Assembly: GCA_024434165.1 (NCBI GenBank)
Contig: QMIW01000028.1
Location: forward strand, 1-45,869
DNA from: Chloroflexota bacterium
GTDB taxonomy: Bacteria; Chloroflexota; Anaerolineae; Anaerolineales; Villigracilaceae
Direction: 5' to 3'
DNA length: 45,869 bases
The notes under the pieces are model-generated. The model did no database searches, had not been told where the DNA came from, and saw nothing but the letters and a program-made list of their open reading frames with translations. Positions 1 to 45,869 of this stretch are shown here, one piece after another. How positions within the stretch are numbered: the stretch's first letter is position 1; each line of letters starts with the position of its first letter. The position numbers were made by a program, and so were the translations under genes.

Positions 1-15
1 TCTGGGATGACTTCC

Positions 16-36
16 CCCTCTCCCGATGGGAGAGGG
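16..36. repeat. GC-rich palindrome, copy 1
   Basis: A perfect 9-bp inverted repeat (CCCTCTCCC, 3-bp loop, GGGAGAGGG) lies in the non-coding left end of the window. A second copy with a 10-bp arm lies at 42404-42426. Short dispersed palindromes of this composition are common in intergenic DNA of many bacteria; they can act as hairpin terminators or REP-like elements. There is no T-run, so a terminator role is unproven. Confidence 0.55.
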
Positions 37-94
37 CAGGGTGAGGGCTTTGGGCGGGGAACCTAGAAAATCTATTGGAAGGTGGCAACTTGAG

Positions 95-517
95 TTAAAG
101 TTTCTGGTGCAGGGCAAGCAGTTTATACGCTCCGGTCCATGGCTTGCCCAGCCGGTGATTGTCCGAGACGACGACTTTGCTAAATCGCAGGGCAATCTGC
201 GGCAGAAGCGGCGCAATCGCCGCCCAATCGTCCGCCAGTACGGCGTCTTTCAGTTTTGACGCAGTCTGCCCTGCCCACAACCACTCCATGCGGAATTTAT
301 CCGCCTTCACCCAGTAATCGCGCTTCTCCCATGCCGCCACCGAAGCGTCAATTCCTTCTGCAATGGTTTGCAGCGCCAGCGCGATGAACGCCGCCTGGTC
401 CCTGGCTTCGGGCGTCACATTTTTTTGCTTTGCCAGCTCGCGGATGCACAACACAATGGATTTCGAAAGACGGGTTCGCTCTTTTCCAACAGAATCGGGG
501 TTGATCAAACGGCTCAC
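95..517 (-). CDS. Hypothetical helical protein
   Basis: The gene encodes 140 residues starting at GTG 517, chosen because a GGAGA ribosome-binding site sits about 9 nt upstream on the minus strand. The protein is soluble and predicted almost entirely helical, with no signal peptide, membrane segment or recognisable catalytic motif. It contains a run of charged and aromatic residues (around WEKRDYWVKADKFRMEW) that suggests a helical bundle. I do not recognise the family. It diverges from the polyprenyl synthetase gene across a 111-bp gap containing A/T-rich -10-like sequences (TATATT on the minus strand at 535-540, TAAAAT on the plus strand at 576-581), so both genes may be expressed from this gap; neither has a convincing -35. 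It is a plausible real gene because the reading frame is clean and has a ribosome-binding site. Confidence 0.7.
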   Translation of the reverse strand: MSRLINPDSVGKERTRLSKSIVLCIRELAKQKNVTPEARDQAAFIALALQTIAEGIDASVAAWEKRDYWVKADKFRMEWLWAGQTASKLKDAVLADDWAAIAPLLPQIALRFSKVVVSDNHRLGKPWTGAYKLLALHQKL

Positions 518-628
518 GAAGAATCTCCAATGACAATATAAAGTACAGACGCGCGATTATACCGCCAGATGCGATAAAATATCCTTCGCAAGCGACCTCA
601 GCCCTCCCCCATTCACTGGAAAACAACC

Positions 629-1666
629 ATGACCATTCAACAATCCATGCTCGAAGCAATCGAAGAAGAATTGAAACGACAGGTGGCGCGTCTCGACCAG
701 CCGCGCGTTCGACCCTTTCACGAGATGCTGACCTATCACATGGGATGGACGGGCGAAGACGCCGGTCCTAATGCAACGGGAAAACGCATTCGCCCGCTGT
801 TGACCTTGCTTGTGACTGCTTCTTGTTTTAGTGATGGGGTTGGTTTGAAGAATGATAATAAGGGTAATTGGCTACACGCAGTTTCAGCCGCCGCTGCCAT
901 CGAACTCATCCACAACTTTTCCCTTGCTCACGACGACATTCAAGACAACTCCACGCTTCGCCGGGGACGCAAGACCCTCTGGGTCAAATGGGGCTCGCCC
1001 ATGGCGATCAACGTTGGGGATGCATTGTTTGTCATTGCCAATCAAGCCATCCTGGATTTGTCAAAACACTACCCGGCGGATGTCGTCGTGCGTGCGGCGA
1101 CCGTGCTGAATGACAGCTGCCTCGACCTCACGCGAGGTCAATATCTTGATATGTCATACGAAGAGCGCGCCGACCTTACAATGGATGATTACTGGCCCAT
1201 GATTGGCGGGAAGACCTCCTCCCTGCTCTCTGCCTGCACTCAAATCGGTGCAATTCTTGGCTACGCGCAGGAGACGCAAATTGAGGCATTCCGGCTTTTT
1301 GGCTACCATCTAGGGCTGGCTTTTCAAGTGCAGGACGATATTCTCGGTATTTGGGGAGATGAAGGCGTGACGGGCAAATCCGCCGCGAGCGACCTGGTGG
1401 AGGGAAAAAATTCCCTCCCGGTGTTGTTTGCGCTTGAAAAGAATGGCGAGTTTGCCGAGCGCTGGCGCAGGGGTCCCATTTCGCTGGAGGAAGTGAGTCG
1501 CGCCGCCGCCATGCTCGAAGCGGAAGGCGGCAAGGCGTTTGCCGAAAAAATATCGGCGGAGGAGACTCAAAAAGCGCTTCGCTGCCTGCAAGAAGCCAAC
1601 CCGCAGGGCGAGGCGGGGCGGGTCATCCTCCAGCTGGCGAACATGCTCCTTAAGCGGAATCAGTGA
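629..1666 (+). CDS. Polyprenyl synthetase (short-chain isoprenyl diphosphate synthase)
   Basis: This 345-residue protein has the hallmarks of the all-trans polyprenyl synthetase family, which condenses isopentenyl diphosphate with an allylic diphosphate. The GKRIRP substrate-binding motif is at residues 51-56. The first Asp-rich motif, DDIQD, is at 102-106, followed by RRG at 111-113. The second Asp-rich region, DDILG, is at 236-240 with a further Asp at 244. A Phe sits five residues before the first Asp motif, a position where aromatic residues limit chain length in short-chain synthases, so a C15-C20 product is a reasonable guess. The length is typical of the family. Lys-Asn-Ser-Leu-Pro near residue 260 matches the conserved C-terminal Lys-x-x-Leu-Pro segment. 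The ribosome-binding site is weak (GGAAA), so the start is moderately certain. Confidence 0.9.
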   Translation: MTIQQSMLEAIEEELKRQVARLDQPRVRPFHEMLTYHMGWTGEDAGPNATGKRIRPLLTLLVTASCFSDGVGLKNDNKGNWLHAVSAAAAIELIHNFSLAHDDIQDNSTLRRGRKTLWVKWGSPMAINVGDALFVIANQAILDLSKHYPADVVVRAATVLNDSCLDLTRGQYLDMSYEERADLTMDDYWPMIGGKTSSLLSACTQIGAILGYAQETQIEAFRLFGYHLGLAFQVQDDILGIWGDEGVTGKSAASDLVEGKNSLPVLFALEKNGEFAERWRRGPISLEEVSRAAAMLEAEGGKAFAEKISAEETQKALRCLQEANPQGEAGRVILQLANMLLKRNQ

Positions 1667-1708
1667 CCGGGTCCGGTTTGAGGCGGGGGTTTCATCCAAC
1701 ATGCGGGC

Positions 1709-1738
1709 TTGACATGCGTTTTCCGCGTGGCGTATAAT
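1709..1738 (+). promoter_or_regulatory. Promoter of the tRNA-Gly gene
   Basis: A consensus -35 box TTGACA (1709-1714) and a consensus -10 box TATAAT (1733-1738) are separated by 18 bp. The -10 box ends 15 bp before the tRNA, so transcription would start a few bases upstream of it. This is the strongest housekeeping-sigma promoter in the window and is what one expects for a stable RNA gene. Confidence 0.85.
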
Positions 1739-1753
1739 CCGGCTCGTTGTCAT

Positions 1754-1825
1754 GCGGGTGTAGTTCAGTGGTAGAACGCTTGCTTCCCAAGCAAGATATC
1801 GTGGGTTCGAGTCCCATCACCCGCT
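1754..1825 (+). tRNA. tRNA-Gly (anticodon CCC)
   Basis: The sequence folds as a cloverleaf. The acceptor arms are GCGGGTG (1754-1760) and CACCCGC (1818-1824), with discriminator T1825. The D arm contains TAGTTCAGTGGTAGAA. The anticodon stem CTTGC/GCAAG encloses loop TTCCCAA, giving anticodon CCC, which reads GGG glycine codons. The T arm is GTGGG TTCGAGT CCCAT. CCA is not encoded directly after the discriminator, so it would be added post-transcriptionally. The gene has its own promoter and terminator. Confidence 0.95.
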
Positions 1826-1830
1826 CACCA

Positions 1831-1858
1831 AGCCGAGGAACCGCCTGCCTCGGCTTTT
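1831..1858 (+). terminator. Rho-independent terminator after tRNA-Gly
   Basis: An 8-bp perfect stem (AGCCGAGG 1831-1838 with CCTCGGCT 1848-1855) and a 9-nt loop are followed by a short T-run. It begins six bases after the tRNA and separates it from the sensor operon. Confidence 0.8.
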
Positions 1859-1875
1859 CGTTATGCTATACTTAT

Positions 1876-1895
1876 TTGTAAGGTATTGTAAGGTA
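1876..1895 (+). repeat. Perfect 10-bp tandem direct repeat upstream of the sensor operon
   Basis: TTGTAAGGTA occurs twice head to tail at 1876-1885 and 1886-1895, inside the 97-bp gap between the tRNA terminator and the first response regulator gene. A head-to-tail pair with one-turn spacing resembles a binding site for a DNA-binding response regulator dimer. TTGTAA within each copy could also serve as a -35 element, but I cannot assign a convincing -10 box. Confidence 0.55.
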
Positions 1896-1955
1896 GCTGT
1901 TATGTATACGCCTCTGTCATAAAGTAAAATTCAGTCTGGAGTTCGCAAAGACACA

Positions 1956-2348
1956 ATGACACAATTTGACAAAGGTACCATCCTGTACGTGGAGGATAAT
2001 CCCGATAACAGAAACCTGATCCGCAGAGTGTTGAACGCGGAGGGATATTCGGTTGTGGAGGCGGCAAACGCCAGCCAAGCCATTGAAAAGCTTGCGAGCG
2101 AAACGGTGCATCTGATCCTGATGGACATCAACATGCCGGATGTGGACGGGTACACCCTTACCGCCAGGATCAAACAAATGGAGCAGTTCGCCGGCATCCC
2201 GATCATTGCCGTCACCGCAAATGTGATGAGGGGCGACCGTGAAAAGTCGCTGGAGGCAGGCTGCGATGGCTACATCCAAAAGCCGATAGATATTGATACT
2301 CTTGCGCAGCAGATCGAGCGCTTCATGCCGAGGAGCACAAATGTCTGA
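1956..2348 (+). CDS. Single-domain response regulator (CheY/DivK-like)
   Basis: The 130-residue protein consists of a receiver domain only. The acidic pair E13-D14, the phospho-acceptor D57 (in LILMDINMPDVDG), the Thr of the AVTAN segment and K109 (in IQKP) are all present, so it should be phosphorylated by a histidine kinase. With no DNA-binding or enzymatic output, it probably acts by protein-protein contact or as a phosphorelay intermediate, as CheY, DivK and Spo0F do. It is the first gene of the long sensor array and overlaps the next receiver gene by 8 bp. The likely partner is the hybrid kinase at the distal end of the array (24221-27544). The start is ATG 1956; a GGAG lies upstream at suboptimal distance. 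Confidence 0.9.
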   Translation: MTQFDKGTILYVEDNPDNRNLIRRVLNAEGYSVVEAANASQAIEKLASETVHLILMDINMPDVDGYTLTARIKQMEQFAGIPIIAVTANVMRGDREKSLEAGCDGYIQKPIDIDTLAQQIERFMPRSTNV

Positions 2349-2799
2349 CCAAAACCAATCCCCTGCTGTTTCCGACACCCAGCCCATTCGCAAGCCGAAC
2401 ATTCCCAAGGATGCCGCGGTGCTGGTGGTGGAGGATAATGTTTCCAATTTTGTGCTGATCGCGCGCATGCTTGGCTATCTGGGAATCCACTGTGAATGGA
2501 AGACCTCGGGGTATGAAGTGGTGGAATATGCCGATACGCTCCCGCGCCTGGACCTGATTCTGATGGACATCCGCCTGCCCTACGAAGACGGGTACGGCGC
2601 GCTGAAGAAGATACGCGCTTCGGAGCGGTTTAAGTCCGTGCCGATTGTGGCGGTGACGGCGGAAGCCAGCCTCGAGCAGATGAAGAAAGCGCAAGAATCA
2701 GGGTTCGACGGTTTTCTGGGCAAGCCGCTCGACCCGGACCGTTTCCCGGACCAAATCCGCCGCATTCTGAATGGAGAACCGGTTTGGGAGTTCAATTAA
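2341..2799 (+). CDS. Single-domain response regulator, second copy
   Basis: ATG 2341 is chosen because AGGAG (2331-2335) lies 5 nt upstream and the start overlaps the end of the preceding gene, implying translational coupling; a longer in-frame reading from 2293 lies inside that gene. The 152-residue protein has a ~24-residue polar N-terminal extension followed by a receiver domain with E31-D32, phospho-acceptor D76 (LILMDIRLP), Thr in AVTAE and K128 in LGKP. It has no output domain. It is clearly related to, but diverged from, its upstream neighbour, so the array starts with a tandem pair of CheY-like proteins. They may serve as alternative phosphate acceptors, for instance signal and sink, but this is inference. 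Confidence 0.9.
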   Translation: MSDQNQSPAVSDTQPIRKPNIPKDAAVLVVEDNVSNFVLIARMLGYLGIHCEWKTSGYEVVEYADTLPRLDLILMDIRLPYEDGYGALKKIRASERFKSVPIVAVTAEASLEQMKKAQESGFDGFLGKPLDPDRFPDQIRRILNGEPVWEFN

Positions 2800-2820
2800 T
2801 CCCTGCCATGATTTCCCCCA

Positions 2821-5800
2821 ATGACAACGAATCCGGCGCATCCCACTCATGAAGCAACGCAATCGAGATTTAAAGGTAGCCTGGCAGGAACGCTCGTAAG
2901 AACGCTCCTGATTTTCACGCTTATCCCCTTGCTCTTGATGGCTGGCGCCGCGTATTTTCGTACGCGGACCTTATTAAGAGAGCAGGCGGTCATTCAGAGC
3001 GAAAACCTGCTGACCAACCAGTTGAAGGTCATTGACCAGGAAATTGCCGCCAGGGAGGACAGCCTGGAGACGCAGATTTCCTCCGAGGAGGCGCGCGTCC
3101 TGATCGAAATCGCCCTGCACGCCAACCCGCAAAGCGAAGACTTCCGCGACATTCGCAGCCAATTCATTGCCAGCCTTCAAAACAGCGCGCCCGAGTTCAA
3201 CCAGTTCCTGCTCGTTGACACCGACGGAACCATAAAAGTTGCCAGCGCCGCAGAATGGCAGGGGGAGACCATTGATCTGGACCCCTTTAATCTCGACGAC
3301 CACCGCACCATCGCGCTGTACGGGCTCCCGCCGCTGTATGAAAACGAATTCATCCTGATCTCGGCAATTGATTATCAGACAACGCGCGGCTCCACGCTGG
3401 GGACGGTCATCGGCATTACCGAGAAAGCGGGAGTTCGGCAGCTGCTTCAACCTTTGAACGGGCTGGCGCCTTATGCAAGCACCTTCTTCATCCTTGCGGA
3501 CAACCGATTGATTGCAAGCGACCCCGCCACCGGGGAATTCAACCTTGTCAGTTCCACATCCGCCTCCCAGGATGAATTGATTGCGAACCTGGCAGAGATA
3601 ATGAACGAAGAAAATCAATCTTCACGAGCGCTGGACGTCCTCACGCCCGATGGAGAGCCCGCGCTGGCGCAGCTCAGATATTTTCCGGGAATGCAAAGCG
3701 GGGTTGTACTGGAAGTGAACGCCAATAACATTTACAGCCGGGTGAACAGCCTCGCGCCGTTTACGATCCTTCTCGCGCTGGTCACGCTTGCAGCAACGGG
3801 TCTGGTCCTGGCAGTGGGAGCCAGGCGGGTTGTAAAGCCGATTCAGGCGCTCTCGGATATTACGCGCAAATTTGCCGAGGGCGACTGGAGTCAGCGCGCA
3901 AAAGTGACCGGCAACGACGAGGTGGGGCTTTTGGCAAGTTCGTTCAACCAAATGGCAGACCAACTCAGCGAGCTTTATCAATCGCTCGAGAGAAAGGTGG
4001 ACGAACGCGCGCGTCAACTGCGGACCGCGGCAGAGGTGGCGCAAAGCATCACCACCATCCCCCACCTGGACGACATGCTGAATAAAACCGTGGAACTGCT
4101 TGCCCAGCAATTTGGGTATTATCAGGTGAGCATTTACATGGTGGATCGCGGCGGTAAATATGCCGAGTTCAAAGCCGGGCATGGTCCAGCCACAGTGGGA
4201 TTAAAGGAAAGAAAATACCGGCTCGAGGTGGGTTCCGCCTCGATCATCGGCTGGGTGGCGGCGAAAAACCAGGTGCGCGTCGCTTCGGACGTTTTAGAGG
4301 ATCCCCTTCATCTGAAGAACGAGTTCCTCCCCGAAACCCGCTCGGAAGCCAGCGTTCCAATCGCGCTTGGCGGTCTGGTGCTGGGTGTGCTGGACGTTCA
4401 AAGCACGTCTGCGGGTGAATTCAGCGCAGACTCCATCGTCATGCTTCAAACCCTGGCGAGTCAGATCGCGGCGGCGATTCAGACCGGCGGGTTGATCGAA
4501 ACCAGCCAGATTAATTTCCAGGAACTTGAACGCCTTTACCGTTCCAGCCGGCTCATCGCGGAAGCCAGGGGCGAATCGGAAATCCTGCGCGTTGCAGGGC
4601 AGATTCTCAGAAACGCGCCGTATCCGGTGATCCTGTTCCAGGTTCAAAACAACCTGCTCAGGGTGGTCGAAGCCGCCGACTCGACGCGCGACAGCGTCGG
4701 TCTCGACAGGCTGCCGGGGCAAATCCAGGTTCCCATCAACGACCTGGATAATTACCTCCTGCGCGAATCCGTCACCATCACGCTTTCAGATACGAACACG
4801 CCAAAATTGTTCAGGGAACTCATGAATACCCTGGATTTGATCAGCCTGGTGTGTCTGCCGGTCAGGGTGCGGGGCGCGCTTTCCGCGATCATCGTCATCG
4901 GCACCCGGCAGAGGAGTTTTTCGACAGCGTCCATCCAGCCTTACGCCAACCTCGCCGATCTGATGGCGATCTCCCTCGAGCGGGCAGAGGCTCTGGAGCA
5001 AACGGAGAGACACCTCCGCGAGGTGGAGGCGCTGGCGTCCGTCAACGAGTTGATTTCCTCGACGGCGGATATCCAAAGTTTCTTCCATGCCTTGTATGCA
5101 AAGATTCGCCAGATCATCGGCGAGTACAGCCTGATTGTTGCGCTTTACGACGAAAAGACAAACTCCATCAGCATCCCGTTCAATTACGAGAACGGGCGGG
5201 TCATTTCCATCGAACCGTTCCCGCTTGGAGAAGGGCTGACGTCCATTCTGATTCACACGCGCCAGCCGCTGATGCTGGTGGAGGATACGGAACGAAGAGC
5301 GGAAGAGCTCGGCGCCAAGGTGGTTGGCAAGCCCGCCAAATCCTGGATGGGCGCGCCCATGCTGGTTCAAAACAACCCGATCGGCGCGTTGATCATACAG
5401 GACCTGGAAAACGAGCATGCCTTCGATGAGGACGACTTGAAATTTTTCACGACCATCGCCGCACAGGTGGCGGGCGTGATTCACAACGTCCATTTGCTGG
5501 ATGAAAGCCAGCACAGGGCGCTTCAACTGGAGACGGCGGCGGAGATCGCGAAGGACATCAGCGGTTCGCTCAACCTCGATGAACTGCTCATCAAAGCGGT
5601 TGGACTGATTCGGGAACGCTTCAGCTTCTACCATGCGGCGGTCTTCCTGCTCGACCTGCCCGGCGAGTTCGCCGTCATCCGCGAAGCGACCGGCGAGGCG
5701 GGTTCCCAAATGAAGCGCGCGGGGTACAAGATCGGCGTCGGGTCGAAATCCATCGTCGGCTTCGTCAGTGGACGCGGCGAACCGCTCGTGGTCAACGACA

Positions 5801-6684
5801 CCAGCAAGGATGCCACTTATTATGCCAACCCCCTCCTGCCGGACACCCGTTCGGAAGCCGCAATTCCCCTGAGAGTGGGCGAGCGTATTTTGGGCGTGCT
5901 GGACGTGCAAAGCACCAAGCCGTTTGCGTTTTCCGAGGACAACCTCCGCAGTCTTCAAATCCTGGCAGACCAGCTTGCGGTGGCGGTGGCAAACACCGAG
6001 TTGTTCGCCGAAACTCAGGAGCATTTATCGCAGCATCGCCTTCTGCACCACATCACTTCCAGCGCCGCATCCGGTACGACCCTTGAAGAAGCTCTCGAAA
6101 GCGCGGTAAGCGGTTTGCAGGTCACGTTGGGCGGCGACCGGGTCGCCATTCTGCTGGCAGACCGGGAGAAAAAGGTCCTCCAGGCGAAAGCCTCCATCGG
6201 GTTCGCGGAGGATGTTTCCTCCGTCCAGGTGGAAATCGGGAAAGGGATTACGGGCTGGGTCGCGGCGCACAGACGTCCCTTGCGCGTCCGGGATGTCCAT
6301 GAAGACCCGCGTTATATTCCGGTAAGTGCAAACACCCGTTCGGAACTGGCAGTGCCGCTGGTTTATAGAAACGAACTCCTGGGCGTCTTGAATGTGGAAA
6401 GCGAGCAGGTGGACGCCTACTCCGACAACGACGAAGAGATGCTGGGGACGCTCGGCGGCAGTCTCGCAGCCATCATAGCGAATGCGCGCCTGCTGGAGCA
6501 AATCCGAACCCAGTCGGAACGCGAGCGCGTCATTTACGACGCCGCCAGCAAGATCCGCCGGTCAACGGATATTCAGTCCATCCTCATGACGACAGCCAGC
6601 GAATTGACCAGAATCACAGGCGCGCGCTACGCCAGGATACAACTCAACCCCAATCCTGATTCCAATGCGAAAGACGCAGAATAA
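2821..6684 (+). CDS. Membrane sensor: Cache-like domain, HAMP, five GAF domains
   Basis: This 1287-residue protein has a membrane helix at ~22-46, an extracytoplasmic Cache-like domain at ~50-310, a second helix at ~312-335 and a HAMP linker at ~333-388 (with NDEVGLLASSFNQMADQL). A coiled coil follows, then about five consecutive GAF domains (~400-565, 565-730, 735-900, 900-1065, 1070-1235). The first, fourth and fifth keep the TRSE[AL] core segment. It ends in the ~50-residue tail shared by all nine sensors of the array (from ERERVIYDAASKIRR onward). There is no histidine kinase, GGDEF, cyclase or methyl-accepting domain, so it must signal through partners. It is the largest member and the only one with more than one complete GAF. 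Its TAA stop overlaps the next ATG by one base. No clear ribosome-binding site precedes ATG 2821. Confidence 0.88.
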   Translation: MTTNPAHPTHEATQSRFKGSLAGTLVRTLLIFTLIPLLLMAGAAYFRTRTLLREQAVIQSENLLTNQLKVIDQEIAAREDSLETQISSEEARVLIEIALHANPQSEDFRDIRSQFIASLQNSAPEFNQFLLVDTDGTIKVASAAEWQGETIDLDPFNLDDHRTIALYGLPPLYENEFILISAIDYQTTRGSTLGTVIGITEKAGVRQLLQPLNGLAPYASTFFILADNRLIASDPATGEFNLVSSTSASQDELIANLAEIMNEENQSSRALDVLTPDGEPALAQLRYFPGMQSGVVLEVNANNIYSRVNSLAPFTILLALVTLAATGLVLAVGARRVVKPIQALSDITRKFAEGDWSQRAKVTGNDEVGLLASSFNQMADQLSELYQSLERKVDERARQLRTAAEVAQSITTIPHLDDMLNKTVELLAQQFGYYQVSIYMVDRGGKYAEFKAGHGPATVGLKERKYRLEVGSASIIGWVAAKNQVRVASDVLEDPLHLKNEFLPETRSEASVPIALGGLVLGVLDVQSTSAGEFSADSIVMLQTLASQIAAAIQTGGLIETSQINFQELERLYRSSRLIAEARGESEILRVAGQILRNAPYPVILFQVQNNLLRVVEAADSTRDSVGLDRLPGQIQVPINDLDNYLLRESVTITLSDTNTPKLFRELMNTLDLISLVCLPVRVRGALSAIIVIGTRQRSFSTASIQPYANLADLMAISLERAEALEQTERHLREVEALASVNELISSTADIQSFFHALYAKIRQIIGEYSLIVALYDEKTNSISIPFNYENGRVISIEPFPLGEGLTSILIHTRQPLMLVEDTERRAEELGAKVVGKPAKSWMGAPMLVQNNPIGALIIQDLENEHAFDEDDLKFFTTIAAQVAGVIHNVHLLDESQHRALQLETAAEIAKDISGSLNLDELLIKAVGLIRERFSFYHAAVFLLDLPGEFAVIREATGEAGSQMKRAGYKIGVGSKSIVGFVSGRGEPLVVNDTSKDATYYANPLLPDTRSEAAIPLRVGERILGVLDVQSTKPFAFSEDNLRSLQILADQLAVAVANTELFAETQEHLSQHRLLHHITSSAASGTTLEEALESAVSGLQVTLGGDRVAILLADREKKVLQAKASIGFAEDVSSVQVEIGKGITGWVAAHRRPLRVRDVHEDPRYIPVSANTRSELAVPLVYRNELLGVLNVESEQVDAYSDNDEEMLGTLGGSLAAIIANARLLEQIRTQSERERVIYDAASKIRRSTDIQSILMTTASELTRITGARYARIQLNPNPDSNAKDAE

Positions 6685-8285
6685 TGGATAGATTTTCACT
6701 TAACCGTCAAACCGCAAAGCCGGAAGAAGACGCCGCTCAACTATTCTCCCGACAGTTTTACAAAAGCTGGCGGGAAGGGCTGGCGCTTCCGCTGTTGATA
6801 GGCGTGTTGGTACTCGGCATCTTTGCGCTGATCCCCGCAGTGCGCGCTTCGGACAGCGTACTGGTTGACAGTATTTTCATCTCTGCCTACCTGCTCACTG
6901 CCGTGGTCACGGTGATCAAGTTTTCGTATTCCGTCCGTATGGGGGTGCTGATCCTGGGCATATACGTAATCGGTCTGGGTGAACTTATCACACACGGCAT
7001 CCTCGGCGACAGTCTGTTTTTCTTCCTCGCGCTGATCGTCTTCGCAACCATGATGCTTGCCCCGCGAGCCGGGATTGCGGCGGTCGTCTTGAACATCGTC
7101 ACGTTCATCGTCTTTGGGTGGCTGATTCAAACCGGGCAGGTGACGCTGCTCAACCCAAACGCCTCTCCTGCAAAAGTGGAAGATTGGATCAGCGCCAGCG
7201 CCGCCATGGCAATGTTCGGGACCGCGTTCATCCTGGGTTTTCAGCGGCTTGAAAGGGAGTTCACCGAAGCGCAAAAACAGATTGACGCCACGCTGAACAC
7301 CCTCAAGGAGGAACGCAACACACTCGAACAAAAAGTTCAGGAACGCACCGCCCAACTGAAAAAAATCAACGAGATCGGGCATGCAGTTACCTCCACCCTG
7401 GACCTCGAAGAGCTGTTCCCCCAAGCCGCACAACTGATCGAAACAAATTTTCAATGCTATTACACTGCGTTCTATCTGTTGGAGGGCGGCGGGAAATGGG
7501 CTGAACTAAAGTATGCCAGCGGCGACGCCGGAAAGGTGCTAAAGGATAACAAACACCGCGTGGATGCGGAGGGGAAAAGCACGGTTGCGAAAGCCATACA
7601 GACCAGAATGGGTCAAATCGCATCGGACGCCGCCCAAATCCGGCTCGACAACCCCCTCCTGCCTTACACGCGCTCCCAGCTGGTGCTCCCGCTTATCGTT
7701 GGCGATACCCTGCTCGGCGTGCTGGATATACACTCGACAAAGGAAAACCTCTTCCAGCCCCAGGATGTGGATGCCTACCAAAACATGGCGAACAACATCG
7801 CGGTTGTAATGGAAAATGCGCGGCTGTTCCAGGAAGCCAGGCAAAGCCTTTCCGAAATGCGTTCCGCCCAAAGGCAATATCTGCGGGATGCGTGGCATTC
7901 GCTGACCGCCGAACTGGACCTGGATTACGAGATCGGCGACAGCGAAGCGGTATTCGGCAACGAGATTCGAGTGCCGCTGGCGTTGAGGGACCAAATCATC
8001 GGGCAGATCCAGATGGCAAATGCAGCCGAATGGACAAGCGAGCAGAAGAACCTGATCGAAGCCATTGCCGCCCAGGCAACCCTGGCGCTGGAAAACGCCC
8101 GCCTTGTGGAGGAAAGTCAGACCACCGCGATGCAGGAAAGACTGACAAACGAAATCATCGCCAGAATTTGGGCGTCTCCAAACATGGACGGCATTTTACA
8201 AACAACCGTGCGCGAATTGGGCAGGTCGCTCGAAGCGACGGAAGTGGAGATCGAGGTATCCATGGAGGGCGGGAATGATCAATAA
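6684..8285 (+). CDS. Six-helix membrane GAF sensor 1
   Basis: The 533-residue protein has six predicted membrane helices (~35-52, 62-80, 86-106, 111-126, 129-150, 169-186) with very short loops, like other intramembrane sensory modules. A coiled coil (~190-228, ending in VQERTAQL) links them to a complete GAF domain (~230-382). After a ~45-residue spacer comes a shortened GAF-like segment containing only the final strands and helix (~428-478, ending in ALENARL), then the shared tail (~483-533). No catalytic output is present. It starts at the one-base overlap with the upstream gene and overlaps the next by 11 bp, so its translation is probably coupled. The ligand is unknown; GAF domains bind small molecules or mediate dimerisation. 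Confidence 0.85.
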   Translation: MDRFSLNRQTAKPEEDAAQLFSRQFYKSWREGLALPLLIGVLVLGIFALIPAVRASDSVLVDSIFISAYLLTAVVTVIKFSYSVRMGVLILGIYVIGLGELITHGILGDSLFFFLALIVFATMMLAPRAGIAAVVLNIVTFIVFGWLIQTGQVTLLNPNASPAKVEDWISASAAMAMFGTAFILGFQRLEREFTEAQKQIDATLNTLKEERNTLEQKVQERTAQLKKINEIGHAVTSTLDLEELFPQAAQLIETNFQCYYTAFYLLEGGGKWAELKYASGDAGKVLKDNKHRVDAEGKSTVAKAIQTRMGQIASDAAQIRLDNPLLPYTRSQLVLPLIVGDTLLGVLDIHSTKENLFQPQDVDAYQNMANNIAVVMENARLFQEARQSLSEMRSAQRQYLRDAWHSLTAELDLDYEIGDSEAVFGNEIRVPLALRDQIIGQIQMANAAEWTSEQKNLIEAIAAQATLALENARLVEESQTTAMQERLTNEIIARIWASPNMDGILQTTVRELGRSLEATEVEIEVSMEGGNDQ

Positions 8286-9933
8286 GCAGTCCTCCGCCGC
8301 TGCCGCTCACGAAACGAGCCTCCCGGCTTTTGATTGGATGGGCTGGCGGGAGAATTTCATCCTTTTAATGCTAAGGCTGGCGCTGTTGTTCGGCATTTTC
8401 CCCATTGTCATCTCCTTCCCCGCCTCCCCGATCTTCGCGCGCATCCTCTATGCAGGCATTTACCTCCTGCTTGCAGCCGTCACGGTACTTCGCCTTCCTT
8501 ATCTCATCAGGGCGTACGCGCTCATCCTGACGGTCTTTATCGTTGGCATGAATGCGGTCATCGGTTGGGGTCCCTGGGCGGATGGCACCGTCTTCCTCCT
8601 TGCCGCCATCGTCCTCAGTTCCATCCTGCTGGACAGGCATCTGGATATGGTCTTCCTCGGCATCAGTATATTTTCCGTTATTGCAATCGCCGTCCTTCAA
8701 CAAACGGGATTCGTTCAAACCGCCGCCGGCGTGCCCGCGATCAATTCGTTGAACTGGGCAGGGTACATCATTGATTATTCCGCTGCCGGTGCCGTACTGG
8801 TTGCCGCCGTCAGTCAACTCAAAAACACGTTCCTGCAAATCATTCAAAAAATGCAGGCAGATGCCGAGGCGGTCGTACGCGAACAGAAACGCCTCGAAGA
8901 AGCGGCGCGAGAATCAAGGGAAGACCTTGAAACGCGCATGGAACAGGTGCGGGTTTCATCGAATGCCGTCCGCGCCATTGCCGGGATTCAAAACATTGCC
9001 GAACTGCTGGATACGATCACGCGGCTGATTTCGGAAAAGTTCGGCTATTACCACGTCGGTCTTTTCATCCTGGACGAACAAAGAAGGAATGTCTACATGC
9101 AGGTATCGTCCTCGGCGGCTGGCACATCGCTCATCGGCAGGGCGTTCCGCCTGGGACTGGACAAAAAAGACCCGGTCACTCTTGCAGTCAACACGAGGCA
9201 ATTTGTTGTAATGTCCGATGACAACCCGCAAAGTTTCACGCGGGATCCCAATTTTCCCCTCACCCGCTCGCGCATGGTCTTGCCCCTGTTCATTCACAAT
9301 GAAGTGATCGGGCTGCTCGATGTTCATTCCGAACAGCCGCAGGCGTTCCATCTGCATGATGCGGAGGTCATGCAGACTCTTGCAGACCTGACGGCGCTCG
9401 CCTTCGAAAACGTCCGCCTCGTCAGCGAGACGAAGAGCCTGATCAGCCAGCTGGAAATTAATGCCGCCATTCAAACCAGGCGCACCTGGCTGAAACTGAC
9501 CAGCAAGCAGAAACCCGCCTACCAATACACGCCTGCGGGCGTCCGCCCTGTGTTCTCTCCCGATAAGCGGGTGGAGGCGGGCGACCTGCTGGTGCCGCTG
9601 GTGCTGCAAGGACAGAAAATTGGAACCATCAAACTAAAAAGGAAAAGCGCTTCCAGCGGCTGGTCGAAACGGGAACAAGTGCTGGTCGAGAGAATCGCAG
9701 ACCAGGTCGCGCTGGCGCTCGAAAACAGCCGCCTCGTCGAGGAAGCGCAAAGGAACGCTTTGCAGGATCAAATGATCGCCAATATCTCGACCCAGATCCG
9801 CGAAACGCTCGACATCGAGTCCGTCATCCGCACCGCCTCTTCGGAACTGCGCCGCGTCTTCGATCTAAAGGAGGCGGAGATTGTCATCGGTCCACCGCAG
9901 GCGGAAGCGCCTGGCAGAAAGAACGCGCCGTAG
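8275..9933 (+). CDS. Six-helix membrane GAF sensor 2
   Basis: The 552-residue protein repeats the architecture of its upstream neighbour: six membrane helices within ~28-182, a long coiled coil (~185-228), one full GAF domain (~230-382, with FGYYHVGLFILD), a spacer, a partial GAF-like segment (~447-500, ending in ALENSRL) and the common tail. The region corresponding to the conserved FFNNPDLP loop of the later paralogues is diverged here (RDPNFPLTRSRM). ATG 8275 is supported by GGAGG about 7 nt upstream inside the preceding gene, which it overlaps by 11 bp. It is a kinase-less receptor, and signal output must pass to another protein. The paralogy suggests it arose by tandem duplication. Confidence 0.85.
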   Translation: MINKQSSAAAAHETSLPAFDWMGWRENFILLMLRLALLFGIFPIVISFPASPIFARILYAGIYLLLAAVTVLRLPYLIRAYALILTVFIVGMNAVIGWGPWADGTVFLLAAIVLSSILLDRHLDMVFLGISIFSVIAIAVLQQTGFVQTAAGVPAINSLNWAGYIIDYSAAGAVLVAAVSQLKNTFLQIIQKMQADAEAVVREQKRLEEAARESREDLETRMEQVRVSSNAVRAIAGIQNIAELLDTITRLISEKFGYYHVGLFILDEQRRNVYMQVSSSAAGTSLIGRAFRLGLDKKDPVTLAVNTRQFVVMSDDNPQSFTRDPNFPLTRSRMVLPLFIHNEVIGLLDVHSEQPQAFHLHDAEVMQTLADLTALAFENVRLVSETKSLISQLEINAAIQTRRTWLKLTSKQKPAYQYTPAGVRPVFSPDKRVEAGDLLVPLVLQGQKIGTIKLKRKSASSGWSKREQVLVERIADQVALALENSRLVEEAQRNALQDQMIANISTQIRETLDIESVIRTASSELRRVFDLKEAEIVIGPPQAEAPGRKNAP

Positions 9934-9961
9934 GCGGACCGCAGGCTTCAGGTATGTACAG

Positions 9962-11656
9962 ATGAGTCAACCATTGGATTCTCCACGAGAACTGCCCAAC
10001 CCAACCTGGCGTGAAAGGTTCCTGCGAACCACGCTGGTCATCGCATGCATCCTCGGCGGCATCGTGCTGATTCCCGCCCTGCTTTCCAGTCCGCTCATTT
10101 ATGCGGTGATCTACATCGCCATTTACCTGCTGGTGCTCCTCGTCACGGTGCTTCCCGCCAGTTACGAACTGAGAGCCGTTATCCTGGTCGCCCTGCTTTA
10201 CGGGTTGGCTGTTTCCAGTTTTACGGAGACCGGAATTGCAGGCGGCGCGCGGGTGTACCTGCTTGGGGCGATTACGATGGCATCCCTGTTCTTCTCATGG
10301 CGTTCCGGCATGGTCATGACCGCCTTTTCCGTATTGACAATGCTTGTGTTCGGCTGGTTGATTCTTGGAGGCGCCCTGCCGGTCACGAGAGAAAACATCT
10401 TCTCATCTGTGGAAGAATGGACGACCGCAGGCGGCGCCATGGTCCTGGTCGCCGCCCTGATCGTGAACGGCATCCGCCTTACCCAGACGGAATTTGCAAA
10501 AACCGAGGAACACACCCAAACCCTTCTGGTCGAACTGCGAAACGAACGGGCGAACCTCGAAGGGCGCGTCGAGGAACGCACCAAATCACTGGACAAACGC
10601 ACCGCACAATTGAGAGCCGTGGCGGATGTTGGAAAGTCCATCACGTCGTACCGCAGCCTGTCCGACCTGCTCCAACAGGCGGCGTACCTGGTTCATGAAA
10701 ACTTCGGGTATTACCACGTCGGCATCTTCCTCCTTGATCATCATAAGGAGTTTGCGATCCTGGCTGCCACCAACAGCGAGGGCGGAAGACGTATGATGGA
10801 AAAAGGACACCAACTCAAGGTCGGCGAGACGAGCATTGTGGGATATGTTGCGGAAAACCTGAAAGCGCGCATCGCCCTGGACGTGGGAGCGGATGCGGTT
10901 TTCTTCAACAACCCCGACCTCCCGGAAACCCGCTCCGAGATGGCATTGCCGCTCGTGGCAGCCGGCCAACTTCTCGGCGTACTGGACGTGCAAAGCGTCG
11001 AACCGCGTGCCTTCACGGAAGACGACATCGCCGCCCTCCAAATCCTGGCGGAGCAGCTCGCGGTGGCGATTCAGAACGCAAATCTGTACAGCGAGGCGGA
11101 AAAAGCGCTGGAATCCGCGCGCATGGCATACGGCGAGTTGACCCGCGAAGCCTGGAGCAAAATTCTGCGCACCCAGCCGCGAATCGGCTTCCTTGCGACG
11201 CCGCCCGCAATCATTCCGGTCGAAAGCGACTCGCTCGAACCCAGCCTCGCCAGAGCAATCGCCTCCGGCGACTTGATCCTCTCCAACGACGGCATGACGA
11301 TCAGCGTGCCCATCAAGATTCGCGGACAGGTGATCGGAGCGATGCGGTTGAAAAAACCCGAGATCGCCGAACCCTGGACACAAGACGAGACCAACCTGGC
11401 AATCACCCTCTCGGACCAGCTCAGCGGCGCCTTGGAAAGCGCCCGTCTTTATCGCGAATCGCAACAGCGTGCGGTAAGGGAATCGCTTATTTCCGACATC
11501 TCCGCCCGCTTGAGCGCTGCCCCCAAGATGGACGCGATCATCCGTGAAACGGTGCAGGAACTCGGCGAAGCGCTGGGCAATGCGTCCATCACCTTCCAAC
11601 TGCTGGATCAATTCAATGGTCAGCCGCACGGCAAAGGTCGGGGAGGAGGCGCGTAA
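9962..11656 (+). CDS. Six-helix membrane GAF sensor 3
   Basis: I start this 564-residue protein at ATG 9962 because its paralogues begin shortly before the first helix. A TTG at 9881 has a good AAGGAGG upstream, but would add 27 Arg-rich residues that overlap the previous gene. The protein has six membrane helices (~25-195), a coiled coil ending near 245 (GRVEERTKSL), a complete GAF (~250-405) and a partial GAF-like segment (VPIKIRGQVIGAMRL to ALESARL), followed by the common tail. Its GAF carries the array signature: FGYYHVGIFLLD, NSEGGRRM and DVGADAVFFNNPDLPETRSE. No output domain is present. Its GAF is closest to those of the genes at 11684, 13396, 16365, 18111 and 20978. Confidence 0.85.
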   Translation: MSQPLDSPRELPNPTWRERFLRTTLVIACILGGIVLIPALLSSPLIYAVIYIAIYLLVLLVTVLPASYELRAVILVALLYGLAVSSFTETGIAGGARVYLLGAITMASLFFSWRSGMVMTAFSVLTMLVFGWLILGGALPVTRENIFSSVEEWTTAGGAMVLVAALIVNGIRLTQTEFAKTEEHTQTLLVELRNERANLEGRVEERTKSLDKRTAQLRAVADVGKSITSYRSLSDLLQQAAYLVHENFGYYHVGIFLLDHHKEFAILAATNSEGGRRMMEKGHQLKVGETSIVGYVAENLKARIALDVGADAVFFNNPDLPETRSEMALPLVAAGQLLGVLDVQSVEPRAFTEDDIAALQILAEQLAVAIQNANLYSEAEKALESARMAYGELTREAWSKILRTQPRIGFLATPPAIIPVESDSLEPSLARAIASGDLILSNDGMTISVPIKIRGQVIGAMRLKKPEIAEPWTQDETNLAITLSDQLSGALESARLYRESQQRAVRESLISDISARLSAAPKMDAIIRETVQELGEALGNASITFQLLDQFNGQPHGKGRGGGA

Positions 11657-11683
11657 CGTCCACGCCGGAGAGCGAACAGCATT

Positions 11684-13378
11684 ATGACGAACACTACTTT
11701 TAATTTCCGGGATTTTATATTCAAAGACCGACCGGGCGAGGAAGAAGGGCAGCGCGCGGAAGCGATCATCACCCTGGCGCTCGGCGCTGTATCCACCGCG
11801 GCGGGCATCTTCGCATACCAGCACCCGCTCGTAGTTGGCGCATCGGCATTCGTAAACATCATCGCGCTTTTTACTTTATTCCAGGCGCTGCGCGGACGCT
11901 ATAACCATTTGATCCTTTTTCCGGCGGTGACAGCGGCGGGCATTTGTATTGCCGCGATCTTCGAAGGAGAAGGCTCTCACGACCTTTTATGGATGGGCAA
12001 TATCGGTTTGTTCCTGCTGGCAAACGTCTACGCCCGCCGCAACAGTTTCCCAGCCATTGCGCTTGGAATTTTCATGATCCTGCTGTTCATTGGGACGGGC
12101 GTTGCGGAAATCAACAACCTCCTGCCGAACCCGTTCGGCACCACCGTTGAGCATGTTGCGCTTTACTCTTTCTTCTTTATGACGATCATGGGCGCGATTC
12201 TGGCGGTTTTCCAACGCCAGCGCACCCTGCTGAAGTCTGCGCTCAAGACGCGCAACGAACAAATCCTCGTCAACCAGCGCCTCGAAGAGATCAACCAGAC
12301 GCTGGAAAGCCAGGTGCAGGCGCGCACGAAGGATTTGAACCAGGTTAATGAACAATTGCAAACCAAAGCAGCCCGCTTGCAGGCGGTCTCCGAAATTACC
12401 CAGGAATTGATGACTCACATCGAGGAAAAACCGGACGATCTGCTGACTCTCGCCGCGCAATTGATCAGCAAAAAACTGAACTTCTACCATGTGGGCATTT
12501 TCCTGATTGACGAAAGCCGCGAATATGCCGTACTGCGCGCCACGAACAGCAAGGGCGGTCAGCAGATGCTTGCGCGTCATCACCAACTGAAAGTGGGCGG
12601 CGCAGGCATTGTGGGCTATGTGGCGCTGACGGGGCGTCCGCGCATTGCGCTGGATACCAGCGCCGATGTGGTCTTCTTCAACAATCCCGACCTGCCGGAG
12701 ACCCGTTCCGAGATCTCCCTGCCGTTGAAATACGGGAACACCGTCGTCGGCGTGCTGGATGTGCAAAGCCGCGAGGCTTCCGCGTTCAGCAACGACGATG
12801 CGGATACTTTGAGCGCGCTTGCAAACCAGATCGCCATTGTGATTCGGAGCATGCAATCCGCTGAAGAGGGCCGGTACGCTGCATCGCAGGAGGTGCGGTT
12901 CGTTCAAAAAGGACGGGAAAGCGGATACACCTTCAAACCGGATGGGACCATTGCCGCCTCCAACGACCTGCCCGTCAAGGACCCTGCCGTCGAGAAGGCG
13001 ATAGTAATGGGCGAGACCGTTGTATTAAACCAGCCTTCCGGGAGCGGCGCCCCCACTCTGGCAATTCCCGTAAAACTCCGCGACCGGGTTATCGGCGTGA
13101 TTCATGTCGAAGCGGCGCAGGCAAACAGAATCTGGACCGACGACGAGGTTTCGCTTGTGCAGGCGGTTTCAGACCGCGCCGCGCTCGCTTTGGATAACGC
13201 CCGCCTGCTCGAAGAAAGCCAGCGGCGCGCGGCGAAGGAACAGGTGATCGGAGAAATATCGCAAAGGATCGGCGCCGGTACGGACGTGGAAGGGATTTTG
13301 AGAACCGCCGTCCGCGAGCTGGGCGCTCAACTTCGCGGCGCACAAGTGACCGTCGAGATTGGAGGCGGCGGGAACTAG
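11684..13378 (+). CDS. Six-helix membrane GAF sensor 4
   Basis: This 564-residue protein has about six membrane helices within residues 28-180, a coiled coil (~180-235), a complete GAF domain (~238-395) with FYHVGIFLIDE and VVFFNNPDLPETRSE, a variable spacer with a GYTFKPDG motif, a partial GAF segment (AIPVKLRDRVIGVIHV to ALDNARLLEE, ~450-515), and the shared tail (RAAKEQVIGEISQRIG onward). Its N-terminal membrane segment is little like those of the preceding three sensors in sequence, although it has the same helix count. A GGAGAG lies ~12 nt before ATG 11684. There is no enzymatic domain. It is part of the same operon, with gaps of 27 bp upstream and 17 bp downstream. Confidence 0.85.
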   Translation: MTNTTFNFRDFIFKDRPGEEEGQRAEAIITLALGAVSTAAGIFAYQHPLVVGASAFVNIIALFTLFQALRGRYNHLILFPAVTAAGICIAAIFEGEGSHDLLWMGNIGLFLLANVYARRNSFPAIALGIFMILLFIGTGVAEINNLLPNPFGTTVEHVALYSFFFMTIMGAILAVFQRQRTLLKSALKTRNEQILVNQRLEEINQTLESQVQARTKDLNQVNEQLQTKAARLQAVSEITQELMTHIEEKPDDLLTLAAQLISKKLNFYHVGIFLIDESREYAVLRATNSKGGQQMLARHHQLKVGGAGIVGYVALTGRPRIALDTSADVVFFNNPDLPETRSEISLPLKYGNTVVGVLDVQSREASAFSNDDADTLSALANQIAIVIRSMQSAEEGRYAASQEVRFVQKGRESGYTFKPDGTIAASNDLPVKDPAVEKAIVMGETVVLNQPSGSGAPTLAIPVKLRDRVIGVIHVEAAQANRIWTDDEVSLVQAVSDRAALALDNARLLEESQRRAAKEQVIGEISQRIGAGTDVEGILRTAVRELGAQLRGAQVTVEIGGGGN

Positions 13379-13395
13379 CCGCCTGGAATTCGCTT

Positions 13396-16344
13396 ATGGA
13401 AATGTCTTCATCCCGCAACCCCGGCACAGGCTTACCCGCAGAGCGGTACGCCCGCAATGCCCGCGTCATCACGCTTGCCCTGATGATCATGACGGTGCCG
13501 ACGGCGGCGTTGTTTGCCTATTTTGGGTACATCAACGGCTTCGCTCAATTGTACATCCCCGCCGCGCTGCTCATTGCGACGGCTGTCGTTGACATTCTGC
13601 CCCTGGCGCTGATCAAACGGGGACGCTCCGACCTTGCAATGATGATCGTGATCACGATGTTCATGGCGAATGTGTTGATCGTGCCATTCATCGTGAAGGG
13701 GCTCGGTCCCGTCATTGCAGCTTCGATCATGCTGGTGGTCCTGTCTGCCGCAGGCTTGGCAATGACGCCGAAATACTCCGTCGCCGGCGTGATGGCGGCG
13801 CTGTTGGTTGGAGCCTCGACCATTGCCCTGGACATAGTCCTCGGCGGGAACCGGATTGAAGTTTCGCAGCTGGCGGTCGTCACGCCGTATATCGTGTTCG
13901 GAATCGCGCTGCCCATTTTCCTTGTGCTCATCCGCGAGTTCAGGAATTTCAGCCTTCAGATCAAGATCACCCTGGGCATCCTGCTGGCGGGCAGCGGCAT
14001 CGTGGTAAGCATGATCTTTTTCGGGCTGAACAGCGCGAATGCCATCCTCGGTTCGATCACCGCGAAGTACGAGACCAGCGTCACCAACCAGATCGAGACG
14101 CAGATCTTCGATACGGTGCAGGTGGAGGCGGATAACGCCAACGCGCTTTTCGAGGAAGTCACCCGCGATCTCGTTACCATATCGTTGTACCGCAGGGACA
14201 TAGACTCGCAGCGCTTCGACCTGGCAAGCGGTCAATACTGGAATGCGGCGGAGAAACTCGTGCAACTGCCGGGCGGTCAATACGGAAATTCCGGCGTCGA
14301 CACCGCATCCGTGTACATTCCGAATACCTACCCCGTCACGGAAGAGATGCTGGCGGACCTCAACACCACCATCTATCTCGATTTTCTGGCAACCAGCTAC
14401 CTTGAGGCGCACCCCGAAGTGGCGGCGGTGTACTACATCAGCAGGATGGGCTACACCGTCTATTACCCCAACATCAACCTGGCGCAGAACATCGAGCCGG
14501 ATTTCGACCCCACCCAACAGCCCTTCTTCACCATCGCCACGCCAGACCAAAACCCGGAGCGCCTGCCGCGCTGGACAAAACCCTACCAGGACCCGGCGGG
14601 AGCCGGAATGATCGTAACCCTGTCCATCCCGGTATATTCAAACAACGGAGCATTTTTAGGGGTCCTGGGCGCGGATATTAAACTTGCAAGCATTGCGGAA
14701 AGAATCGCGAACATCCAAATCAGCCCGTCCAGCATCGCATTCCTTGTGGACAAGAACGGGATCGTGCTCGTCATGCCCGAGGCAGGCTACCAGTTGTTCG
14801 GGTTGCAGCCGGAGGATGTGCCGGTCAACGAAAACCCGAAATTGTCCGTCCTTTCCGCCGATTCGGAGATCGGTCTGTTTATTGCCCAGCGCATTGTGAT
14901 CAGCAGGTCCAACCTGATCACGGTTCCAATCCAGGGCGTCCGAACATATCTTGCCATCGCCAGCCTCGAAGCGACGGAATACAAACTGGTGATTCTGGCG
15001 CCGGTCAACGAGTTGAACCAGGAGATTCTCGCATCGCGTTCCGAGATTCAAAACGAAGTTGCCGGTTTTCTAAGAAGCGCCAGCGTGATCCTGGTGCTGT
15101 TGATCATGGGCTCACTGGCGGTCAGTCTGCTGATCGGGCAGTTCATCACCCGTCCCTTGAAGCAGTTGACCAACACCGTTGAAGAGATCGCCGGCGGCAA
15201 CCTTGCCGCCCGCGTGAAAATCGAATCGCAGGACGAAACCGGCTTGCTGGCGCGTTCCTTCAACAGCATGGCAGACAAACTAAACGAGACCCTTTACGGG
15301 CTTGAAGAAAAGGTCGCCGAACGCACCCGCGAACTGGAACGCATCAATGCGAGCAACGCCTACCGCGCCCGGCAGTTCGAAGCCATTGCGCGCATCGCCA
15401 GCACCATCAGTTCCACGCAATCGTTGGACCGCCTCCTGCCGCAGATCACCGAAACGATCTCGGAACAATTGGGCTTCTACCATGTCGGCATCTTCCTGCT
15501 CGATGTTCATAAGGAAAACGCCGTGCTGGCGGCGGCGAACAGCGAAGGCGGCAGAAGGATGCTCGCCCGCAATCACCGCCTGCGGGTCGGCGAAGTCGGC
15601 ATCGTGGGCAATGTGACCTGGTCCGGTCAGCCGCGCGTCGCCCTGGACGTTGGAGCGGATGCGGTTTTCTTCGACAATCCCGACCTCCCAAACACCCGCT
15701 CCGAGATCGCCCTGCCCCTGCTCGCCGGCACGGAAGTCATCGGCGCGCTGGATGTGCAAAGCACGGAAACGAACGCATTTTCGCAGGAGGATGTAAACAT
15801 CCTTTCGGCGCTGGCAGACCAGGTAAGCATCGCCATTCAAAATGCCCGGTCCTACCAGCAAAGCCGCGAAACGCTCGAACAGGCGGAACTCATCGCCGCG
15901 CAGATGAGCGAACAGCAGTGGCTGCAGTTCCTTGCCAGGCAGGATATTCACGGCTACCACTTCGACGGCGTCAACGCAGTGCGGCTCGATATGGGCAATG
16001 AAAAGCCCTCGCACGGTATCGCCATCCCGTTGATTTTGCGCGGCACCCAGATCGGCACGCTCAAACTCAGCGCGAGCGACCCCAACCGGCAATGGGACGA
16101 AGACGAGATCGCGCTGGCGCAGGCAACGGCGGAACGCACTGCGCTTGCCATCGAAAACGCCCGCCTGCTCCAGGAGGCGCAGAAACGGGCGGCGAAGGAG
16201 CGCACGATCGGTCAGATCTCCGAAAAGATCGGGCGTCTCGTCAATCTCGACAACATCCTCAAAACGACCATTCAGGAATTGGGCAATACCCTGCCCGGCA
16301 CGGATATTGCCATCCAGTTCCTTTCCGGGAAACCCGAGCGTTAA
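13396..16344 (+). CDS. Membrane sensor fusing six-helix module, Cache-like domain, HAMP and GAF
   Basis: The 982-residue protein combines both input types seen in the array. Residues ~22-185 form about six membrane helices; a further helix (~190-215) leads into a large extracytoplasmic Cache-like domain (~220-555), followed by a helix (~560-582), HAMP (~580-640, with QDETGLLARSFNSMADKL), a coiled coil, a full GAF (~660-818, with LGFYHVGIFLLD and DAVFFDNPDLPNTRSE), a partial GAF (~872-925) and the common tail. The Cache region contains an FDPTQQPFF segment where the related 825-residue protein has FDVTGRLWY, so the two probably recognise different ligands. There is no output enzyme. ATG 13402 is an alternative start two codons later. 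Confidence 0.87.
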   Translation: MEMSSSRNPGTGLPAERYARNARVITLALMIMTVPTAALFAYFGYINGFAQLYIPAALLIATAVVDILPLALIKRGRSDLAMMIVITMFMANVLIVPFIVKGLGPVIAASIMLVVLSAAGLAMTPKYSVAGVMAALLVGASTIALDIVLGGNRIEVSQLAVVTPYIVFGIALPIFLVLIREFRNFSLQIKITLGILLAGSGIVVSMIFFGLNSANAILGSITAKYETSVTNQIETQIFDTVQVEADNANALFEEVTRDLVTISLYRRDIDSQRFDLASGQYWNAAEKLVQLPGGQYGNSGVDTASVYIPNTYPVTEEMLADLNTTIYLDFLATSYLEAHPEVAAVYYISRMGYTVYYPNINLAQNIEPDFDPTQQPFFTIATPDQNPERLPRWTKPYQDPAGAGMIVTLSIPVYSNNGAFLGVLGADIKLASIAERIANIQISPSSIAFLVDKNGIVLVMPEAGYQLFGLQPEDVPVNENPKLSVLSADSEIGLFIAQRIVISRSNLITVPIQGVRTYLAIASLEATEYKLVILAPVNELNQEILASRSEIQNEVAGFLRSASVILVLLIMGSLAVSLLIGQFITRPLKQLTNTVEEIAGGNLAARVKIESQDETGLLARSFNSMADKLNETLYGLEEKVAERTRELERINASNAYRARQFEAIARIASTISSTQSLDRLLPQITETISEQLGFYHVGIFLLDVHKENAVLAAANSEGGRRMLARNHRLRVGEVGIVGNVTWSGQPRVALDVGADAVFFDNPDLPNTRSEIALPLLAGTEVIGALDVQSTETNAFSQEDVNILSALADQVSIAIQNARSYQQSRETLEQAELIAAQMSEQQWLQFLARQDIHGYHFDGVNAVRLDMGNEKPSHGIAIPLILRGTQIGTLKLSASDPNRQWDEDEIALAQATAERTALAIENARLLQEAQKRAAKERTIGQISEKIGRLVNLDNILKTTIQELGNTLPGTDIAIQFLSGKPER

Positions 16345-16364
16345 TCGCCGCTCAGGAGACTGTC

Positions 16365-18098
16365 ATGTTTTCAAAGATATTTGGATACCTTAGAGACGAA
16401 GAAGACCAGAGCCCGTCCTTTATCAGGCTGACGCGGAACATCCTCATATTCGTCATCCTGACCAATGCCGCCCTCCTGCCGCTGGTGACCGGGTACATCG
16501 GGGAAGGCTCGCGGAACCCAACCGCACTTTTTGCGCTCAGCGTCACCCTCGTGCTGGAAGTCATCGCCTTCTTCAACGTCCAGCGCGGAAAAGTGGGCAT
16601 GGCAAAAATCATCGTGCCGGCGGCGCTCATCCTGGCGGCAACGTTCATTTCGCTTTCCATCAACGGGTTGAAAAACTCCGCCATGGCGGCATTCCCGGTC
16701 ATTTTGTTGATCGCCGCCATTCTGTTGGGAAGGCGCGCGATGCTGCTCGTCGCCCCGCTGGTCGTTGCGGCGCTGATCGTCATTGCCATACGAGACCTTG
16801 GCGGGCAAATCCCGTTTGTCCCCGCCGGGCTGGATGACGCCATCCTGCTGCCCATCCTCGTCCTATCCACAGCAGGCATCATTGACCTGCTGATTCGGCG
16901 CCTGAACGAGAGCATCGAAAGGGCGCGCGCAAGCGAACAACTGCAAAAGGAAGAGAACCGCGAACTGACCCAGCTGCGAAACTCCCTGGAGGAACGCGTT
17001 CAACAGAGAACGTTCGATCTCGAACAAGCCAACCGGCTCAACGAAAGGCGCGCCAGACAGTTCCAGGCGGTGGTGCAGGTAATGAAGGCGATTTCCACCT
17101 ACCAGGATTTGGATACCCTCCTGCCGCGCATCACGCACGTGATCAGCGAGCAATTTGGAAACTATCACACCGGCATCTTCCTGTTCGACAGCCAGCGAGA
17201 GTACGCGGTCCTGCGCGCCGCCAACAGCGAAGGCGGACAAAAAATGCTGGCGCGCGGACACAAACTCCAGGTCGGGCAGACGGGTCTCGTCGGCTTTGTG
17301 ACAGCCACCGGTCAGGCGCGCATCGCCCTCGACGTTGGAGCGGATGCGGCTTTCTTCAACAATCCCGACCTCCCGAACACCCGCTCCGAAATCGCCCTGC
17401 CGCTGCGGTTTGCCAACCAGATCATCGGCGCGCTCGACGTGCAAAGCGTCGAGGCGGACGCATTCAACGAAGATGATATTGACGTGTTGGGCACGCTGGC
17501 AGACCTGGTGGCGGTGGCAATCAACAACGCCTTCACCATCGAAAAAGCGCAGCAATCCCTTGCGGAAGCGCAGAGCGCGCTCGGCGAAACGGCGCGCGAA
17601 GCCTGGCAGGTGATGCGTCCGAAAACGCTCGGACTGGGTCTGCAATTGACCGAATCCAGCGTTCGACCCCTTGAGCAGCCACTCGAAGGTCGTCACGTCC
17701 TGGAGGCGGTCAAAAAAGGCAAAACGACCCTGACAACACACGAAAACGGCAGGACGCTGATCGCGATTCCCGTCCGCCTGCGCGATCAAATCGTCGGCGT
17801 CATCCAGATCGGCGCACGCAAGGATGCCGCCCTGACAGAGGACGATACCGAGATCGCCGAGGCGGTGGCGGAACGACTTTCGCTCGCCATCGAAACGGCG
17901 ACCCTCCTGCAAGCCACGCAGCAGCGCGCCGAGATCGAACGGGTCACCACCGCCATCACCACCCGCATCAGCGCCTCCACCCGCTTCGAAACCATTTTGC
18001 AGACCGCCGCGCAGGAACTCAGCCGCGCCCTGGGCGGTTCGGATGTCCTGGTTCAGATTGAGCCGGTTGCACTTGAATTAAGCGTTGAAAATCAGTAG
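16365..18098 (+). CDS. Six-helix membrane GAF sensor 5
   Basis: ATG 16365 is chosen because AGGAG lies at 16354-16358 and the preceding gene stops at 16344; a longer in-frame reading upstream overlaps that gene. The 577-residue protein has six membrane helices (~22-170), a coiled coil (~180-228), a full GAF (~231-390) carrying FGNYHTGIFLFD and DAAFFNNPDLPNTRSE, a spacer, a partial GAF segment (~462-525: AIPVRLRDQIVGVIQI) and the conserved tail (ending near residue 577). It has no kinase or effector domain. The DNA encoding the FFNNPDLP loop is nearly identical to that in the neighbouring 982-residue gene, pointing to recent duplication or gene conversion. Confidence 0.86.
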   Translation: MFSKIFGYLRDEEDQSPSFIRLTRNILIFVILTNAALLPLVTGYIGEGSRNPTALFALSVTLVLEVIAFFNVQRGKVGMAKIIVPAALILAATFISLSINGLKNSAMAAFPVILLIAAILLGRRAMLLVAPLVVAALIVIAIRDLGGQIPFVPAGLDDAILLPILVLSTAGIIDLLIRRLNESIERARASEQLQKEENRELTQLRNSLEERVQQRTFDLEQANRLNERRARQFQAVVQVMKAISTYQDLDTLLPRITHVISEQFGNYHTGIFLFDSQREYAVLRAANSEGGQKMLARGHKLQVGQTGLVGFVTATGQARIALDVGADAAFFNNPDLPNTRSEIALPLRFANQIIGALDVQSVEADAFNEDDIDVLGTLADLVAVAINNAFTIEKAQQSLAEAQSALGETAREAWQVMRPKTLGLGLQLTESSVRPLEQPLEGRHVLEAVKKGKTTLTTHENGRTLIAIPVRLRDQIVGVIQIGARKDAALTEDDTEIAEAVAERLSLAIETATLLQATQQRAEIERVTTAITTRISASTRFETILQTAAQELSRALGGSDVLVQIEPVALELSVENQ

Positions 18099-18110
18099 GC
18101 GCAGCAGGTT

Positions 18111-20966
18111 ATGAGAAACAGTATGACAACCATGACGGACGACAGGAATCGGAAAGAACCGAAACCCCTTCAGCAGCGGCTGGCGGCAAGCATCACGCTG
18201 ATCACCTTCATCCTGATGATCGCCGTGGCTGTGACGACCGTATTTTTCATCGCTCCCGAAGACAAGACGCCGATAGATAATTTCATGATGCCCCTGGTCG
18301 CCCTGACCGCCGGGTACAGTTTTTACCAGACGCAAAGAGGTTCCTACATCCGCGGGGTTTACGTGCTGTTGGGAACGATTATCGCCGCCGCCATGGCGTA
18401 CTCCATCGTGGTGGATAATGTCGGCTGGCAGGCGGCAATCGGCATGCTGGTCATCGTGACCAGCATTACAAACGGCACCCTGCCGGACCTGACTGCAAGA
18501 CGAATCACGACCGGAGCGTTCGCCGCCGCCATAGGCATCGTGTTTACGGACCTGTTCCTGCCCGGCTTGATGGAATTCCCCGTCACCATCAGTTCGATCG
18601 TCGTCACGGGCATCCTCGGCGCCATCTATGCAGGGCTGATGCTTTACCGCTTCCAGCGCTATGCCCTGCGCACAAAACTCATCATCGCTTTCGCCTTTCT
18701 GGCTTTTGTCTCCGTGGGCGCCGCGGCGATTGCGATCAGCCAGACAACCCTCGTGCAATTAAGCGAAAAGGTTCAGCAGCAACTTTTTACCACCGCCACG
18801 CTGACCTCATCATCGTTCAGCTCGGAATTGGATAAACAGGTGGACCTGCTTCGTACGCTCGCGGGCAACCGCACCCTGCTCGCCGGGCTGGTAAAAGCCA
18901 GCCTGAACGCGGAGAGCGACCTTGAAACATTGAAGGAATTGGATCAGGAATGGATGTCTGTTCCTGCCGAAAACAATATGGATCCTCTCATCCGTTCGGT
19001 GCTGGAAAATGAAATTTCAACAGAATTAAAGGAATTTCAGGACGCCTTTCCCGAACACGTGGAAATTTTCGTCACCGACCAGCATGGCGCGACGGTCGCG
19101 GCGACCAACCGCACATCCGATTATTATCAGGCAGACGAAGAGTGGTGGATCGCCGCATACAACAACGGGATCGGCGGGGTTTATATCAGCCAGCCCGAAT
19201 TCGATGAAAGCGCCGAAACTTTGTCCATTCAAATGGCGGTTCCGGTATTCCGGTTTGGCACAAACGAGGTGACAGGCATCCTTCGCACCACCGTCAGCCT
19301 TTCCGCATTCGAGGAGGCGTTCAAATCCGGCAAATTCGGCGAAACCGGGCGGACCGAGATCTACCTTCCCGACGGTACCGAAATGGAATACTCCTTGCAG
19401 GAGAACGGCGAATATGAAATAGAACTCGAAGAGGCGCCAGCCGATTTTCGAGCCACCCTTCAGGAAAACAGGACATACTACGATACGACCCACGAAGGCG
19501 TCCAGATCCTGGCAGCTGTCTCACCCCTGAACATCGTCGGAGATGAAGAAGGGAGCATCGCCATGCGGAATCTGGGCTGGCGGATCATCACCATGCAGGA
19601 CCGCCAGGAGGCGCTTCAAATCGTGAGTGAGGCAACCCGAAACGCCCAGATCGTGGGTCTTGGGTCTCTTGTTGCCGCGGTGCTTTTGGCGATCTTCATA
19701 ACGCAATACCTCGCCACGCCCATTGCCCATCTCACCCGCATCGCAGAAGAGGTGACATCCGGCAATTTGAACGTCACCGCAAAGGTGGAGACCGAGGACG
19801 AGATTGGCGCGCTTGCGGAATCGTTCAACCGCATGACCATCCAATTGCGCGACAGCCTGACAAACCTGGAACGGCGCGTGGCGGAACGCACCGCCGACCT
19901 TGAAATCGCCCGCCAGCAAAGCGACAGGCGCGCCAGCCAGCTGCTTGCCGCCGGTGAAATTTCCAAGATCATCAACAGCGAGCAGAACCTGGAAACCCTG
20001 CTCGCGCTGGTGGCGCGTCTGGTCAGCGAACGGTTCGGCTATTACCACACAGGCATTTTCCTCGTTGACGAAACAAGACAATACGCCGTGTTGAAATCCG
20101 CAAACAGCGAAGGCGGACAAGTGATGCTGAAGCGTGGGCATAAACTCGCGCTGGGCGAAGGAATTGTGGGGCATGTTGCCAGATATGGCGAGCCGCGCAT
20201 CGCCCTGGATGTTGGGTCGGATGCGGTTTTCTTCAACAACCCAGACCTCCCGAATACCCGCTCCGAAATGGCGCTTCCGCTCAATTATCTCGACACGACC
20301 ATCGGCGTTCTGGATGTGCAGAGCGAAAAGCCGGGCGCATTTACCGACGACGACACCAACACGCTGAGAATCCTCGCAGACCAGATCGCCATCGCCATCC
20401 AAAACACCCGCTTGTTCGAGCAGACCCAGCAGACTCTCGATGAGCTGCAGGCAGTCTACCGTCAGAACCTGCAGGAAGGCTGGAAAATCTTCCACCGCGA
20501 AGAAGGCGTGGTCGGCTATTACCAGGGGTTGAGCGGCGGAAGAAGACTCTCCGAGACCGTAAATACGCTGGAGATCCAGCAGACCCTCAATCGCGGCGAA
20601 ACGTCCGTCTTCCACGCGGATGGAAAGACGAATGAACCCTCGCTGGTCGTCCCCATCAAACTGCGCGGGCAGATCATCGGCGTCATCCAGATCAAATCGC
20701 CGTCCAGAGACCGGATGTGGACATCCAACGAAATCAACCTCTCGGAAGCCGTTTCCGAACGCCTCTCGCTCGCGCTCGAAAACGCCCGCCTCCTGCAGGA
20801 ATCGCGGCGGCAAGCCATCATGGAACAGACCATCAGCGACATTACCGGAAAGATCGGCTCATCCATCAACCTTGAAAACGTCCTGCAGACCGCCGTCGAG
20901 GAACTTGGCAGGACCATCCCCGGCTCGGAAGTGATCATCCGCATCAAGGATGACAACAGGGAATAA
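18111..20966 (+). CDS. Membrane sensor fusing multi-helix module, Cache domain, HAMP and GAF
   Basis: This 951-residue protein has six N-terminal membrane helices (~22-185), a seventh (~188-210), an extracytoplasmic Cache-like domain (~215-500; DYYQADEEWWIAAYNNGIGG around the ligand pocket of dCache proteins), an eighth helix (~511-533), HAMP (~530-590, with EDEIGALAESFNRM), a full GAF (~610-770, FGYYHTGIFLVDE and DAVFFNNPDLPNTRSE), a partial GAF (~843-897: VVPIKLRGQIIGVIQI) and the common tail. It lacks any output enzyme. The start is uncertain: in-frame ATGs exist at 18111, 18123 and 18132 and none has a strong ribosome-binding site. It shares its unusual eight-helix layout with the 982-residue protein. 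Confidence 0.86.
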   Translation: MRNSMTTMTDDRNRKEPKPLQQRLAASITLITFILMIAVAVTTVFFIAPEDKTPIDNFMMPLVALTAGYSFYQTQRGSYIRGVYVLLGTIIAAAMAYSIVVDNVGWQAAIGMLVIVTSITNGTLPDLTARRITTGAFAAAIGIVFTDLFLPGLMEFPVTISSIVVTGILGAIYAGLMLYRFQRYALRTKLIIAFAFLAFVSVGAAAIAISQTTLVQLSEKVQQQLFTTATLTSSSFSSELDKQVDLLRTLAGNRTLLAGLVKASLNAESDLETLKELDQEWMSVPAENNMDPLIRSVLENEISTELKEFQDAFPEHVEIFVTDQHGATVAATNRTSDYYQADEEWWIAAYNNGIGGVYISQPEFDESAETLSIQMAVPVFRFGTNEVTGILRTTVSLSAFEEAFKSGKFGETGRTEIYLPDGTEMEYSLQENGEYEIELEEAPADFRATLQENRTYYDTTHEGVQILAAVSPLNIVGDEEGSIAMRNLGWRIITMQDRQEALQIVSEATRNAQIVGLGSLVAAVLLAIFITQYLATPIAHLTRIAEEVTSGNLNVTAKVETEDEIGALAESFNRMTIQLRDSLTNLERRVAERTADLEIARQQSDRRASQLLAAGEISKIINSEQNLETLLALVARLVSERFGYYHTGIFLVDETRQYAVLKSANSEGGQVMLKRGHKLALGEGIVGHVARYGEPRIALDVGSDAVFFNNPDLPNTRSEMALPLNYLDTTIGVLDVQSEKPGAFTDDDTNTLRILADQIAIAIQNTRLFEQTQQTLDELQAVYRQNLQEGWKIFHREEGVVGYYQGLSGGRRLSETVNTLEIQQTLNRGETSVFHADGKTNEPSLVVPIKLRGQIIGVIQIKSPSRDRMWTSNEINLSEAVSERLSLALENARLLQESRRQAIMEQTISDITGKIGSSINLENVLQTAVEELGRTIPGSEVIIRIKDDNRE

Positions 20967-20977
20967 GGAATCGTTTT

Positions 20978-23455
20978 ATGAATAGAAACCGGTTTTCCTT
21001 CCTCGATATCCTCGACACCACCTTCATCGGGCGTCTCAAGCTCAGGGAAAAACTGACCCTGGGAAACATGTTCATCACGATCCTGGTCGTCGTCCTGATT
21101 GGTGTCTTTATCTTCCTCAGAAACCAGTTCTCCAGCGGGCAATTGACAACCCAGTTGGAGCAGAACATCCGAACCAGGGTGGAACAAAGCCTGCTTACCA
21201 CCGGCAGGGAACAATCTGCCCTGTTGGGCGTGTTTTTCAGCACCATGAGCCGGAACACATCCGTGATCGGCTCCACCGTTGAGGATACGTTCGCCCAGCG
21301 CAGTCTCCTTGCAGATGGAACGTATTGGGATGCGCGGGAATCCCTCTCCCGGCTCCCTTCCGGCAGTTGGGATAACCCGAACAGCGAAATTTCGTCCATC
21401 TTCATCCCGGCGGAGGTCGAGATCACCAACTCGCTCGCGGCAAAACTGAACACGCTCAAGTACACCGAACTAGTATTCCCTTCCATCCTTGCCGATAACC
21501 CCGATATCATCGCCATCTACTTCGGCGGCGTCACCAGGGAGACCATCTATTATCCGAACATTGATCTGGCGGCGATTGTCCCGCCGGATTTCGACGTGAC
21601 GGGGCGGCTCTGGTACGTGAATGCCGCGCCCGAAAACAATCCCGAACGGGATGTGGTCTGGTCAACGCCGTACCAGGATGCCGCGCTTAATGGACTGGTC
21701 ATCACAGCCAGTATTCCGGTATTCAATGAGCGCGAGCAGTTCCAGGGCGTTGCCGCCATGGACGTTCAACTGCTCCAGATCACCACGCTGGTATCGAACA
21801 TCCGCATCGGCAATACCGGCTATGCTTTCCTTGTGGACGACAGCAACCGCCTGATCGCCCTTCCCGATGCAGGCTACACAGACTTCAACATTACAGACGA
21901 AATCGCCAAACTGGGCGAGATCATGGATCCCGCCGTCCTGCCGGCCGCCGCCCCGCAGTTCTTTGAAATTCTGGAAAAGATCGCCGCCGGAGACGAAGGC
22001 GTATTCAGCACAACCATCAACGACACCGAACGCTATGTCGCCTTCCAGCAGGTGCCGGAGGTGGGATACAAACTCGTCCTGGTCGTTCCCGCCGAGGAAC
22101 TGCTCACCGAAGCGGAACTGGTGCGCCAGCAAATCACCAGCGAAACCGGTCGGACGATTACCATCAGCCTCTTGTTGATTGCCGCGATTCTTGTGGCAGC
22201 CACCATCGGCTCGCTTGCCATCGGCAACCGATTCACCCAGCCCCTCGAAAGCCTCACGCAGGTTGCAAAAGAGATCACCGCCGGGAACTTCGATGCAAGG
22301 GCGGAGGTTCGCTCGCAGGACGAAATCGGGACCCTGGCAAACACGCTGAACACGATGACCTCCAGCTTGAAGGAGGCAATTCAATCGCTCGAACAGCGCG
22401 TGCAGGAACGAACGGCGGCGTTGAAACAGGAACAGGAAAAAAGCGAGCGCCGCGCGCGGCAGTACGAAGTCATCGCCAAGGTCGCCCAGACGATCACCAC
22501 CACGCAAAACCTCCTGGAACTCCTGCCGCAGATCACGCAGGTAATCAGCGAGAAATTCGGCTTCTACCACGTCGGCATCTTCCTGATGGACCCCGCCAAC
22601 CAATACGCCGTTTTGGGCGCGGCAAACAGCGAAGGCGGGCGCAGGATGTTGAACCGCGGTCACCAGCTGAGGGTGGGGCAGCAGGGTATCGTCGGTTACG
22701 TGACCGGGACCGGGAAAGCGCGCATCGCCCTGGATGTCGGCGAGGATGCGGTGTTCTTCAACAATCCCGACCTGCCTGAGACCCGTTCCGAAATGGCGCT
22801 TCCGCTTACCATTGCCGGCACCGTCATCGGCGCGCTCGACGTGCAAAGCACCGAACCCAACGCCTTCACCGTCGAGGATGTGGAGGTGTTGACCACGCTC
22901 GCCGACCAGGTCAGCGTTGCCATTCAAAACGCGCAGTCTTACGAGCAGATCCAAAAATCGCTGGCGGAGGCGGAAGCGGTCTCCCGCCGCTACTTCAGCG
23001 AGACGTGGAGTCAGATCGCCCAGGAGCAAAGAGTCACCGGTTATCGCTACACGGTCACAGGCACGATTCCCATCGAAGATACCGGCAACGGCAGCCCAAC
23101 CAGCGCGGAAAGCCCGGATAAAAAACAGGTGACTGTTCCCATCATCATCCGCGGCAGGACGGTCGGGGAACTATCCGTCCTCGTTCCAAAACAGGAACAG
23201 ATTCGCATGGATCACATGAACCTGATTCACGCCGTGGCAGACCGCGTGGGCATCTTCGCCGAAAACGCAAGGCTGTTCGACCAGACCTCCCGCCGCGCGG
23301 AACGCGAACGCCTCGTTTCGGATATTTCAAACAAGATTCGCAGCACCAACGATCCAAGGGAGATGCTCGAAACCGCCATCCGGGAACTGCGCCAGGCGCT
23401 GAACGTATCGCATATCGAAATCATCCCGCAGAAAATCACGTCGCCCGACAGGTGA
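20978..23455 (+). CDS. Membrane sensor: dCache domain, HAMP, GAF
   Basis: The 825-residue protein has two membrane helices (~27-47 and ~394-417) flanking a ~345-residue dCache-like ligand-binding domain, then HAMP (~415-475), a coiled coil, a full GAF (~495-655; FGFYHVGIFLMD, DAVFFNNPDLPETRSE), a partial GAF (~716-770) and the common tail. The Cache domain contains R210-x-W212-Y213, then Y232-x-D234 and D262, which resembles the amino-acid-binding motif described for dCache_1AA domains, except that the expected first Tyr is Phe205. An amino-acid ligand is therefore a reasonable guess. AAGGA lies 8 nt before ATG 20978. It is the last sensor before parA and the kinase. Confidence 0.88.
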   Translation: MNRNRFSFLDILDTTFIGRLKLREKLTLGNMFITILVVVLIGVFIFLRNQFSSGQLTTQLEQNIRTRVEQSLLTTGREQSALLGVFFSTMSRNTSVIGSTVEDTFAQRSLLADGTYWDARESLSRLPSGSWDNPNSEISSIFIPAEVEITNSLAAKLNTLKYTELVFPSILADNPDIIAIYFGGVTRETIYYPNIDLAAIVPPDFDVTGRLWYVNAAPENNPERDVVWSTPYQDAALNGLVITASIPVFNEREQFQGVAAMDVQLLQITTLVSNIRIGNTGYAFLVDDSNRLIALPDAGYTDFNITDEIAKLGEIMDPAVLPAAAPQFFEILEKIAAGDEGVFSTTINDTERYVAFQQVPEVGYKLVLVVPAEELLTEAELVRQQITSETGRTITISLLLIAAILVAATIGSLAIGNRFTQPLESLTQVAKEITAGNFDARAEVRSQDEIGTLANTLNTMTSSLKEAIQSLEQRVQERTAALKQEQEKSERRARQYEVIAKVAQTITTTQNLLELLPQITQVISEKFGFYHVGIFLMDPANQYAVLGAANSEGGRRMLNRGHQLRVGQQGIVGYVTGTGKARIALDVGEDAVFFNNPDLPETRSEMALPLTIAGTVIGALDVQSTEPNAFTVEDVEVLTTLADQVSVAIQNAQSYEQIQKSLAEAEAVSRRYFSETWSQIAQEQRVTGYRYTVTGTIPIEDTGNGSPTSAESPDKKQVTVPIIIRGRTVGELSVLVPKQEQIRMDHMNLIHAVADRVGIFAENARLFDQTSRRAERERLVSDISNKIRSTNDPREMLETAIRELRQALNVSHIEIIPQKITSPDR

Positions 23456-23466
23456 GGCAGGCAAGC

Positions 23467-24255
23467 ATGATCAGAACAATCGCAATCTCGAATGAAAAAG
23501 GCGGCGTCGCCAAAACCACCACCGCCCTTTCGCTGGGCGCCGCCCTCGCCGAACTGGGCAGCCGCGTGCTCATGGTTGACCTGGACGCGCAAGCCAACCT
23601 CACGCTTGCCATCGGTTTCGAACCCGGCGAAGCCGAAAAGACCTCCAGCGACATCATGCTCGACAACCTGCCCCTGCTCGCCGCGCGCCGAAAGACCGAG
23701 ATCGAAAACCTCGACCTCGTCCCCTCCAGTTCACGCATCGAAACCTCGGAGCAATTCCTGCCGGTGCGCACGAACTACACCACCATCCTGCAGCGCGCAA
23801 TCAAAAGCACGCCAAACATGCCCTACGATTACATCCTCTTCGACTGCCCGCCCGCGCTGGGAGCCATCACCCGCAATGCGCTTGCCGCCGCAGACCTGCT
23901 CATCATCCCCACGCAGGCAGAGTATTTCTCCGCATACGCCCTCCGCAACATGATGACGCTGATTCGCCGCACCCGCGAGGCGGATAACCCCAGCCTTGCC
24001 TATCGCATCCTCGTCACCATGCTGGACCGCAGGAACCGCACGCACCGCAACATCCACGAGCAGCTGCGTTCCACCTTCGGCGCGGGCGTGTTCAATACGA
24101 CCATCGAGCTCGACACCAAACTACGCGAAAGTCCCATCGCCGGTCTCCCGATCACGCATTACAAATCCGCCGCGCGCGGATCCACGCAATACCGCGTCCT
24201 CGCCCAGGAGTTATTGGAATATGCCAAGGAAACAGAAAACAAGCAAACGGCTTGA
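23467..24255 (+). CDS. ParA/MinD-type ATPase (Soj-like)
   Basis: The 262-residue protein is a ParA-family deviant Walker ATPase: KGGVAKTTT at 11-19 with the signature Lys11 and catalytic Lys16, switch I/Walker A-prime around VDLDAQANL, and Walker B in [10 protein letters not shown]. It has no N-terminal DNA-binding extension and there is no parB gene or obvious parS nearby, so a plasmid or chromosome segregation role is not indicated. ParA-like proteins also position protein arrays, such as chemosensory clusters, and its location inside a receptor-kinase operon favours that kind of role. It overlaps the hybrid kinase gene by 35 bp. ATG 23467 is preferred; a GTG at 23452 would add five residues and overlap the upstream stop. 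Confidence 0.92.
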
Positions 24256-27200
24256 TAATCTCTTCAAGGATATCCGACCCGAAGAGGATGTTCGGGAACC
24301 GAAGAGCAAGCCCAAGGTCCAGAAAGAAGCGCCGCCGCCTCAACCGGACCCGAAACCTGCTTCCCAACCCCAGGTCGTATCCACGCCGGCTGCTTCGCCT
24401 GCCAAACGCTCGACCTCCCGGCTGGTCCTGCCGGATATCGTCGCGCCTGCGCCAGGCGGAACCTCCGGGGCGGTCTTCGCAACGAATTTCCAAATCGGGA
24501 CGAACGATTGGGCGGTCCTGCGTTTGATTGACGAACGCGAAGGGCGCGTCTTCACCGCGGACGAACAGCTGCTCATCAAGCAGGTGACGGATCAGTTGTC
24601 GCTGGCATTGGAGAATGCGCGTCTGTTTCAGGAAACGCAGAAACGCGCGCAGGAACTTGCCGCCGTCAACCAGGTGGTGACTTCCGTTTCGGGGCTGCTC
24701 GAGTTAACTCCCACTCTCCAAACCATTGCCGAAAGCCTGGTCGGGCTTTTCTCGGCAAGCAGGGTGAGCGTTGCCATGCTGGACGAGAACAGGACAAGCC
24801 TGATCATTCAGGCAGACGCCGCGAACACCTTTGAAAAATCCCCATTCATTGGGTCTTCGGTTGTGGTTTCGGAAAGCCCGTCCATCGAGGAGGTCCTGCG
24901 CGCCCGCAGACCCTTGTTCATCCGCAGCGCGCCGGAGAGTCCGCTTTCCGGTTCCGCCCGCGACCTGTTCAAAAAGCGCGGCACGGTAAACCTGCTCATT
25001 GCGCCGCTGGTTGCCGGGGACGAAGTGATCGGCACGGTAAACCTGGATTTTGCCGAGGTGGAACGCCTCATCTCACAGGACGACCTGCGCCTGCTCGAAA
25101 CCATCGTGGTCCAGACCGGCACTGCAATCCAGAAAAACCGCCTGTTCGAACGCATCGAGCAATCGGAAACCAACCTGCGCGCCCTCTTCTCCGCCATGGA
25201 AGACGTGGTGCTGGTCATCACCCGTGAAGGACGGTACGACCAGATCGCGCCGACCAATCCATCCCTGTTGGTGCGTCCGCCGCAGGAGCTGCTCGGCAAG
25301 ACGTTCCATGACGTTCTGCCGAAGGAAGTGGCAGACCATTTCCTCGAAAAAACCCTGCAAGCGTTGAACAGTTCGGAAAAAGTCCAATTCGAATACGACC
25401 TGCCGATCAACGAACACGTCTTCTGGTTTCTGGCAAGCCTGACAAAACTGGACGAGGACAGGGTCTTCTGGGTTGCCAGGGATATTACGGAACGCAAAAA
25501 AGCGGAGGAAATCATTCAACGCCGCAACGAATACCTCGCGGCTTCGGCGGAGATCGGCAGGCTGGTCACATCCACCCTCGATCTCAACACCATCTTTGCC
25601 CGCACCGTGAATTTGATCAACGAACGGTTTGGTTTCTATCACGCGGCGATCTTCGTGGTGGAGGAGACCGGTTTCAATGCGGTCTTGAAGGAAGCCACAG
25701 GCGCGGCGGGCATGGAAATGAAAAAACGGGAGCACTCCCTCCCGATTGACAGCACATCCATCGTGGGCAAGGTGGCCGCCGAAGGCGCGCCCGTCATCGT
25801 AAACGACACCACAAAGGATGCCCTGCTCCACAGACCCAACCCCCTGCTCCCGGAGACCCGCGCAGAAGCCGCCATCCCCCTGCGGATCGGTTCGCGTATC
25901 ATCGGCGCGCTCGACATTCAGTCCAAGACGGCGGGCGTGTTTACCGAAGATAATATCTCCGTTCTGCAAACGCTCGCCGACCAGATCGCCGTCGCCATTG
26001 ACAACGCGCGTTCGTTCGAACTTTCGCAGCAGGCGGTGATGGAAATGCGCGAGGTGGACCGCCTCAAGAGCCAGTTCCTCGCCAACATGAGCCACGAACT
26101 GCGCACGCCGCTCAATTCGATCATCGGCTTTTCGCGCGTCATCCTCAAGGGCATTGACGGACCCGTGACCGAATTGATGCAGCAGGACCTAACCGCCATC
26201 TACAATTCCGGTCAGCATCTGCTCGGTCTGATCAACGACATCCTCGACCTGGCGAAGATCGAAGCCGGCAAGATGGAACTGGCGTTCGACGAAGTCAACA
26301 TCTCGGACCTGGCAAACAGCGTCCTTTCCACGATGACGGGGCTGATCAAGGACAAGCCCATTCAGATGAAGAAGGTCATCGAGCCGAACCTGCCCACCGT
26401 GCGGGCGGATGCGATTCGCGTTCGTCAGGTGATGATCAATCTGCTTTCGAACGCGGCAAAATTCACCGAGGAAGGGGAGATCACCGTGACGGTCGCTTCC
26501 CAGTTGGGACCGGGAGGTCAGGGCGAGATCGTCGTCAGCGTGACAGATACCGGACCCGGCATCTCCGAAGCGGACCAGGAGAAACTCTTCCTGCCGTTCT
26601 CGCAAGTGGACGCCTCCCCCACCCGCAAGACGGGCGGGACGGGTCTTGGTCTGTCCATCTGCCAGCAGTTGATCAACATGCACGGCGGCAGGATCTGGGT
26701 CGAATCCGAAATCGGCAAAGGAAGCACCTTCCACTTTACCCTGCCGCTTTTCCGCAAGGAGAGCGAAGTGCATGTTGACGGCAACAAGATGATTCTGTCC
26801 ATTGACGACGACGCGCAGGTGATCGGGCTCTATGAGCGCTACCTCCAGCCGCAGGGGTATCATGTGATACCATTGACCGACCCGGCGCGCGCCGTGGAAC
26901 GGGTGAAACAGGTCAAGCCGTTTGCCGTTACACTCGACATCATGATGCCCGGCATTGACGGCTGGACGGTGCTCGAAAAACTGAAGAGCGATCCCGAAAC
27001 GCGCAATATCCCGGTGATTGTGTGCAGTATCGTCGAAGAGTATGAAAAAGGCTTCAATCTCGGCGCGACCGATTATCTGGTGAAGCCGATTCTGGAAGAG
27101 GACCTGGTCAACTCGCTGGACCGTTTGAACGCGGATGGGTCCATCCGCGAAGTGCTGGTGATAGACGACAACCGCGACGACCTGCGCCTGCTCGGTAAAA

Positions 27201-27544
27201 TGTTGAACGACGACGGCAGGTACAAAGCCGTGCTGGCGGAAGGCGGGCGAAGCGGCTGGAATTTGATCTCCACCGGCAATCCGCCGCACGCCATCATCCT
27301 CGACCTGTTCATGCCGGATGTCAACGGTTTCCAGATCCTCGAACGATTGCAGGCAGACCGGAGACTGCGCGACATCCCGGTGATCGTTATCAGCGGTATG
27401 GACGTATCGTCCGAACAAAAGAAACAACTTGAGGAGTTCGGTCAACGGCTCCTGACCAAGGGTTCGTTCAACGAAAAGGAATTGCTGACTTCCATCCAGC
27501 GCGCGCTCGACCGGATTCAGGCAAAGAAAAACTCAGGAGTTTGA
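24221..27544 (+). CDS. Hybrid sensor histidine kinase (GAF-PAS-GAF-HisKA-HATPase-REC-REC)
   Basis: ATG 24221 has GGAG ~10 nt upstream and lies within the end of parA; a longer in-frame reading is antisense-like overlap. The 1107-residue protein is cytoplasmic, with no membrane helix. In order: basic/proline-rich linker (1-75), partial GAF (~80-140: VLRLIDE to [10 protein letters not shown]), full GAF (~142-315), PAS (~318-430), GAF (~435-600), HisKA with phospho-acceptor H625 in SHELRTPL, HATPase_c (~725-840, [23 protein letters not shown]), REC1 (D906, Lys in LVKP) and REC2 (D1028, Lys in LTKGSF). It is the only kinase of the array and the obvious receiver of signals from the nine kinase-less sensors. 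Its partial GAF lacks the N-terminal half. The intact catalytic residues suggest an active phosphorelay kinase. Confidence 0.93.
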
Positions 27545-27549
27545 CCCAC

Positions 27550-29202
27550 GTGTCATTCATCATCAAGTGCCTCGACTGCGGGCACAACGCACCCTACTAC
27601 CCCACCTCCACCAACTGCCCAAAGTGCAACAGTCAGTGGCGCGAAGCGGAATACGACTACGAAATGATCGGGAAAACCCTGCTCCCCAAACTGGCGGGGC
27701 GGGGAAACGATCTCTGGCGTTACAAGGAACTGCTCCCGGTTCGCAACCCCAACATCAGCCTGTCGCTCGGCGAGGGTCACACCCCGTTGATTCGCGCCGT
27801 CAACCTGGGCATGATGCTGGGCTGCCCGAACATCTTCATCAAGGACGAACGGCAGGGACCGACCGCCTCCTTCAAGGACCGGCAGGCGGCGGTCACCATT
27901 GCTGCGCTGAAGGAAGCGGGCATCACTGAACTGGTCGCGGCTTCCACGGGGAACGTCGCCATTTCCTATTCCGCGTATGCCTCCCGGGCGGGGATGAAAC
28001 TCTGGGCGTTTGTCACCAGCCTGGTCCCGTCGGTAAAGATGCGCGAGATCGCCCTGTACGGAAGCCAGGTCATCAAGATCACCGGTTCCTACGACCAATG
28101 CAAACAGGTCGCGGCGGAGTTCGCGCGCCAGCGCCGCTTGTATTTGGATATGGGCGCGCGCACCATCACCTCCATCGAGGCGATGAAGACGATTGCCTTC
28201 GAAATCTCGGAGCAGTTGACAAATATTCACGGTCCGGGAGAAAACGCCCCCTGGCGCACGCCGGACTGGTACGTGCAAGCCATCAGCGGCGGGATGGGAC
28301 CGCTGGGCGTTTACAAGGGCTTCCGCGAAATGCAGCAAATGGGCTGGGTGGACCGCATCCCGGCGTTCGCGCCGATTCAGGCGGAAGGCTGCGCGCCGAT
28401 GGTCGTCAGCTGGAAAAAGGGTCTTGATAAAGCGGAGACGATCAGTTCACCCAAGACCCGCATCGAAACCCTGGCAACCGGCGACCCGGGGCGTTCCTAT
28501 GAATTTCTGAAGAAATACGTTGACAGCACGAACGGCGCCTTCGAAAGCGTGAGCGATGAAGATGCCTTCCGCGCCATGCACGTGCTGGCAAAGATGGAGG
28601 GCATTTCCGCCGAGCCCGCCGCGGCGGTGGCGTTTGCGGGGCTGTTCAAACTGATTCGTGCCGGTATCATCAAACCCAGCGACACGGTGGTGGTCAACTG
28701 CACCGGGCACACCATGCCTGCCGAGCCGGGCGTGCTGGGCGATAACTGGTCGCGCGACATCAAGTTCCCCTCCACGATGGAGACGCCTCAGGAAGGATTG
28801 CTCGCCGCGCTTACCCAGGTCGCGCCGGAACGCTTCCCCAAGATCGTCATTGTAGAGGATACGATGGAGGCGCGCCGGTTGATTCGGCGCATTCTGCAAT
28901 CGCAGGGGAACTTCACCATCATGGAAGCCGAAAACGGGCGGGCGGGTCTCGAATTGATCCAGCGCGAACTGCCCGATCTGGTGGTCCTCGATCTGATGAT
29001 GCCGGAGATGGACGGCTTTGCGGTCATCGAAGCGCTGCGCGCCAACCCGGAGACGGCGGTCATCCCCATCATTGTTGCCACCGCAAAAGAACTGACGCCC
29101 GACGAGAAAAACCGGCTGGGCGGGCACATCCAGGCATTGATGCAAAAAGGCGATTTCCTGAACGACGAATTTTTGGAGGAAGTCAAATCGTTGATCAAAT
29201 AG
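27550..29202 (+). CDS. Threonine synthase-like PLP enzyme fused to a receiver domain
   Basis: GTG 27550 is chosen because AGGAG (27535-27539) lies 10 nt upstream; TTG 27541 would be only 1 nt from it. The 550-residue protein begins with a Cys4 zinc-ribbon-like segment (C7, C10, C23, C26), then a fold-type II PLP domain of the threonine synthase family: Schiff-base Lys109 in SFKDRQA, the STGN phosphate/cofactor loop, and SGGMGP. Threonine synthase converts O-phosphohomoserine to threonine. Residues ~430-550 are a complete receiver: acidic pair in IVIVEDT, phospho-acceptor D481 (LDLMMPEMDG), Thr in VATAKE and Lys in MQKGDF. Threonine synthases normally lack a receiver. It sits 5 bp after the hybrid kinase, whose REC2 shares the atypical Lys-Gly-x-Phe motif. 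Related PLP enzymes cannot be excluded for the catalytic part. Confidence 0.9.
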   Translation: MSFIIKCLDCGHNAPYYPTSTNCPKCNSQWREAEYDYEMIGKTLLPKLAGRGNDLWRYKELLPVRNPNISLSLGEGHTPLIRAVNLGMMLGCPNIFIKDERQGPTASFKDRQAAVTIAALKEAGITELVAASTGNVAISYSAYASRAGMKLWAFVTSLVPSVKMREIALYGSQVIKITGSYDQCKQVAAEFARQRRLYLDMGARTITSIEAMKTIAFEISEQLTNIHGPGENAPWRTPDWYVQAISGGMGPLGVYKGFREMQQMGWVDRIPAFAPIQAEGCAPMVVSWKKGLDKAETISSPKTRIETLATGDPGRSYEFLKKYVDSTNGAFESVSDEDAFRAMHVLAKMEGISAEPAAAVAFAGLFKLIRAGIIKPSDTVVVNCTGHTMPAEPGVLGDNWSRDIKFPSTMETPQEGLLAALTQVAPERFPKIVIVEDTMEARRLIRRILQSQGNFTIMEAENGRAGLELIQRELPDLVVLDLMMPEMDGFAVIEALRANPETAVIPIIVATAKELTPDEKNRLGGHIQALMQKGDFLNDEFLEEVKSLIK

Positions 29203-29220
29203 GTTTTTGTTTCCAAGCCC

Positions 29221-29276
29221 TCCGCAGGCAGATTTCGGATGAAAACGAAGGACTGAAGAGCCTGCGGAATTTTATT
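29221..29276 (+). terminator. Probable terminator of the sensor operon
   Basis: A perfect 9-bp inverted repeat (TCCGCAGGC 29221-29229 and GCCTGCGGA 29260-29268) is followed by ATTTTATTT. The 30-nt loop is long for a classical rho-independent terminator, but the position directly after the last gene of the array fits. Confidence 0.55.
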
Positions 29277-29282
29277 TGAAGG

Positions 29283-30254
29283 GTGCAATCAAAAAGGCTG
29301 GCGAATTTGTCGAAGAAACAAACTGCCGGAATTCTATCGGCTTTCAGCTCGGCAATTTTTCTGGGGATGGCGCCCGTTTTCGGGAAGCTTGCCATCCTGC
29401 AGGGCTTCACGCCTTTCGCGGTGGTTGCGCTTCGCACCGGGCTTGCAGCGGGAATCATGCTGGCGGTCATGCTGGTTTTCCATCGGCGATTTCTTTACAT
29501 TTTCCCCATTGGACTCGTCGGCTGTATTTTGGCGGGCGCGATCAACGGGTTTGGTTCGTTGTTTTATTACATGGCATTAAGCCGGCTCGACGCAAGCCTG
29601 GGTCAGCTGCTTTATTCGCTTTATCCGTTCTTCGTTGCGCTCTGGCTCATCCTCGACCACCAGCCGCCGAGCCGGCTTACCTTCTTCCGCATCACGCTCG
29701 CCACGATAGCCGTCCTCCTGCTCACCAGCGTTCCCAACCGCTCCGTTGACCCGCTGGGGGTCTTGATGATGATCGGCGCGGCGATCCTGTATGCAATGCA
29801 CCTGCCCATCAACCAGCGCGTGTTGTACGAGGTCCCCGCTCCCACCGTCGCCCTTTATACGCTTCTGTCAATGAGTGCGGTGGTCGTTCCGGCGTATTTG
29901 ATATTCGACCGCGTATGGCCCTCCGGGGATGTCCCCTGGCTGCCCGTCACTGCGCTTACGTTCGTCACCCTGTTTTCGAGGATTGCGCTCTTCCTCGGCG
30001 TGAAAAAGATCGGCGGGATGCAGACCGCCCTGCTGGGACTCGCCGAACTTCTGATTGCGATTCTGCTAAGCAATGTGCTGCTGGATGAGAGCCTTTCCTT
30101 CGTCCAATGGCTCGGCGCGGTCGGACTCAGCGTCAGCTTGATTCTGGTAATGTATGAGAAGCCCGTCCTGCCGCCGCACAGCGGGAAGACAGGCTGGCTT
30201 TCATGGATTCGCCCTCCCAACCTGCCAAAGGATGCGTTCGGTCCGTATGAATGA
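29283..30254 (+). CDS. DMT-superfamily transporter (EamA)
   Basis: The 323-residue protein has about ten hydrophobic helices arranged as two EamA repeats (first repeat ~15-145, second ~160-295), the typical architecture of drug/metabolite transporters that export or import small metabolites. The N-terminal Ser-Ala-Phe-Ser-Ser-Ala-Ile-Phe-Leu-Gly-Met motif and the second-repeat segment around LLGLAELLIAILLSNVLLDE match the family. The substrate cannot be predicted. The listed GTG start at 29283 has only a close AAGG; TTG 29307 with AAGG ~9 nt upstream is an alternative that removes eight residues. It lies after the operon terminator and before a bidirectional terminator, so it may be transcribed alone. 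A link to threonine or amino-acid export is possible from position but not shown. Confidence 0.88.
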   Translation: MQSKRLANLSKKQTAGILSAFSSAIFLGMAPVFGKLAILQGFTPFAVVALRTGLAAGIMLAVMLVFHRRFLYIFPIGLVGCILAGAINGFGSLFYYMALSRLDASLGQLLYSLYPFFVALWLILDHQPPSRLTFFRITLATIAVLLLTSVPNRSVDPLGVLMMIGAAILYAMHLPINQRVLYEVPAPTVALYTLLSMSAVVVPAYLIFDRVWPSGDVPWLPVTALTFVTLFSRIALFLGVKKIGGMQTALLGLAELLIAILLSNVLLDESLSFVQWLGAVGLSVSLILVMYEKPVLPPHSGKTGWLSWIRPPNLPKDAFGPYE

Positions 30255-30282
30255 AAAAAGACCGCCGTGCTGCGGTCTTTTT
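30255..30282. terminator. Bidirectional rho-independent terminator
   Basis: A perfect 11-bp stem (AAAAAGACCGC 30255-30265 with GCGGTCTTTTT 30272-30282) has a 6-nt loop. The A-run on one side and T-run on the other let it work in both directions. It sits exactly between the converging DMT transporter and OmpR-like regulator genes. Confidence 0.9.
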
Positions 30283-30304
30283 GTTCGGTGGAAAGACGAA
30301 ACTG

Positions 30305-31030
30305 CTACTTGCTGCCTTCGTACAGATAGCCGGTGCCGCGCACGCTGACCACGCGCTCGGAGAGCGAAGGGAAGTTCTCCAATTTGTGGCGCAGCCTGCT
30401 CACCAGCGGACGCAGGATTTCCGGCGCTTCACGCTGGGTGGTGTCGTATCCCTGGACCAATAACACCAACTCCCGATGGGAGAAGACCTTGCCCTCGTTC
30501 TCCATCAGGATGCGCAGTAAACGTCCTTCGGCGGGGGTGAGATGCTCCACCTTGCTCTTGTGCTTGATCTGCCGCCGGGAGAGGTCAACCATGGTGCCGT
30601 CCTTCAGTGTAAAGATGTCCTGCCCGCTTTCGATGCTGGCGGCGGCAAGCGAAGTGCGCGCTTTTGAACGGCGGGACAATCCCTTCTTAACGCTGGCAAG
30701 GATCTGGGCAGGGGAGGCCGGTTTCAGGAGATAGTCGTGGATCCTGAGGCGCAGCGCCTGCACAGCAGACTCAATGGAGCCGTGGGCGGTCAGAAGGATG
30801 ATCTCGGTTTCCGGGGAAACCTGGTTGACCACCTGAATCACTTCCAAACCGTCCATGCCGGGCATTTTCAAGTCAACCACCATTAAATCCACAGCATGGG
30901 TGCGGACGTGCTCGACCGCCGCCTGTCCATTTGGCACGGAGTTAACGACATAGCCTTCCAACTTTAAAATATCCGTGAGGGATTGCCGGGCGACGGGTTC
31001 ATCATCAACGACGAGAATGTTCGACTTCAT
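30305..31030 (-). CDS. OmpR-family-like DNA-binding response regulator
   Basis: Starting at ATG 31030, which overlaps the stop of the upstream kinase by 4 bp (ATGA), the gene encodes 241 residues. A receiver domain (1-120) has D9/D10, phospho-acceptor D53 (in MVVDLKMPGMDG), Thr in LLTAHG and K103 in LLKP. After a ~35-residue linker comes a winged-helix domain (~160-240) of the transcriptional-regulator C type, with LTPAEGRLLRILMENEGKVFS and VVSVRGTGYLYE marking its start and wing. It is therefore a transcription factor activated by the kinases encoded just upstream. Reading frames that extend further upstream on this strand are antisense to the kinase gene and are not real. Its targets are unknown. 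Confidence 0.92.
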   Translation of the reverse strand: MKSNILVVDDEPVARQSLTDILKLEGYVVNSVPNGQAAVEHVRTHAVDLMVVDLKMPGMDGLEVIQVVNQVSPETEIILLTAHGSIESAVQALRLRIHDYLLKPASPAQILASVKKGLSRRSKARTSLAAASIESGQDIFTLKDGTMVDLSRRQIKHKSKVEHLTPAEGRLLRILMENEGKVFSHRELVLLVQGYDTTQREAPEILRPLVSRLRHKLENFPSLSERVVSVRGTGYLYEGSK

Positions 31031-32604
31031 GGGTTTCCTCCAGCAGGCAGGTAGATGCGAAAACATGCGCCGGGGCCGCGTTCGGTCAGAAGTTCGAGAA
31101 CGCCTCCGTGCGCCGTAATTATATTGTAACTCACCGTCAATCCCAAACCTGTGCCCCCGTCTTTGGTGCTGTAAAACGGCTCGAAGATGTTGGCTTGCTT
31201 TTCCTTCGGCACCCCTTTGCCGGTATCCTGCACAAGGACTTCCACGCCGTCGCGCTGGGAATGGGCACTGATCTTTATCTCGCCGCCGTCGGGCATGGCG
31301 TCCACGGCGTTCAGGATCAGGTTGATGAACACCTGCTGGAGCTGGCTGCCGACCGCCATGATGGACGGAACGGTCCCGCTGAATTCCATGACCACGTTGA
31401 CATTCGCTTCGGAAAGCTGCTTTGCCATCAGAGTAAGGACGTATTGCAGAATCTCCGCCAGGTTCACTCGTTCGAGCGCAGAAGCGCCGGGGCGGTAGAA
31501 ATCCAACATGCGGCGGACGGTGAGCATCAGCCGTTCGAGTTCGGTGCGCGCCAGGTCGAAGTATTCCTTTCGTTTTTCGGGCGGCAGGTCTTCGCGCGCG
31601 GCAAGGTGCAGGCAGTTTTGCACCGCCTGCAGCGGGTTGTTGATCTCGTGCGCGATGGAAGCGCTCAACCGGCCAGCCGCCGCCATCTTCTCCGCTTGAA
31701 TCAACGCCTTTTGGGATTCTTCGATCCTCCGCACGTAATCCAACTGCTCGGCGTAAAGGCGGGCGTTTTCCAGCGCGGTGGTTGCCTGGCGGGCAAGGAT
31801 TTGGAGCATCTCCAGGTCCGATTCGCGGAAGGGAGGGTCGCCGGTGGTGCGGGCGGCGAGGAACATCATGTTCAGGTTTGGGCGGAGAATCGGCACGAGG
31901 ATCACCGAACCAAGCCCGAGGTCCGCCAGATGCGTTTTCATGGCGGCGTCGCCGGGTCCGCTGACATTGATCATCCACGGCGAGGAGGTATCCGCGTTCG
32001 ACACCAAATCCAATAATGCCTGCGGGGAGGGCGTATCGTGCGACGCAATCGAATAGAACAAGCCGGTCTCGTTGTTCATCTGGAAACAGGCGGCTTGCGG
32101 ACATTTAAGGTGACCGCAGATCGCGTTGATGATCAGGTCGAGCAGCGGCTCGCGCCTCGTTTCGGACAAAAGGGATTCCGACACCGCAAAGAGCGGGCGC
32201 AGCGCCTGGGTGCGCGCCGCGTCGCGTTTCTTCTGGCTGTCGGCAAGCGCGAGGTTGACCGCCTCGACCAGCTCGGCGCTCTGGCTGAACGGCTTGAGCA
32301 GCAAACCATCCACGCCCTGACGGAGCGCGCGAATCGCCGTATCCACGGTTCCGTGCCCGGTCATGATCAGCACAGCGGCATCGGGCTGCAACCGCTGGGC
32401 ATGTTGGATGACCTCGAAGCCGTCCACTTCGGGCATGCGAATGTCCACCAGCAGCAGGTCAATCCGGTTTTCTTTGAGGTATTCGATTGCCAGGTGCGGG
32501 TCGGTTTGGGCGGAGACTCGAAAACCGGCGCGCGTCAGGATGCGCTCGCAGAGCATGGCAATGCCGGGTTCGTCATCCACGATAAAGACAAAATGCGTTT
32601 CCAT
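31027..32604 (-). CDS. Receiver-GAF-histidine kinase
   Basis: The 525-residue soluble protein has a receiver domain at its N terminus (D10/D11, phospho-acceptor D54 in LLVDIRMPEVDG, Lys in LLKP), a GAF domain (~140-285, ending ALENARLYAEQ), a HisKA helix with phospho-acceptor H319 in ASIAHEINNPL, and HATPase_c (~405-523; NLILNAVDAMP, DTGKGV, GTGLGLTV). The NtrB-like His box (HEINNPL) places it with soluble kinases of the NtrB/ZraS type. A receiver upstream of a kinase core implies that it is itself a target of phosphorylation, so it may link the kinase encoded immediately upstream to the regulator encoded downstream. Gene spacing (6 bp upstream, 4-bp overlap downstream) indicates one operon. 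Confidence 0.92.
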   Translation of the reverse strand: METHFVFIVDDEPGIAMLCERILTRAGFRVSAQTDPHLAIEYLKENRIDLLLVDIRMPEVDGFEVIQHAQRLQPDAAVLIMTGHGTVDTAIRALRQGVDGLLLKPFSQSAELVEAVNLALADSQKKRDAARTQALRPLFAVSESLLSETRREPLLDLIINAICGHLKCPQAACFQMNNETGLFYSIASHDTPSPQALLDLVSNADTSSPWMINVSGPGDAAMKTHLADLGLGSVILVPILRPNLNMMFLAARTTGDPPFRESDLEMLQILARQATTALENARLYAEQLDYVRRIEESQKALIQAEKMAAAGRLSASIAHEINNPLQAVQNCLHLAAREDLPPEKRKEYFDLARTELERLMLTVRRMLDFYRPGASALERVNLAEILQYVLTLMAKQLSEANVNVVMEFSGTVPSIMAVGSQLQQVFINLILNAVDAMPDGGEIKISAHSQRDGVEVLVQDTGKGVPKEKQANIFEPFYSTKDGGTGLGLTVSYNIITAHGGVLELLTERGPGACFRIYLPAGGNP

Positions 32605-32610
32605 GATTCG

Positions 32611-35208
32611 CTATACAGGCAGCCAGACCTCGAACGACGACCCGTCGCCGGGATGGCTGGAGACTTCGATGGTGCCGCCGTGGTCGGCGACGATTCCATA
32701 CGTGACGGACAGTCCCAGCCCGGTGCCGCCGCGATCTCCCTTTGTGGTGAAGAACGGTTCGAAGATGCGCGCCTGGTCCTCGGGCGAAATGCCGACCCCT
32801 GAATCCTTGACAGTCATTACAACCCAGTTCCGGTTTTCGCGGTTCCCTTTGTGTGTGGTCACGCGCAGTTCTCCGCCTTTCGGCATGGCTTGCAGGGCGT
32901 TGTGAATCAAATTCAAAAGCACCTGCTTCATCTGGTTGGTATCAATGGATACCCAGGGCAGGGACTCACCGAGTTCGAGATGCAGGTTGACGCGGTTGGT
33001 CTGGATGAGGTGCCGCGTCAGGGCGATGACATCGTTGACGACTTCGTTCAGGTCGGCGCTGGTACGAACGCGCTCACCCTGGCGCGAGAAATCCAAAAGC
33101 CGGCGGACGACCGAACTGGCGCGGCGCGCCTCCTGCAGGACCAGTTCCAGTTCCTGGCGGTGGGGGGAATCGGCAGGGAAATCCTCCAGCACCAGTTCGG
33201 AGAAGCCGGTCACGGTGGTGAGCGGGTTGTTCAACTCGTGCGCAACGCCCGCCGCCATCTCGCCCACCGCCGCAAGTTTGGCGGCTTGCAGCAGCCTGCT
33301 CTCGGCGGAGCGCTGGGCTTCCATGCGGGCGTTCAATTCGATCTCGGTCTCGCGCAATTGACGGATGGTCTGCCGCAGTTTCTGGTAGCGGTTGGCGCTG
33401 GAAATCACGGAGGCGAGAATGCCCGCCAGCGATTCCATGGCGATCAGGTCGTTATGCGAGAAGGCGCTTTGCATGCGGTGCTCGACATCTATGATCCCCA
33501 AAATCTGTTCGTCGTCCCGGATGGCGACGCAGATCTCGGAGTGCGCCTCCCAGCCTTTGATGGGTTTGTACAGGGCGTCCTGCGCGGCGTCGCTGACCAG
33601 GATGCTCTCGCCGGTGCGGGAGACGTGCCCCGTCACGCCGTCCGGTTTGATGAAGTCTTCATCCAGCAGCGCTTCCTTGACGGTTTCGGATTGCGTCCCG
33701 CCGATGCCCTGCACGGTGAATTTACCGTCGTCGTCCTTCAGCAGAACGACCGCCAGTTCGTACTTGAAGTATTGCGCCACCAGTTCGGCGGAGATGGAGG
33801 CGACTTCCCGTTTGTTGTTCAAGCCGATGACCTGCTGCACCACTTCGTGAATCAACCCCAGGCTGCGCGCCCTGCCTTCCGCTTCTTCGCGCAGGCGGGT
33901 GTATTCGATCAACCCGGCAAGGTGGCTGGCGATCACGACCATGAGATGCTCGTCGTATTGATTGAACGCCTCCGCCTGCGGGCTTTCGATGACCAGCACG
34001 CCCGTGACCTGTCCGCGATATTTGAGCGGCACGATCAACTCGGAGCGCGCGTTCGGGTGGACGCCGATGAAGCCCTCCCTGCTCGAATCCTTGAAGCGGC
34101 GGGTGCGTCCTTCCTTGATGACGGATTGAATGGGATGTCCCGATAACGTCACGCTGATGACGCTCATCCTGCCTTCGAGCAGGCGGTAATCGCGCAAAAC
34201 GCGCCCGTCGCTCGAACGCAGGAAGAGGGCGATCAACTCCGTGCCGAAGGCGCGCGCAAGCAGACCGAATACGCGCCGCGCAATCTGGTCGAGGTTTTGG
34301 GCGGAGGAAACCGTAAGCACAAAATCGTTCAACAAGCCGAGCCGCCGCAGGTGGGCGGTCATTTCGGAAAACGTCATCACCATTTCGACGTACGGAGCAA
34401 CGCGCACAGCCAGTTCGCGCAGTTGACCGCGCTCCGCCATTGAAAATTCCTTTTGCCGCCAGACCGCCGCCACCCCGATCAACCGTTGACCAATGACCAG
34501 CGGCAGGCACATCCACATCGTCGTGCCGGATTTGAGCGAGCCGTACGGCAGGTGATCCCAGTTGGGCTGCCCGCGCGTGATGACAACCTCGGAAAGGGAG
34601 CGGTTCACGCGCCGCAGAATCGGGTTTTCGTCAATTTGCAGGGAAACGCCCTTGGCTTTCGGCAGGTTCCAATCCGCCTGAATTTCCAGCAAGTCGCCGC
34701 GCCGAATCGCCAGCCACGCTCCCTGAAACTTAACCGCCTGCACGAACGCGCCCAGAACTTTATCGAGGGCGAGGGGCAGGTCGAAGGGCAGACCGGCTTG
34801 GAGGTCCGGCAGGAACGCGCGGCTCGAAGACACGGAACGCCCGGCAAGCAGGGAGGCGGTCAATTTCCAAATTCGCTGCGAGGCTGGAGTCTGCTCATCC
34901 GCCCCCACCAAAACCACCTGCGACGTGCCGCCAATGGGAAAGGCATAGAAACGCGCCGCACCCAGGCTTTTGTTTGCAGGAATCGCCGTGGAGCGGCTAT
35001 ATCCCCCGCTCAGCGAACCGCACAGCCAGGCATCAATGGAGAGCATTCCCATGACGCCCATCAACTCGTTCTGGGCGGCTTTGCTCAAATGATAAGCGGA
35101 AAGGATCATCCACACCCCGCCCACCCGCTCCGCGAGGACAGCCCAGGCTGCATCGGTCAGCTGCGCCGCATCCTTGAGGTGGGAATCAATGCCTGTTTCG
35201 GTTTGCAT
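32611..35208 (-). CDS. Soluble multi-GAF histidine kinase
   Basis: ATG 35208 is used; the reading frame stays open further upstream only because it is antisense to trmFO. The 865-residue protein has no membrane helix. An N-terminal ~130-residue domain of unclear type (WAVLAERVGGVWMIL onward) precedes three GAF-like regions (~140-290, ~290-445, ~450-605), a coiled coil, HisKA with H657 in GVAHELNNPL, and HATPase_c (~755-863; NLIHNALQAMP, DSGVGIS, GTGLGLSV). It is the first gene of a three-gene signalling operon and is divergent from trmFO across 45 bp. The many GAF domains suggest sensing of intracellular small molecules or redox state, but the ligand cannot be read from sequence. The kinase residues look intact. 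Confidence 0.9.
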   Translation of the reverse strand: MQTETGIDSHLKDAAQLTDAAWAVLAERVGGVWMILSAYHLSKAAQNELMGVMGMLSIDAWLCGSLSGGYSRSTAIPANKSLGAARFYAFPIGGTSQVVLVGADEQTPASQRIWKLTASLLAGRSVSSSRAFLPDLQAGLPFDLPLALDKVLGAFVQAVKFQGAWLAIRRGDLLEIQADWNLPKAKGVSLQIDENPILRRVNRSLSEVVITRGQPNWDHLPYGSLKSGTTMWMCLPLVIGQRLIGVAAVWRQKEFSMAERGQLRELAVRVAPYVEMVMTFSEMTAHLRRLGLLNDFVLTVSSAQNLDQIARRVFGLLARAFGTELIALFLRSSDGRVLRDYRLLEGRMSVISVTLSGHPIQSVIKEGRTRRFKDSSREGFIGVHPNARSELIVPLKYRGQVTGVLVIESPQAEAFNQYDEHLMVVIASHLAGLIEYTRLREEAEGRARSLGLIHEVVQQVIGLNNKREVASISAELVAQYFKYELAVVLLKDDDGKFTVQGIGGTQSETVKEALLDEDFIKPDGVTGHVSRTGESILVSDAAQDALYKPIKGWEAHSEICVAIRDDEQILGIIDVEHRMQSAFSHNDLIAMESLAGILASVISSANRYQKLRQTIRQLRETEIELNARMEAQRSAESRLLQAAKLAAVGEMAAGVAHELNNPLTTVTGFSELVLEDFPADSPHRQELELVLQEARRASSVVRRLLDFSRQGERVRTSADLNEVVNDVIALTRHLIQTNRVNLHLELGESLPWVSIDTNQMKQVLLNLIHNALQAMPKGGELRVTTHKGNRENRNWVVMTVKDSGVGISPEDQARIFEPFFTTKGDRGGTGLGLSVTYGIVADHGGTIEVSSHPGDGSSFEVWLPV

Positions 35209-35217
35209 GTGTATCGA

Positions 35218-35223
35218 ATTATA
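35218..35223 (-). promoter_or_regulatory. -10 element for the three-gene kinase operon
   Basis: TATAAT on the minus strand (ATTATA on plus) ends 9 bp before the kinase start codon at 35208, so transcription would begin within a few bases of the ATG and give an almost leaderless message. No good -35 box is visible at 17 bp. It lies within a 45-bp divergent gap. Confidence 0.45.
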
Positions 35224-35238
35224 CAATAGCCCGAATGG

Positions 35239-35244
35239 TAAAAT
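35239..35244 (+). promoter_or_regulatory. -10 element for trmFO
   Basis: TAAAAT ends 9 bp before the trmFO ATG at 35254, and no Shine-Dalgarno sequence is present. A start site 6-8 bp downstream would give a leaderless or nearly leaderless mRNA. The arrangement mirrors the -10 element on the opposite strand in the same gap. Confidence 0.4.
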
Positions 35245-35253
35245 AGCCCCCAC

Positions 35254-36594
35254 ATGACTGACATTATTGTTATCGGCGGCGGGCTGGCGGGCAGCGAGGC
35301 AGCCTGGCAGATCGCTCAACACGGTTTGAAGGTAAGGCTCTACGAAATGCGTCCCTCCACGCCGACCGGCGCGCACGTCGGCGGCGACTTGGGGGAACTG
35401 GTTTGCTCGAACTCGCTCGGCTCGAACCTGCCCGACCGCGCTTCGGGCGTGCTGAAAAGCGAACTTCGCCGCCTGAACTCGATGTTGTTGGAATGCGCCG
35501 AAGCGACCGCGCTCCCGGCGGGATCCGCGCTGGCAGTGGACCGCGAAGCCTTCGCGCGCCTCATCACCGAACGGATAGCGGGTCACCCCAACATCGAGCT
35601 GGTGCGCGAGGAAGTGAAGGAAATCCCCGCTTCGCCGGTCGTCGTTGCCAGCGGACCGCTCACCTCGGAGAGCCTCTCCAAATCCATTGCGGCATTGAGC
35701 GGCGAAGACCATCTCTTTTTCTTCGACGCCATCTCGCCCATTGTCCGCGCGGAGAGCATCAACATGGAGATCGCCTTCCGCGCCTCGCGCTACGACAAGG
35801 GCGAACAGGATGAGGGTGATTACATCAACTGCCCTTTCACGAAGGAACAATATTACGAATTCGTGAACGCGCTGAGAACCGCCGAACGCATCGAACTGCG
35901 CTCGTTTGAGGAAGCAATTCAAACCGGCGTGAAGGCGGGTCACTTTTTTGAAGGCTGCCTGCCGGTGGAGATTATCGCCGCGCGCGGCGGCGATGCGCTG
36001 GCGTACGGTCCCATGCGCCCGGTCGGCTTGCGCGACCCGCACACCGGCAAACGCCCGTATGCCGTCGTTCAACTTCGGCAGGATAATTTAGCGGGCAGTT
36101 TGTACAACATCGTCGGCTTTCAAACCAACCTGAAATTTCCCGAACAGCGCCGCATCCTGCGCATGATTCCCGGACTCGAAAACGCCGAGTTCGAGCGCTA
36201 CGGTCAGATGCACCGCAATACTTTCATCGCCTCGCCCAAACTCCTGCGCCCCACATTACAGCACATCAGCCGCAGCGATCTCTTCTTCGCCGGTCAGATC
36301 ACCGGCGTGGAAGGCTACCTGGGCAACATCGCCACCGGTCTGCTGGCGGGCGTCAACATGGCACGCCTGCTCCTGGGAAAACCGCTTCACACGCTCCCGC
36401 GCGCGACCATGCTCGGCGCGCTCTGTCATTACATCACCCATGCGGATCTGAAAGACTTCCAGCCGATGAAAGCCAACTTTGGCATCCTGCCGGAAATGCA
36501 GCTCGATAAAAAAATCGGCAAGCGCGAAAAAGGACAGATGTACGCCGAACGCGCCGCGCAGGCGCTGGAAAATTATCTTCAAGGGAATCCATGA
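35254..36594 (+). CDS. trmFO: tRNA (uracil-5-)-methyltransferase, folate/FAD-dependent (TrmFO)
   Basis: The 446-residue protein is TrmFO, which makes 5-methyluridine at position 54 of the tRNA T-loop using methylene-tetrahydrofolate as carbon donor and FADH2 as reductant. The N-terminal FAD-binding motif [12 protein letters not shown] (7-18) and the family signature [11 protein letters not shown] are clear. Cys51 (in VCSNSLGSN) and Cys235 (in EGCLPVE) correspond to the two Cys residues implicated in catalysis in the Bacillus enzyme. The [20 protein letters not shown] segment near residue 348 is also characteristic, and the length matches the family. It is followed by a 4-bp overlap with the next gene. 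It probably has a leaderless transcript from the divergent promoter region. Confidence 0.97.
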
Positions 36595-37496
36595 CCAGAC
36601 GCAACTCCGTCCTCTACCTGACCCTGATCTTTGCCCTGCTGGTCTTTGTCGTCGGATGGTACACCGCCTCTTTTCTGACGCGCGAACCCGAACCCGTTTC
36701 CTTCGACGGAATCCAAGCCTACAGCGACGTGCAGACGCAAGTCGCCATGGGACCGCGAACGCCCGGGTCGGCGGGACATGCCCAGGTCCGCGAATGGATG
36801 CGCGCGGAGTTGGAATCCGCCGGATGGACGGTGGAAATCCACGAGTCGAACCGGCTCGGTCATCCCATTTACAACGTCATCGCAAAGCGCAGCGACGAAC
36901 CGCCTCAAATCATCCTCGGCGCGCATTACGATACGCGCTTCGTTGCGGATAACGACCCCGACCCCGCCAAACAAAGCGAACCCGTGCCGGGCGCCAACGA
37001 TGGCGCTTCGGGCGTAGCGGTGCTGCTCGAACTGGCGCGTTCCCTGCCCGAAGAGACAGTTCCCGTCTGGCTTGTTTTCTTCGACGCGGAGGATAACGGG
37101 CGCACCGAAGGCTGGGATTGGATCATGGGTTCGCGCACATTTGTGGAGGAAATTCCGGTCCGTCCGCGCGCCGTGGTCATCGTGGATATGGTCGGCGATG
37201 CGGATTTGAACATCCACTACGAAAGGAATTCCGACCCCGCCCTCCGCGCGGAAATCTGGGAGACCGCCGAAAGCCTCGGCTATGGAGACGTGTTCATCCC
37301 GGCGGAAAAGCACAGCATCACCGACGATCACAAGCCTTTCCTCGAGGCGGGCATCCCCGCTGTGGATATTATTGATTTCGATTACGTCCATTGGCATACC
37401 ACACAGGATACGCCCGACAAGGTCTCGCCGGAAAGCCTTCGCATGGTTGGCGATACGCTCTGGCACTGGGTTGTGGCGCAAACCCCGCAGCCGTGA
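36591..37496 (+). CDS. M28-family metallopeptidase / glutaminyl cyclase-like protein
   Basis: The 301-residue protein has an N-terminal hydrophobic segment (~8-28) that should anchor or export it, followed by a zinc-dependent M28 fold. Likely metal and catalytic residues are H112 (AHYDTR), D137 (GANDGASG), E167-D168 (FFDAEDNG), D199 and H269 (VHWHTTQD). The segment [17 protein letters not shown] followed by W-H-T is close to bacterial and animal glutaminyl-peptide cyclases, which turn N-terminal Gln into pyroglutamate; M28 aminopeptidases share the fold. I cannot choose between these from sequence alone. It starts within the trmFO stop (ATGA overlap) with AAGGGAA as ribosome-binding site, so it is translationally coupled to trmFO, although a functional link is not apparent. 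Confidence 0.85.
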
Positions 37497-37566
37497 GAAG
37501 AATTCCGCCGCTCCCGGTCCCAAAAATCTATGGTCAAAAGAGTAAACTCGGCGTAAACTTAAACCG

Positions 37567-38844
37567 ATGGGATTACAAGCATCACTAAAGAAGATTCGCG
37601 CCCCCTGGATGGAGCGCATTTCCCGCGAATTGGCAAGCGGGGAAAACGTGCGCGCCGGTTTTACGGAGCAACTGGAACGCTTCTACGAACTCCTCCAGCA
37701 GACCATCGAAACCGGCGATACCGGCTGGCTGGACCCCATCCTGTACGACTGGGGGCGCTCCCCCACCGAGACCAACCTCGAACAGGCAGATTACTATGTC
37801 TCCTTTGTCCTCAACCGCATGCTCGCGCTCACCATCGAGATTGCGCGCGAGCATCTGACGAAAAAAGACGCCCTCGAACTGCTCGCGGTGGTCGTTCCCA
37901 TCCTTGCGCACAGCCTGAGCGTCGTCGTCCGTTATGAAATGGAAACGCGCGTGGCTCACATTTCGAAGGAACTGGGCAAGGTGCAGGATAAACTGAAACT
38001 GCTCGACCGCAACAAATCGAATTTCATCTCCGTCGCCGCGCACGAACTCAAGACGCCGCTGACCCTCATCGAAGGGTACACCTCCATGATGATAGACCAG
38101 GTCGTCGGGACGGAGCAGGATTTGATGAAGAACTATCTCGAAGGCGTAAACATCGGCATCCAGCGCCTGCGGCAGATCATTGACGACATGATTGATGTCT
38201 CGCTGATTGACAACGACCTGCTGACCCTGACCGTCCAGCCGTTGTGGATCAGCCACCTGTTGAACCTGCTTCAAAACGAGTTCAAGAAGACCATCGCAGA
38301 CCGCAAGCAGACCCTGATCATCCATCCTTTCGAGGGCAGCGACCTGATGATTTACGGCGATGTGAGCCGCCTGTACCAGGCGCTGCACAACGTGGTTTCC
38401 AACGCCGTCAAATACACGCCCGACAAGGGCACCATCACCATCAACGGGCGGCTTCTGCCCGGCTTCATCGAAATCACCGTAACGGATACAGGCATCGGCA
38501 TCTCCCCCGAAAACCAGACATTGATCTTCGATAAGTTCGGTCAATTGGGCAGAAGCGACCTGCACTCCAGCGGCAAGACCAAGTTCAAGGGAGGCGGTCC
38601 CGGTTTGGGACTCTCCATCGCGCGCGGCATCCTTGAAGCGCACGGCGGCACGATCTGGGTTGAATCTGAAGGCTATGACGAAGTAAAATTACCGGGCTCG
38701 ACGTTTCATATCCTTTTGCCTACGCGCACAGAACCAAACGACCCTGTCATGACCAAGTTCTTTGGTCAATTTGAGCAATCAACCCCTGCAGAAACGGACT
38801 CAAGTGGCAAAGAAAATCCCCCAACCAACGACCCCTCCGCGTGA
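37567..38844 (+). CDS. Soluble sensor histidine kinase
   Basis: The 425-residue protein has an N-terminal helical domain of unknown type (1-145), a HisKA domain with phospho-acceptor H159 in VAAHELKTPLTLIEGY, and a HATPase_c domain (~255-385) with NVVSNAVKYTPD, DTGIGIS and GPGLGLSIARG. The C-terminal ~40 residues are Pro/Ser-rich and overlap the start of hflX by 41 bp in another frame. There is no membrane helix, GAF or PAS domain, and no response regulator gene is adjacent. GTAAACT occurs twice just upstream (37542-37548 and 37553-37559), which might be a regulator site or chance. No Shine-Dalgarno sequence precedes ATG 37567. Confidence 0.9.
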   Translation: MGLQASLKKIRAPWMERISRELASGENVRAGFTEQLERFYELLQQTIETGDTGWLDPILYDWGRSPTETNLEQADYYVSFVLNRMLALTIEIAREHLTKKDALELLAVVVPILAHSLSVVVRYEMETRVAHISKELGKVQDKLKLLDRNKSNFISVAAHELKTPLTLIEGYTSMMIDQVVGTEQDLMKNYLEGVNIGIQRLRQIIDDMIDVSLIDNDLLTLTVQPLWISHLLNLLQNEFKKTIADRKQTLIIHPFEGSDLMIYGDVSRLYQALHNVVSNAVKYTPDKGTITINGRLLPGFIEITVTDTGIGISPENQTLIFDKFGQLGRSDLHSSGKTKFKGGGPGLGLSIARGILEAHGGTIWVESEGYDEVKLPGSTFHILLPTRTEPNDPVMTKFFGQFEQSTPAETDSSGKENPPTNDPSA

Positions 38845-40174
38845 ACGCGCCTTTCTTGTCGGCGTCGAAATTCACGGCAGGGAACAAATTCTCTCGCTCG
38901 AAGACTCCCTCTCAGAACTCGCCCTGCTCGCCGATACCGCCGGCGTGGATGTGGTCGGTGAGTTAACCCAAAAACTTGCCCACCCGCACGTCGAAACCTA
39001 TATCGGTCCCGGCAAGGTGGAAGAACTCAAAGCGCTCGCCGAAGAGACGCTTGCCGAAGTGGTGATCTTCGATGACGAACTCAATCCGCGCCACCAGCGC
39101 GAACTGGAGAAGGCGCTGGGAAGGAGCATCCGCGTCATTGACCGGACGGCGCTGATTTTAGACATCTTCGCCCAGCACGCCCACACCAAAGAGGGCATGC
39201 TGCAAGTGGAACTCGCCCAGTACGAGTACAACCTGCCGCGTCTCACCCGCGCCTGGACGCATCTTGAACGTCAGGCGGGCGGCGGCGGCGGGCGCGCCGG
39301 TTCGACCGGCGGCGTCGGCTTGCGCGGTCCCGGCGAAACCCAGTTGGAAGTAGATCGCCGCACCATCCGCAAGCGGATCGCTCATATCAAAAGCGAACTC
39401 GAAAAAGTGGAAGCGCACCGCATGAGGTATCGGTCCCAGCGCAAGCGTTCGCGCATTCCGATCGTGGCGCTGGTTGGGTACACCAACGCGGGCAAGTCCA
39501 CGCTGTTGAACCGGCTCTCCAAAGCGGATGTGTACGTGGCAGACCAGTTGTTCGCCACGCTCGACCCCACCACCCGCCGCGTGCAGCTGCCCGGCGACAA
39601 CCTGGCGCTCTTCACCGACACGGTCGGGTTCATTCAAAAACTGCCCACCACGCTCGTGGCGGCGTTCCACGCCACGCTCGAAGAAATCGCCGAAGCCGAC
39701 CTGCTCCTGCATGTGGTGGATATTTCCCACCCCAATGCGCTCGGGCAATTCAAAGCCGTGCAGGAAACGCTGGAGGAAATCGGCGCAAGCCACATCCCGA
39801 TGGTGACAGCCTTGAATAAAATGGACAGGCTGAAGAACCCCGAAAACGCCCGCAAAACCCTGCAGGACTTCCCCAAATCCGTCGTCATTTCCGCGCTGAC
39901 CGGCGACGGGGTGGACGACCTGCTCACGCTGGTTCAGGAGGAACTGTTCGAAGCCTTCGTGCCGATCCATGTGCGCCTGCCTTATAAAGAGGGCGCGTTG
40001 ATCTCCCTCTTCCATGAACTTGGGCAGGTCGAGCGTGTGGAGCACGAGCGCGGCGGCGTGCAAATGCAGGGACGCATCCCCGGCAGGCTGCTGGCGCAAT
40101 TCTCCCCCTGGCAGGCAAAACCCAACGGGCACGGCACCAACACGACCGAAGAAGCCGACCTGGAGGAAGCATGA
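38804..40174 (+). CDS. hflX: Ribosome-associated GTPase HflX
   Basis: The protein (456 residues from GTG 38804) has the HflX N-terminal domain, including the YIGPGKVEELK motif, the glycine-rich linker (GGGGGRAGSTGGVGLRGPGE) and a GTPase domain with P-loop GYTNAGKST (225-233, Lys231), DTVGFI as G3 and NKMD as G4. HflX binds the 50S ribosome and splits stalled or hibernating 70S ribosomes. The C-terminal ~90 residues form the small domain typical of the family. The start is uncertain: TTG 38762 is in frame 14 codons earlier, and both starts lie within the preceding kinase gene. The gene overlaps the downstream 67-residue protein by 4 bp. Confidence 0.95.
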   Translation: MAKKIPQPTTPPRERAFLVGVEIHGREQILSLEDSLSELALLADTAGVDVVGELTQKLAHPHVETYIGPGKVEELKALAEETLAEVVIFDDELNPRHQRELEKALGRSIRVIDRTALILDIFAQHAHTKEGMLQVELAQYEYNLPRLTRAWTHLERQAGGGGGRAGSTGGVGLRGPGETQLEVDRRTIRKRIAHIKSELEKVEAHRMRYRSQRKRSRIPIVALVGYTNAGKSTLLNRLSKADVYVADQLFATLDPTTRRVQLPGDNLALFTDTVGFIQKLPTTLVAAFHATLEEIAEADLLLHVVDISHPNALGQFKAVQETLEEIGASHIPMVTALNKMDRLKNPENARKTLQDFPKSVVISALTGDGVDDLLTLVQEELFEAFVPIHVRLPYKEGALISLFHELGQVERVEHERGGVQMQGRIPGRLLAQFSPWQAKPNGHGTNTTEEADLEEA

Positions 40175-40374
40175 TCTCGAAACTGCTCGATTTTCTTTCC
40201 GAATATCTCGCCCACCGCAAAGGTCTTCTGCCTATCATCGGGCTGGCGTTCATCTTCCTCAACCTGCTCCTCCAATTCATCCTGCCCGGAAACCTGCTTA
40301 CGGTCAGCAATCTCTTTTTGCACATCGGTTTGATTATCGCCATCTTCGGGCTGATGCTGGCTTGGGCGCTGTAA
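40171..40374 (+). CDS. Small two-helix membrane protein
   Basis: The 67-residue protein has two hydrophobic helices (~20-39 and ~45-66) separated by a short polar loop (PGNLLTVSN), with a charged N-terminal amphipathic stretch. A strong GGAGGAAG ribosome-binding site lies just upstream and its ATG overlaps the hflX stop (ATGA), both strong indicators of a real gene. I recognise no family. Its position between hflX and a membrane pseudokinase-propeller gene suggests one transcription unit; a function linked to either neighbour is only a guess. Confidence 0.8.
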   Translation: MISKLLDFLSEYLAHRKGLLPIIGLAFIFLNLLLQFILPGNLLTVSNLFLHIGLIIAIFGLMLAWAL

Positions 40375-40388
40375 TGTGAACGGACGCC

Positions 40389-42377
40389 ATGTCCTCTTCG
40401 ATCATTGGGAAAACGCTGTTAAACCAATATCGTGTCGAGGAATTTATCGCGCAGACTCCGCTGGGCGAACTCCACCGCGCCGTTGACGAACGCAGCAACA
40501 AACGCATTGCCCTCACGCTCCTGCCCGAAGCCGTAGCCAGGGATGTTGAAGCCATCAAGGAACTGGAGACCAAGTCCGGCAGGCTGCAAGCAATCTCCCA
40601 CCCCAACCTGAACAGATACCTGGGTCTTTTCCAAACGCCCACTTTGGCATTTCTCGCCGAAGAATGGGTGGACGGTCCATCGCTGAAGGACGTTCTCGCC
40701 AAAGCGCCGGTCAACGCCGGCGAAGCCTTGATCTACGCAAAGGCGCTTTGCGGCGCGCTCGAGGCGCTCCACAAACAAAACTTCCTGCATCTCAACCTCG
40801 CACCCGAATTGATTCGCATCAACCAGCGCGGCGAAATCGTCCTCGGCGGCACTGCAAACGCGCACCCCATCGGCAAAGAAACCCTCCTCATCCTCAGCAG
40901 GTACCCGCTCCATTACGCCTCCCCGGAACAACTCCTGGAACGATCCCTCACCACCGCGGCAGATATGTATTCGCTTGCGGTCCTCCTGTACGAACTCGTC
41001 ACAGCGCGCTGGATCAACGGCAGGCAGACACCGAAAACCGCCGAAGCCGTTTACCGGGCGCAGATCGAAGGAACGCCGCCCGCCCCCGCCGCTTTCAACA
41101 AAGAACTCCCAGATCACTTCTCCCGGATGATCCTTTGGGCGCTTCGCAAAAACCCGGAGGAGCGGCTCAAGACCACCACCGAACTGCTCTCCTCGCTTGC
41201 GCTTGCCGCGCGGGTTCCGCTGGATAAAGTTCCGCTTCGAGCCGACCCGATACCTGCTCCTGTGACCGGAGCGATTCTGCGCGAGTGGGAGTTCCTGCCG
41301 CCCCTGAAAATCAACAACATCCTCAACGACGCCGCACCGCTCGAGGAACGCCTCGCCACGATTGCGTCCCCGCCGAAACCGAGACGGGCGCGCGTGGGCT
41401 TCGTTCCGATCTTCTTCCTTCTGCTCATCGGCGGATTTCTCTCCCTCTTCTGGTTCGCGCGTCCGGCGGTAGTGGAAGTTCCCATTCCCACGCCGATTCA
41501 ATTCACCCCCTTCGCCGCAGATTACACCCCTCCGCCCACGCCCTCCTCCACCCCCAAACCCGTTGACCCGCACGGCGGCAGAATCGTCTTCACCTGCACG
41601 CGCGGAGACTACAACCAGTTGTGCATGATCAACCGCGACGGCACGGAATTGACGCAGGTCACCGACATGGCTGCCAGCAATTACTACCCGGTCTTCACGC
41701 CGGACGGCAGTTCGATCCTCTTTGCCTCCAACCGCAGCGGACCGTTCGACCTTTTTCTCCTGAATTTCAAGGAAAGGCAGGTCTTCCAAATCACGGAAAA
41801 CGTGGGGAACGTCGTCTCGCCGGATTATTCGCCGGACGGGCGTTTCATCGTCTTTGCAAACCGCGTCGGAGAAGGTCCCACCGCAATCTGGATGGTCAAC
41901 GCGGATGGATTGAACCCGCGCCTGGTATACACGGGGGCGAACGACATCGTCGCGGTGGCATGGTCGCCGGACGGGGAAAAAATCGCCTACGCCATGGCAG
42001 ACGACATTCCGCAGGAATACCAGATTTACACCATGGATACGAACGGCAAAAACCATCTCAAAATTTCGCAGGGGCTGCAGGGCATCGGCGGCAGTGTGGA
42101 TTGGTCGCCCGACGGGTTGCACCTTCTGGTTCACGCCGGTCCGTTCGGCGATAAAGACATCTTCCGCATCGAAGCTGCGACCGGCAATTTCACCCAACTG
42201 ACAGACGGCGGCAATAACGCGGGGGCATCCTACTCCCCGGATGGTCAATTCATCGTCTTCAACTCGCTGCGGAACGACGATCAAGCCGACCTTTACATCA
42301 TGCGCGCAGACGGGAGCGGTCAGACCCGCTTGACCAACGATCCCGAACCCGACTGGGGCGCAAGGTGGAGCCAGTGA
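40389..42377 (+). CDS. Membrane pseudokinase with TolB-like beta-propeller
   Basis: The 662-residue protein has an N-terminal serine/threonine-kinase-like domain (~10-280), a Pro-rich juxtamembrane region, one membrane helix (~336-356), a Pro/Thr-rich linker and a C-terminal propeller (~395-662) with about six repeats of the PD40/WD40-like type (x-SPDGxxIxF). The kinase fold is recognisable from HPNLNRYLG, YASPEQ and DMYSLAVLLYEL. Every key catalytic position is changed: the VAIK Lys is Thr43, HRD is HLN (134-136), the Lys and Asn of the catalytic loop are Ala and Leu, and the DFG Asp is Leu152 (LGG). It should be catalytically dead and may bind peptide or nucleotide as a scaffold. The propeller would be extracytoplasmic and could bind cell-wall or surface ligands. 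Confidence 0.88.
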   Translation: MSSSIIGKTLLNQYRVEEFIAQTPLGELHRAVDERSNKRIALTLLPEAVARDVEAIKELETKSGRLQAISHPNLNRYLGLFQTPTLAFLAEEWVDGPSLKDVLAKAPVNAGEALIYAKALCGALEALHKQNFLHLNLAPELIRINQRGEIVLGGTANAHPIGKETLLILSRYPLHYASPEQLLERSLTTAADMYSLAVLLYELVTARWINGRQTPKTAEAVYRAQIEGTPPAPAAFNKELPDHFSRMILWALRKNPEERLKTTTELLSSLALAARVPLDKVPLRADPIPAPVTGAILREWEFLPPLKINNILNDAAPLEERLATIASPPKPRRARVGFVPIFFLLLIGGFLSLFWFARPAVVEVPIPTPIQFTPFAADYTPPPTPSSTPKPVDPHGGRIVFTCTRGDYNQLCMINRDGTELTQVTDMAASNYYPVFTPDGSSILFASNRSGPFDLFLLNFKERQVFQITENVGNVVSPDYSPDGRFIVFANRVGEGPTAIWMVNADGLNPRLVYTGANDIVAVAWSPDGEKIAYAMADDIPQEYQIYTMDTNGKNHLKISQGLQGIGGSVDWSPDGLHLLVHAGPFGDKDIFRIEAATGNFTQLTDGGNNAGASYSPDGQFIVFNSLRNDDQADLYIMRADGSGQTRLTNDPEPDWGARWSQ

Positions 42378-42673
42378 GGAGCCTACGCACCCTCACCCCT
42401 TCACCCCTCTCCCACTGGGAGAGGGGACGGTGTAAGGGAGAAGGAAGGATGAAAGATGAAGTGTGGGAAGTGGTGAGAGGAAAAGGCTTGGGGCGGAGGA
42501 ATGGTTCGATGGATGGATACAGGCTTGGGCGGAGTCCGAGGCGGAAGCCGTCCGCTGGAATCGGCGTGATATTTTTGCAGTCAATTTTGTCCTGAAGGTT
42601 ATTTTATGAATTACAGGGGGATTTGCAATAAAAAATCAACAACGTGACGAAAATAATCTGCACGGCTTAAAAC
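42378..42673. other. Non-coding stretch between pseudokinase and SET gene
   Basis: No credible gene is visible here. Open frames such as 42365-42595 read through a palindromic repeat and low-complexity GA-rich sequence and lack a ribosome-binding site. The stretch contains the palindrome at 42404-42426 and then the upstream part of the promoter region of the SET gene. Confidence 0.6.
42404..42426. repeat. GC-rich palindrome, copy 2
   Basis: A perfect 10-bp inverted repeat (CCCCTCTCCC and GGGAGAGGGG) with a 3-bp loop (ACT) lies 27 bp after the pseudokinase stop codon. It matches the palindrome at 16-36 in core sequence. It may act as a hairpin terminator although no T-run follows. Confidence 0.6.
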
Positions 42674-42674
42674 C

Positions 42675-42702
42675 TTTACATGCAGGGCATTTGATGTATG
42701 AT
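42675..42702 (+). promoter_or_regulatory. Promoter of the SET-domain gene
   Basis: TTTACA (42675-42680) and TATGAT (42697-42702) are separated by 16 bp, each one mismatch from the housekeeping-sigma consensus. Transcription would start near 42709, giving an ~80-nt leader. That leader contains a 5-bp GC hairpin (CCCGG 42725-42729 with CCGGG 42738-42742) and AAAGGAAG as ribosome-binding site at 42775-42782. Confidence 0.6.
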
Positions 42703-42790
42703 TGACCTCACCAATGGCGTTTTTCCCGGCTCGTCCACCGGGGGAGGCGCTGTTAATCTTTAATCCACAAATCGAAAGGAAGTTATATGA

Positions 42791-43381
42791 ATGTCCAAGC
42801 AGCCAAGTTCCTATCTGTCTTCTAAGTTGGAAGGTCGCCTGAAAGCCGATAAAAGCGGGAACAGCATTTTCGCCCTCGAACCCATTAAGAAGGGCGAGTT
42901 GATCGCTGTTTTCGGCGGCGTTGTGTATGAATGGGAGACCTTTATCCACCTTCCCGAACGCGAGCGCAGTCTCTGCATCCAGGTCGAAGACCGCCACTTC
43001 CTGGTGCCGCGCCCGATTGGAGAGGGAGATTATGTCAATCACTCGTGCAACCCGAACGCAGGTCTTTCGGGCCAGATTGGACTTGTTGCGATGCGTGACA
43101 TCCAAATCGGCGAGGAAGTTTGTTTCGACTATGCCATGAGCGACACGATGGCATACGACGAATTCGAATGTCTGTGCGGAGCGCCCAACTGCCGCGGCAA
43201 GGTGACCGGCAGCGACTGGATGCGCCCCGAACTTCAGAAACGCTACGCAGGTTATTTTGCGCCGCACGTCCAGCGCAAAATTGACGCGCTCAAGGCGGAG
43301 CGCCGCGCGTTCGAGCGCGCAATGCGCAGCGCGAAGGCTGGCGCCGCCGCCAAGCCTGTGGCAGCGACGATGTACAAGTAG
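42791..43381 (+). CDS. SET-domain protein lysine methyltransferase
   Basis: The 196-residue protein has a compact SET domain of the type found in eukaryotic histone lysine methyltransferases, which use S-adenosylmethionine. Diagnostic motifs are YVNHSCNPNAG (81-91), with Asn83/His84, and GEEVCFDYA (107-115) with catalytic Tyr114. A post-SET motif C127-x-C129-x4-C134 follows, which together with C86 of NHSC can form the usual four-Cys zinc site. The C-terminal ~55 residues are basic and Ala-rich. ATG 42791 is preceded by AAAGGAAG at 8 nt. Related stand-alone SET proteins occur sporadically in bacteria; targets are mostly unknown. The gene has its own promoter and terminator, so it appears to be monocistronic. 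Confidence 0.9.
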   Translation: MSKQPSSYLSSKLEGRLKADKSGNSIFALEPIKKGELIAVFGGVVYEWETFIHLPERERSLCIQVEDRHFLVPRPIGEGDYVNHSCNPNAGLSGQIGLVAMRDIQIGEEVCFDYAMSDTMAYDEFECLCGAPNCRGKVTGSDWMRPELQKRYAGYFAPHVQRKIDALKAERRAFERAMRSAKAGAAAKPVAATMYK

Positions 43382-43390
43382 GGTGAAGAC

Positions 43391-43448
43391 AGACCTCCGA
43401 GGTTTTTCCCGGATGGGGACAAGTAAAATCTCGGAGGTCTTTATTTTA
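43391..43448 (+). terminator. Hairpin repeat/terminator downstream of the SET gene
   Basis: An 11-bp perfect inverted repeat (AGACCTCCGAG 43391-43401 with CTCGGAGGTCT 43430-43440) encloses a 28-nt loop containing CCC...GGGG, followed by TTATTTTA. It begins 10 bp after the SET stop codon. The whole ~50-bp unit recurs in inverted orientation at 43861-43911. Confidence 0.75.
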
Positions 43449-43860
43449 TACCTCATCTTACGCGGAACATCCCGAATAGAGTGTCTAATTGCGTAGGCGC
43501 ACAAAAAGATTCAATCACGGAGATCACAAAGAGCGCGGAGAAAAAACCTTGAAGACCTCTGTGTCTTCTGTGCGCTCTGTGGTAAGAGGTTTTTTAGCCC
43601 ATTCTTTTAAAGACTCCTCCCAAACGGGTCGCCCCTGCGACGAAATCGCATAAGGTGACGGTTGCATTTGCAAATATTCAAATACACAAACTCAAGAAAG
43701 CAAATATAATCCCTTAAAATAGAACGCCGCCTCACACAGCGTGCACCCCGTTTCCGCTTCGCTGCGCGAGGTGAACTGCCTGATGTATGGGATGACAAGC
43801 GCCAATGCGCTTTGGCTGGGCGACGCTCGCTGGAGGCTCGCCCGCCCAATCTGTGCACTC
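43449..43860. other. Non-coding, repeat-rich spacer
   Basis: No credible gene is visible in this ~410-bp stretch. It contains the interleaved hairpin element at 43516-43595, then an A/T-rich stretch with an isolated TATAAT (43705-43710), and a GC-rich segment with GGGCGA/TCGCCC inverted arms near 43818-43843. It is bounded by two inverted copies of a ~50-bp hairpin repeat. Confidence 0.6.
43516..43595. repeat. Imperfect interleaved inverted repeat
   Basis: Left arm CACGGAGATCACAAAGAGCG(CGGAG) at 43516-43540 is an imperfect reverse complement (16 of 25 positions) of 43557-43581. A second pair, AAAAAACCT (43541-43549) and AGGTTTTTT (43587-43595), is interleaved with it. This CTCTGTG-rich composition is typical of dispersed intergenic repeats in several bacterial genomes. 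Confidence 0.5.
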
Positions 43861-43911
43861 AGACCTCGGAGGTTTTTACTTGTCCCCGTATGGGGAAAAC
43901 CTCCGAGGTCT
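43861..43911 (-). terminator. Hairpin repeat/terminator, inverted copy
   Basis: A perfect 16-bp inverted repeat (AGACCTCGGAGGTTTT 43861-43876 with AAAACCTCCGAGGTCT 43896-43911) has a 19-nt loop that itself contains CCCCGTATGGGG. It sits 12 bp beyond the stop codon of the minus-strand membrane methyltransferase gene, so it should terminate that transcript. It is the inverted copy of 43391-43440. Confidence 0.8.
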
Positions 43912-43923
43912 TTTGTCCTATCT

Positions 43924-44598
43924 TCACCACACAAACGGGATTAACCGATACTTGACCTTCTGTTTATATTCCACATAGCCGGGCAATTCCTGTTCGAGCG
44001 CCTTTTCTTCATCCAAGATACGAAAGACGATCACGGGGACAATCACCAATGCTGGGATGACCGCCCACCACGAGCCAAGCACGATCGGCGAGACGACGTA
44101 CACCACCGTCATGCCGACGTACATGGGGTGACGCACCCAGCCATACACGTCTGTGTCAACGACTTTTTGATTCTCTGCCACTTCGATCACGCGCGAGAGG
44201 TAACTATTGACCTGCATGGTGCGGAAGACGAGCAGGTAACTGAGGAACATCACCGCCGCCGCTGCAATCGAGACCCACGCAGGCATGTTCGACCAGCCGT
44301 AACGGATGTCGAAACCGGGAATCAGGTAGGCAAGGATGAAAAACAGGACAGATATTCCGAGGATCCGGCGTTGTTGTCCGCGTTGTTCGCGCATCTTCAT
44401 CCGGCGCTCGAGCAGGCCGGGGTCATTTTTCATGAAATAGGCAAGCACGAACAGCATGGGAACGAAAAGCACGCCGATATACATCCATGCCTGCCAGTAG
44501 TTCCACGTCCCTGCCGGGAGGAAAAAGATCAGCATGAAAAAGAGCGCGCCGCCGAGCAGGCGGCTGAGGACGGTTGCCAACAGTTTGGAGCGCGGCAT
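43924..44598 (-). CDS. Isoprenylcysteine carboxyl methyltransferase-like membrane protein
   Basis: The 224-residue protein has about five membrane helices and the C-terminal signature of the ICMT/phospholipid methyltransferase superfamily: GWVRHPMYVGM (around residues 152-162) followed by a last helix and RILDEEKALEQELPGYVEYK, in which the Glu-Glu and the Tyr-x-x-Tyr region contact S-adenosylmethionine. Bacterial members of this family methylate lipids or other small hydrophobic substrates; the real substrate here is unknown, since protein prenylation is not expected. GGAGA lies just upstream of ATG 44598 on the minus strand. The gene is downstream of pckA on the same strand but separated by a strong terminator, so it probably has its own promoter within the short gap or depends on read-through. 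Confidence 0.85.
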   Translation of the reverse strand: MPRSKLLATVLSRLLGGALFFMLIFFLPAGTWNYWQAWMYIGVLFVPMLFVLAYFMKNDPGLLERRMKMREQRGQQRRILGISVLFFILAYLIPGFDIRYGWSNMPAWVSIAAAAVMFLSYLLVFRTMQVNSYLSRVIEVAENQKVVDTDVYGWVRHPMYVGMTVVYVVSPIVLGSWWAVIPALVIVPVIVFRILDEEKALEQELPGYVEYKQKVKYRLIPFVW

Positions 44599-44614
44599 GG
44601 GAATCTCCTTTCAT

Positions 44615-44669
44615 AAAAAAGACCCGACAGGATTCCCCATTCGGAGACTTTGCAGAACCCTGTCAGGTC
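44615..44669 (-). terminator. Terminator of pckA
   Basis: On the minus strand an 11-bp stem (GACCTGACAGG with CCTGTCGGGTC, one T-G pair) with a 27-nt loop is followed by six T residues. It starts 8 bp after the pckA stop codon. Confidence 0.85.
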
Positions 44670-44676
44670 CCTGCGT

Positions 44677-45869
44677 TTACACCTTCGGACCTGCTTCCAT
44701 CACTTCCCTGGGCGTGCCGTCGCTGAACTTGCCGAAGTTTTGCTTAAAGCGCATGGCAAGGTCTTTGTAACGGCGGTCGTATTCCTTTTTGTCGCCCCAC
44801 GAGGAGGACGGGTCCAAAACATCGTCGGGAACGTTCGGGCAGGTCGTCGGCACCTCAAAACCGAAAATTGGGTCAATCTTATACTTCACCCCGGCAAGTT
44901 TTCCGCTCAAAGCCGCATTGAGCAGGGCGCGCGTGTAGCGGATGGAAATGCGCTTGCCGATGCCATACGGTCCGCCCACCCAGCCGGTGTTGACCAGCCA
45001 GCAGGTCGCGCCGTAACGCTCGATCTTGCGCTTGAGCAGCTCGGCGTATCTATAAGGGTGATGCACCATGAACGGTCCGCCGAAGCAGGCGCTGAAGGTG
45101 ATCTCCGGCTCCTTGCCCAAACCGACTTCCGTGCCTGCGATTTTGGATGTGTACCCGCTGATGAACTGATACAACGCCTGATCGGGAGTCAGCCGCGCGA
45201 TCGGGGGCATGACTCCGCTCGCATCACACGTGAGGAGAATGATGTTCTTCGGATGCCCGGCTTTTTTCTCCGGGACGGCGTTGGCAATGAATTCCAGCGG
45301 GTAGGACGCGCGTGTGTTTTCCGTCACCGAATCATCGTCCAGGTCAATGAGGCGCGTGACCGGGTCGTATGGCACGTTTTCAAGGATGGTTCCAAAACGT
45401 TTGGTGGTGGCGTAAATCTCAGGCTCGGCAGATTCAGACAAGCCGATCACCTTGGCATAGCATCCGCCCTCGAAGTTGAAGACGCCGTCATCGCTCCAGC
45501 CGTGCTCATCGTCCCCGATGAGGCGGCGGGTTGGATCCGCCGAGAGCGTGGTCTTGCCGGTTCCGCTCAAACCGAAGAACAAGGCAACGTCATCCGGGTC
45601 ATTCGGGTTGACGTTCGCCGAGCAGTGCATCGAAAGGACACCTTCGAGCGGAAGCAGGTAATTCAAAATCGTGAAGACCGATTTTTTGATCTCGCCTGCG
45701 TAGGCGGTGTTGCCGATGACGGCAAGTTTCTTTTCAAACGACAGACAGATGAAGGTTTCGCTGTTCGTGCCGTCCACGGCGGGGGCGCCCTTGAAGGACG
45801 GTATGGCGATGATCGTAAATTCCGGCACGAAGCGTTTGTATTCCTCCAGCGACCCCGGCAGGATGAACA
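44677..45869 (-). CDS. pckA: Phosphoenolpyruvate carboxykinase (ATP), 3' part
   Basis: The gene runs off the right edge of the window; the frame is open to 45869, and the codons before 45828 (LPGSLEEYKRF) continue the family sequence, so GTG 45828 is internal. About 397 residues of a usual ~530 are present. The enzyme converts oxaloacetate and ATP to phosphoenolpyruvate, CO2 and ADP, the first step of gluconeogenesis. Visible motifs are the P-loop GLSGTGKTTL, the metal-binding LIGDDEHGW, the PEPCK-specific FSACFGGPF and NTGWVGGPYG, and ISIRYTRAL near the C terminus. No truncation or frameshift is visible in the part shown. A strong terminator follows. Confidence 0.96.
   Translation of the reverse strand, partial: FILPGSLEEYKRFVPEFTIIAIPSFKGAPAVDGTNSETFICLSFEKKLAVIGNTAYAGEIKKSVFTILNYLLPLEGVLSMHCSANVNPNDPDDVALFFGLSGTGKTTLSADPTRRLIGDDEHGWSDDGVFNFEGGCYAKVIGLSESAEPEIYATTKRFGTILENVPYDPVTRLIDLDDDSVTENTRASYPLEFIANAVPEKKAGHPKNIILLTCDASGVMPPIARLTPDQALYQFISGYTSKIAGTEVGLGKEPEITFSACFGGPFMVHHPYRYAELLKRKIERYGATCWLVNTGWVGGPYGIGKRISIRYTRALLNAALSGKLAGVKYKIDPIFGFEVPTTCPNVPDDVLDPSSSWGDKKEYDRRYKDLAMRFKQNFGKFSDGTPREVMEAGPKV

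Follow-up and report, generated by a model that had tools for sequence, protein, structure and literature searches.

A threonine synthase-like PLP domain joined to a receiver next to a hybrid histidine kinase in a Chloroflexota bacterium

The output of two-component systems is mostly transcription, cyclic dinucleotides or motility. Examples of a receiver on a standard metabolic enzyme have been seen several times before, and the enzymes named in the relevant section of that work (a KaiC-family NTPase, a BcsA-like glycosyltransferase, a thioredoxin reductase and a pyruvate phosphate dikinase) do not include a PLP enzyme (PMC5847659). A PLP enzyme together with a receiver-derived domain is likewise found in the winged AAT-fold lysine/ornithine/arginine decarboxylases; the main text of the paper on these proteins does not contain the stem 'phosphorylat' (PMC8503589). 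For plant threonine synthase (ThrC), activation by SAM is reported in excerpts of a further article (PMC3174156). A search of the openly licensed PubMed Central literature, judged by titles and the beginnings of abstracts, gave no paper on a protein in which ThrC or another PALP domain is joined to a receiver, and an earlier mention is possible.

The window, i.e., the whole stretch of 45,869 nucleotides analyzed here, lies on contig C89 of a 4.4 Mb Chloroflexota genome (class Anaerolineae) in 173 contigs. At positions 27550-29202 of its forward strand it carries a single gene encoding 550 aa, with a fold-type II PLP domain and a C-terminal receiver. We estimate at about 60% the probability that the product acts as a response regulator with a fold-type II PLP enzyme as its output, switched by the adjacent kinase.

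The fused gene and its constrained residues

The fused gene sits in an uninterrupted open frame (27541-29202, forward strand). The GTG at 27550 is its likely start, since AGGAG is found at 27535-27539 and near relatives start at the same place. Only 5 nt separate this GTG from the stop codon of the upstream kinase (27542-27544), as an earlier sequence-only reading of this DNA had noted. Residues are numbered here from V1 at GTG 27550 (550 aa), and Pfam residue ranges follow a 553-residue numbering. The features of the locus are:

2821..23455, forward strand: nine consecutive GAF proteins, several with HAMP, dCache or MASE11 inputs, with a shared C-terminal tail
23452..24255, forward strand: ParA/MinD-like AAA_31 ATPase (PF13614, E 6e-49), between the sensor genes and the kinase
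24221..27544, forward strand: hybrid kinase of ~1107 aa with GAF/PAS, HisKA, HATPase_c and two receivers (Pfam)
27550..29202, forward strand: fused gene (550 aa, GTG start) with a four-cysteine ribbon, PALP (threonine-synthase-like PLP domain) and a receiver
27568..27627, forward strand: N-terminal four-cysteine ribbon C7, C10, C23, C26, all four Cys in 87/87 fused proteins
27763..28707, forward strand: PALP domain (fold-type II PLP enzyme, PF00291), given by the genome search as C89:27763-28707
27874..27876, forward strand: codon of the Schiff-base Lys109 (SFKDR), invariant in 87/87
28285..28302, forward strand: family-specific glycine loop S246-G-G-M-G-P251 (SGGxGP in 72/72 fused proteins gathered with this very pattern, and in 87/87 of an alignment gathered without it)
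28843..29199, forward strand: receiver domain (PF00072, E 3.3e-19)
28990..28992, forward strand: codon of the predicted phospho-acceptor Asp481, invariant in 87/87
29221..29268, forward strand: inverted repeat of two perfectly matching 9-nt arms around a 30-nt loop, followed by T-rich sequence, in the gap that separates the fused gene from EamA
29283..30254, forward strand: EamA-family transporter (PF00892, E 1.1e-23), 80 nt downstream of the fused gene

In the 553-residue numbering, Pfam placed PALP at residues 75-389 (E 5.2e-64) and Response_reg at residues 435-526. K109 lies within SFKDR and D481 within DLMMPEMDG, and the window protein also has E436/D437, T511 and K533, so that the residue set of the receiver is complete. 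Both an intact Schiff-base lysine and a complete receiver with its phospho-acceptor had been claimed from the sequence, and both claims stand.

Residue conservation was counted over 87 aligned fused proteins, no two of them identical. In the PALP part K109, S132-T133-G134-N135, S246-G247-G248 and G250-P251 are identical in all 87 proteins, and so are R101, Q112, K163, Y181, K185, Q243, C281, T310 and H387. In the receiver the same is true of D437, D481 and K533, while position 436 is occupied by E or D (45+42 of 87) and position 511 by T or S (65+22 of 87). Seven of the invariant PALP residues (R101, Q112, K185, Q243, S246, P251 and T310) differ in all seven ThrC-like rows aligned, two of which represent one protein; the fused family therefore has a constrained pocket of its own. 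SGGxGP is absent from the three unfused ThrC-like proteins of the window genome. By alignment to ThrC, the SGGMGP loop is the putative PLP-phosphate loop, and the four-cysteine ribbon presumably binds metal.

The best solved relatives of the protein are threonine synthases (2d1f, E 8.1e-42). The best AlphaFold2 model, built with 15 sequences, reached a mean pLDDT of 74.3 and a pTM of 0.68, and the other four models mean pLDDT values of 53-61. This model has pLDDT values under 50 in the linker (387-426) and over most of 511-550, and it does not position the receiver reliably relative to PALP. Its VIA Z was 42.9 to the Arabidopsis threonine synthase 2c2b and 39.2 to CapA2.

Relation to threonine synthases and distribution of the family

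Thirteen PALP matches were found in the window genome. An unfused ThrC at C124:4588-5700 (306 bits to TIGR00260, cut-off 167.1) adjoins thrB at C124:3753-4571 (229 bits, cut-off 168.25), and the housekeeping ThrC is therefore unfused. A second, unfused threonine synthase, for which the sequence-only reading had proposed to look, is thus present. The window copy of the fused gene gave 255 bits to PRK08197 (cut-off 303) and 154 bits to TIGR00260 (cut-off 167.1), and the two other fused copies of this genome 249/164 and 276/159 bits, respectively, so that none reaches either cut-off. The label of threonine biosynthesis first given to the protein is not upheld by these results. That the window protein is the sole ThrC of its genome is excluded by the unfused ThrC beside thrB and by separate matches in other genomes. 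A recent fusion of the housekeeping ThrC was also rejected: the fused proteins are 45-89% identical to the window protein, whereas the full-PALP matches that come next among those listed for the class share 32-37% identity and end near residue 392-430.

A genuine threonine synthase, which converts O-phosphohomoserine to threonine as one of several isozymes and has gained receiver control, is an unlikely reading of the family, though the second in rank. The nearest solved structures and the best NCBIfam matches are threonine synthases, a PRK08197-type ThrC (L119 17059-18237) lies two genes past the second fused copy of the window genome, and 14 fused homologues among 43 genomes exceed the TIGR00260 cut-off of 167.1; relatedness to ThrC is therefore not in question, only function. 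However, besides the canonical ThrC adjoining thrB and the low scores of all three copies of the window genome, a separate match (with or without a receiver) above the TIGR00260 cut-off was revealed in 42 of the 43 fused-bearing genomes, and in the remaining one (G037) such a match falls just below the cut-off and lies beside the fused gene. The distinct invariant signature of the fused family also speaks against this reading. The motif NSxNPxR, which we take to be part of the ThrC site for the substrate phosphate, was found in none of the 63 family proteins scored (the anchor pattern failed in 13 of 76). The canonical ThrC of contig C124 has the motif, but two other ThrC-like proteins of the window genome (C42 and C159b) lack it, which lowers its value as a test for ThrC.

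In a quick tree of the PALP part, which carries a long-branch warning, a branch with SH-aLRT 100 separates 76 family rows from six ThrC-like rows; the latter were chosen as such for the outgroup, and two of them are one protein. This branch, too, speaks against a recent fusion of the housekeeping ThrC. Judging from these comparisons, the fused protein is ThrC-like by descent and probably distinct from threonine synthase. The family is an annotation trap, since similarity alone would name its members threonine synthase.

Another possibility, which we consider improbable and rank third, is that the PALP domain is non-catalytic: with an amino acid or PLP as its ligand, it would act as a sensing or scaffold module and tune the flow of phosphate through the receiver. 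In many loci the gene does lie among sensor and kinase genes and not among recognised biosynthetic genes, and the MiST authors mention, in excerpts of their article, enzyme-like domains of signalling proteins that have no activity (PMC10767990). Yet none of the 87 proteins deviates at the Schiff-base Lys or at the PLP-loop residues, and the neighbouring genes, a transporter or in a single genus mtnA, point to metabolism. Moreover, relatives without the receiver exist, and their lysine and SGGMGP are what is expected if the PALP domain works as an enzyme by itself.

These relatives come from the cyanobacterial phylum, where 4 of 194 genomes match with 46-48% identity over the PALP part. Three of the proteins (L185, L186, L187) end without a receiver, and the fourth (L188) runs off its contig. 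The whole signature is kept in L186 and L188; in L185 and L187 the K, STGN and SGGMGP remain, but S107 is replaced by T and H387 by R. In the tree these four proteins group together among the fused rows (SH-aLRT 97 for the group, 98 for its junction with fused rows), which suggests that the receiver was lost, with the caveat that the branches are long. An MFS efflux-like gene (TIGR00711, 170 of 230 bits) is located directly upstream of L186, and a GH3-family (acyl-amino-acid ligase-like) gene at L187 7628-9304 converges on the receiver-free relative at a distance of 7 nt.

Of 298 genomes sampled from the class, 100 have a fused-type match (E 1e-80 or better, 45-100% identity), in a few cases a partial one (e.g., G049, G104, G132). 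At E 1e-60 or better 133 of 298 genomes match; the other 33 are 32-37% identical and of the ThrC-like kind among the matches listed, save one partial match (G261). A sample of 400 genomes from the phylum gave 42 with a match at 1e-75 or better, and seven of these 42 lie outside the class. Fused proteins elsewhere are 45-89% identical to the window protein, full length and derived from many assemblies. The closest named relatives (L039-L042, 86-89% identity) belong to Chloroflexi assemblies, three of which are labelled Anaerolineales, Anaerolinea and Candidatus Villigracilaceae. In a contig pattern scan, which reaches close relatives only, the first 15 of the best 80 of 592 relatives were full length (L039-L053) and the remaining 65 matched solely from residue 382 onward. 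One fused match (L014) has a TAA inside the matched span. With the PALP part as query, no match at E 1e-80 was obtained in 199 genomes of the phylum of G661 or in 249 genomes of the phylum of G662, an absence that is weak as these searches had no positive control. Seven of 11 single genomes from other groups match at 1e-30, with 29-35% identity and over the PALP part only.

The search for the pair of threonine synthase and receiver with its genomic context, which the sequence-only reading had suggested, thus revealed the pair in 100 of 298 class genomes with a conserved kinase linkage. The same reading had called such fusions rare. In fact, this one is widespread in the phylum and is present in three copies in the window genome, and joins of a receiver with a metabolic enzyme are already reported as a kind (PMC5847659). 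That an assembly or frameshift artefact joined two genes, as would be suspected if no related genome had the fusion, can be dismissed because homologues of the same architecture, full length and 45-89% identical, recur across many assemblies of the class and in some beyond it.

Kinases, sensors and transporters around the fused gene

Neighbours were counted in 72 loci (74 fused locus rows less two identical copies, L153 and L206), which are a selection from the matches plus named loci and include close relatives. Four more loci (L160, L174, L198, L207) hold the signature, were missed by the gene caller and stand outside the 72; a kinase is located 160 nt upstream in L174, and none was found upstream in L160.

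A histidine kinase is the next upstream gene on the same strand in 57 of the 72 loci, and 56 of these 57 kinases contain the H-box pattern. If a called frame in between is tolerated, the kinase is upstream in 59/72 loci, and a same-strand kinase no more than two genes away on either side was found in 64/72. Each of the three fused copies of the window genome comes after a kinase gene. The window hybrid kinase is the likely phospho-donor of the fused protein, and the fused gene with its conserved kinase linkage would fit direct control of an enzyme, which the sequence-only reading had proposed.

No same-strand kinase within two genes was found in eight of the 72 loci (L146, L152, L154, L157, L191-L194). 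Three of them (L146, L193 and L194) belong to two genomes of a single genus and have an mtnA-like gene before the fused gene in place of the kinase, so kinase control is not universal. Scores to TIGR00512 (cut-off 279) were obtained for two of the mtnA-like genes, 457 and 454 bits; the third was recognised by the peptide at its start, equally far from the fused gene. This neighbour is a clue, in one genus, to sulphur or methionine-salvage chemistry.

The gene directly after the fused gene encodes a receiver-kinase hybrid in 19/72 loci and a single receiver in 14/72, and 10 of the 72 fused proteins carry two receivers. The locus of the second fused copy in the window genome (L119 14903-18237) consists of a kinase, the PALP-receiver gene, a single receiver and the unfused PRK08197-type threonine synthase (574 bits, cut-off 303); with our own profiles the same gene order was seen in L150. 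The view that the fused receiver is a simple recent copy of a kinase receiver was not supported, as on a receiver tree (74 rows, few columns) only two changes of label account for the 26 first fused receivers. Within the 14 loci whose kinase has a second receiver, this receiver and the fused one are 31-51% identical, again over few columns.

No kinase domain was found in the nine GAF proteins at 2821-23455. All nine end with a tail of ~55 residues that resembles a GAF-to-GAF junction, and the tail profile also matches inside the window kinase (195-268, 34 bits), which by eye starts with no more than the final portion of a GAF. In 43 related loci the profile matched 83 of 187 upstream same-strand non-kinase genes, in all 83 cases at the C-terminus, and it gave no C-terminal match in 181 downstream genes. 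By way of a split GAF, the shared tail may allow many sensors to dock on a single kinase. Neither the sensor tail nor the N-terminal stretch of the kinase had a match by itself (a GAF match in Pfam in the case of the tail), and the two joined as letters gave only a weak 15.6-bit match to the C-terminal part of GAF. The ParA/MinD-like ATPase is the second gene upstream in 17/72 loci. It should be added that genes resembling ABC substrate-binding proteins, which we take to be NMT1-like or PhnD-like, occur among the sensor and kinase genes of L119 (10865-11863), L120 (9555-11545), L142, L158 and L159. They are a possible extracellular ligand input, and only L142 of these five loci has EamA.

On the downstream side, EamA is found at position +1 or +2 in 32 of 72 loci; on the same strand it is at +1 in 22/71 and at +2 in 10/68. 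Same-strand EamA was detected at no other position from -7 to +7 in the 72 loci with a profile made from window-type neighbours, which could miss remote EamA. Four divergent EamA genes were confirmed by Pfam, and L199 has EamA on the opposite strand. In 40/72 loci, some of which reach the contig end, no EamA was called at +1 or +2. By comparison, the whole window genome has 28 EamA domain matches, which correspond to 14 genes. At least nine changes are required to place the EamA label on the PALP tree, against 25.5 when labels are shuffled, and the label therefore belongs to certain branches.

The 9-nt inverted repeat and T-rich stretch could be a terminator or attenuator and may separate the transcripts of the fused gene and EamA. 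The repeat folds with -21.9 kcal/mol (z -1.43), and 21 of 200 shuffles were as good. Since this is only slightly better than the shuffles, the fused gene and EamA probably share a transcript, though this is uncertain. Opposite EamA, at 30308-36072 on the reverse strand of the window, lies a second signalling cluster composed of a winged-helix response regulator, a receiver-kinase hybrid and a GAF kinase; genes like these follow EamA in a good number of window-type loci.

Proposed role and comparison with known systems

If the fused protein is a response regulator with an enzymatic output, the GAF sensor proteins would feed the upstream hybrid kinase, and the kinase would phosphorylate Asp481, either directly or via its own two receivers. 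Once phosphorylated, the receiver would alter how active the PLP domain is or how it assembles. Among those family members that branch with the window protein, the neighbouring EamA would carry a small-molecule product or substrate. The phosphotransfer, the effect on catalysis and the transport link in this scheme are putative. The fused family suggests that cells may switch the making of an amino-acid-like compound by signalling and not by gene expression. A more elaborate chain can be drawn, in which interchangeable GAF sensors, perhaps completing a split GAF, act on one hybrid kinase and through it on the PLP enzyme, whose amino-acid-type compound leaves the cell by dedicated EamA export, possibly as a cell-cell signal; taken as a whole it is doubtful and speculative. 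Should the enzymatic-output reading be true, the locus would offer a clean case of kinase control over a small-molecule enzyme, with the transporter as a lead to the product.

Comparison with known systems revealed that the fused family shares with ThrC (TIGR00260, NF006050/PRK08197; 2d1f, 1uim, 2c2b) the fold, the PLP lysine in SFK and a GN-type loop, and the N-terminal Cys ribbon is also present in the PRK08197-type ThrC of the window genome (C159b). It differs from ThrC in having a receiver, SGGxGP instead of GNAGN or GGGTG, and no NSxNPxR. Cysteate synthase (TIGR03844; CapA2, 9k3c) belongs to the same PLP superfamily and has the second-best VIA Z; in contrast, the three copies of the window genome score only 110-124 bits to TIGR03844 (110.2, 123.6 and 111.6, cut-off 324.9), and the phmmer E is only 3.5e-06. 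The winged decarboxylases, as described in excerpts, have another PLP fold and an N-terminal receiver-like domain, whereas the window protein has PALP with a C-terminal receiver (PMC8503589). The metabolic-enzyme response regulators are also close: in both cases a receiver and an ordinary metabolic-enzyme domain are combined in one lineage-restricted chain, but the fused PALP-receiver family, unlike the examples named there, spans many families of its class (PMC5847659). Thus, a receiver with a metabolic enzyme is a known kind of protein, and what appears new here, as far as the openly licensed papers searched go, is the PALP-receiver pairing, its breadth and its linkage.
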